Assembly: GCF_009730915.1 (NCBI RefSeq)
Contig: NC_052494.1
Coordinates: 372,001-436,000 of the forward strand
Source of the DNA: Dioscorea cayenensis subsp. rotundata
Taxonomy: Eukaryota > Streptophyta > Magnoliopsida > Dioscoreales > Dioscoreaceae
DNA length: 64,000 nucleotides
Direction of reading: 5' to 3'
In this document: one piece after another, positions 1 through 64,000 of the stretch
Layout: the number at the start of each line of letters is the position of its first letter
Position numbering within the stretch: position 1 is the stretch's first letter
Program-made: the position numbers and the translations under genes
Notes under the pieces: generated by a model
Told to the model about the DNA's origin: nothing
Seen by the model: only the letters and a program-made list of their open reading frames with translations
The model's database searches: none

Positions 1-277
1 TGTTCTATCATTATGCGCCTTAGTAAAAATAATGGGAACCCTCTAAAATTCTCTAACTGTACTGTCCATTCTTTTATTATGTCACATACAACTGTTACAT
101 GGCTGCAGAACTTTTGGTCCGTTTATTTGTTGCTATTTACATTGACCGTGTTTATATCATAATGAGGCTGATCATGATCATATAATTTCGCTTATGCCTA
201 AAGTCGTGTTCATTTGATATGATTATTAGATCATACAAATACTGTTCTGATACATTTTCTTTGCCATTTATGTGCAG

Positions 278-352
278 GTACTTGAGCACATTCAGATTAA
301 TGAAGCTCTTGGAAGTCATCTTAGGTTTTTGTGGGACCCTATTATCGGTTAA
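278..352 (+). CDS. Terminal exon of an unidentified upstream gene (partial)
   Basis: A tgtgcag acceptor at 271-277 is followed by 24 open codons and a TAA at 350-352. The peptide begins VLEHIQINEALG and ends FLWDPIIG. The stretch before it (1-277) is T-rich and intron-like, and no second exon can be supported in it, so the gene body lies left of the window. The family is not recognised. The exon call rests on the good acceptor, the open frame and a following AT-rich stretch that looks like a 3' UTR; a chance ORF of this length is possible. Confidence 0.45.
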   Translation, partial: VLEHIQINEALGSHLRFLWDPIIG

Positions 353-1382
353 TCTAGCTGGACGATAGGATTATCCCACTAGTCCTTCAGTTATTTGAAA
401 GAGTTAGGGTGTTCTTCTTGGATAAAAATAAATCAGACCTTGTATAGGAAAAAAGTATAATCATTTCCTAAATGGATTTAGTTGGTATTTTTGAGCTAAT
501 TGGATTGTGCAATGCAAATTCATGTTCCTTTTGTGCTTCCTACTTTTTTACATGAGCTTCTTATTGACATCAGAAACTCAATTCTGAGTACAATTTGCAT
601 TTCTGTCAATGTTGAAAATTTTCCTTCTATGTGCCCAAATTCATTATAATGATGTTTTTTAAACAAAGTTTATGGTTTTCTCTTGCCTGATAATGCAATG
701 AGAGGAGTGAGAAATTTTATATATTTCTTGTATGTCCTGCACTTCCAACCATGAAATATCCTATGAAGGTGTGGGTCTGCCTATGTTTTTATTAATTTAG
801 TTTTATCGTTGTCATGAAAAAGATTGATTAAAATGCAGCCTTAAAGTGCATATTTACGCCTAATGGTCTTTTGGTCTATTTGGCATTAGAGTTTTTAACT
901 TAGGTTATTTGTATTTGGTATAGGAAGGGCTTGCACCCCAAAGTTCATGTAAAAAAGATTGTATATGTGTAAAAATTGTATATTATGTCAAAACTCTATA
1001 CTTACGTGGAGGGCTCGTGTTAGTGTAGATTTTTTTATTTATGTGAAAAATGGGATGTACAGTATTTTAATTTAATCGTTTCATCAAATATGTATAATAA
1101 TTGAATTAATTATAATAGTTGAATTTTATTTATGCTACACTTATAATTAGGTTAAAAAAATAAAAATATATTTTATTATTTTGTATTTTGGATATGTTCA
1201 TGAGTAAAAAATTTTTTGCATCTTTTGAATAATAAGAATAGGATTCCTTGTAAAAAAGATATTTATAATGGTGTTAAAAAAAAAAAAATGTGAACTTGTA
1301 AGGGTATACATGCAAATTTCCCTGAAACTCTTCTCTTTACTCAAAAGCTTAAGCCCAAACCCTAAACCCTATTCCGTCTTCG
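353..1382. other. 3' flank of the left gene and promoter of the S9 peptidase gene
   Basis: No coding potential is seen. The left part is probably the 3' UTR and polyadenylation region of the gene ending at 352. The right part is AT-rich and ends in a leader containing two adjacent telo-box-like AAACCCTA units at about 1357-1371, just upstream of the start codon at 1383. Such motifs are common in promoters of housekeeping plant genes. Confidence 0.4.
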
Positions 1383-4300
1383 ATGCTCTGTTCCCGAGCT
1401 CCAGTTCCATCGAAGCGCATTTTCTCGGCGGTGCTTCGCCGCCTTTACCGGCGATCGGCGCCACGCCCTCCTCCTCCTCCTCCACCGCCTCCAACGCCGC
1501 CGAAAGCTCCACGAAAGCCAGTGTCTTTCACCGTCCATGGTGTCACCTGGGAGGACTCCTACAGTTGGATGGCGAACCTCTCTGATGCGACTGCAATGCG
1601 GCACATGGATATGTGCATGGAGCAAGAGGAGAAGTATGCCGAAGCGGCTATGGCTGCCGCTGGCGCTGACCGTCTCCAACGCAAGCTTCAGCTTGAGATG
1701 GCCTCCCGCATGGCCTCTGACCCTTGTTCTCCGCCTGTAAAATGGGGCCCCTGGCTCTATTACCGCCGCATTGAGGAAGGGAAACAATACCCGGTTCTTT
1801 GCCGGCGATCGGTGAAGCTTCATGAGGAGTTTGTTTCGTTTAGTGAGCCATCCGCTGGGTTTGATTTTATGGCTGGTAGGAGGATCGAGCAGAAGATTTT
1901 GGATTATAATCAAGAGGCCGAGCGGTTTGGAGGTACCAAAAGGATCAAACTTTCCTCTTCTACACTCTGTTTCTTGCGTTTGATGAGATATTAACAAAAG
2001 TTTGATTTTTAAACTTCTTCTTATGGTATGAGGCTGATTTTTCTGTCAGGGGGTTTGATTTTGGGAAATGAAGTTCTTTTGCAGATAATAAGGATTGATG
2101 TCTCATTGCTTTTCTTCGTTATTCCTGGCTTTTGCCATTGTTATCAATTGATTGAAAGAAATCAAGCTGACTGCCCCTTTCTAAAGAATCTGAATTGAAG
2201 ATTTGTGTGTGTTTGTGTGGTTAAATGCAAATAATTCTTGTGAAATATTTGTTCATGTCAAATGAATGATGATTGTTTTGTTTTATTTGCTGTTGATTTC
2301 TAGGATATGCTTATGAAGAACTGTCAGAAATTTCTCCAGACCAACGATATCTTGCATATACTATGTATGACAAAGATAAAGACTCTTTTACTCTATCTGT
2401 GAGGGATTTAGCTACAGGCTCACTATGTAGCAAACCTCAAGTTGATAGGGTTGCGAATTTGTCCTGGGCGATGAATGGGCAAGCGTTGCTTTATACTGTT
2501 ACAAACAAAGACAAGAGACCACACAAGTGAGTAGATTTGCAGCTTGGCTTTCCTGTTAGTTTAGCTTTTTTTTACTGCTCCAAAATTAAGCATCTCTTCT
2601 GTATAGGATATTTTGTAACATGCTTGGGTCAAGTAAGGATGATGTTTTGATTCTGGAAGAGTTCGATGATTCTGTATTTGTTAACATTAGAAATACCAAG
2701 GATTTTCGGTTTGTTTCTGTAAATACATTTTCAAACACTTCTTCAAAGGTAGTCTCATGTCAAGAACCTTTTTTTTTTCTTTTGGTTCTTCAATTTATTG
2801 AGTTCAACCAAAATTTGGTTTTGCAGGTTTACTTGATAAATGCAGCAGACCCTTTGTCTGGCCTGACTTTGATATGGGAGTGTGAACCTCATGCTCATTG
2901 CATTGTTGAACACCATCGAGGTTTTTTCTATTTATTTACAAATGCTGCAAGAAGTGGTACACCGGTAGATTCACATTACCTGCTCTGTTGTGCTGCTGGT
3001 GATATTAAGTCACGAAATTGGGAGGTTGGTGAGATTTGTGCATCACTTTAATCCTCCATAGAAATTATTATAGCTGTGTGGAATCTATCACTTTTGCGTC
3101 AAGGAACTGATCTTTGTGATGTAAACATTTGTAATTTTTAAATCATATTAAGTTAAAACTAATAAAACTAAGATCATGTAAACTGACATGTTGGAATGTA
3201 GAAAACTCTGCAGATATTACATAACCTTGATAGGTCAGGTTTCATTCCTGTCAATGAGAGTAACTTAACTTAAAAAGGTGCTATATCATGAAAAACCATG
3301 TGCACATAAATAGGTACATGCTTGCAGACATCCATAATGAACATTATGTAATGTATGGATGTTGGATGCATTCATGAGTGATACATGCATGCAGGCATAC
3401 AATCATACATGCGAATTTAAATGCATGTGCACGCCCACCTTTCATACATGGATGCATGTGTGCATGCATGATAAGTCCAATTTTCTTAGGCATGAATGCT
3501 ATAAGCATATCTGTCTTGAATGATGAAATGATATGAATACCCTATAGAAAAGTCATTTGCTTTATTCTTGTTTAACATTCTCGATTATATTTTTATTTTG
3601 TCTTACTCAGGTTGATGAATAATGGGATTTCTTGTTTACTTGTTAATTGATTATATCTGCTTTCTTCTGTGATTTTCCTGTGAATGAACAACTTTCGTTT
3701 CTGTTTTCTCTTTCAGAGTTTACTTGTTGAGGAGCCTGGTGTAAGCATTGAGGATATTGATTTTTGTGATACTCATATGGTGCTTATCATAAAAGAAGGG
3801 ATGAAGTACCGCCTTTGCTCTATTCCTCTGCCTTTGAATGGAAATGTAAGTTATGAGTTGCTTTTGGTATCATATATTTCTAAGGTTGCAAGTCAAACAC
3901 TTTGAAGCCTTAGAAGCACCGAACTTCATGTTTTCTTTTTCTATATAGTTATATTGATTGGCATAGCTAGGCAGTTTTTGGTGTATTATTGCTTGGTAAT
4001 TTGATATTCAATTATCTTTGAATAAACATAGACAATTGGCAATGATATGTTTTGTGATATGATGACATAACGAAAGGGTTGATGGTTATTTTTATTGCTT
4101 GGTGTATTTTGCCTCTTATACGTGGTAATTTTTTTTTCAACTGTCTTTAGGGAGTACAATATTCATTGCTCACAGCTTATTGACTCTGTATGTGAAAAAT
4201 TCATAAATGATGTATTTGGGATGTATCTGACCTCACCTTGTACATCTTCATCTTCTCTTTTCTGTAAGATATGTCATCTGCTTTCATGCTTATTTTGGGG

Positions 4301-6775
4301 CATGTGTTTAAATTCCTTGCTTGCTTGTGTTTGTGGTATCAAATTATTTCAAATTTTGATAATATTATTGTGTACATCTCAATTATGTACTCTTTGGCAT
4401 TTTACCTGGCAGGGACTTACGCATCTAGCAGCTCTTCATCCGTGCTTCTTACCTCTTCCAAGCCATGTTTGTCAGATTTCACCAGGTCCTAATTATGACT
4501 ACTACTCTTCAACGATGCGGTTCACAATTTCTTCTCCTGTGGTATAGTGAGCTTTGAAGTTAGATGCTTCTTTACGCTCCCAAAGAAATGTTGTTATTTC
4601 TTCCTGACAATCTTTTGAATACTCCTGTATTTGGGTACATATCAAAGGTTCACTTCCACCTGGGCACACATGACAGATGGTTCTTACTCATTCTGTCGTG
4701 TATGCTTTTTCACTTGGTTGGCATAATAATAATGTGGAAAATTTTATGCGTGCATACAAACTAGCACATTTGAGCTGTAATGATACCCATGATTTGATGC
4801 TATATTTAATTATTTACATGACTGGCTTCTCAAAGCTTCGTTATCTCACCTAATTATGACAATAAGACACATATTTTGTAGCTCGCCAACTTTTTTCCTC
4901 TTCATGATATAGATGACCTTGGAGACTAGCTTGATAAGAATTAGTTGCTAAACATATTGCTCACTTTACTTCTCAGCTTTCGTAAGTCACAGCTCAGACC
5001 TTACCACTTCACTAAAAGGGCCTTTTATCTGTCAAATTATGCAAATGTCTTTCTTCCCCACTGGTTGGATGAACATTCTTTCACCTATTCTTACTCAAAT
5101 CCTGAAGAAGTTTATCCTCTGATTTGACTGCACATGCTATTCCTTAATTTATACCTGAGTCCAACTTTTCTTTGGATAATATTTCGCAGTCTCACCATTT
5201 GATTATTTCTCAACTTAGTAGAAGTATAGCATTTCTGTGAGTTAATTTTGAAGTACCAATGCAGATATATTGTTCTTGATAATTAAACGAGCAATGTTTA
5301 CAGATGCCGGATGCTGTGGTTGATTATGACTTATCAAATGCTAAATGGATCATAGTGCAACAACAAAATGTGTTGAGTGATCGTACAAGGACTTTGTATG
5401 GGTCTTCTGCTGTTAATGATATTAAAAAGTTGTCTAGTTTGAAGAAACATGATCAAATGCATGATTTCAATGATTCTGATGGGGTTTGGAATGAGCTCAC
5501 TGAGTTTTATGCTTGTGAGTATCATGATGTTCCTTCAAATGATGAAGTTCTTGTCCCCCTGACTATTGTTTACTCACGAAAACAAAAGCAAGAGGGAAGT
5601 CCTGGTCCTGGATTACTTCATGGGCATGGTGCTTACGGTGAGTTACTGGACAAGCGATGGCGAAGTGAACTGAAAAGTCTTCTTGATCGGGGCTGGGTTG
5701 TTGCCTATGCTGATGTCAGGTATTCTATTATGCGTATATCGCATGCTTCACATTTTTCCTTTCTTCATCTCCTTTGACATGAGTTATTGTGCTGTCATAA
5801 CCTTCTCAATCTCATCATGAATATTATATCAGCATAACAATGAAGTTGGCCCAATCAACTGAAGTTTATTCACATTATAATTGATGAAATCTTTTTTGTT
5901 TTTAGAGGTGGTGGGGGGTTTGGTAGGAAGTGGCACTATGATGGCCGACGCACCAAAAAGCAAAATTCTATCATCGACTATATTTCCTGCGCTGAATTTC
6001 TGATAGCCGAAGGGTTCGTGATGGAAAATAAGCTTGCTGGTTGGGGATATAGTGCCGGTGGGCTTCTGGTTGCCTCGGCTATCAATAAACATCCAGATTT
6101 ATTTCGAGCTGCTGTTTTGAAGGTAGGAATCATGCCATATATCACCTCTCGCCTTTTCTTCCCCTCTGCATTATGTGTGGATGTGATTTTATTCCCAGTC
6201 CTCATTTTTGTTTTCCGTATCGTTGTAGGTTCCCTTCTTAGATACCTGCAATACTCTTCTTTATCCCGTTCTGCCTCTTGACGCTGCCGATTACGAAGAA
6301 TTTGGATATCCAGTGGAAGTAGAAGATTTTCTTGCCATGAAGAAATGCTCACCATATGATAACATCCCAAAGAATGTCAAGTTTCCATCTGTTATGGTTA
6401 CATCATCTTTCAATACAAGGTACACAATCATATAATTTACAGTTTCTACAATCAAATTGGTCCACTCATTGCCAAGTATTTACTAAAAAGAACTTAATGA
6501 TACAGTATTAATAATCGTTAACCTTGTTATGAATTCTAGGCCAACTCTGCAATGCCGAAATTTTCTTTACGGCTTCTGTATTGTCGTTATGTAGGTTTGG
6601 TGTGTGGGAAGCGGCTAAATGGGTCGCGAGAGTCCGTGAGAACACAATCTATGATCCAAAGCATCCCGTCGTACTGAATCTAACGACGGACCTTGTTGAA
6701 GATAACAAGTACTTACAAATCAAGGAATTGGCATTAGAGACTGCGTTCCTCATCAAAATGGTCTCAGATTCTTAG
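1383..6775 (+). CDS. Prolyl oligopeptidase / oligopeptidase B-like protein (S9 family), probably catalytically altered
   Basis: Ten exons join in frame: 1383-1932, 2304-2526, 2607-2748, 2827-3024, 3717-3845, 4413-4541, 5304-5719, 5906-6122, 6229-6419 and 6595-6775, giving about 791 aa. S9 enzymes have an N-terminal beta-propeller and a C-terminal alpha/beta hydrolase domain. The N-terminus is Arg-rich with a nine-proline run (a possible targeting peptide). The C-terminal domain shows GHGAYGE, VAYADVRGGGGFG and the nucleophile elbow GYSAGG, the order expected for oligopeptidase B / protease II. The catalytic Asp (expected in a DxxV loop after SSFN) reads NTRFG, and the GHGG segment bearing the catalytic His is missing. 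The ORF is otherwise intact, so this looks like a diverged subfamily rather than decay. The start is the first ATG after the leader, in frame with the HGVTWEDSYSWM signature. No peptidase activity should be assumed. Confidence 0.88.
3300..3480. repeat. ATGCAT-rich alternating purine-pyrimidine stretch in an intron
   Basis: Intron 4 of the S9 gene (3025-3716) contains many overlapping ATGCATG, CATACATG and GCATGCA words, making it locally self-complementary. No regular period is obvious. It resembles the CATG-rich composition of the tandem array near 61.9-62.3 kb, but no unit is shared. Confidence 0.4.
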
Positions 6776-8329
6776 ACATTTCTTGCAGCAAAAACTTACA
6801 GTTAGTCCGTAACATCAACCGTATCAACCGTATCGACATTTGGAATCAAAGCCGGCGTATGATCTCACTCAAGATGAGCTTACAAATGCTTCAAGCTACC
6901 GATAACTTTTCCGCGTTCTGGTGAGCAATCGATGAAACTTGTCTTGCATTGCATCTGTGAAATGTCACTACTGATAATTACAGCAAACAAAATTTAGATG
7001 TGTAGTAGGTTACAGAACAAGACCTGTGCAATTATAAAAGAATAAAACAATTGTAGGTCCCTCTTTTAACAAAATTGTTGACAAAGTTCATGGTCCATGT
7101 TTTTAATTAATATTCATTATATCATGCTTGATGATCATGACTAATAAACTCACAAATTTGAATGATTTTTTAGTGTTTTGAATTATATATATTTTTTTAA
7201 ATATAATAAAGTTTCTTTCTCTAGACGTGCTGTTATAATCATATACATGAGAATATATATTAACTTAATATATTTTTTGAGTGCATTTGTGGGTGGTGGC
7301 ATGAAAAGCATAATTAAACCAATGCCATAAGTTTAAGGTCTTAAGGTATGTGTTATAACTATAATGCCATTTAACAAATTTTCTTAGAAATTTACGTATC
7401 TACCCTTATAAAAATGTTAATTTTTTCTTCATATATATACTGTAGTCAAAAGTATACTTTTATAATAAAGTGTTTTATGAAAGTACATGTGTGAATATGA
7501 TTTTTATGGGGTGTAATGCATAATTATAGACCTTTGTAGGTGGTATATATAAAATTTTTTCCAAATTCTTTTCTTAAAAATCAGGAATAAGAACTGCTTT
7601 GGCTTTTTGGACAAAATTGCCCTTCCTCCACTTTGCCTAAGAATACCACTAATTGATGTTCATAAAGAAGCCAATACTCTTTTATAGCTTTATTAAGGCT
7701 AAATAATAAATGCTATTATCATCATGCAAAAGTAGAGGAAATATATACATATATATATATATATTATTGTAATTATTTTATTAACGGTTATATCCTTTTC
7801 TTTTCATATATATATATATATATATATATAAACTTTTCTAAAGCTTGTAATTGCATGGAAGACCTTGAAAAAACTGATTAAAATGCATATAATTTCTTCT
7901 TCAAGGATGAGAATGACCGAAGAATTAAATTATTTGAAATATCAAAGAGTGAGGAATGATTAAAAGTCATATATTCCAAAGAAGAAAAATCTCACCATTA
8001 ATTTTTAAAATTCAATAAGACCTTTCTCAGTTAATATATATATGTAGAAAGTCAATGTGTATCCAAATCAAAGTATAAAAAAATTTAAAAAATAAAAGGA
8101 ATGAAGTATTAAAAATTCACAAAAATGTGGGTCACACGCCACTTCACCCAAAATATAAAAAAAGAAAAAAAAAAGTTTGATTTATTTATTAATTATTATA
8201 TCATAAAAGCTCCTCCCACCAAACTATTAATGGACATACATGGCAAAAGATGAAAGCTAGATAAGCTTTTTTTCATGCCCTAATAAAATAAACTCTATAT
8301 ATGAAGACCTTTTTAAAGAAGACAACAAG
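6776..8329. other. Intergenic AT-rich DNA after the S9 gene
   Basis: The 3' UTR of the S9 gene probably occupies the first few hundred bases. The rest is AT-rich with short TA microsatellites near 7750-7830 and 8032-8042. No gene or structured RNA is recognised. Confidence 0.4.
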
Positions 8330-8574
8330 TTTTTTTATTTTTTTGACAAGAGGAACAGACAGCCCGAAGGCCATGCTAAATCGTAAGGGGCATGCACAAG
8401 TCTCGGTGGAGCAAGTGGGGGTGAGGCCGTGTATACATGGGTGCTGGGATCACCCGCACACAACCACCGCTCACATCTCCTAAAAATATACCCTCAGCCG
8501 AGAATTGAACTCTCACCATCCGGTGAAAAGCTCTATCGGCAACCCGTATATCAATAGACTATTTGATCATTGGC
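8330..8574 (-). mobile_element. tRNA-derived SINE with target-site duplication
   Basis: On the minus strand the element starts with an A-box-like segment (TGATCAAATAGTCTATTG, near 8556-8573). A B-box (AGAGTTCAATTCTCG) follows around 8498-8512, then a GC-richer body, and it ends in an A-rich tail (the T-run at 8330-8342 on the plus strand). It is flanked by near-identical 15-bp direct repeats, AAAGAAGACAACAAG at 8315-8329 and AAAGAAGACAAGAAG at 8575-8589. One mismatch in 15 marks a fairly young retroposition. The GC content is well above the surroundings. The SINE family name is not known to me. Confidence 0.82.
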
Positions 8575-8589
8575 AAAGAAGACAAGAAG

Positions 8590-10063
8590 TTGAACACCCA
8601 ATAAGACTTATTGATTGAGATTTTGAAGAGTATACAGTATACTATGATTTTTGTCTTGGTCAAAGTTTCTTAACTTTAACCCTAAGCCATCTTTTTCTTT
8701 GAATATGTTTTGAGTTTGAAACTTGAGAAGAAAACTATATATTTATGTTTAGAGAGTCAATTGAGTGCTCCATAGAATAGTTTATAAGAAAACAAAGTCT
8801 TGAGTTGTAAGTGATAATAATATTATTATATTCTTAGACTTAGCTAGAAATGCACAACTCACTATGTATGTGGCAATTGAAGATAAGAATTGTGACTAGT
8901 TTTGTTCCATGACTTCTATTTTTCTATAAAATTAAAATTGGTTTATTGACTTAGAGGTTCTTATGAACATTCAAAACTACCTACAAATCCATGGGAATTT
9001 CCCTCTGTCAAATAATTTCTTATTTTTAAATTTGTACCTTAAATTTTTTTCTTTTAAGTAAAAGATTATTATGATTTTATTTTTTCTATTTTTTCGTAAT
9101 TTTTATCTATTAAATTTTTAGTGGCTGACCAAAGTCATTTTGTCTTTGTAAACTCTTCAAAATTTATCCGGCCATAAATAAGTCTTCAGTGATCAAAATA
9201 GTTATTTTATTAGAATAAAAACATTAGAGTCATATTTAAATAAATTATAATATTTAAAAATCAAGAGCATAAAGTAAATCCAAATTATCTAAGACAAGTA
9301 ATTTAAATATTTTTTATTTATATGGAAATGAATAAAGTAATTATCTTTGTTTTCATTCATAGAAAGAGTAAGCTTAAAGGATAGTCTAAACTTAAGAAAG
9401 TTATCAACATCAATGAAAGTTCTAGGGTTGCACTAACAACAAACAAGGTGAATAGAATAATTAATGTCTCATTCACAAACACACACAATATATATATATA
9501 TATATATATATTTCTTAACAGACTTTGATGTTAGTTTTCTGTTATATAAGACATTAGAAGCTATATACATCTTATCAAAGGAAGTCAACAATTAACTATC
9601 AAGATTGACTTTTGTTTAACCACATTCCCTTTATCAATGTAAGTGCTTTTTCTTATTTTTTATATTTTTTAATAAAAAAATAAAATTATATTTTAAAATA
9701 TTTTCTTATCATGCTTTTCCTCTATTCTAAAATAAATAAAAACATGCCAACAAAATTAACTTTCATGGTAAAGACTCAAGTTATTTAAATAAATGATTTT
9801 AAATTTAAATTCTTAATGTAAAAAAACACACAAAAAGATTTATCAACCTTATAGTAGCTCATCCTCTTGGAATATTAAGTCAAAAATTAAAAACCTAAAA
9901 GTAAAAAATGAATAAATAATAATAATAAAAATATTTTTAGTTCCTCATAATTTTCAACTTTACTGTTTAGTTCCTCTCACAATTATTTAAAAAGATATGT
10001 AATAATGATTATTACATTACTTATTTTATTTTGATTACAATTCTTTTTTTAATCAAGATTTAA

Positions 10064-10104
<41 letters not shown>

Positions 10105-10418
10105 TATCAAACACAAAAATAGAAGATATTAAGCAAATCTATGTATATATATAGAAATTCAGTTTGGGAGATGTATATCCTGTATAGAGTTTGTAGTACT
10201 TTGTTCAAATTGGTTTAAATTAATATAGACTTTGTAACTATTATGAAACTGGTGGATGAGAGAAAAAAAATCATATAAAGTATACTAAATATAATTAATT
10301 AATTAATTAATTATTATTATTATTATTATTTTGTGATTGTGGGTGTGTTATACTAACCTAGAAATTTATTAGAATAGATTATTTTAATTAAATTTGGACA
10401 AAATACAATTTAGTGAAT
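8590..10418. other. AT-rich intergenic DNA with microsatellites
   Basis: No gene seen. It includes a (TA)n run near 9488-9511 and an (AAT)n run near 10066-10101. Composition is strongly AT with poly-A and poly-T tracts. Confidence 0.4.
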
Positions 10419-11246
10419 GGGTCCGTTTGGATTGCGGAATAGAAATGAGAAGAGGGGTAATGAGAAGAAAGGAGGAGTGTGAATGAGAATAGGGGGAAAG
10501 GGGAGGATAATGATAAAGGTGTTTGGTTGGAGGATTGAGAGTTAGGAATAAAAAAAAGTAGGAGAGAGAAATATAGTATAATTACACCTATGCCCTTTTA
10601 TACAAATGAGATGATATTTTACAAAACAATGTTTATATTTAATAGTAAATAATTATTATAATTATCATTAAATATTTTTTTAATATATTTAACTATTTTT
10701 AATTTATTGTTATTAAATATTTCATCTAATTAATATAACTTAAAAATAAATTGTTATTTTTAAATAATAAATAATTAGCATGATTTATAATTATTAAGTA
10801 TTTATAATATATTTAATTATTTATTTTAATTAATTAAAATGAAATATTATAAGTAATTAATATAATGTAACAAATGTTTGTTATATTAATTAATAAATAA
10901 ATAACATGTTTTATTGTTATTTAATATTTTTAATATGTTATTTATTTGTTTAATTGTAATTAACTATTTCAACTAATTAATATAATTTAACAATTATTTA
11001 TTTATTAAATAAATAAATAACTAATATAAATTTATTATTATATATGAGGGGTATAAAAGTTATTTCATTACCAAGGAGTCCAAATCCCCCCAATTTTGGG
11101 AGGATTGGAAATGCCCCACATGCATGCTTCTTATTCCCATGCCAACCCACTATTCACTCCTTTCCTTGTTGCCAAACATGGGTTTAAATATCATGAGTGT
11201 ATGTCATTCCCACTCTCAAGGCATGAATCCATGAACCAAACGCCCC
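10419..11246. mobile_element. Non-autonomous inverted-repeat DNA element, about 0.83 kb
   Basis: The left end reads GGGTCCGTTTGG (10419-10430) and the right end, reverse-complemented, reads GGGGCGTTTGG (11236-11246). Such GGG..CGTTTGG ends are frequent on plant MITE-like elements. Just inside both ends lie G-rich (left) and C-rich (right) segments, while the middle (about 10600-11040) is almost pure AT. No transposase fragment is seen and no convincing target-site duplication was found, so the superfamily is open. Confidence 0.55.
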
Positions 11247-11254
11247 CTTAATTC

Positions 11255-11457
11255 TTTAGAGGTGATGTGCGTAGTTATTTTTAGTTGTGATTATAATTAA
11301 ATTTGGATCATGATTTAATAGTTAGTATTTGTAGGGGATGATGTGTAGAATTATTTTTATTTGTTATGCTTTAGCATTGTTAAATTATGTTAGCTATTGT
11401 TTAATATTGTATATAAATTGATAGTGGGGGTTAGATTTAGGAAATCTGTGAATGATA

Positions 11458-11510
<53 letters not shown>

Positions 11511-11945
11511 GATGCATCCTCTGTCAACGTTCACAGATTACGAATCTGTGAACGTTGATATGGGCCGTTGGATTTCAATCCAACGGCTGCACACCGTTTT
11601 ATGAACGGTAATACTATGCACTATTTATAAGCACAGTAAAAAGTGAGATGCACAGTGTTTTAATCTGAACCATCCAATCAATCTCAGCACAGTAACTAAA
11701 TCAATCACGGTTGTCCAATTCTATTAAAGTTACTGTACATCATCTGCGGACGCTCTACGAACGTCCGCAGATGATGTTTAGCCTATATATATATCAGTAT
11801 TTGTGGGGGTGATGTGCAGAGTTATTTTTAATTGTTATATTTTGATATTGTTAAAAACTGTTAGGTGCTATTTGATATTGTATATAAATGAATAGTAGTC
11901 ATCAGATTTAGGACATTTGTGAATGATGTGATGTAATATATATAT
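11255..11945. repeat. Tandem repeat (about 150-bp units) interrupted by a hairpin element
   Basis: The block 11320-11460 recurs at 11790-11945. Shared words include AGTATTTGT, GGTGATGTG, TTATTTTTA, ATTGTATATAAAT and TGTGAATGAT, and both copies end in a TA microsatellite. A third, partial start (GGTGATGTGCGTAGTTATTTTTAG) lies at 11262-11285. The central (TA)n tract at 11459-11506 and the element at 11507-11783 sit between the two full copies. Confidence 0.6.
11507..11783. mobile_element. Hairpin-rich element inserted in a (TA)n microsatellite, Micron-like
   Basis: This ~277-bp block is bounded by (TA)n on both sides and carries perfect hairpins. Arms 11525-11539 and 11543-11557 (15 bp, 3-nt loop) lie near the left end. 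Arms 11564-11574 and 11577-11587 (11 bp, 2-nt loop) follow, then a 6-bp stem near 11591-11607. Arms 11738-11752 and 11762-11776 (15 bp, 9-nt loop) lie near the right end. There are no terminal inverted repeats joining the two ends, no poly-A and no coding. The architecture matches the rice Micron type (elements in TA microsatellites with subterminal inverted repeats). A diverged copy lies at 21045-21345. Confidence 0.65.
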
Positions 11946-13093
11946 ATCATCAATGATGATACATATTTTAGGAAAAAAAATTATATCTATAAACTAAGTA
12001 TATATCCTTAAACCCAAACTAATGTTATCAAAATTGAAAAGATTGAGTACTTAATGCATGTACAGTGTGGCTTATATTCTTGATTGAAATATATTGGCAT
12101 AAATTTTCTTTATAAATTAAAAAATATACATATATTCTTAAACATTAATTTTGGTTTGGACTCGGGTCAAATGACATTAACTTAGGTTCAGAAAATTTAG
12201 GTCATGTTTTGGTACAATAATTTAATGATTAAAAGTACAATTTTTACTGTATAAAAGTACACATTTGTGAAATAAATGATATTCCTGCAAATTAAATTTA
12301 TCAAATCAATATTCTACACAATTATTATTTTTTAAAATAATATTTATAAAAAGAAATTTCCATTAATTAATAATTAAAATTACACTCCATATATGAGTCA
12401 ATCCTGGTATAACCACCATCCTTGCAGCATAAGTAGTCATATTGCATTCCTTTTTCAATGCAAACAGTGAAGGGTTTGGTCTAGCATTTTATTTATTTAT
12501 TTATTTTAGGACAGAAACAATAATTATATATAAATAAAAATATACGTCTATCAAAAAAACATGACTCGGTGAATCCTCATCTGATTAACACAAAATTACT
12601 CATAACCAGAGATATGTTATTATCACTATATTCAGTATATTTTGAACCGAAATAATTAAATTTTTACACAATATTTTTCATAATAAAAGTCAATATCATT
12701 AGAGCAAAAGCACTTTTAACTTGGTCCAGCATTATTCAAACAAATTCTGTTCATTTTATATTTTATTTTAATTTATTCATTAATAAAATAAGCTTGATCT
12801 AAGTTGAACCTCATATGCTAAGATTAAGATATATATATATATATATATATATATAACATTGACCTAAAAAGAGCAACATGAGGGCAAGGGCCCCACAGAT
12901 ACAACCAAATCCACAAGAAGCCACAACCATCCCTCCAAAGCAAAGCATTCATTTGTTCATTCACAAACTTGTACGTGCTTCAAGACATTCATCTCTCTCT
13001 CTCTCTCTCTCTCAATATAAATATATATGGAGTAAATATTTAAGTTTGATTTTTTTTACAATCTTACCCTTCCAAAACAAGTCTTTTTATATA
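11946..13093. other. AT-rich intergenic DNA
   Basis: No gene is recognised. It contains a (TA)n tract near 12831-12855 and a short (CT)n run near 12990-13013. Confidence 0.35.
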
Positions 13094-13102
13094 TTAGTTT
13101 TT

Positions 13103-13277
13103 ACACGTAACGATAAACGTCACTGGCCTCCCCATCGGGAAAAGTCGACGACGACGCCGGGAAGATCACTCTACAAGATCCCTCACCCGAAAGACAAAAG
13201 TCGTGGAGCAAGGCTCGAACGCACGACCTCCATAAAATTCTTGGGGACTCAGTACCACTAGGCTATTAGGCCGGTGG
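13103..13277 (-). mobile_element. tRNA-derived SINE with target-site duplication
   Basis: Read on the minus strand, the head contains a good A-box (TAGCCTAGTGGTA) near 13250-13262. A near-perfect B-box (GTGCGTTCGAGCC) follows near 13212-13224, then a GC-rich body rich in CGTCG words. The flanks share the 9-bp direct repeat TTAGTTTTT at 13094-13102 and 13278-13286. The B-box is much better preserved than in the other SINE-like pieces of the window. It is not a tRNA gene: no acceptor stem or cloverleaf can be formed. Confidence 0.78.
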
Positions 13278-13286
13278 TTAGTTTTT

Positions 13287-14200
13287 GAATTTCAATCTAA
13301 TGATTGCTCAATAAACATTCTTAGATTTATTATTTACGGACATTTATAAATTGTGAATCTCCATGTGTGTATATATCTAAAGGCTTTAAATTAAAGCTTT
13401 TGTAAACTCCATCGTTTCTAAATTAGTCCAAATAAAATAGTCAAAATCATGTAAAAAAAATATTTTCCATACACAAAAATTTAAACTTAAAACATATTCA
13501 AACTTGTACTGTTTGTAGTTGTATCAACTTAGTTGGTTCATTATATTGCTTGTTTTGAAACCATGAAATTGTTAAAGAAATATTTTTAAATTCATTTTTT
13601 AATTTATTTTATACCTTTGCAAAATCAATAAAATTTATTATACTATTACAAATATATAATTATTTTTTGAAAATATAAAAACATATTTTAGATGTAGTAT
13701 AGTCATACTAGAACTCTACAATAAGAAACAATTATATATTTTTCTGTTAAAAACTAAACTAAAATTTACAGCAGAGATACTGTGTAATTTCAAAGATATA
13801 TTTGTTTTTTCAAATTTTAATTTTTTAAAATAAATTTTTACTTTTAAAGTGAAGCAAGCAAAAAAAAAGTAAAAAAGTGGTTTGACTTCTCTTTTTAGAA
13901 ATTTTAACTTTAATAAATAAATATCCTTTAAAACAATGAAGGTCATAAATGTAAATAAGAACATACAAGGGTATAAATGTAAAATGCAAACAACCACTAA
14001 TTAAAAATAAAAAAAACATAATTTTCCTAAAGTCAATGGCCATGTTGCTTTCTTTTTAATAGTATTTAAAAAAAAACCATTTTAAATTAATCCCTATCCT
14101 ATTAATAATTAATTAATTGTTTATTTAATTAATTATTGTTAGTTAATTATTATTAGTAATATTTATCAATTATAAAAATCAGAAGAAAAAAAAAAAAAAT
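13287..14200. other. AT-rich intergenic DNA upstream of the PLP-family gene
   Basis: No coding or structured RNA is supported. Open frames on the minus strand here are products of A/T-rich composition. The right end grades into the promoter of the gene at 15103. Confidence 0.35.
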
Positions 14201-15102
14201 ATTTGTTGAGAGAGAGAGAGAGTGGGTGGAGGTGGAGCTCTCCTGGGAACAATCAATGCATGCATGCTCTGATTGTCCAGTGGAGTAATGGAGGTGCCCT
14301 CAATCCTCTCTTGCTTTTAATCCCTTCATCTCTTGGTTGTTGATGCTTTCTCTCGCTCTCGTTCTCTATATATCTCAAATTTTTTTTGGGGGTCCAAGAT
14401 CTGAGCTTTTAGATCTATCGATTGATGTATGTATGTATGTATTTGGTGTTCTTTTAATTCGTCTTTTTTTCTTTCATGTTTTTTGTTTTGATTTCTTTGG
14501 AGTTTGAGATTTTTATTATGGTTTTGTGTGTTTGTGTTTGAATCCAGGAAAGTGAGGGAGTTGTGGAGTGTTTGTGAATTGCGATATGGGAATGGTTGTG
14601 ATTCTTTAGGGTTTTTTCTTTTTTTTCTCTTTTTTGGGGGTTTTGATCCGTGTTGTAAAGCAAAAGGTTGGGTTTTGAGGTTGGTTTAGAGATTCTAGGG
14701 CTTTTCTTGCTGGCATTTCTTTTGGGAATTTTGATAAACAGAGAGGAGGGAAGGCCATTTGTTAGGGTTAGGGTTTGAAGAGGAGAAGAGAGCGCCATAA
14801 GAGTTCAAAAGAGTGTTTTGCTAACTTCTAGGGTTTTGATTTCATTCTGGTCTCCTTGTTTTCCTTTGGAATTTTTGCAGGCAAATTGGCCATTGGTGTC
14901 AGTGTTTCTTGGGTTAGGGTTAGGGTTTGACTAATTTTTCTCGGAGAATAGAAGAGAAGAGAGCGCCATAAGGGTTCAAAAATTGTTTGTGAATATCTAG
15001 GGTTTTGATTTCATTTCTGGTTCTCTTCTCTCTCTTTGGAATTTTTGCAAACAGAGTGTTGGCGGTGTTTCTGGTGTTGTTGTTAGGGTTAGGGTTTCAT
15101 TC
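14201..15102 (+). promoter_or_regulatory. Promoter-proximal region and 5' leader with telo-boxes and a GAGA tract
   Basis: A GAGAGAGA tract lies at about 14208-14222. T/G-rich leader sequence follows, and TTAGGGTTAGGGTTTG (tandem telo-box, reverse orientation) occurs at about 14763-14778, 14913-14928 and 15080-15095. A strong polypyrimidine-TTTTTGCAG acceptor at 14880 suggests a leader intron ending there. The segment 14725-14880 is repeated at 14881-15053 (see the repeat entry). Telo-boxes and GA repeats are typical of constitutively expressed plant genes; the transcription start cannot be placed. Confidence 0.5.
14725..15053. repeat. Two-copy tandem duplication in the 5' leader
   Basis: Two units of about 150-170 bp share, in order: TTAGGGTTAGGGTTTGA, AGAAGAGAGCGCCATAAG, GTTCAAAA, TCTAGGGTTTTGATTTCATT and CTTTGGAATTTTTGCA. 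Each ends in a potential splice-acceptor-like TTTTTGCA. In the second copy this reads TTTTTGCAAAC, so only the first keeps an AG acceptor. Confidence 0.75.
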
Positions 15103-17916
15103 ATGCATCTATCGCTATGGAAGCCGATATCCCACTGCGCCGCCATGATCCTGGATAAGAAGCACCGTAAATCGGGGCTCAGTGAGGACGGGAAGAAGAA
15201 GCCCTCGGTTCTCCGGCAGCTTCAGGAGCACAAGCTCCGAGAAGCCCTAGAAGAGGCCTCCGAGGATGGCTCCCTCTTCAAGTCCCAAGAAGCTGATCCT
15301 GACTCCGACCCCGGCGCCAACGCCGACGGCGGTTCCATCGGCCGGTCCCGGTCCTTGGCCCGCCTCCATGCCCAGCGTGAGTTCCTCCGTGCCACTGCCC
15401 TTGCCGCTGACCGCACCTTCTCCTCCGCAGAGTCCATTCCTGAGCTTGCGGAGTCCTTCTCCAAGTTTCTCACCATGTACCCTAGGTACCAATCGTCAGA
15501 GCAGATTGACGCTTTGCGTTCCAATGAGTATGCTCACCTCTCTGAGTCCGGGGCCAAGGTATGCCTTGACTACTGTGGTTTTGGCCTCTTTTCATATCTT
15601 CAGAGCTTCCATTGTTGGGAGTCTTCGGCTTTTAGCCTTTCAGAGATCACTGCTAACCTTAGCAACCATGCTCTTTATGGCGGCCCTGAGAGAGGCACTG
15701 GTGAACATGATATCAAGCACAGGATAATGGACTACTTGAATATCCCTGAGAATGAATATGGTTTGGTGTTTACTGTTAGTAGAGGTTCTGCTTTTAAATT
15801 GCTTGCTGACTCGTATCCTTTCCATACAAACAAGAAGCTGTTGACAATGTTTGATCATGAGAGCCAGTCGGTGAATTGGATGGCTCAGAGCGCAAAGGAG
15901 AAGGGGGCAAAGATTCAGAGTGCTTGGTTTAAGTGGCCGACTTTGAGAATTTGCTCCACTGAGCTGAGGAAGCAGATATCTTCAAACAAGAAGAGGCGGA
16001 AGAAGGATTCGGCTGTTGGGCTTTTTGTGTTCCCGGTGCAGTCTAGAGTCAGCGGAGCCAAGTATTCATATCAGTGGATGGCATTGGCACAGCAGAATAA
16101 CTGGCATGTCTTGCTGGATGCAGGGTCTCTGGGACCGAAGGACATGGATTCGCTCGGGCTGTCACTCTTCAGGCCTGATTTCATTATAACATCGTTCTAC
16201 CGTGTGTTTGGTTCTGATCCTACTGGTTTTGGATGCCTTCTCATCAAGAAATCAGTTATGGCAAGCTTGCAAAACCAAAATGGGGGCACCGGATCAGGGA
16301 TGGTGAGGATTGTGCCAGTTTTTCCCCAATACTTGAGTGATTCTGTGGATGGTCTGGATGGATTAATTGGAATTGAAGATGAGGAAATTATTGAAACTGA
16401 AGATTCATTGATGCCTGATACGCATAGAGGGTCTCAGCTGCCTGCTTTCTCAGGCGCTTTTACATCAGCACAGGTCAGGGATGTTTTTGATACTGAGATG
16501 GATCAGGATAACAGCTCTGACAGGGATGGTGCGAGCACCATTTTTGAGGAGACAGAGAGTATTTCTGTTGGAGAGGTGATGAAGAGCCCGGTTTTCAGTG
16601 AGGATGAGTCATCGGACAATTCATTCTGGATTGACTTGGGTCAGAGTCCCATTGGATCTGACAATTCAGGGCAGTTGAAGAGGGGGAAGTTAGGCTCTCC
16701 GATACCACCATCATGGTTTTCTGGAAAAAAGAATCAGAAAAAACTGTCACCTAAAGTTTCATCCAAGATTGCAACGAGCCCAATATATGATGATCACACT
16801 ATTTCTTTTGATGCAGCACTAAAATCTGTCTCCCAAGATCTAGAGAGGGTCAAGGGAATACCTGAAGAAGAAACAGCTGAATGTAGTGGGGATGTGGATC
16901 TTCATCAGAATAGGGAAATTGAAGAAGAGCCTGAATTTCAAGTCACAAATGCATGCAATGTGAAGTTTTCTGCTGCCAATGGAACAAGAACTGGAAGTTC
17001 TGTTTATATGCCACAGCGTAGGCGAGAGAACGGGTCAACATCTGAGATATGTGAAGAAGGCTTCCAGGAGATGAAAGAAAGTGCAATAAGAAGGGAGACT
17101 GAAGGTGACTTTAGGCTTTTGGGAAGGAGAGAAGGAAATAACAATAGGTATGCTGGGTCCAGATTCTTTGGTGTGGAAGAAAATGAGCGTGTTGTAAGCA
17201 TGGGTCGTCGGGTCTCCTTCAGCATGGAGGACAACAAACATGGTGAAAGGCAGTGTCAAAATTCAGATGCCGGTGAGCCGTCTGCACAGACTCTTGGTGA
17301 TGATGATAGTGATGGTGATGATGATGAGGATGCTCAAGAGTGGAGCAGGAGAGAGCCTGAAATAGTTTGCAGGCATCTTGATCATGTGAACATGCTGGGC
17401 CTCAACAAAACCACCTTGAGGCAACGTTATCTGATAAATTGGCTTGTGACCTCTTTATTGCAATTGCGCCTACCAGATTCGGATGGAGGAGTTGGATCTC
17501 ATCTCGTCCACATTTATGGTCCAAAGATCAAATACGAGAGGGGTGCAGCTGTGGCTTTCAATGTGAAGTCTAGTTCTGGGGCATTTTTGAAACCTGATGT
17601 TGTTCTGAAGCTTGCTGAGAAAAATGGAATTTCTTTGGGTATTGGTTTCCTAAGTCACATAAAAGTCCTTGAAAGCCAAAAACATCTCCATGGGGCGGTG
17701 GATTTGGGTGATGCTTCATTGTGTAAGCCTGTATCAAATGGGCGCCATGACAGTAAGAACACCATGATCAGAGTGGAAGTTGTTACTGCCTCTCTTGGCT
17801 TCCTTACAAATTTTGAAGATGTTTATAGGATGTGGGCTTTTGTGGCAAAGTTTCTAGATCCAACATTTGCTGAAGATGATAGGCCATCCATTGTTGTGGA
17901 GGCTTCAGAAACATGA
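15103..17916 (+). CDS. MOCOS-like PLP-fold protein lacking the catalytic Lys and Cys
   Basis: A single intronless ORF of 937 aa. The N-terminal ~110 residues are basic and charged ([15 protein letters not shown]). A class-V aminotransferase / molybdenum-cofactor-sulfurase-like fold spans roughly residues 130-440, with YLDY-like [34 protein letters not shown] and [16 protein letters not shown] long acidic, Ser-rich insert follows (about 440-760, including [14 protein letters not shown]). The C-terminal subdomain starts at [12 protein letters not shown]. In MOCOS/ABA3 a lysine in an SFYK motif binds PLP; here it reads SFYRVFG. The Cys-bearing motif of the C-terminal subdomain is replaced by [11 protein letters not shown]. 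No MOSC domain is present. This fits the plant family usually annotated as PLP-dependent transferase superfamily / molybdenum cofactor sulfurase-like. The start ATG gives the conserved [14 protein letters not shown] opening. Function unknown; sulfur-transfer activity is unlikely. Confidence 0.9.
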
Positions 17917-19480
17917 CAGCTTGGATCAAATTTTCAAATCCTGTTCATCTTTAAGTGACCTGCTGCCCTCGGTGCCTCTGAAACACACACAATTGCAATC
18001 AGTGGTGCCATAGACCAGTGTGTTGATGTGATTGAGCTGAAGAGAAGTTTCATCTGTATATTTCTCTGCGTTTCATATCTCAAGAGTTCTTCGTCATTAA
18101 AGGGCGCAGCACTTTGTTGGCTTCTCATGTGATTATTTTATTGGCCTTGCTAGGTATGCGTCATTTTGTTTCTTGTAGATTTTGCTTGGAAAATTTCTAT
18201 TTTCTGACCACCGGTGCTGCTCTTTTTCGATCAAATGTGGTTTGTAAAGAAGTTGAATGGGCATGATGTCGCTTCTGCCATACTGTAAGATTATCCATTC
18301 TATGATAGGAAGAGTGAAGCTGGCATTTCCCTGCTATTTTATTCTCTTTGGTTGGTTATCTGTTATAAATGCAATTTTTACTTTATTGACTATATGCAAC
18401 TGATGGTGAACACCCATATCTTTCAAGGTTAATGTGATTCTTTTCTCAGTTTGGTGATGCTGTCTTTAACACAAACCATATAGACTCGTGAGCAAATAGA
18501 ACATCTGATTTAATCCATTAGTTTCCTGGAAGTGGGATGTACTTTGTCAAGATAATAGGTGCTTCCTTTTTCTCATATGGAGTTAGAATATATATATATA
18601 TATATATATATTTATGTATATTGTGTTTTGACAAGAAAGCTTACAATCATGATGAATTAACTTCATCCATGCAGATTGAGGAATCTTGCTTATTTCTTGA
18701 ATAATTTATTTCAGTGTGTATTTATTTTTTATGTCCAGAGACCTTTTGACACGAAATCTTATGCTGATGGGTTTGAAGGATATGTTTGTTGATACTTCTT
18801 GATAAATTAGCAGCTTGATCAATTATCTCATAGTTAGGCATCATTATATTAGTTTGATCAATCATCTCTGCAATAGCTTGAGGGAGCATTTCTAAATTGT
18901 CTATGGCTGCATAAGCAAAGTACTTTTTAGTCATGGACTGCTTTGTGTACATACATCTGGTAAACAGATTGTCAATTTTACAGTATCTCTACAATTTACT
19001 ATCTACTCCCAGGGATATCACTGTTGATTTTATTCTGGAAGGGATTTGTAATCGGGAACTTTTATGTTTTAATAAGCTTGTCCAGTCAGGGAGGGGGCTG
19101 TCTTGGTTTTTGATTTTTTCACTGCATTGCTTTCTTTGATTTTATCCAAAGACAGTAGATGTCGTTCTCTTTTTGATGTCATCAGCGATATATATTTGAC
19201 ATTAATCTGCATAAGGCTTCTTCTCTAGGAACTTGAAAAGAAGAACTTGAATTATATTCTTATAGAATCTTGTTGCTTTAATCTCCAATTTATGAATTAA
19301 TGGATTTTTTTTTGTATGTATTACTGTTCCATAGCATATACTGTCTATTGTTTGCACAAAAATTGCACCTGGTTGAATGTGGTCTTTTGTCTTCTTATTC
19401 ATGCGTTTTATATTTTCTCTAGCTTAGACATGAGTTTATTATCAGACATTTGAACTCATCTATTTGATACAATGTTTTCA
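17917..19480. other. 3' UTR and downstream spacer of the PLP-family gene
   Basis: The first several hundred bases look like a transcribed 3' region (mixed composition). A (TA)n tract occurs at about 18590-18611. No second gene is supported. Confidence 0.35.
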
Positions 19481-19489
19481 TTGTGTCAT

Positions 19490-19945
19490 CACAACCAACA
19501 TGGTACTTGATCACCAATGCTATTGTTTTATCGCAAACAACATTATACATATTTGTCACTGCTGTCCTGCTATTTTGTTATTGTGTCACCAGAAACAGTA
19601 TAGTACGTGATCGGTGCCGGTCCGTTATTCTCGTATTGTTTTATCAGGAACAACATGATACATGATGTTGGCCTGTTATTCTTCTAATGTGTTATCAGGA
19701 ACAAAATGATACATGATTAATGCTGTTGCCCAGTTGCTTTGCTATTATTGTGTTATGACTTCTGAGGAACTGTATGATACCTGGTCTGTGTTTTCATCCT
19801 GTTACTCTGCCATTGTTTTATCGGCATCAGCATGATACATGATCAGAGCTGTTGTCTTGTTATTCGGGGTTTTTTTTTCGTCGTCGGGAAAAACATGATA
19901 CATGATCATCGTTGTTATTGTTTTATCATCTACATGATGAATACA
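19490..19945. repeat. Degenerate minisatellite, about eight units of 42-68 bp
   Basis: The repeated core is roughly 'TTTTATCAGGAACAACATGATACATGATC' followed by a CTGTTGTCCTGTTATTCTGC-like stretch. The TGATAC-like anchor occurs near 19501, 19543, 19601, 19656, 19707, 19775, 19833 and 19895. Units differ by many substitutions and small indels, so the array is old. No ORF runs through it. Confidence 0.7.
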
Positions 19946-21044
19946 CATGAATTTATTACCATTCATTTGAATACCTTGATTTGATACAGCAGTAAATACT
20001 GATCTTTTCCTTTTTGTGCTATTAATTATATGTAATGCTTTTCATATTGAATTTTTGGGCTCTATCTTGCAATTTTCATCTATTATCATCATCTTTGAAA
20101 CTGAAATCTGTGTCATCATTAAATGTTTTCACTTCATTATGTACTTTGGAATTCTGCTTTGAGAGTTCAGGTATGGTAACTTGCTTGTTTGGTGAAATTT
20201 TCCGGTGAGTATTTAACTTCGGTTTTATTTCAGTTTGAACATTAAGTTTTAATTTCATTTCTTTGAGCAGGATAATTGAGGATTTTCAATAGATTTTTGA
20301 TTACGTCAAGGTTTTCGGCGTCCACATCACTAAAAATCCACCGGAAATCCTCAATTATCTCGTCAGAGGAAAAAAAAAATAAAATTTAATGTTCATTTTG
20401 ATACAAGATTCTCACTCAAAAAATTTACTTTATTTTATACTTTTATTCCTTATGCATCATGCTCCTATATATATTAGTTTTTTTTTAAAATTTTTTTTTT
20501 TTTATCTGGCCCTTTATCCTACGTGAGCAATCCCTTGGGAATTTTGCACATATTCATGATGAATCCCTCAATCTTCTGAAATGCTGAAAATTTTTAAAAT
20601 TTTGTAGGGTTGACTAAGTGGTTCTTGAACAGCCGAAACTCAAGAAAAATAATAATGATAAAATTATTTTTATACCCCTAAAAACATAGCCAAATATAGA
20701 GTGAAAAGAGAAAAATCTAGGGTAACTATATATTTATTTAGTCATTAGGTTTATATGTTTAATTTACATTAATTATGTGGGTGTTGGTGTGTCATGCCCT
20801 GATTTCATGGAAATTATAACTAGATAATTAGTGAGATACCTTATTGATTTTTTAATAATTATTGTTTTTAGATAAAAATAATGAGAAAGATTACCCCCTG
20901 ATTAGTTGGTTCTTTTTGGTTCCAAATTCTCAACGTAAAAACATCAAATGTCATACAATGTATGATATAAAATATTTGAGAACATTGGATAATCAAGCAA
21001 GCATCATATTAAATTGGTTGATTAGGTTTAGTTTTGTTCTTGTA
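19946..21044. other. AT-rich intergenic DNA
   Basis: No gene recognised. The stretch contains a long T-run near 20479-20504 and poly-A/T blocks. Confidence 0.35.
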
Positions 21045-21345
21045 AATCTAGTGGAAATAGGATCGAATGGTCGTGATTGATTATAATACTATGCAAATAT
21101 GATTGAACGACTTAGTTTTGTACTGTGCAAATAGGATTCAATGGTTGTAATTGGTTAGAATACTGTACAAATATGATTGAATGATTCAAATCTAAAATAT
21201 TGTGTATCTCACTTTTCACTATATTACTATTTATAAGCACAATAATACTGTTCATGACATAATGTAAAACCGTTTGATTGAAATCTAACCATTTAGATGA
21301 TGTTTGTAGATAATTATTGCCCATATACAAAAACGTTTATGCTAT
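21045..21345. mobile_element. Diverged, inverted copy of the hairpin element at 11507-11783
   Basis: The reverse complement of 11507-11783 and this segment share ordered words: ACTGT(A/G)C, GATTGA(A)TG(G/A)TTCA(A/G)AT, TGTGTATCTCACTTTT versus TGTGCATCTCACTTTT, CTATTTATAAGCACA (in both), and GTTTGATTGAAATCTAACC versus GTTGGATTGAAATCCAACG. The terminal hairpins are decayed. A (TA)n tract flanks it at 21341-21360. Confidence 0.6.
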
Positions 21346-21360
21346 ATATATATATATATA

Positions 21361-22484
21361 AATTGAAAAAAAAAAATATTACAAGATATGCATCAATCAG
21401 TAAAATGAATGATTTTGTTTAGTTACAAATGAACAATTATTGCAAAATCAGTTAACTGCAAAAATCAAATTTGATTGGTAGATCAGAAAGTTTGATTCAT
21501 TCGTATAAACAAATTTTATTATGTTCATTAAAAAAATATTAATGTAGTTGAAAGACTAATATTAAAGTAGTTATTTGTTCCTGGTTTTCTAATAAATTCG
21601 TGATTTATCCATTTTATTAAAAAAATTAATAATAAATTCTGATAAAAAAATAATATTAATTTATCTTTTGAAATATGTGACTGCATAAAGATAAATTCTC
21701 CACTGAACTTCCTTTTAACAAATTCAGTAACTTGTTGTAATGAATCACTTTCAAATAATTCAATAACTGTGAAATCAATTAGCTGAAACAAACTATACAT
21801 TTATACTCATTTTATTTCTTAAACCCCTAACCACCAATAAATAAATAAATAAATAAAATAAAATAAAATATTATGTTGAAAATGAAATGAAGAATTTAAG
21901 AATAATTTATTTTGGTTCTTATTCTTGAATGAAAATTGAAAAAAAAAATGTAGCTTCAGAAGGTAAATTTTTTTTTTCAAAAAGAAAAAAAAAAATGATT
22001 TTGGGTGCAAGAAGAAGGGGGTGATTTGTATTTTATAATCTTGACTTTTTTTTTTTAATCTTTACAATAAAATGAGCGTAAAAATGTGTGTAATTTTTCA
22101 ACCTTTATCTATTTCTTTATTTTTTGGTCTTGATAATACTAACCATTTTTTATAATTAAGCACTGTTTTTTATTTATGTTGACTGAACTTTAGAGAAAAG
22201 AAAAGCTCATAACTTATTCTTAATTTTGGATGGGGTTTTTTAGTTGATTCAGACAAAACTAATCTAAATCTTAAATTAGTATTGCTAATATATTATAAGT
22301 ATAAGATTAGAAATTAAGAAAAAATGCATTATTTTTATTTTTGTTTATTTTGTGAACAATAACAAATATATTAGAGATATATTAGAGATGTATAATTTTC
22401 CGACCTCATGTTAGAGGAAAGTTCACTCATTGTTGTAACGGCTACTTTAAAAATGGACCAATCTACTTAACGGTGATTTTTTTA
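21361..22484. other. AT-rich intergenic DNA
   Basis: No gene seen. It includes an AAATA/AATAA microsatellite near 21838-21870 and many poly-A/T tracts. Confidence 0.35.
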
Positions 22485-22700
22485 TTTTTTTGATAAATAT
22501 GACAGGCATGGTCAGAGGTGTGCTCATAGGGTGGGAATTGATCATCTATTTATGCCCTCTCATCTTGTGACATAGGATTTGGATTATAAGACTGCACTCA
22601 CAATTAAAGATTTTTTACCACCACTTTATCGATTTGAACTTCTAATATAAATGCCTTTTACAATAAGACCAGTGCTAGTGGGCGATGAACTCTTTCGCTA
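22485..22700 (-). mobile_element. Probable decayed SINE
   Basis: On the minus strand a TAGCACTGGTCTTATTG A-box-like segment (about 22663-22679) is followed ~35 nt later by AGAAGTTCAAATCG (B-box-like, near 22629-22642). The body has raised GC content, and there is a T-run on the plus strand (an A-tail on the minus strand) near 22480-22490. No target-site duplication is visible. It could also be another kind of old retrosequence. Confidence 0.4.
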
Positions 22701-23239
22701 TTTAACTATGTTTGGAACCCAACTCATGTATTGCTTTAAGAGGAATTAGTTTAGGTTCCAAAAATTTGTGTTTTTTTGGGCTTAAATTAAATGAGAAGAC
22801 AATTTCACTGTTATTAGAAAAAAGGTGCTAAGTAGGAATATTTGTAGACAGAAAAAAGATAATAAATTAAGGCTTACAATAATTTAGTCTAGTTTTATTT
22901 TAACATCCCAAAGGTCAAGATTTTGTCTAAACTGGATTAAAATGGGCTAGAGATAATCTATCCTATATTAGAGGAGGGATGAAATAGAAATTTACTATTT
23001 CAATATACACAATTAAAGTATGAATATTTAATATGTGAACATGTGCATTAGTATATATTGTAACCTCAAGATTTTTGTTCTTGCTTTTTTTTAACATAAC
23101 ATGATTTTGTTAGGAATTAAATTGAGTAAAAAAGAAACAATATCTCATGTACCAAAATGGATATATTAATCAATTAAGTGCCATTCGTAGGATTTATGAG
23201 AGTCAAAGGTTCATTTCAGGTTCAGCCAAGGAGTTCATC

Positions 23240-23365
23240 ACTTATACCAAATTATTTTTTTTTAATGAATATCAACAAGTTAAATCAAAAACATGCATTG
23301 ACAAAAGAGTTAATATTTGAACTTATTTGTGCCTCCCGACTGAGCTAAGATAATTAGAATCCACT
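23240..23365 (-). mobile_element. tRNA-like fragment, probably a SINE relic
   Basis: The minus strand reads TTAGCTCAGTCGGGAG, a near-perfect tRNA D-arm / A-box, at about 23334-23349. AAGTTCAAAT (weak B-box) follows only about 15 nt later, then an A-rich tail marked by a T-run on the plus strand near 23255-23264. The A-to-B spacing is too short for a tRNA gene, and no acceptor stem is found. Confidence 0.45.
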
Positions 23366-23479
23366 TATTTAGTAAGGACATGAATACTGGTTTCCTAAGA
23401 TTTAAAATTTTGGGGAGACTTGGATTAAATAGATAAGAAATAAGATACTTAAAAGCGACAAAAGGAATATATATATATA

Positions 23480-23976
23480 GGGCTGTTCAAAAAAACCGGT
23501 TAAACCGTAAACCGGACCGGACCGGTTTTTTTTTAACCGCCGGTCCGGTTCCAACCGGTTTCATTATTAACCGGTCCGGTCCGGTTTTGAAACCGGTTCT
23601 AGACCGGTCCGGTCCGGTTCCAGGTTTTGGAACCGCGGTCCAAACTGGACCGGACCGGTTTACCCTGTTTAGTTATTTTTACCTTAAACTCTCTCTCTCT
23701 ATATATATATATATGTAAATTTTCTATTGCTAATGAAGCTGATTGTTTGTTTTTAACTCTATATATTAAATGACCATTCTATTAATTTAATTTTAATTCA
23801 TAAAAACCGGGATCGAACCGGATTGGACCAAATTGGTCCAAAACGGTCCAAACCGGACCGGACCGGTCCAAAACGGTTTGGACCGGTCCGGTTTTCTCTG
23901 TTATTTGGTCCGGTCCGGTTCCAATAATAAAAAAACCGTTTAACCGGTCCGGTCCGGTTTTGGACCGTGCACAGCC
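23480..23976. mobile_element. ACCGGACC-rich foldback element
   Basis: The ends are GGGCTGTTCAAAAAAACCGG and, reverse-complemented, GGCTGTGCACGGTCCAAAACC, set between (TA)n tracts. Both arms consist of dozens of overlapping ACCGG, GGTCC, GGACC and AACCGGTT words, so the element is self-complementary over most of its length apart from an AT-rich centre (about 23660-23800). No coding. It resembles the CGAGCTCG-rich elements at 38424-39300 and 50950-51425 in end motif and construction, but the internal word differs. Confidence 0.7.
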
Positions 23977-24044
23977 ATATATATATATATATATATATAT
24001 AAGAAAATATTACATATACTACATAACAAATATTTATATGAAGG

Positions 24045-24260
24045 AGGGCTCATGGCCTACCGTTATTTAATCTTATTATGGAAAACGAGAGTAAAATATT
24101 TAAAAAGTCTCGAGTTTAAGACTCATTGAACACAATAATAATAACGGGTGGCCGGTTATGGTTGCGGGTTAACAATCCAAACTCTTCCTTCCCATTTCAG
24201 GGTGCGAAGATTAGATGGTTAATTCTCAATCCGTGCACATGCCCCTAATGTATATAGGAA
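24045..24260 (+). repeat. Dispersed repeat, SINE-like, copy 1
   Basis: An A-box-like TGGCCTACCG is followed about 50 nt later by a B-box-like CTCGAGTTTAAGACTC. Core words GTTATTTAATCTTATTATGGAAAA, TTTAAGACTCATTG and ACAATAATAATAA are shared, in order, with the reverse complement of about 63775-63890. The presence of two copies supports a dispersed family; assignment to SINEs is tentative. Confidence 0.5.
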
Positions 24261-24599
24261 TTGTGACTTCAGTTAAAATATTTATATATATATATATATA
24301 TATTAACAATAAAGTAGTTTTTTATAAATATATTTTGTCATCTATTATTAGTAGGTGAAGAATTAGGCCTTGTGCTGAAATTTTGTTGTAGTTAATTTTT
24401 ATAATTCACTTAAAAAGTATATAATTTACATTATTTCTTAATAATCATGTGAATTCAGTCGCCACATTTATGAATTTCACATGCATTTATTGCTACTAAT
24501 AAAACTTTAAATCGAATGTAAATCTTAAATTCAATCCAAATTAAGCAAGAAATTATAGCATAGAAGAACCAAAAACAAATATAATAAAATATAGGGACT

Positions 24600-24704
24600 G
24601 AAGTGAAAATGTGCTATGAGGTTTCTATATATATATATAACGCTCAAAGGTGGCGTCTCTGGACATTCCTCGTTGAAATCTCAGTGCTTTTCCGGAGCCG
24701 GAGA
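24600..24704 (+). promoter_or_regulatory. Promoter and leader shared with the second NUP58-like copy
   Basis: AAAATATAGGGACTGAAGTGAAAA here parallels AAATTATAGGGACTAAAGTGAAAA at about 31873-31896. GACATTCCTCGTTGAAATCTC parallels GGCATTCCTCGTGGAAATCTC at about 31943-31963. Similarity therefore extends at least 100 bp upstream of both start codons, so the duplication included the core promoter. Confidence 0.6.
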
Positions 24705-26184
24705 ATGGAGCATGAGCCACCGCGACCGTTCCTTGGTCTCTTCCGGTCCGACGGCTCGCCGGCGACGCAGGAGACCAGGCTCTGAGAGCTGGACACGGCG
24801 TCGAGGATTTTCCTGAGGTCTTTGCCGACGTTCCAGTGAGTTTTTCGCTTCAGTCTTTGATGGATCGCAATGTTCTCGCTTCTCGTTTGATTTCTCGATT
24901 TTTAGGGTTTCCTTCTTGTTCGATCTAAGTCTGTCTGGTTTTCCTAGTGTTTTGTTGTTCGCTTTCTGATTTCCAGCTGGGGGTTCGTGATTATTGTTTA
25001 GATCGAAGGATCTGAAAGGGAGAGGTTTTTCCCCATTTGTTTTCCCGATTATTCTCTTGAAAACCCTAGGAATCGATTTTCATCCTTGCTGAAGAATAAT
25101 CTCGAAATAACGAAAAAATCTAATTTTTTTCTTTAATATCATTGTTTCTTTCTCAGGATCTCCTCCGATTTAGAAATTTCATTTCTGAAGTTGTTGACAT
25201 GAAAACATTGCAATACAGGAGGTTTCATGGTTTCTTTTTCGTGTGCCAAGTGGCTGCAATGCTTGGGCGCTTTGTGTCAGATACTTGCACTTACTTCCAG
25301 GTTTGTCCCAAATTTAGAGTTTTGTAACCTTTCCTTTGATTCCTAAGACTAGAATTTGCAACTCTGTTTTAATGTTAACCTAATTGAAATACTTATTATG
25401 TTCTTCACTTTCCAGCAATACGGAGGACTCCTCAATGCCCTGCATTTCTCAGCAGAGCCAAGAAATACTGTGGAGCGTTTGTGGGACATTTTGCTTTGGG
25501 CAATCCAGTGGGAGGTTTGGCATCTATTGCACATCACACCCAGAACCAATCCTAATGAAGGCCGTGATAATCCTATTCCTCCTCGGCCAGTTTTAGCCAC
25601 TCACACCACAATTATGATTTTACAAGAACACTTGAACCAGGCTTGGAGATGGATTGAAGAGCTTGAACGTCTTGTGGTCTCGCACAGTCACGGGGTATTA
25701 GATGAATTAATTGCTCTATTATGTGAATGCACACATATGATGCTATGCAGTGTTTTCTTTGATTTCTTCCACTCTCTGTTCAATTCATGTGCTCTTCTTA
25801 TTGTTTGAAGCTCGAGTTCTTTAATGTTCATATGGAGAATATGAGGATCTCTTATCTTGGTGCTGCTTATGGCCATGTTCCTAATGTGCCTACTGCAATC
25901 CCTCTGTTTGGTCCTCCATTGTGCCCTGAAAATTCTCACTCAGACCTCGAGCCTCCCTCAGGTGAGCCATAATTTTTTAACTTAATTGATAAGGTTTTTT
26001 ATGTATACATAATAGTTTTTATTATGTCACACTCATTGGCATTGGTACTTACTCAAAAAGGAAAACTTTATATTTGTTCTTTATAGTTACATTTATTACT
26101 TGATCTTTTGAAACACTGATACACTTTGTTTGTGTTCTTTAGCTGATTATGGTGATGAAGCAGCTTCGGACTTCTTCATTGCTG
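24705..26184 (+). pseudogene. NUP58-like duplicate A with an in-frame stop in exon 1
   Basis: Five exons are supported by parallel structure with copy B: 24705-24835, 25219-25300, 25416-25694, 25811-25961 and 26143-26184, with phases 2,0,0,1 as in B. Exon 1 encodes MEHEPPRPFLGLFRSDGSPA and then hits TGA at 24783-24785, where B has an open codon; the frame stays open after the stop (ELDTASRIFLRSLPTFQ). Exon 3 ends in a helical segment (LQEHLNQAWRWIEELERLV) like the NUP58 C-terminal helix. Exon 4 gives LEFFNVHMENMRISYLGAA, parallel to NUP58 VEKLHQHLNEMNDYRATGA. A last exon is uncertain: joining 26184 to the acceptor at 26894 adds two residues and a stop at 26900-26902. The later exons show no decay, so readthrough, a downstream start or alternative splicing remains possible. 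Confidence 0.6.
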
Positions 26185-26431
26185 GTAATGTCTTCTTGAA
26201 TAACTTTTGCTTCTTAATTTTGTTTTTTTTTTTTATGGATGAAAAGTTGCTTTCTTGCTTATTGTTCTTGCTGTTGCATAGATTTATAGTTTCTCACTTG
26301 TATAAATATTTGCACAAGTCGAAATGGTTGTGTCAACGATAAATGCAGAAATATCTTGTCAATTATGTGAAACCACATGGAGAGCTTATGTCCATGCACA
26401 AGGAACGTATACATTCCTCTACTGCTATGTG

Positions 26432-26600
26432 TCGAAAAGCTCTTTGTGATATAAGTTATACATTTAGTATTACTGAAAGACACTATTCTAATTCATATGT
26501 TTAGCTTTTGTCAATAAGTTTCGAAAAGCTCTTTCTAATATAAGTTATATATTTAGTTTTACTGAATGATGCTATTCTAATTCATTTGTTTAGCTTTTGC
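26432..26600. repeat. 85-bp tandem duplication
   Basis: CGAAAAGCTCTTTGTGATATAAGTTATACATTTAG..TTAGCTTTTG at 26432-26515 is repeated as CGAAAAGCTCTTTCTAATATAAGTTATATATTTAG..TTAGCTTTTG at 26520-26600. It lies in the 3' region or last intron of NUP58-like copy A. Confidence 0.7.
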
Positions 26601-26965
26601 TTTCTGGAAATCCTATTCAAACACGTCTTTATGCAAGTAAATATAGTTTTCATCGTCGGAAAATTAAGTTTTTCTAGTGATTTGAAAAAGCAATGAATTT
26701 GCAAGCTATTATATTCATACTTCTAAATCTCAAATATGTAAACATTCTGCAATTTTTAGCTTAGTTATATCTCAAAGATCAATAAACATTACATTCATCT
26801 TGTTTTCTTTGTATGTCAAATCTTCATTTGAGAATTTTGAATTGAAATCTCATGAATACTTTATGTTAACCTTTAACTTTCTAAATATATGCAGATGTTT
26901 GATCAAATATCAATGTTCAGGGAGAGTAATATTTAGGTGTTGTAGTATCCTGCATGTGACTGCAG

Positions 26966-26969
<4 letters not shown>

Positions 26970-27006
<37 letters not shown>
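26970..27006. repeat. (TA)n microsatellite
   Basis: About 18 dinucleotide units. The open frame that crosses it reads IYIYIY and is not a gene. Confidence 0.9.
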
Positions 27007-27009
<3 letters not shown>

Positions 27010-27679
27010 ATGAAAAACTGTGAAACAAAGTGCAAAGTGGATATCATGTTGAAATATGTTTATTTTTCCAATGAGCAATATCCATTATCTTATAAGTTAA
27101 GTTTAACAGTAGATTGGCTTGTGGATTCAATTGAATTCTATTATCAACAGTTCAAAATTAAAGAAATCATTCACAATCTGATCAGAGAAAATGATTCAAG
27201 TACTGAAGTCATGAATAGTAAAGATGCAACACTTGAACTTAAGCCCTAAACAGTCAAGATATATTCTCTGCTTTTTTCACAGTAAGCATATTGATCTTTG
27301 AAATTTTTAATTTTCATATGGACTATCACTTATGTCTTTTGAGGAATACTTGTTTATTGTTGTATGAATGGCACATGTTATTAGGTATTTACCTTTTTAG
27401 TTTTAATTTGTGTTGTTCTGTTTTTCCTTTTTTTTTTTAATTTTATATATTTTCACTTCAGGTTGCTTTGTTGTTTTGTTTTCTATTAGTTTTTCTGGTT
27501 TTTTTATTAAATTAATGATTTATCTATTTTATTAAAAAAATTGTAAAATATATGTCGTTCTTCTTAATGCATGAGCTACTACTAATTATAAACATTAGGT
27601 TACATCATTAACATCCATTTATTGTCTGTCAAAAATCAAGTTAAATGGAAACATTTGAAAGTCGGAACAGAACTCTCCA

Positions 27680-27729
<50 letters not shown>

Positions 27730-29057
27730 CAAATGTTTATATAAAGCCTCAAAAAATTATTTTATTTGTTGATAGTATATGATACTCTAGATGATCCACT
27801 CTAAATATTGTAGTTAAAATATTAAAAAAAGATACAATAAATCTAAAAAAAAAGAGAAACTAAATAATAGGAGAGAAAACTAAATTTATTTATTTTTTAT
27901 CATATCTTAAATGTTTCTATCTTGATTCAAAAAATTTAATTTTTTTTTTTATAAAAATTAAGATAAAATTAAGATTAGATAAAATAAGCTATTTATTAAC
28001 TTTAAAAATATATTATTTTAAAAATAATTTTATTATATATTGAAAAAATATTATCCATAATTTTATATAAAGGATTCGAATAATTTTTAATATATATCGG
28101 GAATTAAAAATCTCACGTATTATTTTAGGGAACATCCCAACATCATTAAATTAAGGATGGCTTATTTATTATAATCAATTAAAATAAATACTTTAAAATT
28201 TTAATTTACAACATTATTTAACAATTAGTTAAAAAGCTCATAATTAAAGTTTTTACTCGCTGAATTTGGTCAGCTACAGGTTTTTAATTTCTCACTCAAA
28301 GATTATGGATTTGGTTCAATTCTGTATCAAATGGTCCAAATACATCAATTCTTTGAAAAAACCAATTTAGATCATTCATTATATAAAATTCATAGTTCTC
28401 ATCTCATGGGATTAAAATTATTTATTATGGTTGATTTTAAAATACTAAGTAAAGTTTTACATGATGGTAGAATTATAAATATTTATAAAATCATAATCTA
28501 TATGTTTAGATACATGTCTATAAATTCATATATTCTTTTATATATTTAAAAAAGATTATTTATAATCTTTATGGATTAAAAGTTTTTTATAATTTTTTTA
28601 AAATAATTATGAATAAAATATAAATTTAAAAAAGGAATTGAATTTGTTACTAAATTTAAAAATAGATTTCAATTTCATTTCTAAAATTAAAAAATAATTA
28701 TTTCCGTTTCTAATTACATTCTTTTGAAACCACAGTAAGTTAAATAATTTTATATAATTTTAACATTATAAATGTTTATGAAATCATATTTTATATATTA
28801 GACTTGTAATTATGCATAAAGCTACTTTCACTGTTTCCTAAACTTTTATATTAAATATCTATAAATTTTTTAAAAAAATTGTAAACTTTTAAAATAACTT
28901 TAAATTAAAATAAATTTCCTTAAAATATAACACAATGCAATTTCTAATTATTAAATATGAAAATAGTTAAAAGAGAACTAGTATAATTTTAAATATTTGT
29001 AAAATATTATATAATGATAATATTTAATATTAATTTATTGATAGTATTATAAAAGTA
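27007..29057. other. AT-rich spacer between the NUP58-like copies
   Basis: No gene is recognised. It contains an (AAT)n array at about 27680-27727 and long A/T blocks. Confidence 0.35.
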
Positions 29058-29373
29058 GAATACCCTATTTAGTCCCTTTAATATAGTCAATCTATCTATT
29101 TGATTCCTCTAATATGATCTGTCCTTAAAAGATCCATGTATTTTAATTTTTAGAAAATATAAGTCCTCTAATATGATTTGTCCTTACATGATCCATGTAT
29201 TTTAATTTTTAGAAAATATAAATTCATTTATTTAATATAATTTGTCCTAAAAAGTTCTATGTGGACTTATATTTTTTAAAAATTAAAATACAGGGACCTC
29301 TTAAGAACAAATTATATTAGAGAACCAAAAAGACAAATTGACTATATATTAGAGAGACTAAATAGTGTATTCT
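29058..29373. mobile_element. Foldback MITE, about 315 bp
   Basis: The left arm begins GAATACCCTATTTAGTCCCT. The reverse complement of the right end begins AGAATACACTATTTAGTCTC. The arms stay complementary through the shared words AATATA, TCTAATAT, TTGTCCTTA/TTGTTCTTA and TGTATTTTAATTTTTA. The left arm also has an internal direct duplication (TCTAATATGATTTGTCCTTA.. twice, near 29117 and 29164). No target-site duplication was convincing. Confidence 0.65.
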
Positions 29374-29499
29374 ATTAATTATTAACATTATCTTCCATTA
29401 ATAGGCAACAATTAATATTGGACGAGGTTTAGAGAAGCCAAAGTTTCTAATGAAAAGCAATAACAAATGGGAACTAGAGGAAACTAAGAAAAATATATA

Positions 29500-29610
29500 T
29501 AATAATTGAAGAAGAAGATCAACAAGAAGATGAATTTGAAGATGATGATGATGACGATGAAGAAGAAGAAGAAGGGAAAATGGAAGCCAGTTTCGCTGAA
29601 GTAAGATATG
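29500..29610 (+). other. Acidic-coding GAAGAT-rich stretch with a splice-donor-like end
   Basis: A purine-rich run of GAA, GAT and CAA codons reads as a polyacidic peptide (EEEDQQEDEFEDDDDDDEEE) and ends GCTGAA followed by GTAAGA, a good donor. Upstream stops close the frame within a few codons, and no acceptor or partner exon is identified. It is probably simple-sequence expansion, or possibly an exon relic. Confidence 0.25.
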
Positions 29611-29763
29611 GACAAAAGCATATATATGATAGCCAACTTGATATTAGAAGGTTATGCTAAAGATATAAGATAAGAAAGAATTTTAAAAACTTGGTATTCA
29701 CACGGATATATGAAGCAGATGAACCGTTGAAAATTGAGATGAAGGGTAGGTCTAGCTACATGA

Positions 29764-29796
<33 letters not shown>

Positions 29797-30072
29797 GAGT
29801 TAATTAAATTAAATTGGATTATGAAACTTTAGTGTTTTTTTTTGTCAACTTTATTTATTTATTTTTGTTTAGTGATTCTTAATTATAATAAAATTTTTGG
29901 CCATATGTACTTTGGATTGTGTTTGGGAAAATAACATTGATAATTTAATCTACAAGTTTTAAGTGGTTTTTAATTTAAATATTTTTCACAATAAATTAAT
30001 TATTTTAATAATAATAATAATAATTATTATTATTATTATTATCTTACCAATTTATGCATATACAATTTATTT

Positions 30073-30244
30073 ATATACCATAGTCACTTGGTTCAAGTGG
30101 TTAGTGGCATCAAAATAAGCCTTTCATGTGGCGTGCGGAGTGACGAGAGTCATGTGGCGTACGAAGTGGTGAGGGTTTGAATTTTTCTTGAAAAAAATTA
30201 ATTCACAGGGGCGCTTGTCGTTTTTTTCAAAAGAAAAAAAAAAT
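30073..30244 (+). mobile_element. tRNA-derived SINE with target-site duplication
   Basis: The A-box GGTTCAAGTGGTTAG (30092-30106) and B-box-like GGGTTTGAATTT (about 30173-30184) lie in the expected order, and an A-rich tail ends at 30244. Direct repeats CAATTTATTT flank it at 30063-30072 and 30245-30254. Two GTGGCGTGCG/GTGGCGTACG words inside suggest a small internal duplication. Confidence 0.72.
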
Positions 30245-30254
30245 CAATTTATTT

Positions 30255-31182
30255 TATTGAAAGAACAAATTTTTTAAATATATATACAACATATCTATAA
30301 ATACACACAAACAATATAAAATGTATATTTATAAACATCATATATACTAATATACCCTTCTAACTAACATATATAATTAAAATATATGATTACATGCTAA
30401 ATGACTTAGAAAAAAGTAGTATGATATAATTTGCATATATACTACAAAAACTTTATTTAATTGGTTTTACTCATTGTTTCATCTAAATAAAAATTAATAT
30501 TCATATGGACATATTATAAATTTCTATTTATTTTTAGTATTATAAAAAATGAATTTATATAACTTATAATGTATTTGAATGATGTATATAGAGTAGACGG
30601 CCAAACATATAAATGCAAATGAATTACATTTCAATAGTTACATTTAACATGTGATTTTATTAAGGAACATTGTGCACATGCAATGTGGTGAATTTTCAAA
30701 GGTATACTAAGGGAAAAAAAAAAATTTATTTATTACAGTAACAAAGTTTAAGAACCAACTATTTCAAAGTCACAAATTATATATATAAAAAAAATAATTG
30801 GCATTATAATTAAGCATGTTGTTGGTTATTGAACACCTACTCATGGGAAAGTTTGCCAAGGATCCCTACACTCTTGTATTTTTTAACCTGATTTATTTAA
30901 AAGGGTAAATTAAGCAAAGAATATACATAAAAAATATGAAGTCTCTCTATTTATAATTATGTATTCAGTCCAATTTCAACAACAACTAATATGCAATATA
31001 ATACAACACATTAATAAGTTCTACTTATTCCAAATTATTTGTCGACTGAACTAATGTAAAGACTAAATTTTCAAATTTAATTTTACCCTCTTATTTAAAT
31101 GTACTATTTTTCACTAGTCACTTTACAAACATAAAGAAAATGAGCTAAATTTTATAAAATTTTTAACTCTAACTACTCTATT
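30255..31182. other. AT-rich intergenic DNA
   Basis: No gene or structured element is recognised. Confidence 0.35.
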
Positions 31183-31819
31183 TGTTTCATTTCAATTATC
31201 ACATATATAATCTGTACATAAATATTAAAATTATTATAAAAGTTTTTAAAATTAAAAAATATTTTATGATGAGACACTTTTATCTGGAGTAAAATTATTT
31301 ATTCCCAATAATTCACATTTTTTTTTAAATAAGAAATTGGATAAAAGTAAAAATTATTTTTTATAAAAATTGTTTATATCATCCCTTTAACTTTATCACT
31401 TGATCAAAAAATCCTTAAATTATTTCGTATCCTCAAAAAACCTTTTTTTTTTCCGATACCCTCTGATAACTTACTTTTCAATAGTTTTATCAAAAATACC
31501 CTTCAGCGATTTTAAACAGAAACACAAAATACTAAACAACAAACTAAGATATTAAATATCAAAAACAAATATTAAACAGAAACATTACATATTTAATGAA
31601 AATTTATGATATTTTTCAAACAAGGTAAAATTAGATTTTTAAATAAAATAAACTGATGCAAAGATCGAGAAATAAGTAAATTGAAAAAGAAAGGACAATA
31701 AGAAAAATTGAAATGTCAGAGGGATTACAATAAAAATTTGAAAAATTACAAAGATTAATAAATAATTTTCCCTTATGTTTTTTCCACATGTGATAGTTAA
31801 TATAAACCGGAGGGAGTAT
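31183..31819. mobile_element. Stowaway-like (Tc1/mariner) MITE, diverged
   Basis: The left end reads TACTCTATTTGTTTCATTTC. The right end, reverse-complemented, reads TACTCCCTCCGGTTTATATT, close to the Stowaway terminus CTCCCTCCGTTTC. TATCACAT follows both ends. At about 640 bp it is longer than usual and the middle is AT-rich, so it may contain a nested insertion. Confidence 0.5.
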
Positions 31820-31985
31820 CTTGTAATAACTGTAAATGGTATTGAATTTAGAAATTAAAATAAAATATGATAAAATTATAGGGACTAAAGTGAAAAAAAG
31901 AGTTTTCATTCCCATAAATAGCACCTCAAAGTGAGAGTGTTCGGGCATTCCTCGTGGAAATCTCGAGACTTTGGTGTCGCCGGAG

Positions 31986-33379
31986 ATGGAGACGGAGCAA
32001 CGGGGAACGGCGTATTTAGGGCTTTTTAGTGCCGATGGATCGCCGGCGACGCCTGATACAAAGCTCGAGGACCTCCATCATTCGTCGAAGACTATGCTGA
32101 GTAATCTTCCCGAGTATAGGTTCGGTTTTTCTCTTGATCAGTACTCTTTGATGGTTGACGATGTTCTAGTTTTCCTTTCTGGTTTTTATTGTTTGATTTC
32201 TTGATTTTAGGGTTTTTTTGTTGCTCTAGCTTGCTTGTTTTGGTTTTGTCCAATTCTATGTTAATTAAAAATGTCTTTTTTTTTTCTTGATAATTTCTCT
32301 TGGTCTGTTCGATTTCATAGCGCTTGTAAACCCTAGAAATCGATTTTCATCTTTGATGAAGAATAATGAATATTGAATACTAGAGAATGAACTATCAAAA
32401 GATTTTGTTTTTCTTTTCTTTCTGAATAAATGAGCTCAATTTTGTGGATGTTTAAATGTTGCACATTGGATTTTACTAACATGAAATTGTTATACAATTC
32501 AGGGCATTGTATATCTCCTTTGAATTATGCAGAAGAATTGAGATTCTTGAGCAGTTTGTGCGCAAGGCTTGTGATTATTTCAAGGTTTCTCAAAAAAAGT
32601 TTGGATTTTTATCCTTTTCTTTAGTTGAAAATAGAGTTTAGAACTCTGTTTGAATGTTAATATGAGGCATTATTACTTGTTCTACTCTTTTCAGAGATAT
32701 GGCGGACTTCTTAGTGCTCTGCAAATTTCTGAAGATCCAAATGATGCTGTGCAGAAGCTGTGGGAAAATCTCCTTTGGGCCATCCACACTGAAGTTGGGT
32801 ATTTGATGAGGATTAAAACCAGGGCAGGCATTTGTGATAACAATTATTCTATCCCAAACAGACCAGTTATAGGACCTCAACCAACACCATCAATGATGAA
32901 AGAACATTTGAAGGAAGTTTGCAAATGGATTAAAGATGTAGAACAGCTTGTTATGTCCAACACTATTTGGGTAATTATAACTTGCTCATCACCAATTTCT
33001 TTGATTTAATTTGTTGTCCTCTGTTAATTTCTAAAGTTCAATTTTGTTTTTGTTCTTACTCTTTTCTTTCCTTGAAGATCATGTATTTTAGTAGTCGTAT
33101 GGAGTCTCTGAGGACTGCTTATTATGGTGCTTCCCATGGTTCTTCAAGTCATAACTCTCCTGCTCTCTATGACCCTGCAATGTGCTCAGGGAGCATCTCC
33201 ATCCCTGAGCCTCCCTCATGTGAGCAACAACTCTAATCTTTATTTATAATATTTTTCCTTTTCTGTGTAGTTGGTTTTACAGTTTCATTTGCTTGTTAAT
33301 CATTAATTTTAAGATGGGAACTCTTAACTCTTTGTTTGTGTTATTGTTATTCTCAGTTACAGAACTAGAAGATGACTGA
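31986..33379 (+). CDS. NUP58-like duplicate B, short diverged nucleoporin-like protein
   Basis: Exons 31986-32119, 32533-32584, 32695-32970, 33078-33219 and 33357-33379 join without a stop into a 208-aa protein (phases 2,0,0,1). Exon 1 carries YLGLFSADGSPATPDTKLED, parallel to the NUP58 segment YLYKLDGSPAEYQTKFEK. Exon 2 ends in DYFK (NUP58 RYFNQ). Exon 3 ends in MMKEHLKEVCKWIKDVEQLV, parallel to the NUP58 helix ending QQIVELEQLV. The ~28 NUP58 residues after that helix are missing here. The protein has no FG repeats and no transmembrane segment. Exon 5 ends the protein early (FTELEDD). It is most likely a neofunctionalising or fading paralog of the reverse-strand NUP58 gene 2 kb downstream. 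Functional status is unknown. Confidence 0.65.
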
Positions 33380-35289
33380 GGCAATCTGAGACAGCTTTCT
33401 TCTCTCTGGTAATGTTTTCTTGAATAACTTTTGCTTTCTTTCTAATTACAGTTAAAAAGTTGGGAAAATAATGATTAAGTTCTGATTGTCTTGCATGTAT
33501 ATTTGCATACGTTGGCGTGGTTTGTGTTCATAATGCATGCAGAAATATCCAAATCTTTGTAGCATGCACGTCGCCATTTTGTTCTTGTAACCCATGCATG
33601 AGTGACACGTATTCAATTAACGCTATCTTTGACTTTTGTAAACGCTCTTTCTGAAAGTCGTTTTGTAAAATTATTCCAGGACTTTTGGTCAAGACCTTAT
33701 AGCAAAAGCTATATTTGATTTTACCTAACGTTCTTATTCATTTTTTTTACTTTTAATCCGTTAACACATCTTTGTGTAATCAAATATATAGCTTTTGGTG
33801 TTGGAAAATTCTTTTCCACTGATTTTGACAAAACAGTGAAACTGCATGCTTCATATTCCCTGTCTGAGTGACATATATTCAAAACTTGGTTGAGGACAAT
33901 ATTTATTCCTTTACTGTGAGCATTCACTGGGTTAATTGATGCTTGAGTCCACACAAGACTATTTCACAGTAGATGAGAGATCTTATTTTATCGTAGATGA
34001 GGGATCGATTCCGTAAAGTGAAGGCGTATGTCTGAGAGCTATGAACATGAACTATGAATAATTCTTTTGCTTACATGTGTGTTGGTCCTACAAGCCGCAG
34101 TCGAGGCATGTGCACACTCCTGTCTTTTTAGCGGCTAGCTGCTCATCTTGACCATATATATATATATATATATATTCTTTTGCTCCGTTGTATGAATATG
34201 TATAAGATGTAAATTAACTTTCTGCATCTTTACTCACGTCTCAGTCTCAAAGATTTACTGTGTATTGAGATTATTTACTTTGGATAACTAATCTTGACTG
34301 GACTGAGATCTCATTAATATGTTGAATTTTTCATTCAAAATACATGCAGATATATATATGTGTAAGCGAGATGGTCCAGGATACAAGTTCAGTTGTCAGA
34401 GAAGAAGAAGAAGAAGAAGAAGGAAAGCATTTCCAAGTGAAATTTGCTGGGCATTCTCTTTACCCTTTTTTTTCATGTTGTTGTCGCTCTTTTATGTTTC
34501 CTGATCGAACTGTAACAGTAGTAATTTGCAGGTTGTACCTTTTTTTGTATAAACTGTTTGATTTTCACCCTTATGGGTAATGTAACTGTTTTTGTTTTAA
34601 TGTAAAAAAACTCTCTTAGATTTAATTATAAAAATATTTTTATAATCTCATTTTAAAAAATACGTTTTAATTCATAAAATAAAAATAAATATTAAATATT
34701 TTAAAATTTAATAAATAATTTATTAAATTAATTATTTTTTATCTAAATTAATTTTATAAAAAATATTAAGTAATTAATACTAATAATAGATAATTTAAGT
34801 AATCTCACTATTCACTATTCCACTTACATAGTGATTAAATCTCTCAACTTACATAAAAACAATTATTAAATAATAATATTAAATATAACATTTTTAATTA
34901 TAACAAATTAAACAATAATAATGCAATTTAAAATGCAATATTTATTATATTTGGTGGTAACCAAACAGCCCCTAGATTTGACATGGCTTCAACCAAATCT
35001 TATTCAATTCAGAAACCAGTAAATCTGAAAATTTCCAAAGCTTCTGAAAAATAAAATTGACAAATTTCCATACAAATTTATCTGTGATCTCAGTCAAATG
35101 TTTTACTACAGAGTGTATGCTTAGTCAAATGTTTTACTGCTGAGTGATTTCTCTAAGATACAAATCAATGAATTTTTATTATCACTGGGCTTCAAAAAAG
35201 TTCTAGTGATGGATTACATGTATATTTACATAGACCAATTCAAGTGTTTTCAGATGTAGTTGTCAGTATATGAGTCCAAGAACTAGAGT

Positions 35290-35334
<45 letters not shown>

Positions 35335-35453
35335 CTACAGCTTAGAGTGTATGATTATACCCAAGTATTTGCAGCTTTTCCAAAAAATGTGAAGTTAGTT
35401 AAGAGTTCTTGAAGCAGCTTGTCAGTAATCATCCATGGTGAACTGGTTCATTT
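33380..35453. other. 3' region of copy B and convergent spacer to NUP58
   Basis: 33400-33430 (GTAATGTTTTCTTGAATAACTTTTGCTTTCT) still matches the intron after exon 5 of copy A, so the 3' UTR of B is probably spliced there. A (TA)n tract lies at 34155-34174. A (GAA)n run lies at about 34403-34424, and an isolated CCAAACAGCCCCTA element end sits near 34964-34977. 35080-35453 is the likely 3' UTR of NUP58 and contains an (AC)n tract at 35286-35332. Confidence 0.4.
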
Positions 35454-37649
35454 TCATCGCCTCAAGACGGCACCAGTAGCACGGTAGTCATTCATTTCAT
35501 TCAAATGCTGATGAAGTTTCTCCACCTAAAATCAATCAGCCAGATGTGTATCATTCCACAAAACATAAGCATACAATTTGTAATATATCGGTACAAAATA
35601 TTCTTTATAATAGTAATAGGTATAGTATTATAACAACAACAAAATTGCAGTGCAAAATCAAGGAAAACTTATCACTAATACAATGGAGATATCTGCAGTT
35701 TGTGTGTGGTTGTGTAAATTACCTTGGCAGCAACATGGATGAAGAAATCATGCACATTTGACATAATGCGTGGTATTGATTGTAACGATGACACGCTTGA
35801 GCTTGAAAATTCACTGGTTGGCTGAACAAGTTGTTCCAGTTCTACAATCTGCTGACTAATTTTAGTGAGATATTGATCAAACCTGGCCAGTGTTTTCAGC
35901 ATGAATGAAGACGGTCTCGCAATCATGAAGGGGAAACCAGAAGCTGCGGGGAAAGGCATGGATGGCTGATCGGCAGCACTATAAATTCCGGCCAACCCAG
36001 CCATCTGGGTTGAAGTATGTACACTTGAAGCTCTGATGGAACTGGGCAAATGGAATTTATTTCTAAGCTCTGTATACGAACGGACAGCATCATCTGTGGC
36101 CCGCAGAATTTTCATAGAAACATCCCTGAGTTCTTCCGCAAGAATATGTTCCTTTTGGTGAGCAATACACAGCCCTCTGATTTGCTGACAAACAGAAACA
36201 AAACTTGATCACATTGTAAACCATAAAGATGCAACAGTAATCATCTGAGTTCCTGGCAAACAAACAGGACATCTATTTAACATTTGAAACCACTAAAATG
36301 CAATATATATTGCAACATTTATTGGAGGTTCAGATGCATGTAATAGGAGGAAATTTTCTATACCAAAGACCATTTTAAATTTATTTTTGATGCAAATATA
36401 AATGGGGATGTATTCTAAAACAGAAAGGAAAAAAAAGAGTGTTGTTAGAATGATAGAACAGGAATAGGGCTGAAATATTGTGGCCTAAAAAGATGACATT
36501 CATGCACATATACCATGAGAAACTCGTGGTTCAGAAAAAATTCCCAAACAAAACATGCATTCATATACAAATATAAAGCACTCAACTTTAAGAATGTGCA
36601 AGATAAAACATTGGTAACAATATCAAGAGAACCTCATGCACTCAAAGCATTCCGAACAATTAAAAACCAAAAGAATTCAATGATAAGGTAAGGTTATTCT
36701 TATGCCAAACCTGGTTGAAGTAACGAGCATCATCCTCAAAGCAACGGCCTGAACCCAATGAATCATAAAGACAGCTGAATTCATCTAAGCTTCGACTTTC
36801 ATCCTTGTATTCCCTAATTCGTTTCCTGAGTTGCATTTTCAATCAGTGTTCATCTGAACATATATGATATTCACTGAAAATAAATGTCAGCACTTTCATA
36901 CAACTTTCTAATATTCACATATTTATTGAATGAATACCCACAACACAAGACACTAAAAAGAAAAGAAAAGTAAAAAGGAGATAGATAGTTTCATAGAATA
37001 ATCTTAAAAAGAGAACCCCATGAATTTTTCTCCATAAAAAGAACACATTTTTAATGCAACAAATCAATGCATGCCCAATTTTAGGCTAACAATACCATGA
37101 ATTTGAGTTCGCAAAACAGAAGAACAAGAAGGCATTCAAAAATCTCATTTTTTTTTTCTTTTCAATTCATCTGCTTTCCTTCAATTCAACACAAACCCTA
37201 GCAAGAAAGATTTCAAGAACCAAAAGAAACATTTATAGAACCAAATTCTCAGCAAACCCTAGCCAAAAAGAAAATGATTCAAAAATAAAAAAGAAACAAT
37301 CAATAAGGAAAAGCAAACCCTACTGGATCTCAAGCACCAGCTGCTGCGATATCGGATGGAGCTTCTCGAACTTTGTTTGATATTCCGCCGGAGATCCGTC
37401 CAACTTATAGAGATATTTCGGCTCGATCACCACCTGCCGCTGCGGCCGCTGCTTATTCTCCTTCTGCTGCTTCTTATCTGAGGTCCTAGAGCTCTCCTCC
37501 ATTGGCACTGAGGTCCCAGAGCTCTCCTCCATTGGCACATCGCCTCCATGAGCCCCCCGATTCTCCGGCGGCGCAGCGCCGGAGCCATGGCCCGACGTCG
37601 TCGGAGAAGAAGCAAAAGTAACCCTGCGTTTTCTACGAGCTTGTTGCAT
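35454..37649 (-). CDS. NUP58: Nuclear pore complex protein NUP58-like
   Basis: Four exons on the minus strand, 37649-37324, 36825-36711, 36184-35723 and 35525-35454, join in frame into 324 aa. NUP58 forms the central-channel NUP62-NUP54-NUP58 coiled-coil complex. Seen here: a basic N-terminus (MQQARRKRRVTF) and a duplicated ten-residue unit (VPMEESSGTS then VPMEESSRTS). The conserved segment EPKYLYKLDGSPAEYQTKFE is followed by helical coiled-coil stretches (KRIREYKDESRSLDEF; QYLTKISQQIVELEQLV) and a C-terminal VEKLHQHLNEMNDYR. There are no FG dipeptide repeats, unlike animal NUP58, so an additional FG region is either absent or not in this model. Intron 1 is 498 bp; the first donor is GT in ATCCA/GTAGGG. 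The start is the first in-frame ATG. It converges on NUP58-like copy B. Confidence 0.8.
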
Positions 37650-37843
37650 TTTTGCAATAGAACCCTCAATTTAGTTCGAAATTCTTGGAAGAGTTAATTG
37701 ACTTTAATACCCTTCGGTAATGGAAATTGACGATAGAGTCCCTTGTTTCTTGGTTGGGGGTTTTGGTCTTTTCATGGGGGTTTTATTTATTTTAAGGAAG
37801 TGTTTTTTTTTTGTCCTTGGTTGAAATACCATCTCATAAGCTA

Positions 37844-38131
37844 GGTTTAATTGCTGTGATGTCAGTATAATTGTGTACTTTCTGTCTTTTTAGTCCTTCT
37901 AATATTTTGAGATACAATTAAATTTTTATATTTAGTTGAGTGGGTCGTTCTAGTCTACGGTAATATTTTTAGATACAATCAAGTCCTTGCAATTTACACT
38001 TGCCCATTTACACTGCAGACTAGAATGATCCAATTCAACTAAATATGAGGATTTAAGTATACCTAAAAATATTGTAAGGACTAAAAAGACAGAAAATATA
38101 TAATTACAGGGACATGTACAACAATTAAATC
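37844..38131. mobile_element. Mutator-type foldback MITE with 9-bp target-site duplication
   Basis: The perfect direct repeat CATAAGCTA lies at 37835-37843 and 38132-38140. Between them two long arms are complementary: the left contains TTTCTGTCTTTTTAGTCCTT and the reverse complement of the right contains the same 20 bases. Further matches are AATATTTT, ATATTTAGTTGA and TTCTAGTCT. A 9-bp duplication with long inverted repeats is the Mutator-superfamily signature. Confidence 0.82.
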
Positions 38132-38423
38132 CATAAGCTACTTTAATTTTGTTTTACTTACTAATAATTTTAGATTTTTAATTTGGGTTGAGTTATGTAA
38201 TAACTTTTTTATCATATTTTTAATGTATTATTAAATATTTTTACTATCTTTTGTTTTTAATTATAGATAGTTTCGATTTTCTATACATTTCTTGTGGCAC
38301 TGAGGCATGCCCAAGGTTGTCAGACCCGGCCTGGACAATGACCCGGCTAAGCCTAGGGGTCAGGGGTCAATGTGTTACTTTTTATCTCCTATGCAACAAT
38401 TTAAGAAAGAAGTTCTATACAAT

Positions 38424-38972
38424 TAGGACTGTAAACGAGCCAAGCTGAGCCGAGCTTTGCCTTGTTCAAGCTTGGCTCGTTACTATTTAATCGAGCTTGA
38501 ACTCGAGCCGAGCTTTCTTCGAGCTTCATTTTTTATGTTCAAACTTGGCTCGTTACTATTTTAACCGAGCTCGAGCTCTAATCGAGCTTCTTTCGAGCTT
38601 CATGCTCGAGCTCAACTTTTTAAGAAAATTCGAAGCTTAGACTTAGCTAGCTAACTTGATTAAGGCTTGACTATTTTTTTTATATTTTATTTTTTTATTT
38701 AGTAAACTTATTTAATGAATCATTATCAAGTGTGACTCAACTCTATTTGAGTTTGATTATATTAATGATTGTTACAAATAAAATTGTAAATGATACTATA
38801 AACGAGCTTTTAATTATACAATAAACGAGTTCTTCACAAGATTTAATGAGCCGAGTTTGGTGGTGTTCAAGCTTGACTCGTTTATCTTATGAGCTCATTT
38901 AACTTAATGAACTAGTTGACCTGAGCTTTTAATGAGCTTAGCCTTCGAATAGTAGTTTATAGCCCTATATGT
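38424..38972. mobile_element. CGAGCTTG-rich foldback element, copy 1
   Basis: The left end is TAGGACTGTAAACGAGCCAAG and the right end, reverse-complemented, is TAGGGCTATAAACTACTATTC. The interior is built from repeated GAGCTTG, GCTCGTT, CGAGCC and TCAAGCTTGG words in both orientations around an AT-rich centre. No coding. Plant elements with TAGGGGTGTAAACGAGCC ends are widespread. Confidence 0.65.
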
Positions 38973-39069
38973 GTAACTCAAATTGACAACAATGACATAG
39001 TCACATATACACCTTAATATTCATATACATATACATATATATAATGTAATATATATATATATATATATA

Positions 39070-39306
39070 TAAAACGAGCTCACAATCGAGTTTATAAACG
39101 AGTTTGTTCATGAGTTTGGTCACGAGCTGTGTTAGCGAGCCAAAACGAGCCGAGCTTTTGGCTGCTCAAGCTTGGCTCGTTTATTAATCGAGCTTGAAAA
39201 TGATGTTCAAGCTTGGCTCGTTTACAATATGAGCTAAACACGAACGAGCTTTTATCGAGCCGAACACCGAGCTACTCACGAACGACTCTGCTCAAATACA
39301 CCCCTA
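39070..39306. mobile_element. CGAGCTTG-rich foldback element, copy 2 (one arm)
   Basis: It begins at ACGAGCTCACAATCGAG after a (TA)n tract and ends GCTCAAATACACCCCTA, whose reverse complement TAGGGGTGTATTTGAGC is the canonical end of the family. Only one end is recognisable, so it is truncated. Confidence 0.55.
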
Positions 39307-40012
39307 TATACAACACATAATCTATCACAAAAATCTTTTGAATTATTACATAACATATTTGGACTATAGCATACATATTTTAAACAGCTACATATAAAAT
39401 TTGTACTATTTTATAGTAAATGTGGACTATTATATAAAAGATTTAACCTACTGCTTATAAACCTTAAGTTGCTATGTATAACTCTTGGATGATTGATTAG
39501 GACTTTGAAAATGTTAGTCTGGTTGCAAATTTTTTAATACATAAATAATATGATTTTCACAAGCATTAATTTTTAGAAAAGTTTTTTCTTTTTTTTATTG
39601 CATAAAAGAAGTAAATTAACAAAAATATAGAAATCTATCTTTCTCTTTAAATGAATCACACTTTCTCTTTAAATTAACAAAAATACATAAATCACATGTT
39701 TTTATTTGACACAAATAAAAAAGGAAAAAGAAAAATGACAAACACAATATTTCATGTGAAAACCAAAAAGCCTTGGAACAAATCAATTAAATGTTTCACA
39801 ATCTCAATATCAAAAACAATCAATTTTCATGTATTCCATGCTATCGTTGGACACTTCCGCTTGGATACTATATTATGAACAAATAAAATTTTTTTCTCTT
39901 CAAATGAATTAAGATAAAAAAAATTATATAGAAATCAAAGTATTATATAGAGAATAACATTAATATGTTTTTCATTGATACACATTGCAAGAACATCAAG
40001 TATTCAAATTCT

Positions 40013-40044
<32 letters not shown>

Positions 40045-40102
40045 GAGATAAAAAGATGATTGTCCCCGGTTAATATCACACTAAAGAGATAAAAAGAGAT
40101 AA

Positions 40103-40157
<55 letters not shown>

Positions 40158-41384
40158 GACATAATTATGAATAAAACTTTATCTTTTTAGTTTTTTCTAA
40201 TAGTGTTATCTAATAATAATAATATAATAGTTTTATTGATAATTATCTAATTATGTCATTTATTTTACATTTTTTAAATATTTATAAATTTAATATATTA
40301 ATATATAATTATCGAACTTCGGGTCATTTATTTATTTATTTATTTGTTTATTAGTTGATTTTGTTAAAATAGATAAAAAATTTAATTCCCTAATTCTTTT
40401 ATCTCAATTGAGTTTTTATTTTGTTTTATATTTTCTTATATTTTTTATTTAATTAGAATACTTTATTTTTATATTTTTTATAATAAAATTACACTCATTT
40501 ATTGTTTTATTTTTTTAATAAATTAAATTTTTAGAAAGCATTTACATAACACATTTATAGATTTTATTTTTAAATGTTAATTTTGGTTGATATGTTTATG
40601 ATATATATATATATATATTGTAATTCTATTTATTGATTATAAATTATAAATTAATATTAATAAATATACACGATTTTTGTGGTTTCTAATGAAAAAATAA
40701 TAATAAATTATTAAATATTGTAAAAAAAATTTAAACATTATAATCCGATTGACCTGGCCGGGTCAACCGGTTCCCGATTGAATCGCCCGGGTCACCGGAT
40801 TTTTTAATACTTGGTTCAATGGGGTATACTCGGGCCGGCCACATGGCCAGCTCCTGATTTTTACAGTTGAACCGGTTGGGCCGATCCGGGTCTGATAATC
40901 TTGGGCAGGCCCATGTATTTACAGAGTTGTCCAATATATTTCAAAATCAAGTTTAATAGTGTGATAATAAAAAAATGATTCTAAATAATTCTTATTATTT
41001 GAAAGCTCTGTTTATCTTTTTTGTGTAGCTCTCGTACTTTGTACAAACTTTACTCCTGTTACATCCTAATTTTATTATCAATATTTAATCACAATTTTTT
41101 GTCTATAACCATCTTTATATCTGTTCTTATTTATTTAATTTAATATATTTTAGATGACTAGTTCATTTTTCTTTAACAAAAATAAAGATATATTTAAAAA
41201 TAAAAAATTTCTCACAATGAAAAATTAAGCTTTACGAACGATATTTTTAAAACAAAAATAAATTAATTAATAAATACTAGAGTTCTATTGCATAATGTCA
41301 ATTATCCAAACAAATTTTCAAATAGAATAAAATCAAATCAAATAAACTATGAGGCGGAACGAGATTACCATTGTGACTTGTAAG

Positions 41385-41655
41385 TGGTAATTTGATATAA
41401 TCATATTGTTTGGTTGTAAACTCTTATTACCGGTAATAATTCATTACTGTATTTGGTTCATGGTAATCAATTTAATAAAATATAAAAAAGTTATGAGATT
41501 ACCACGGTAATTCAAGATAGATACTAAATTTGGTGATAATAAAATTACTAATTTTTTTTAGTAATATTTTTATGTCGGTAATGTGATATTACCATCAGAT
41601 TACCATAATGCAATGTCAAATATGGTAATATTTTCAGATTACCGCACCTAACAAA
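41385..41655. mobile_element. GGTAAT/ATTACC-rich inverted-repeat MITE
   Basis: The segment contains GTAAT and ATTAC words in alternating orientation (ATTACCGGTAAT, GGTAATC, GATTACCACGGTAATTC, GGTAATGTGATATTACC, CAGATTACCG) and can fold on itself. It lies ~140 bp upstream of the LINS-like start codon. Exact ends and target-site duplication are not resolved. Confidence 0.45.
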
Positions 41656-41795
41656 TAGTAATTTTTCTACATTACAAAAGTTCACGGAGAACATATTGCT
41701 TGTGAATTCTAAGTTTTCAGGGGTTTTTAATGAAAAAACAAAGATCACGAGGTTATATTGTAAAAACCTCACTGTCGTCCCTGCAGAGCAAATCC

Positions 41796-41864
41796 ATGGC
41801 TGCGAATTGCTCTCATTCGCACCTTTGCCTTCTCTTTGATTCCTCTCTCCTTCCCTTCATCGTT

Positions 41865-41933
<69 letters not shown>

Positions 41934-44900
41934 GATGATGATGATGATGATCTCTATTTCATTGTCTTGCCCTTCTTTTTCTTGTTTGCAGGGATCCAAG
42001 AAGTCATATGGAAGCATCACAAAGGAAGCAGAGAAGGAGTTGCTATTGTCTCTCTCCAAGGTCTTTCAACCACTAAAACTTTTATCTTTGATTCCTTTCT
42101 CACCTCTTTGTGAATTGTGTCTCTTGGTGTTGCATCATTGTGGTTTGATTTTTGTTTCATTGATAATAGGTTTTCAGGGAAATTCAGAAATTGGAAGAGG
42201 AATCTGACTCTGATTCTGATCAAGTATGTCTCTTTGAACTTCTTGTTTGATTACTTCTTTGTTAAGCATTGAAATTAAGCAGAATGTTTAATTGATAGGA
42301 TTGTGGAGGCTTTTTTGTTGTTTGTAGGTTGCTAATCATGTGAATGTTAAGTAGAAGATTTATTGCATGAAAACTTTATAAAGTTTTCATTTTTAATTTG
42401 TGCACATTACATATTAGTGCCATGGTTGTTCCATGTTTTGTTTAGGAGAAATTAATCAACAAAACAGAAGGTTTTTTTCTCTCTCTTCTCTTGCCTTTTG
42501 TTATGCTTCTTCAATTTTGAAGGTCTTATGTTGCATTGCTAATAAATTTGTTTGGATTAGACAAACATTAGTGGTAACAAATGTGGTTGGATTCCTCAGC
42601 CATGGGGATTTTTACACCTTGTATCATCTTCTTTTAATACAATCGTTAAATTAAGGTTTTGTTATTATGCAAATTATGTTTAGTTTTGGATCACTCCAAT
42701 TCAAATCCAATGGCCGAAGAGTTAAATGAAAAACATGTTCATCAATTGTGTGCACTTTATTGTTATAGCTATTTCCTTTTTATCTGTCAAAAACCCATAT
42801 TTTTTTTATCTGTCATTTTTAAACATCAGGAAACATTTATTATTTTTTTTTCCAAAATTACCCTAACACTCTATTCAATTCTTTTCTTGAAATTTAATAT
42901 GAGAGAGAAATTTGAAGATATAAATTAGGGGTAATTTTGGGAAGATAACTAATTTTTTATTAAATTATGTGAAATAATCAACTTTCTTGGTATGTGAGAT
43001 TCGGTTATTCATGACTGATAAAAAGAAACGGAAGGAGTATTTCGCCGGTTTATTCAATCCTTTATGAACCATTATTTTCCTTGTTGGAATATGCAGGACA
43101 GTGTGGTGAGTCCAATTTTCAGTCACAGGACCTCTCTTACCTCAGAAAAACCTTCAGAAAACAGCCACGATTGCTTGGCTAATGTGGTTTCTTTGTCAGT
43201 AAGTTTTTTTAAAACTAGAGTTTCACAACTATATTGTGAAAAAAATTGTGCTTGTGTGATTTGTTTTGAATGTACCACATGGTGGTCCGTCAGAAGTCTA
43301 GCATACTTGTTATTTTTCTACATATTAATTTTATTTGTTCTTGTTGTTTTGATACACAGTGAAAATGATTGAAATGTTAGAAACTTTTTTGGTAGAAGAG
43401 CAGGATACATCTTCTTTCATATGCCATACCAGCTAAGGCAATTATTTGATTATTTTTTTTTATTGACAACAGAGTACTTCAACTGTTAAAGAATGTAGCA
43501 TTGTGATCCATCTTGAAATGGACCAGATCATGATTTTCTTTTGGCTTTCTCGTATTGATCGCAAATGCTCATCTTAATGACTTTGTAACCATTCCGACAC
43601 ATACTAGCACATGTGGCTCAAAAAAATCTCCTCTTTACATTGATTGTTGACATAATATTTTCTTACTATGGGTGTCTTTAAGGGTTCCAGGCTGGATTTT
43701 GTATCTCCTATATCTGGATCTCATGCAAACACTGCTTTTATACAGTTTTGTGATACATTTACACAACACAGCAAGCATGTAACATATAAACTAGATTTTA
43801 ATTTTTGCAGGTGGCTTTCTTAACTTTTGACAATCAATTTGTTCAACATGTGGCCGGAAACATACTTGTAGTCATCTCCACGTATCTTTCTCAATTTGTA
43901 TGTACCTAGGAAAACCAATATTTTTTCATGTGTTTCGGTTCTTCTTTACATCTGTTTGACATGGGAGTTATTCTACGCTAGGAATCTAAATCTAAATGGC
44001 TGCAGTATCTTTGTATGTTATGGCTTAGTGTTCAAGCGGCCATGCCAAGCATCTTTTTGCACACATCAATTTCAGAAGTTGGATCTGTTGCTCTTACTGA
44101 TGATTTTATCCAGACCTATTTTCTAGCAACCGATGAATTGCCTGCTACACTAGATTTAGATCTTGATATCAGAAGTTTCATTACTCTTTCACAGTCAAGA
44201 TTACTAGGTGCTACTTGGGTTACAGTTGGAAGTCTTTTTCAAGTCTTACAGAAGATCCTGAAAAGTTTGAAACAAGACCATGATGATCTACATGAACTGT
44301 ATGTGCATATTGCTGTCTCTGCTCTTTTAAAAATGCCCTGGGACTTGTTGGGTGGGATTCATGCAAGAGACCCAGTCACAAAAGAAGTGTGCTCTTGCAA
44401 AGATAATGTACTCAATATAAAGAATAGTTGTGCATATTCAAAAGATATTGTTTTAGGATCTCTATTTCAACTCATGTGCTCTCTGGTTGGGCAAAATAAT
44501 TCAGATGAAATTGAGGATGGCTTATTAAAAGATATCACTATATACTCCAAAGTCACCAACCTGGTTCCTAAGCTCCTTTCATTTTGTTTCTCAGAGCATC
44601 TAAGGTGTGCCAACAATTGTTTGTCTCAGTACTTGCGACACAAAGCTTTGGTGAGTGTTAATTTCACTTCTTGGATTTGTTTTATGAAAGATAGTGTCAC
44701 ATTAAATCTTTATATTATGATTTCAATGTGCCCATCATCAAGCACACACAAATTGAAGATGCAAGCATGCATGGTAAACATGAATAGTCATTCTATCAAA
44801 TGAAAATAGGGATATTCCTATTTTCCTTTCCTTCCCAAAATTATGGGTGAACTTATATCCAACTTAGCAGTCAAGCTTTTGTTGTTTCTGCAGATGCTAA

Positions 44901-47475
44901 TGATCAGGCTTAGTTTTCATATCCACTGGCAAAGGAATCATGCTCTTTTATGGATTGAACTTCTCAAAAAATATTTTGAAAATCTCACTTACAAGTCCAT
45001 CTTAGAATACGATATTGGTCGTGAAAATTGTCTGGAAGGATCCCCATTCTTGCCTGGTATCACTGATGGAGAAAATTTCGATAATTTATGCACCAGACAT
45101 TTGCAGAGGCAGGCTATTTTTCTTCTTTTCAAATGTTTCTTCACTGTAGCCTGCATCAATGAAGAAAGTGCTGAGAAATGTTCGTGTTCAATCAAAGCTC
45201 TTTCCATCACTTGCAAGCTGCAAGTCTGTTGTGACCAGTGCTGCCTTCTGGGTTTATCAGAGCTTTCTGAGTGGCTTCAAAAGTGTGTGTTCTTGGGAAA
45301 ATTCAAGGACCATGATAATTACTCAACATCATGCTGCACCTTTGCATTATCCTTTTTACAACTGTTTATTGAGGAAGTATGGTCTTTTCCGCATTTGTGC
45401 TAAAACATTATTTCTTTACCTATCAACTATATATTTAACTTTTTGTTGTTAAGATTATGTCTCATTTTTATTCTTCTCTGAAACAATTCATGCAATCTTT
45501 TATCTGCCATTACTGAACCTGTTTGCTTATGGACTTGTAATTAGGTTTTGATGGCTACTTGTTTGATATGTTTTATTAGTTTTAGGCTTTCATTTTCTTC
45601 ATTCCTGCTGGATGATATGAGGGTGGTAGTAGCTTTTTCAATATTTATTTAATGTAGATATATTAATTGCTTTGCTCCCTATAATTTTTTTTATGTTTTG
45701 CTTTCAGCAGTTAAGATTCTTTTCTTAAAGTTTCTGCTTAATTTCAAATTTGTAGAGATGTACATATGACTGTTGAGATTGACTGTTCTTAGAAAGATTT
45801 ATGCCTGATCCCTCGTTAGCTTGTCAAGAAACAAGATTGATCAGAAATTTAGAGTTCACAACAAGAATTATTGTTTCACTTAGGAGATAATTACTGTTTT
45901 GATCTCTGACAGTGATCAATTTATTTAAAATGGTCACAATGTTCAAATTGTTGCAGGCTCAAAACTATTCTTATCTACATAGTCATTGTAACTCTTTTGT
46001 TCTACTTCAAATGTTTTGCCATCTTCAGTCTTTGGATTGTCATAAGAGTTCCATGAAAGATTTCCATTATATCTTCATATTATCGCTGATGTTCTATTTT
46101 ATCGATCGCTTTGAAATGACAGGATGATATGCTATTTGAAATGCTACTGCAGCTATCGGATGCTAAGTTCATTTCCTTGCAAAAGTGAGATACCAGTTTT
46201 TATAACCTCAATTTTAATTTTACTACAACTTAGGTCTTATGGTTTTTTTTCGAAAAGCTGGCAGTCAGAACAATGTAGAACATAGATCATTTGAGGAGAA
46301 GAATGGAAACATCATCTTCCACATTTCCAGGATCTTCGACCCCATTGGCATTTTTCATATATTTCTTCAATTGGTTAGTAAGCTTATTTCTTTTATTTTA
46401 ATTATTATAGACAATGTCTCTGGCATTTTAGATGATGGATGCATATTTTGGTCATCGTATTATGTATTTATGTTGGTAATAACCACTCGAGAAGAGTTGA
46501 GCCGAATCTGTTTAGCTACTGGTCTATTCATGCACTTCCCCTTTTCCTTAGATTGGTAGTAGTTAGTAAATTTTGCCGATTTAACTTATCTATTCAGTGC
46601 TTTTTACATACTGTTCTTTTTGTTTCTGCAGTTACACTATGACCACTTGATCATCATCGATTATCTTATTTCAAAAGATATAGGGGTCCATTGCTTGCAA
46701 TATCTACTAAGGTATTACTCCGACTTAAGAAAGAATACTTTATTAGTTAGCATATCAATGAGTTTATCATTGTAACAATGAACTGCACATGGAATGAATT
46801 GTTAATTACTAGCACAAGCTGCTCTTTAGAATCTCATTCAGAAATAACTGTTATAACATGCTTGATAATGAAACGATGAAACAACCGACACTTTATTATG
46901 TAACAACCTATGTGAACTCTATGACAATTGAATCTATTGTCATTGCTTTGACATCTTAAATAAGTTTTACTTCAGTTCTGTAAATCTGACACATATTTCA
47001 TTGTTGTTAAATTTTTTGAATCTGGTGTCCTAATTAAGGTATTTTTCAGGAGCTTGCACAAGATTTGCAAATCATGGCATCACTTTGCGAAATACTCGAT
47101 ATGTGAAAGCGAGATCGATCAGCAATACAAAAAGAGGAAAATATTCATGGACAATTCATCTAATATGATCGACGGACAAAATGCAAGAAAGCAAGAAAAC
47201 AGAGGTTCACATGAGAAAAATAGATCACATACTTTTAAAAATGCCAAAGAATGTTTGCTTTCTGTGAAAAGATCAGTGGAGGAACTTCATCAGAAAAACT
47301 TGTTCCCTTACAACCCAATGCCTCTTATCAAAAGGTAACAACATAATCCAATACTCAAATTTGGTTCTTATGAAATTATTTCATCAATGTCTCAAGTGCC
47401 CTAAGTTATATATGTGAAAATTGCTTTCTATGCAGTTTCACAATATTTCAGAAGCTATGTGAAGAGGAACAATAA
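41796..47475 (+). CDS. Lines homolog (LINS1-like) protein
   Basis: Twelve exons join into about 701 aa: 41796-41861, 41992-42060, 42170-42223, 43097-43198, 43811-43897, 43982-44650, 44894-45376, 46123-46184, 46265-46373, 46632-46711, 47050-47334 and 47436-47475. The C-terminal part carries the Lines signature: RIFDPIGIFHIFLQL, then LHYDHLIIIDYLISKDIGVH and LQYLLRSLHKICKSW, followed by a basic, Ser-rich tail. The middle (exons 6-7) is helical and Leu/Cys-rich, ARM/HEAT-like. In Drosophila, lines acts in segment-polarity and Wnt signalling; the plant role is unknown. Exon 1 is the least certain: it ends at an unusual GTTAGC donor just before a (CT)n tract. The exon 9 acceptor (CTGGCAG at 46264) was chosen because the upstream AG at 46232 would put in a stop. 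Confidence 0.82.
41867..41951. repeat. (CT)n-(GAT)n compound microsatellite in LINS-like intron 1
   Basis: About 32 CT units (41867-41930) run directly into seven GAT units (41931-41951). On the coding side it lies between the exon 1 donor and the exon 2 acceptor, so length variation should not affect the protein if that intron is correct. Confidence 0.9.
42765..43040. mobile_element. Stowaway-like MITE in LINS-like intron 3
   Basis: The right end GAAACGGAAGGAGTA is the reverse complement of TACTCCTTCCGTTTC. The left end TAGCTATTTCCTTTTTATCTGTC and the reverse complement of the right end (..TTTCTTTTTATCAGTC) pair over ~20 bp. Size (~275 bp), AT-richness and terminal TA fit Stowaway elements. 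It sits within the 873-bp intron between exons 3 and 4. Confidence 0.6.
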
Positions 47476-47816
47476 ATAAGCTGCAGATAACCAACCTGCA
47501 ATATCTGAGTTCATTTGAAGAATGTTTCCATGATTCCATTGTTCACAAGCCAAATTACTGATAGACAATGTACTCATATTCAATGATGAATAAAACTTCA
47601 CAATTTTCACAAGGATTAACAAGATCCAGAAACCAACATTATTCCTGAAATCAATTTCAAGTGCAAATGCTGAGAAAAAGCAAGGTTTTATTTACAGTAC
47701 AACTCATCAGTGGTGTTCGATATTTACACCGGCAAGAGATTGATCCTTTTTTTTTCTTGCATATTATACAATCTATATTCATATTATAAACTTGATAAAT
47801 GAATGATAAAACACTG
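47476..47816. other. Convergent 3' ends of the LINS-like and TIN1-like genes
   Basis: Only 341 bp separate the two stop codons, so the two 3' UTRs probably abut or overlap. AATAAA-like signals occur on the plus strand (AATAAATAAG at the stop, GAATAAAAC near 47588). No other feature is seen. Confidence 0.5.
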
Positions 47817-50798
47817 CTACCACTTCACATCTAATGTCAAGGCCTCTGAAGGTACAACAAAGGAAAACAACTCTGCGAATGAAATATTGGACATCAGATT
47901 ACTCCAGGACATGGAATCGTATGCGACTAGAGGTCTCTTAAGTTTTCTAACAGTCACAGGTTTTAGCCGTTTTCCTTCAACTCTAGCCACTACCTCAAAC
48001 CGCCGCCGTTCCACTGTAGGCTTTGTTCTCCACTTCTCTACCTTCTGCCATTTCTCGTCGTTCTCAGTAATGTCTCTTTCCAGTTCGAACTGGAACTTAA
48101 CTAGAGTAGATGTCATGACCTTGATTTTCAAGATTTTCATAGATCTACTCTGAAATATTCGACTTCCTAGAAAGCTTCTCAAGGTTTTCTCCGCATGCGC
48201 TAACCTTGAACTAAGACCTGGAATATAGAATGATGCCACCTGTTTGAAATTCTCATGGTTGTAACACTTATCAGATAACAATTCAACAATGTCATGAGAT
48301 TGGAAAGCGGCTTTAACAGAAACTTTGTGGTTATGGGTCCTGAATGCATGCAAGGAAGTTGATCCCATAACCTGAATTGAAAGTAATGGGGCGCATGAGG
48401 TATAACCAAGAGGCCAAAAATGATGCTTGGTTTCACTCTGTGTCACTAAGCTTCCATTTAGTGATAAAAAAATACCACTGGGGTGAACAAGGGAGATTTC
48501 TTGAGCACCTTCAAGCCTTATTGTAATGCCATCACCAACAAGCACCCGGTTTAAAGCTTTGTATGTGACATTCTGCTACAAAGCAAAGCATGTTCTTCAA
48601 CTAGTGTTCATGGCAGCAAAAGTTTGTTGTAACTAGTTTAGCGCAAGATAGAGTAAGCACTGGGCAAAGAATCAATTAAGGGGAAAAAAAAACACAGGAA
48701 TCACCAAAACTGTCTGAATTGACTTTGATTTCCATTTAGAACTGTTACGAATGTCGATTATGCACCAAGCTATGATGTTTTAAGTTTGGAATGGCCTAAA
48801 CTTGCGGAAAGTAGTTCTTACAAAACCAAAGAGAATAAAGTATGTTTTCAAAAAATCATTATGGTCAATAGATCGGGTAAAAAAAAAATTCCTAAGTCTA
48901 TAAAACCTAAAATTTAGTTTCTCAGAAGATTTCTTTGAACGTGGCTATTACAATGGAGAAAAGTAATAAATGTGCCCAACTGCTCATGAATAGTCATTAT
49001 CAAGAGAACTAATTTACATAGCAGAGAACTTCCTCCAAGGGCTTTATATCATCAGAGGTTACATATGTCTTAGAAACTTCAACACTAAGAATGTTCCAAT
49101 CTACAAATAGGGGAAAAACTTAAGGGATTTTTATATGTATACCCTGAGGAAAAACAGTTTTCTTGTGTGCTCTTATGAAAATTTAATTCTTTTCCATATG
49201 TACCTATGGCCACATTCACTCATTAAAATATAATATTAAAATGTGAAATGATCAAAAAGACGTAGGTCCTAAACTCCTAGGATTATATCAAATAAATAAA
49301 ACACTAGCAAAACGGGTATATTTTTTCGCAAAGATAAAAATTCATTTCTTAGTATGAACCAATATCAACACTAAATATGAATATAAGTTATTGAAAACCT
49401 ATGATTTCTCTGGTCAATTCACATTTTAAAACAATATTGGCATACAGGAAAGAATCCATGAGTTTTTTTTAGAGGCTATAAGGAAAACAAAGCAATTTTT
49501 TGTAGGTTAAAACCCTTTTTCTAATTATAACAAGAGAATAACAAAAAGGAGATCAATTTTCTTCAAAAGTTCAAAGCTTCTACTTTCTGGAAAAACATAC
49601 CAATGCATCAACCAAATCTCACATTCTAATGTCTAATTCCAATCAGTATCTAAACACATCTAAAGTTTGAACAAACACTCAAACAAGTGAAACAGTAAAA
49701 GATCCACTACTCAACCAAAGACAAATTTTTTGAGTTGATTAAAACCCTTTTTTTTCCTGGTTAAAACAAGAGAATAATAAAAACGAGATTAATTTTTTTC
49801 AAAACTACAAAGCTTTTACTTCACAGAAAACATACCAATGCATCAACCAAATCTCACATTCTAATGTCTAATTGCAATCAATATCTAGACACATCAAAAG
49901 CTTGAACAAACACTCAAACAAGTGAAACAGTAAAAGGTCCACTACTCTACCAAAGACAACTTTTTTGAGTGAATTAAAACCCTTTTTCCAATTAAAACAA
50001 GAGAATAATAAAAAGGACATCAAGTTTCTTCAAAAGTACAAAGCTTCTACTTCACAGAAGAACATACCAATGCATCAACCAAATCTCACACTCTAATGTC
50101 TAATTGCAATCAATATCTAAACACATCTAAAGTTTGAATAAACACTCAAACAAGTGAAACACTAAAAGATCCACAACTCAACTAAAACCATGCCGGAGAT
50201 GAGGATTTACTCATTTAACCATCAAATTTATACTAAGAAAAACTCACATTGGGTAAGAGAAGCACAATTCCATCATCCCCACCATTCCCAGCACGCAATT
50301 CAACCGGCCCTTCGAGCTCCAAATCTCCAACACTCGCCCTCCGACCATCCTCACCATTCATCAAATCCACCCCGAACTCCCCTTCCCATCTCCTCCACTT
50401 CACATCCTCCAACTCGTCCCCAAACTTCAGCGCGAACACCGACTGCATCCGAACCTCATACCTCCGAGAATCCCCAATCCTAGTACTCGCACGATCAAGC
50501 TCCGAAACCCTAACATCCGCATCAGGATCCCACTTCTCCTTCGCCGCAATCGCCTTCACAACGTCCTAAAATCAAGAAATCACAGAGTTTGAATAGGAGC
50601 TGGATTAGGGTTCCAACAAGAGCAAATGATGATGAAGCGTACCTGCAGGAAACCCAGGGCAGAGGAAGAGAAGCGAGAGGGCTGGCGAGTAAGCTCAGAG
50701 AGGTTGAATTGGAGCAAGGATTGGGATGCGGAGACGAAGAGGACGCCATTGAAGGGCGAGAAGAAGAAGAAGAAGAAGAGAACGAGAACGAAGCTCAT
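47817..50798 (-). CDS. TUNICAMYCIN INDUCED 1 (TIN1)-like plant-specific secretory-pathway protein
   Basis: Three exons on the minus strand, 50798-50643, 50565-50248 and 48572-47817, join to 409 aa. The N-terminus MSFVLVLFFFFFFSPFNGVL.. is a classic signal peptide with probable cleavage after VSA. The mature part has the segments VVKAIAAKEKWDPDADVRVS, SRRYEVRMQSVFALKF, LLPNVTYKALNRVLVGDGIT and EGAQEISLVHPSG, and a basic C-terminal third (KPTVERRRFEVVARVEGKR). I associate this layout with the plant family containing Arabidopsis TIN1, an ER-stress-induced protein affecting pollen surface. The assignment is from memory of the family; the function is not shown by any catalytic motif. Intron 1 is only 77 bp; intron 2 (1,675 bp) contains a three-copy tandem repeat. 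Confidence 0.6.
49509..50189. repeat. Three tandem ~235-bp repeats inside TIN1-like intron 2
   Basis: Units start at 49509, 49741 and 49976 (periods 232 and 235); the third is cut to about 214 bp. All share AAAACCCTTTTT, CAAGAGAATAA, ACATACCAATGCATCAACCA, AATCTCACA, TCTAATGTCTAATT, AACACTCAAACAAGTGAAAC and TAAAAG(A/G)TCCAC. Divergence is modest, and copies 2 and 3 share variants (TAATTGCAATCAATATCTA) absent from copy 1. The third copy lies next to the exon 2 donor at 50247. Confidence 0.9.
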
Positions 50799-50951
50799 CT
50801 CGGAACTCTGTCTGATGCTCTGGATTTCGGTTTTCGTTCTAGAGTTCTGGTTTTTACTATTTAACCCTTCTACATTTCATAATTTCTTATTACCCCTCCC
50901 TCGTTTAGGGAAATTACCTTCCAATCCCATATATATATTTATATATACAGT

Positions 50952-51425
50952 AAATGGGTCTGTAAATGAGCCGAGCTTGATCGGGCTGTGCCCAGCTCGA
51001 AATTGGCTAGAAATAGGCTAGCTCGAGCTCGAGCTCGAAAATAGCTTAAAAGTGTTGGCTCGAGCTCGGCTCGATTTTATTTTTTAAAGCTCGAGTTCAG
51101 CTCGATTTTATTTCCGAAAGCTCGAGCTTTGCTTAACTCGATTAGGTCAAAATTAAAATTTTATTTATAAATTATAATTTATAACACATGACAAGGAAAA
51201 GGAGACGGATGTTGATTTTATATATTGTAATAAATTATTATTATTATATATATATAATTTTGAGCTATCGAGCCGAGCCGATCGAGCTCGACTCGGCTCG
51301 AAATTAATTTCGAGCTCAAAACTCAAACTCAAGCTCGGCTCGAAAACTTGAAATTCCGAGCTGAATTCGAGCTTTTACCGAGTCGAGCTCGATGCTCACG
51401 AACAACTTGATCGTTTCACAACTCT
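50952..51425. mobile_element. CGAGCTCG-rich foldback element, copy 3
   Basis: The left end is GGGTCTGTAAATGAGCCGAGC and the right end, reverse-complemented, is AGAGTTGTGAAACGATCAAG. Both arms are made of CGAGCTCGAGCTCG-type words around an AT-rich centre. It lies about 150 bp upstream of the TIN1-like start codon, in its promoter region. Confidence 0.65.
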
Positions 51426-51429
51426 ATAT

Positions 51430-51935
51430 ACATATATATGAGTCCTACTTAGATAAGATATCTAAGGGTGTAAATAAGCCATTAAATTCAAATCTAACCG
51501 TTGTATAATATTGGCATGTGTTTTATATAATACTCATATGATAAATAATGTCACCACAGTGATACTTTTTACAATCATTTGATTGATATTTAAATATTAC
51601 ATAATCAATACATTGAATTAATCTTTTTGCATGAAAAAAACATTATTCCAGCAAAAGTACAATGGGACGAGCACTGATTATGTGATAAGCATGTGTATTC
51701 GATGTGATGAACAATATCGGCGTAATAATACATTTATGACCATTAACTCAACATTCAAACTGTAACTACTCAATCGCCACCATTTGAATCTCATTTGCAT
51801 CCCTGACCCCCTTTCTTTCTTCTACTTTTCTCTTGGGATGTTCATCACTGTGCCAACATTGTTCATCACATAATATTGTACAAATTATGTAGATATCTTA
51901 TCTAAAAACTATTTAAAGACGTGCCTCGATGATTA
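51430..51935. mobile_element. Possible second family of hairpin-ended TA-microsatellite element
   Basis: CTTAGATA-AGA-TATCTAAG (about 51448-51466) forms a perfect 8-bp hairpin near the left end, and AGATATCTTATCT (about 51891-51903) a short one near the right end. Both ends abut TA-rich tracts. Internal words such as AAATCTAACCGTTG are reminiscent of, but not clearly homologous to, the element at 11507-11783. Confidence 0.4.
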
Positions 51936-52522
51936 TATATATATATATGAGCATGTGTCATCTACGAAAGTTCGTAAAATCAAAACATACCCAAATAACA
52001 TCTTTGTGTTTGTCTCCCTCTACTAGTTTCACTGTATTCAGCTACTAACATTTGCAATTGAGGTTTGCTCTTTCTATATATGTATACATATAATATTTTA
52101 CGTAATTATATCCTCGTAATTTCAAAATATTCCGTATGATTACTTATTTTAAAATAAAAAATTAAATATTTCAAATTTAGGAGTAATTAAAACAATTAAT
52201 AATGTTTAGTTATTTATTTTATTGACAGTTTGATAAAATATTATAAATAAAACATATTTTAAAATATAAAATAAAATGTTTACATCATACCATAAATAAC
52301 CAGGAATTTTTTTGTAGGCTCTTTACATGTTACCCCTTTGAAAATGGCTAAATTATCTGGCATAGTCTCTTACATACATAAAGTCTTGGCATTGAATGTT
52401 TAACATATCTACAGAGAAGCTGATGATTCAATTCATTAGAAATTCAAAAAATATATATTTTTTAATTTTAAAAAAAAATGTGAATGTTTTTTTTTCCTAC
52501 AAAGTTTCTGATCAAGAAATGC
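51936..52522. other. Intergenic spacer between the TIN1-like promoter side and the ATG101 3' end
   Basis: AT-rich, no gene seen. The right part is presumably the ATG101 3' UTR. Confidence 0.35.
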
Positions 52523-55417
52523 TCAGTTGAGCAAATTAGGATGACCTGTTTGCAGCATTCTCTTAAACACATCAGCACTCCATCCAAACGAAAAATCCGA
52601 CAAACTGATGAAGCACAAAAAGAAACACATTCAGTTGGCAATTAACATAATTAACATATCAATACAGATGAAAGAACCATTAACCAAAAGACGATCAAAC
52701 CTTGGAATTGTGATGTCGAATGGAAACGATACACTGTCATGACTCGATGGTACTGAAGGTACATGATTGCTCTTTTCGTTTGCAAATCTTACGATCTGAA
52801 ACATCACTTCACGAAGTGCAGATTCTAATGCAGCATGTTTTGAGCTTGCCTCTGTTGATGAGACAATTTAAGAGCGGTTATAATTTAGAGTTTCATTTAC
52901 TATACACTTTTACTTGGAAAAATAGCCATTTGGTTCTACCTTCGAGTTTTGTAGTTTGTTCAATTAAATGAAATGTTGTAATGGTTCTTGACTTCACTAA
53001 TTGCAAATTAATGTACCAGTGCTCCCAATACACACGGTCAGTTTTGTTGAACCACTTTGTCTGTTTGTTCTTGATCTCGAAGAAAGACAAGCATACCTGT
53101 CAATCATTGTAATATCATTTTTGTTAGAGCAACAAAAGCAAATGCCTATAAAATCAACCAAGAATGAGTAAACATCACTAATGAAAAATTAAAAAATTAT
53201 TTAAGTTTTTGCTGCAAAACATCATTTCTGAAAGATACACAATGCTTTGGCTTAGATGACACTTGGTTTTTCTGATACACAGATAGAGAGAAAGTTTATG
53301 GATGGGAAATCATTGAAAATTGAGCAAATCTTGCATCTATAAGATGTTAATATCTAGAAATAATGACTTGTAGAATGTTGGAATCGCAAATTATCATTTC
53401 TGCCATATTCCTCATTTGTTGAACATTCAAAAGGTGCAAATAATATCCGGTACAGTAAAGGAACACGCAAATATAAAAACTTCAAAAGTAAGGAAAAAAA
53501 TGGAGTTGTTGAAGAGGCTAATGGTAGTTACTACCGAGATTTTTTTGTTCGGGTGTTTTTCAATCCAAACAATAAGTTGGTCGATCTTTTCCTCTATCTT
53601 CCTCTCTAACTCTTCATCACCACATTTTACCTGTAAAATTTTAAAGAAAGAAGGTCTTAGGCGTTAAAAATGAAGAAACAGATTTCCAACACTTCTTCAA
53701 TCAAAATATACATAACCATATAATCATGAGATCCTTGTAAAATCAATTAATAGTACACTTTTACGCATAAACCCAGAACCATATAATCACGAGATCAACT
53801 TGAATCTATCATCAAGAAGCCAAGGCATGCGAATACTTCAGTGCAAAGCTTGGGCCAAAAGTTTACAAATATCTACTTTAGTAATAAGTTGGAGTAAATC
53901 AGGTTGAATTAGAAATCACATTCAAGAACATCAAAGTCTTCTGCTTAAAAGGATTATAATTCTAACAAAACCATGCACAACTTCAAAAGCAGAGATTAAT
54001 ATCACAAAATGCAGCAGCTTCTATCATTAAACAAGTTCAAGATAACAATAATACAACAATTGTTAAATGGAAATTCAGGTTGAGAGTTTCTTACATATGT
54101 TATTTCAAAAAGCTCAGAATCCGTATCTTTTGGTCGAACAAGCCCTAAAACTCTGTGAAACATGATTGTATGGACTATGCCTGCAAGTGTAGTCAGACAT
54201 TTAGTAAGAAGAAAGATTAAGAGAAGATCAACAAGACATTGGATACAAATTCTCTGACCAGAAAATTCAGATTTTAGAAAATGCACAAGCGTTATTAAGT
54301 TGAATGTACACCATTGGGTTCATTATTTTTTTTTTAATGACTTCGAAAATAGATGAGATACTCTTGTAACTTCGTTTGAGAACAAATATTGATTATATAT
54401 CAAATGTATATAAAAACATATATATATATACATATATATCTCAGAGAATACTCACATCGCAACACCTCCCGAATCTCAAGAGGTTCCACCTCCTACATTC
54501 ACAAATCACATAATGAGCAAATGAAAATTTTCAAGATAAATTTTCTCTCTAATCAAACACAGATTCACAATGTGCTTAAAATGAAGACAAAAAACAAACA
54601 CATCTAAAATGTATCGATACATCAAAATATAAAACTGAAAAAAGGGGGAGGAAAATCAACCCAATCCCATGGAATGCACAAACTGTAGGTTTTCTCTTTT
54701 ATCTACACAAACAAATAAGCAAAAAGTTCATGATCACAGAAGCACTAGAATCACAAGTTTCACACAAGCACTAGGCTCACAAGTTGCTTAATTGAATGAA
54801 TTACTTCAACAGAAAACATCATCAAAACACATGATTTAACAGCTGCTTATCTATCTTATATTCCTCATCAAACCAAACTCCAAAATATCACCTTTTCCTT
54901 TTTTTCCCCTCAATCTCGACATAAACAGAAAATAGAAGACATAAATCAGGAAACGGTAATGAGAGATTCAACACAATGCAGCAAATAAAGGGTCTCTCTT
55001 TTTTCCCCCTTTTAATCTCCATTAAACAAACAATACAAAGGCATCAGTTCCTTAATCCCCACAAGTTTTTTGGGCCAAGAGAACACTATCCAAGTGAATG
55101 AACTCCTCCAACAACAAAACTCCATCAAAAATTTTTTCTTTAACAATTTGTTCATCAATCCCAATACTTTTCATCAAACCAAACTCCAAGAAATTAATCA
55201 CCTTTCCCTTTTGTCACACACATAACACAACCCTAAACAAAAGCAGAAATAATACATGAAAAATCAAGAAAAATCACATCTTTTCAATTGCATTAAAGAA
55301 AGTAGAGATTTTTAAATCTCCATCAAAAGATTCAATACAAAAGCAAAAATAGGAGTTCATTGTCCATCGAATCAACAAACTCACCAGTTCATCAAGCTGC
55401 CAAGTCTGACAACTCAT
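52523..55417 (-). CDS. ATG101: Autophagy-related protein 101 (ATG101)
   Basis: Seven exons on the minus strand, 55417-55385, 54492-54456, 54180-54095, 53630-53535, 53096-52940, 52851-52701 and 52604-52523, join in frame to 213 aa, close to the usual ~218 aa. ATG101 is a HORMA-fold subunit of the ATG1/ULK kinase complex; it binds ATG13 and initiates autophagosome formation. Diagnostic segments are EVEPLEIREVLRC, IVHTIMFHRVLGLVRPKD, DSELFEITYVKCGDEELERK, WIEKHPNKK, DRVYWEHWYINLQLV and the C-terminal FGWSADVFKRMLQTGHPNLL. The first exon encodes only eleven residues (MSCQTWQLDEL), matching the short conserved N-terminus. Every junction keeps frame and uses GT..AG. It is divergently arranged with the ArgC gene. 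Confidence 0.95.
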
Positions 55418-55579
55418 CGAATCCTGCTCTGATTTCTAATCGAAGGGAAAAAAAAGAGAAAAAATTATGAAAATGAATCTTCTCCGAAGAATTATCAGCA
55501 CTTTTGATCTCTGAAGAGACGAAGGCAAGCAAGAAATTGGCCGGAAATTGGAAGTCCACTTTCTGATTAATAGGGTCAA

Positions 55580-55646
<67 letters not shown>

Positions 55647-56424
55647 GTATTTTAAAATTAGTTTTTATATAATCTTGAAATTTATAAAATAAAATTTAAA
55701 ATATATATTAATATAATAAAATTATTAACAAATTGTGAGTTCTTATTTCTAACTTGAACTAGTTGGAGTTCAATTACAAATTTTTTTTAAAAAAATCTAC
55801 TTTAAGTATTTATAATTACTTTTGAATTTTTAGAAATTCTAATTAATTTTAAATATTTCAAAATAAAATAATTTTTTTTTTACTAAATTACTATGTAATT
55901 TGTCCACTTTATCTGTATATCAATTCTGTATTTATAGTTTGAGTTATATAACACTTTGATATCGTATAATCTAAAACATTTAAGTATCAAAATATTTAAC
56001 TCTATTAATTTAAACTTATTTTTTTTATTCACATTATTAAATATGTACTAATTATGAACTATTAAAATCCATTCAGGAGTAGTTTTTAAATGCTATTAGA
56101 TATGAATGGTTTTTATTTATACATATTTTAGTAATGTAAATAAGGAAAATAAATAAATAAATTTAGATTGATTTTTTTACAACAGCCGTAAAAATTAACG
56201 AAATTAAGTATTTTGGTATATTTTTTTTCAAATAGTTTATACTATGTGATATTAAAATGTTACAACCCAAATAATTGGAATTAATAAATTTTAAAAAAAT
56301 AGTTTAGCAAAATTTTTCTAAAAAAATATTATATAAATAATTTTTAAAAACATTTATTTAAGTCAGAAAAAGTGCAGAAAATAAAAATTCGCTCGAATCG
56401 CAATGTACACGTGGACGGTTGGAT
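55418..56424. promoter_or_regulatory. Shared divergent promoter region of ATG101 and ArgC
   Basis: About 1 kb separates the two start codons. It contains a (TA)n tract at 55581-55644 (over 30 units) and is otherwise AT-rich (long A/T tracts, 55650-56350). No ORF is supported. The region must contain both promoters, but no core element can be assigned with confidence. Confidence 0.5.
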
Positions 56425-59400
56425 ATGTTCACCAAAAAGGGCGGGTTGGCGCGGCTTTGTTCTTGGACTAGGGTTTCCGCCATTAATGGCAGCTCAAAGC
56501 TTGCAATTGCTGAGTTAAAACCAGAAAGGAAGCGATTTTCTGGGAATTTAGTTGCAATTTTAAAGTCAAGGGTCTCTATTTTGGATTATAGCCCTAGAAA
56601 TTTGGTATTTTTTTTTCTTTATTTTGTTTTGCGAATTGGGGGAAATGAGTTGCCTGGAATTGCAAGCGTTCTCTGTGGACTTTGGATGCTTTCCAAAGGT
56701 TAGAATGAGTTCTAATTCGCTTTAATGATGGAAAGTTGATTTTTTTAATTCATTTTTACTGATAGTTTTGAGTTCTCGTGTAGTTTCGAGTGAAGAAAGG
56801 AAGTGGGATGAGATTCTTTGTGAAAGGGTCTGCTGTTTCGTCCCCACAAAGCGTGCAAGATGCGAGTTTAAGGATGCAAAGATCAAAGAAAACAGTGAGA
56901 GTTGGGGTTTTGGGAGCCAGTGGCTACACTGGTTCTGAGGTGCTTTATTCTATCTGTTTCTTTTGTGCATATTGTTGAAGGTATTTTGATTTTAGAGTTT
57001 TTTGTGTTTTGTGAGGAAATTTTTGTTGTTGTAGCTTTGGTGCAAACCTTTGTTCATTTGAGGAATCATTAGCACTCTGAGTATCTAGGGAAGTTTAATT
57101 GGTTGGACTACAAGTAATGAATTGTTTTTCTGACAGATTGTTCGGTTACTAGCAAACCATCCACACTTTGGAATTACCTTGATGACTGCTGATAGGAAAG
57201 CTGGGCAATCAATTGGATCAGTGTTTCCTCATTTGATCACACAAGTATGTGTTTATGGTTTGGAGATGCATGGTTATTGTATGTATATTCAAGCTTTTAT
57301 TTTTAATTGCATATCTAACAGAGCAATATGAAAAATGAGTGCATTTACTAGAGGAACTGCTGAAGTGCCTTATATTTGACTGTAAATTTCATGGTCAGAA
57401 ATATTAGACTTCGTTGCATGTCTACACTAAAATAAAAATCTCTTTGAGGCTTGAGGTTCACTGAAATGATTATGAGTCTATTACGTATATCTAGAAGTTG
57501 TTACCGTCATTATGCTTATCTGAAAGAAAGAATCACGTATATGAGTTAATTATAAACCAAACATTGCATTTGACTGTATAGTTGCCCACTGGTGATCAAA
57601 AAATTAGCTGGACTCGTGTTATTTAGTGCTTTTCAGTTGGAATGTTTCTTATTTTGTATTTAAACTTTGTGTTAATTGTATGTCTAGTCACAAATATCAA
57701 GCAAATTGTCAAGCTCATTACTTTTAAAGGATTACTTAGTGGAACACAATTCATATGTGCTGAGTCATTTGTTACAAATAAATTGACCCAGGATGTTTTC
57801 TTTTTCTAATGCTTACATTTGGATGAAAATGATCAAAAGGTTGAGGAATGATATGAATAACTATGCAGGACTTGCCTGACATGGTTGCTATCAAAGATGC
57901 AGATTTCTCTGATGTGGATGCTGTGTTTTGTTGCCTGCCACATGGAACAACACAGGTTTTCTTACTTCATATTATATATGCCTTCAATACCACCCTTACG
58001 AGGAATACTGAAAGATGATTTTGATGTCACGTGTTGATACTGTTATTTGTTTCTTTATGTCTGATTTTGTTTCTTTTTCCTCTCTTCTTGCAGGAGGTTA
58101 TTAAGGGCCTCCCCAAGGGACCAAAAATCGTTGACCTCTCTGCAGTACTGTTTCCCTTTGATTCTTTTAAAGTTTACACATTGTGAGTTTTTGCCTTTGG
58201 AAGTTGGCTTCAATAAGTGCTGAGACATTTTTGCAGGATTTTCGGCTGCGTAATGTGGATGAGTATGAAAAATGGTATGGACAGCCACATAGAGCAGCAG
58301 AATTGCAGGTATCATATGAGTGCTCTTTGTGCCCTTGCTTTACCTCAATTTCCCTTTCCCCCTCTCTTTGTTTCTATCTCTCTATCGCATGCCCCGCTAG
58401 AACAAGATTACTCAGCATATTCCTTCCTTGACTCTTAGCTCAGTGTTCTGGCCGTCATTAGCTGCTTATTTCATGTTTCATTTATGCCACTTTTCCTTAA
58501 GGTGATAATATGACAGGGATAGTGTTCTGCAGAGCAATTATTTAGTGGTTCTAGTTACTCAGCTAGTGTTGCGCTTTGGTTGACTCAAGAATTGACTTAA
58601 GAATTATGATCTTTACTATTTTTTATCAAGGGAAGAAACTAAACTTTGATAGATTTGACTGAAAATCGTCTGTTCTTCAATGTTTCTTAGAGTCCATCGC
58701 TCTGCATGACATTGATTTGCTTCATTAGCATTATTGATATTTTTTTGAATTTAATTTTTTAGGTGAAAAATTTCTTCAAGTTTAGGGTGGCAATTAATTT
58801 ATTTAACTGCTTTCTGTTGTCCAAATTTTAATCTTATTTACTTTTTTCATATACTTGAAATTTGTATAAGGCTCATGAAATTTCAGTAGTCCTTTATATA
58901 AACTGTTTTTGATAATTTTTCTTGTTTCCGTTGATTCCAGAAAGAAGCTATCTATGGTCTGACAGAAGTCTCGAGGGATGAAATCAAGAATGCATGGCTA
59001 GTAGCAAATCCTGGCTGCTACCCAACATCTATCCAGCTCCCTCTCGTCCCTTTAATAAAGGTTTGATGTCTTTTAATCGGAGTAATACATACTCTAATGT
59101 TTGCCAAAAGTTAGTAAACTTAGCGAATTAGTTTCATGTGCAGGAACGTTTAATAAGTTTAGAAAATATCATTATCGATGCAAAGTCTGGTGTCAGCGGA
59201 GCAGGTACATTCAGCACATTATCACTTATTTTACAAATAATAGTTACATTTAATGTTATTCAAGTAGCCTTTTGACATTGCACGCAGGACGTGGAGCCAA
59301 GGAGGCAAATCTTTACACTGAAGTATCTGAAGGCATACATGCTTATGGGATCACTAATCATCGCCATGGTAATCAGAGCAATATCGATTCTTTTCATTCT

Positions 59401-60171
59401 TCGATTGCATGAGAATTTATCAAGTTGTTGTTTAGAAGGTCATTTCTTTTCTGTGATTGATTGTTTACATATACTTTTTCTTTTTGCTTACTGATTCTCA
59501 TATTATTTCAGTTCCCGAAATAGAACAAGGACTTTCTGATACTTCACAATGCAAAGTAACTGTCAGTTTCACACCTCATCTAATGCCAATGGTAATAATA
59601 GTGCAACTCAAATCAACCTTCTCATCAGTCTTGATTCGAAAATATTATAAAAATGGTCACTAACTCACTCTTCGCATTTCTGAATCTTGATTAGAGCCGG
59701 GGAATGCAATCCACCATATACGTTGAAATGGCTCAAGGCGTGACTATCGATGATTTGTATAAACAGTTAGCCTCCGCTTATGAGGTACATTTACTCCCAT
59801 TTACTTTCTACGAGCTGAATCTTGATTGATTATATCTTTCGTCTTTCGTTTTCCAGGGTGAAGAGTTTGTCAAAGTGTTAGAGAAAGGAGCTGTACCGCA
59901 CACAAGAAATGTCCGGGGATCAAATTACTGCTTTATGAATGTCTTTCCCGATCGAATTCCTGGAAGAGCCATAATAATCTCTGTTGTCAGTACAATTACC
60001 AATCCCGCTTCGACGTATACATATTTGCTTAGAAAATAACTCAAAATTGTAACTCTTGTGCAGATCGATAACTTGGTGAAAGGCGCCTCCGGCCAAGCTT
60101 TACAGAACCTGAACTTGATGATGGGATTTCCCGAGAACGCCGGACTTCAATACCAGCCTTTATTCCCTTAA
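56425..60171 (+). CDS. N-acetyl-gamma-glutamyl-phosphate reductase, chloroplastic
   Basis: Reduces N-acetylglutamyl-5-phosphate to N-acetylglutamate semialdehyde with NADPH in plastid arginine synthesis. Exons: 56425-56604 (tentative), 56784-56939, 57137-57244, 57869-57955, 58094-58144, 58237-58308, 58941-59060, 59144-59204, 59288-59368, 59512-59591, 59695-59784, 59857-59985 and 60064-60171. The 12 certain exons give 380 codons; the first adds 60. Seen: NADP-binding [37 protein letters not shown], the catalytic-Cys motif [23 protein letters not shown], the His-containing NHRHVPEIEQ, and the C-terminal [12 protein letters not shown]. The basic, Ser-rich N-terminus fits a transit peptide. The first exon depends on a TTTG/GTATTT donor; if it is wrong, translation could start at the ATG at 56808 inside exon 2. 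Confidence 0.93.
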
Positions 60172-60659
60172 ATCATAAAGTGAGATTCGCCTTAACTTTT
60201 TCCGGCTGACGAACAAATTATGTGGTGAAATGTGAGGAAATGCACCGGATATTTTTCGAATAAGACTTCCGAGGACCTCAAAGCTTGTAAGATACATGTT
60301 GTAGCATGCCGAAATAATCTTCTTGTCGTTGTCGGTTGTTAAATTAAATGTGTAATTCGTTGCAGTGATTTTGTCTTAGACTTGTTTGTAAAATTAGGGT
60401 TTTGCCTGAGTTTCTACCTTCAGCTGTCTGAAAATAATGAAAAGTAATAATTAATTGTTGGATACTGTAAAGATTTGTGTGCTTTTTGTATTTACGAGTT
60501 TATGAAATTTTGTTACAAGTTAAAAAGGAGGCTTTTAAAGAAGTGAAATTGATTTTATTGACCAATAAACATTGTGAAAATCATGTATATTTTTTTTAAA
60601 AAAATAATTGTTATGGTACAAGAAGGAACAGATAAGAATATATATGTAAAAGGGTTATT

Positions 60660-60755
60660 TTGTGATGTTGTGGGCCTTGATTAGACTCAGTGGGCTGGGC
60701 CCACAATGGCACTTCAATCTTGCTTCAAAGTGGGCCCCAAGCCCATTTGTTTTAT
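60660..60755. promoter_or_regulatory. Cluster of site-II-like GGGCC motifs
   Basis: GTGGGCCTT, GTGGGCTGGGCCCACA, GTGGGCCCC and AAGCCCATTT fall within 90 bp of otherwise AT-rich DNA. TGTGGGCC and GGGCCCACA form an inverted pair. TGGGCC/GGCCCA site II elements are common in promoters of housekeeping and mitochondrial/ribosomal genes, but no gene start is seen nearby, and the cluster lies ~500 bp past ArgC. Confidence 0.4.
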
Positions 60756-61880
60756 TGCTTTTTTGAAAGTTCATTATTTTGCCTAAATTATATCTAAAAG
60801 TTTATTTTTATCTTCCAATTAATATATATATATATATGACATATAAATTATTTAAAAATATTTATTTTAGTCATTTTAGTATGGAAGTTTATAAAATGAA
60901 TTATTTTAATTTTAAGTTATATCTAGGGTGTCAATAATCACATCACATCACATCAATATTTTATGCACATAAGAAATCTTGATCAGATGGTTTGCTTTGC
61001 GTCATATGATTTAATTACTTGCCAATTTTTTTAATACATGAAAACTTAAAATATTCAATAAAAATATATAATATTAGTGGATTTTTTTTTATTTTTTTGA
61101 AAAATACAGTGATACAATATTATCAATATGTTACAAATTCCAAAGAAACACAACATAACACAATTTGGAAAAATGAGGTAGAAATGAAAGGAAAAAATAT
61201 ATCTCTTGGAATAATTTTTTTATTTTTTTATTGTTTTTCATAAAAAGGTGAATTTTGCAAGGGAACTAGCACCCATAAATTATATCAAAAGAGACATTTT
61301 CTCTCTCTCTTATTTCCTTTTTTAAACAATATTAATTCCAAATAAATTATAAAATCCAAAACTCAATCTAAATTTCTTATTTTATCACTAAAACAAATAT
61401 ATATATATATATATAATTAAAAATTAGGAATAATTCCACATAGAAACTTTGCAGGGAGATGGCACGCAGTTGATCTTTCATATGTCACTCTCTGGCCTCT
61501 CTGAACTTACACAAAGTTTTAAGTATTGATTGGTTCATGAACATGAAAAACAAAATAAATATAAAGAAGAATAATAATACTAACAAAACAAATAAATAAA
61601 GATTATTTGGATTGGAGATTGAGAAGACATTGAGAGACAAAGAGACAGCCAGTGGGAAACCCTAAAAATGAAGAAAAATTAAAGCATATATGTATATATA
61701 TACTGACTAAATGTCATCTAGTGAGGAAACAAGAGTGAAGAAAGGGACCCACTAAAGTGAAACTAATGCATGCATGCATGAGTTACTTATGTTCCAGAAT
61801 GCCATGTCTTGTCATATCATATATATATGTCATTGGAATGCAGTCTTGTCAGATGTTGTCTTCTCATTGTTATATTTCAC
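60756..61880. other. Intergenic AT-rich DNA
   Basis: No gene is supported. It contains short TA tracts (60825-60838, 61395-61414). A moderately GC-richer patch around 61440-61520 has no recognisable content. Confidence 0.35.
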
Positions 61881-62330
61881 TGACATCCATACACATGCAT
61901 GCATGGCCACCTTCATGCTAAAACTCTACTGCAATGTCATACAAATACACATGTATGCATGCATGCACACATGCCCATGTGTGGCCACCTTCATGTTAAT
62001 CTCCACTGCAATGTTATACTGACACAGTGACACCAATACACATGAATGCATGGCCACCTTCGTACTAAACTCCACTGCAATGTTATACTGACACCAATAC
62101 GTACGTACCCAATGCTTGCATGGCCACCTTCATGCTAAACCCTACTGCAATGGTTTAGTAATGACACCCATTACCCATACACATGCATGCATGGACGTGC
62201 ATGGCCATGCACCTTCATGCCAAACTCTATACTAGCTGCAATGTTGTATACACAGGCATGGATGCATGCATGACTATGCATTGTCACCTTCGCGCTAAAC
62301 GTAGTTGCAATGTAATATACCAGAAGTCAT
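61881..62330. repeat. Tandem array, about six units of 70-82 bp
   Basis: The consensus unit is roughly 'CATGCATGGCCACCTTCATGCTAAACTC' followed by TACTGCAATGTTATACTGACACCAATACAC. The GGCCACCTTC-like anchor occurs near 61905, 61982, 62052, 62122, 62203 and (as TTGTCACCTTCG) 62281. Units vary in the ATGCATGC spacer. No continuous ORF crosses the array. Confidence 0.8.
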
Positions 62331-62564
62331 CTCGTCTGATTTCAGAACTAAGTTATTCTTTGGATTTCTACTATCACAATTTAACATGTGTCTCCCAACC
62401 ATAACATAGAAAAATAACAATATATGTGTCAGAATGTGATTGAAGATCGAAGATCAAAGATACTCTGTTTCTGGAATCAAGCAAGATGAACACGTATACT
62501 GACACCCATAACATTGCATGGGCATGAATGGACCTCATGCAAACTATAAACAAGAACCATGAGC

Positions 62565-62565
<1 letters not shown>

Positions 62566-62641
<76 letters not shown>
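62566..62641. repeat. (TA)n microsatellite, about 38 units
   Basis: The longest pure dinucleotide tract of the window. The open frames through it (IYIYIY) are artefacts. Confidence 0.95.
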
Positions 62642-62644
<3 letters not shown>

Positions 62645-63329
62645 CAAGGCACCATAAATATTATTGATCATTTGATATTTGATAATTTATTCTTTAAATT
62701 ATTTTTGTATCAGGTGACTCCCTTCCTTTTTTTCCCAGAAGGGAGTCGCCTAAAAATTAATACACGTATATTGATGATATAAGTTATTTATTATATATGA
62801 CAATTTATCGTAGAATAGGGGTAGGTCTTTTTAAAAAAAAAATCAGAATTTTTATTAGTAGTTGTTAGATTTCAAATTTAGAAACATTAGGAAGTAACTA
62901 CACTCATTATATATAATTAAAACATCATAATAAATTCTATATTTTACATTAATATAATTAAATGTCATAATAAATTCTATCTTTTACATTAAAAAATATA
63001 ATAATTTGGATAGGCGTAAAAACTTGATTTACAATTAAAAATATAAAGCTTTCATAATATAGTTGGATGTGTGATTCTTTTTAATTATGAAAATAAACAG
63101 ATAATTATATGAGAGTTTTGCGAGGCTGTTAAAGTCTTATATTGTAAATATTTCCATAAATTTAATAATAAAAATTATTTTTAAAAACATTTGGTAGAGA
63201 AAACAAAATAGTGAAATCTTTTGACTCTCAATGAACATATTACATGTAACTAAGATAAGGAATGAGGTTATATGTGACAAAAAAAAAAAAGCCTGGCTAA
63301 CTTTATAAAATGCCATAATAATAAATAAA
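62642..63329. other. AT-rich intergenic DNA
   Basis: No gene seen. A short perfect inverted repeat GACTCCCTTC / GAAGGGAGTC lies at about 62716-62750 (stem with a T-rich loop) just after the TA tract. Confidence 0.4.
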
Positions 63330-63339
63330 TAAATAAATA

Positions 63340-63570
63340 ATGCAGTGGGGGCAGAGTGGGGAAAAGGCACCTGAAAAAGGAACCTGTGATTGGGACCAGA
63401 GAGAAGAGCCCGGTTCTCGAGGAGAACATCTCTGTGGGCCTCCAGTAAACACTTTTTTGACTAAGATCCAGTACACTAAAATGGGCCTGGCCCGTGGGCC
63501 CTTCCTCCTCTTCTCTCAGTCCCAATGCAATGGTACTTCACCATCATGCCCAAAAAGAACATAAAAAATA
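63340..63570. other. GC-richer island containing an inverted repeat, unknown
   Basis: A ~230-bp block stands out from AT-rich flanks. ATTGGGAC (63389-63396) plus GAGAGAAGAG (63399-63408) are complementary to CTCTTCTCTC (63508-63517) plus GTCCCAAT (63519-63526), giving an 18-bp stem with a small internal mismatch and a loop of about 100 nt. The loop holds GTGGGCC, TGGGCCTGGCCCGTGGGCCC and a W-box-like TTTGACT. No protein frame is convincing. It could be a hairpin RNA locus, a promoter fragment or a transposon remnant. Confidence 0.35.
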
Positions 63571-63739
63571 CTTCAAATTTATAGATAAAGAAATAAATAT
63601 ATAATATAGGAATATATATATATAGTTTAGAAAAAAATAATAGTAAAAATAATTCATTTTAAAATTCAAAATTTAATTTCAATATATAAAACACTATATA
63701 CATCAATGCTCTGTGTACAGACTAAAAATTAATCATTCA

Positions 63740-63900
63740 ACTTACGCACTCTTAAAACAGAGACGAGGTATTTGAGTTATGAGCCACATCTATAATCACT
63801 GATTCATTATTATTATTGTTTCCAATGAGTCTTAAATTCAATATCTTTCGAATGTCTCACACTTATTTTTCATAATAAAATTAAATAGCGTCTAATTTTG
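63740..63900 (-). repeat. Dispersed repeat, SINE-like, copy 2
   Basis: The reverse complement shares ordered words with 24045-24260: TATTTAAT(C/T)TTATTATG, AATTTAAGACTCATTG versus GTTTAAGACTCATTG, and AACAATAATAATAA. Its ends are not resolved. Confidence 0.5.
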
Positions 63901-64000
63901 TGAGCTTCTTTCCCAAAAAAAACATATGGAAATTATTTTAATTTGTAGAAAATCAAATTATTATATATATATATATATAATAATATCTAGATTGATGCAT

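Follow-up and report, generated by a model that had tools for sequence, protein, structure and literature searches.

Three derived NUP58-like loci cluster on one contig of Dioscorea cayenensis subsp. rotundata

Two short forward-strand loci lie beside a reverse-strand gene in the DNA of Dioscorea cayenensis subsp. rotundata, all three resembling the nucleoporin NUP58, which raises the question of how they are related and whether the short copies work or decay. An earlier note on this DNA read them as a canonical NUP58 gene adjoining two daughters that were either variant pore subunits or decaying duplicates. The window is the whole 64,000-nt stretch analysed (GCF_009730915.1, NC_052494.1, positions 372,001-436,000, forward strand), within which all coordinates are given, and the locus studied is 24600..37649. 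We refer to the forward loci as copy A (24705-26183, +) and copy B (31986-33379, +), to the reverse-strand gene (37649-35454) as NUP58w, and to the contigs of the window and of a second, FG-bearing NUP58 gene as C24 and C15, respectively. The modelled features are as follows.

24571..24782 versus 31857-32066, +, block common to A and B comprising promoter-proximal sequence, 5' UTR and exon 1 (69% over 217 columns)
24705..24835, +, copy A exon 1, with an in-frame TGA at 24783-24785 (gene model)
25219..25300, +, copy A exon 2 (82 nt), phase 0 end after TYFQ (gene model)
25416..25694, +, copy A exon 3 (YGGLL..., IPPRP, WIEELERLV), matched by Arabidopsis NUP58 (tblastn E=3.6e-4)
25811..25961, +, copy A exon 4, MENMRISYLG and a Pro-rich tail with one LFG (gene model, profile)
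26143..26183, +, copy A exon 5, gene end provisional (gene model)
31986..32119, +, copy B exon 1, start codon and DGSPA segment, phase 2 end (gene model)
32533..32584, +, copy B exon 2 (52 nt, shortened), phase 0 end after DYFK (gene model)
32695..32970, +, copy B exon 3 (YGGLL..., IPNRP, WIKDVEQLV), about 28-30 residues shorter past the helix (model, profile)
33078..33219, +, copy B exon 4, last coiled-coil residues (MESLRTAYYG) and a Pro-rich tail, phase 1 end (model, profile alignment)
33357..33379, +, copy B exon 5 with stop codon, completing 208 aa (gene model)
37324..37649, -, NUP58w exon 1, low-complexity N-terminus and LYKLDGSPAEYQTKFEKLHP segment, phase 2 end (model, aligned with L009 exon 1)
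36711..36825, -, NUP58w exon 2 (115 nt, equal in length to that of the C15 gene), phase 0 end (splice contexts)
35723..36184, -, NUP58w exon 3, coiled coils, ELEQL helix and MSNVHDFFIHVAAK (47% identity to C15 exon 3)
35454..35525, -, NUP58w exon 4, VEKLHQHLNEM and then an early stop, with no FG-bearing C-terminus (gene model)

The proteins of copies A and B align with 38% identity across 206 columns (pairwise E=7e-48), their gene models bear out the phases 2,0,0,1 that the earlier note had proposed, and GT-AG dinucleotides border all modelled introns of the two copies (8/8). A further GT donor follows copy A exon 5, its counterpart in B lying behind the B stop codon. The proposed promoter-proximal similarity is evident in the 69% block, and the 5' flank, introns 1 and 2 and the 3' flank all score far above shuffled sequence; of the 3' introns, for which similarity was claimed, intron 4 scores less high, at 2.7 SD over shuffles, and intron 3 barely above them.

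That both copies are NUP58 homologues was established in a blind database search, in which a two-sequence A+B profile, compared with 177,635 PDB sequences, recovered Arabidopsis NUP58 (PDB 9SOB) as its best match (E=1.2e-5; next match 0.36), and the reversed profile gave a single match, other than NUP58, at E=1.2. Chance resemblance or a generic coiled coil would be in keeping with the Pfam searches, which assigned no significant family to NUP58w, copy B or copy A exon 3, and with single-sequence PDB searches with A or B, which stayed below significance. Against such a reading, NUP58 is the top PDB match for A alone, B alone and the A+B profile, no other nucleoporin appears in those match lists, and profile-profile comparison (hhalign) joins A/B to NUP58 at 96.4% (E=1.4e-9), as opposed to 0.1% for the reversed control. 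The hhalign alignment is colinear across the segments said to be shared, namely DGSPA, the YF before intron 2, the EELE/VEQL helix and the last coiled-coil exon. In sequence-only alignments, intron 2 of A/B and NUP58 falls at the identical aligned residue; intron 1 matches within a few residues only, depending on the alignment, and all four phases (2,0,0,1) are common to A, B and the C15 gene. The profile search and hhalign together rule out mere chance, to which we assign a negligible probability.

NUP58w is a homologue, matching 9sob_I at E=7.5e-40 over the homologous coiled-coil region, including the MSNVHDFF(I/V)HVAAK helix, but it is not the canonical gene that it was taken for. Its 324 aa contain no FG motif, and no hidden FG exons were seen by eye in translations covering 2.1 kb downstream and, upstream, the final 250 codons of a 1.9-kb stretch. 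Across the six frames of the window, 13 stretches carry 2-4 FG, none of them on the minus strand near NUP58w. When Arabidopsis NUP58 was compared with the whole genome (6 matches from 9 scored candidates), the best match was instead the C15 gene, with NUP58w second. The C15 gene has 4 FG motifs in its modelled exons and intron phases 2,0,0,1, and its existence refutes NUP58w as the canonical copy. Identity to Arabidopsis NUP58 is 108/166 (65%) for C15, 68/161 (42%) for NUP58w, 43/166 for A and 43/155 for B; NUP58w and C15 share 109 of 215 residues. In a five-sequence tree the C15 branch is 9-11 times shorter than that of NUP58w (0.075 versus 0.845; 0.097 versus 0.836 on a second column set). 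The window holds three real NUP58-related loci, as the earlier note had claimed: NUP58w, free of FG repeats; B, shrunken and readable; and A, with a stop codon. Judged from sequence, all three are derived, and the C15 gene is the conserved NUP58. No Rfam family reached its gathering score in the window, and scans for tRNA genes gave none.

A second gene pair accompanies the two NUP58 genes. About 34 kb from C15 NUP58 lies a 971-aa ORF that is a paralog of an ORF neighbouring the window cluster, and the dS values of the two C24/C15 pairs are 1.18 (1.01-1.43) and 1.26 (0.92-2.07), near or above 1 and hence close to saturation. Two gene pairs both at dS of about 1.2 suggest one ancient duplication. 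A genome-wide event is unproven, as clear partners in a 200-kb stretch of C15 were found for only two window genes, which stand in a different order relative to one another on the two contigs. The NUP58w-C15 pair has an omega of 0.31 (0.17-0.44), a value shared with the slow C15 branch; given an equal split of dS and tree-like amino-acid change, the omega of NUP58w itself is probably nearer 0.57.

Where A and B came from is less clear than what they are. The proposal that they are daughters of the adjacent reverse gene, itself canonical, draws on adjacency, on the common phases 2,0,0 and on AU tests in which placement beside NUP58w is acceptable (p 0.31 and 0.36). None of the 3 distinct A/B placements (unrooted) was rejected, however, and the grouping of NUP58w with C15 has a bootstrap of only 45-49%. 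For both A and B, scores are better with Arabidopsis and C15 NUP58 than with the neighbour, though the identities differ little; A and B retain a fourth intron in phase 1 and the IPxRP motif, and A an LFG, none of which the neighbour has. Over five stretches compared, non-coding similarity between NUP58w and A/B is absent save for a marginal intron 3 (p=0.015 with B, 0.07 with A). Descent from an adjacent parent is not demonstrated, and with the FG-bearing NUP58 on C15 the picture of a canonical parent with two daughters is improbable.

Both short copies have lost parts. Relative to the 115-nt exon 2 of the C15 gene, exon 2 is reduced to 82 nt in A and 52 nt in B, a deficit of about 11 and 21 residues, respectively, against Arabidopsis NUP58. 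The loss of about 28 residues past the EELE helix, as previously described, is correct with respect to Arabidopsis and NUP58w (counted by eye on alignments) but incomplete as an account, since about 30 are missing relative to C15 and the exon 3 linker is shorter as well as exon 2. The alignments thus leave gaps in the coiled-coil segments of A/B, in exon 2 and past the EELE helix, which would be expected to prevent trimer formation with NUP54 and NUP62. We considered intronisation of the missing MSNVHDFF helix and rejected it: intron 3 of A, in continuing frame, reads ...SVFFDFFHSLF..., and shuffles gave p=0.36 for A and 0.90-0.91 for B. The Pro-rich tail, formerly regarded as gained, need not be a gain, as it occupies the position of the C15 FG exon, is followed by a phase-1 intron in both, and in A retains one LFG; B has no FG at all.

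Selection on A and B was assessed through their codons. The frame of A is disrupted by the TGA in exon 1, and that of B is open over 208 codons and five modelled exons, with no stop or frameshift. The A-B omega of 0.56 (0.38-0.80; 0.59 on another alignment) is only modestly low, ranging from about 0.4 in exons 1 and 3 to >1 in exon 4, where constraint is absent; neutral simulations (200 runs) gave values as low in 2.5% of cases at d 0.7 and in 4.5% at d 0.9. When half of the A-B dS, about 0.4 synonymous changes per site, is assigned to either copy, simulated neutral copies acquired medians of 7 and 6 new stops, compared with 0 observed in B and 1 in A; at a neutral change of 0.44 per site, 0/1000 simulated copies were stop-free. 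In a Dioscorea, the A-B dS of about 0.9 would make both copies older than the genus, provided that it can be compared with the KS of 0.389 published for D. alata and D. zingiberensis (PMC9010478). Single-exon structure models of exon 3, with pLDDT 59.9 for B and 48.1 for NUP58w, are of low confidence and neither support nor refute the explanation favoured below.

Of the two fates offered in the earlier note, decay fits A, which its stop codon marks as a decaying duplicate. The evidence on B is that of past weak constraint; as two coiled-coil segments are incomplete and almost no FG motif is left, it does not speak for a working pore subunit. B, and once A too, may nevertheless be a working, neofunctionalised short NUP58-like protein, kept by selection and acting at the margin of the nuclear pore or away from it. 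The open frame of B and the lone stop in A, set against 7 and 6 expected, argue for this, as do the low omega of exons 1 and 3 and the conserved splice sites and 5' flank; the broken A and an exon 4 with dN above dS argue against it, and we hold it to be possible yet somewhat doubtful. Plain decay of both copies as pseudogenes of a NUP58 duplicate comes close to an even chance, given the stop in A, the coiled-coil losses, the fast divergence and the unconstrained tail. It sits poorly with a B model free of stops and frameshifts, complete splice sites and a joint omega below 1, although B could have died very recently, 7.7% of 1000 simulations remaining stop-free at a neutral change of 0.1 per site. 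Both fates are possible outcomes within the explanation that we favour, and their odds overlap with it.

That explanation, to which we give a probability of roughly three-quarters, is an ancient duplication with a canonical C15 copy and relaxed C24 copies; A, B and NUP58w are most likely relaxed, diverging duplicates. An ancient segmental, perhaps whole-genome, duplication would have created a second NUP58 locus. The C15 copy would have stayed canonical, keeping its FG repeats and evolving slowly, and its normal work would have freed the C24 copies to decay or change. NUP58w would have shed the parts that carry FG and changed at about 9-11 times the rate of the C15 copy, while its frame stayed open and its coiled coils remained under some purifying constraint. 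A further gene derived from NUP58, whose duplication produced A and B, would have been trimmed in two coiled-coil segments and had its FG exon reduced to a short Pro-rich tail. Through its coiled coil, NUP58w could retain binding to NUP54/NUP62 and thereby fill a place in the channel complex, or compete for one, without contributing FG repeats. For B, a normal trimer is not expected; weakly constrained, it would be no more than a small helical protein, and A would be a recent pseudogene.

The C24 cluster might alternatively be a lineage-specific, FG-less NUP58-like set, in which NUP58w is a channel subunit without FG and B a small derivative that selection keeps in a new role. We regard this as unlikely, its odds being lowered by the omega of NUP58w itself, probably nearer 0.57 than the pairwise 0.31; if true, one plant would possess two kinds of central-channel complex differing in FG density. 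A canonical copy alongside an intact FG-less copy (pairwise omega 0.31) would provide a natural experiment on the separability of coiled-coil scaffold and FG repeats, and A and B illustrate further steps of part loss in a channel nucleoporin.

Arabidopsis NUP58 has been described as single-copy (PMC3695937), and in apple NUP58 went undetected by the authors of one study (PMC7566457). Among the papers listed in literature searches, titles and abstract openings mention no plant NUP58 paralog cluster, although such a description may exist. Viral and prokaryotic collections yielded no NUP58 relatives; they hold no plants and are uninformative on them.

The closest known system is NUP58/TRANSCURVATA1 of Arabidopsis (At4g37130), a subunit of the NUP62 channel subcomplex, which is alike in its coiled-coil segments, DGSPA-like start, EELE helix and ESMRTSY end, and of which the C15 gene is the clear counterpart. 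In contrast, NUP58w lacks the FG motifs and C-terminus, and A/B lack exon 2 residues (about 11 in A, 21 in B) and about 28-30 past the EELE helix. With respect to vertebrate Nup58/Nup45, the helical region crystallised from p58/p45 is matched by residues 238-313 of NUP58w, at E=0.11 for the single sequence and 1.5e-4 for a profile that includes Arabidopsis, although NUP58w has no FG repeats; A and B found no vertebrate Nup58 match at E <=10 in PDB searches. The locus also resembles the ordinary divergence of duplicate genes that follows segmental or genome duplication in plants, with two paralogous pairs of equal dS and one conserved and one accelerated NUP58, but departs from it in the window's extra A/B pair and in the stepwise loss of domains from a nucleoporin gene.

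The gene models of the three NUP58-like loci, namely the minus-strand reverse gene and the short forward copies A and B, were reconstructed from the DNA sequence. They are given below with a model of the NUP58 gene on contig C15, which bears FG motifs (the nucleoporin transport repeat) and is numbered along the C15 stretch L009.

37649-37324, 36825-36711, 36184-35723, 35525-35454, minus strand: reverse gene, 324 aa
24705-24835, 25219-25300, 25416-25694, 25811-25961, 26143-26183, plus strand: copy A, 3' end provisional
31986-32119, 32533-32584, 32695-32970, 33078-33219, 33357-33379, plus strand: copy B, 208 aa, open frame
L009 2645-2943, 3674-3788, 5046-5510, 6556-7087: C15 gene, with further 3' exon(s) beyond these four

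All eight modelled introns of A and B have GT-AG borders, and copy A carries an in-frame TGA at 24783-24785. The two proteins are 38% identical over 206 columns (pairwise E=7e-48). In non-coding sequence, introns 1 and 2 and the flanks on both sides (5' and 3') align between the copies far above the shuffled-sequence level, while intron 4 does so more weakly (2.7 SD above shuffled sequence) and intron 3 shows no excess in one test and a marginal one (p=0.045) in a second. Beyond exon 5, A (26184) and B (33408 region) have a GT donor in common, GGTAATGT; in B it lies 3' of the stop codon, which suggests a 3' UTR intron in this copy. The locus also contains an 89-bp stretch, 3' of copy A, that is duplicated in tandem (26432-26599), an in-frame 30-bp tandem duplication in reverse-gene exon 1 (37478-37538; VPMEESSGTS/VPMEESSRTS), and two long, imperfect, MITE-like palindromes, the first between A and B (29056-29374, 75% identity to its own reverse complement), the second immediately 5' of the reverse gene (37846-38129, 72%).

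The reverse gene, searched against 177,635 distinct PDB sequences, matches NUP58 (9sob_I, E=7.5e-40) from entry 9SOB, described as an Arabidopsis pore model (PMC12626886). The same chain is the top match of A alone (E=0.029) and of B alone (E=0.074), values that are insufficient by themselves. A two-sequence profile of A and B matches 9sob_I at E=1.2e-5 (next match 0.36), colinearly over positions 13-165, and the reversed profile, used as a control, gives a single match, E=1.2, to a protein other than NUP58. Profile-profile alignment of A+B with three NUP58 sequences scores 96.4% (E=1.4e-9; reversed control 0.1%), reaches the last coiled-coil exon and places gaps at the residues missing after the EELE helix. 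With Arabidopsis NUP58 as query, the best place in the window after the reverse-gene exons is A exon 3 (3.6e-4), followed by exons 1 and 3 of B (0.046 and 0.08). In Pfam, neither the reverse gene nor B nor A exon 3 has a significant match. The profile searches thus bear out the similarity proposed in the earlier note, and the homology of A and B to NUP58 is established.

The reverse gene had been taken as the canonical NUP58. In the genome (584,211,761 bases in 2249 contigs; C24, with the window at 372001-436000, is 1.0 Mb long), searched by scoring best candidates only, such that weaker copies could be missed, Arabidopsis NUP58 ranks C15 first, with 55-70% identity over four pieces, and the reverse gene second (six of nine scored candidates match, E up to 1). 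C15 exon 3 retrieves only C15 and the reverse gene (two of four scored candidates), and B exon 3 only B and A (two of four, E up to 0.001). The C15 protein has a Gln-rich N-terminus that begins MAFNFATP and contains one LFG, its exon 4 encodes three FG motifs, and its intron phases are 2,0,0,1. Over 166 columns, identity to Arabidopsis NUP58 is 108/166 for C15, 68/161 for the reverse gene, 43/166 for A and 43/155 for B, with tree branches of 0.075 for C15 versus 0.845 for the reverse gene (0.097 versus 0.836 on a second column set). With the C15 gene closer to Arabidopsis, short-branched and FG-bearing, the gene read as canonical in the earlier note is, as modelled, a diverged NUP58 paralog without FG motifs.

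In the tree, which does not decide their origin, A and B sit together on a long stem: AU p ranges from 0.31 to 0.68 for three placements of the stem (0.33 to 0.84 on the second column set), and bootstrap for grouping the reverse gene with C15 is 45-49%. Both copies retain a fourth, phase-1 intron and an IPxRP motif resembling the VPSRP of C15, and A has one LFG, none of which the modelled reverse gene shows; the probable ancestor of A and B is therefore a full-length NUP58 gene, not the reverse gene in its present form. The Pro-rich tail of A and B need not be a gain: it sits at the position of the FG exon (532 nt in C15, 151 nt in A, 142 nt in B). C15 yielded no A/B copy, either in the genome search with B exon 3 or within the 200 kb compared.

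Between A and B, dS is 0.89, dN 0.49 and omega 0.56 (bootstrap 0.38-0.80; 0.59 on another alignment); exon values, without intervals, are 0.42 for exon 1 (43 codons), 0.38 for exon 3 (92) and 1.39 for exon 4 (47). An omega as low arose in 0, 1.5, 2.5 and 4.5% of neutral simulations at d 0.5, 0.6, 0.7 and 0.9, respectively (200 runs each). Neutral change simulated from B left 7.7% of 1000 copies stop-free at 0.1 per site and 0/1000 at 0.44 per site. The bulk of the divergence therefore probably accrued under a kept reading frame, though B may have died recently. For the reverse gene versus C15, omega is 0.31 (0.17-0.44; 215 codons). Since most amino-acid change of this pair falls on the branch of the reverse gene, that gene's own omega, by arithmetic from tree branches and pairwise values, is probably nearer 0.57, and the gene is probably constrained, but weakly.

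In channel nucleoporins, ordered regions are described as split into segments of about 40-80 residues, each interacting with its cognate segments (PMC4513098). The reverse gene keeps its coiled-coil region, and its FG-less protein could fill the NUP58 place in the channel trimer, adding no FG repeats. A and B both lack about 28-30 residues after the EELE helix, and exon 2 falls short by about 21 residues in B and 11 in A, making normal channel assembly by either copy appear unlikely. Low-confidence single-exon structure models show no more than helices around a linker in B, with a further terminal helix in the reverse gene.

The closest paralog of a neighbouring single-exon ORF of 971 aa (15001-17916, plus strand) lies at C15:21,527,316-21,529,964 (minus strand), about 34 kb from the C15 NUP58 (79% over the best stretch; 625/877 aligned residues); further paralogs are on C11 (57%), C10, C4 and C20. 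The ORF has no Pfam match at E 0.001 and presumably resembles a molybdenum-cofactor-sulfurase-like protein. NG86 dS is 1.18 (1.01-1.43) for this pair and 1.26 (0.92-2.07) for the reverse gene and C15 NUP58; these values, equal within error, suggest that one ancient duplication of the segment gave the C24 and C15 gene pairs. Counting against a plain block duplication, the order of the two genes differs between C24 and C15. Other window frames have no partner in 200 kb of C15 at E up to 1e-4, bar four short, scattered matches of 24-57 aa. For a 252-aa frame (47820-48575, minus strand), searching the genome likewise gave no partner on C15; its sole other genome relative at E up to 1e-5 is on C13 (27% identical). 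Elsewhere in the window, a 235-bp unit is repeated in tandem 2.9 times (49507-50186, 88% matches), and two frames match Pfam models: the Lines C-terminus at 46964-47335 (E=5.2e-10) and the N-terminal propeller of prolyl oligopeptidase at 1353-1994 (E=1.3e-13). For yams, two genome duplications have been reported, whose median KS values are 0.869 (delta) and 1.21 (tau) (PMC9010478); our dS was obtained by another method and does not decide between them.

One study reports NUP58 as a single-copy gene in Arabidopsis (PMC3695937), and the authors of another did not find it in apple (PMC7566457); no paper among the literature matches listed describes plant NUP58 paralog clusters. The three loci are divergent duplicates of a nucleoporin gene and not a new system.
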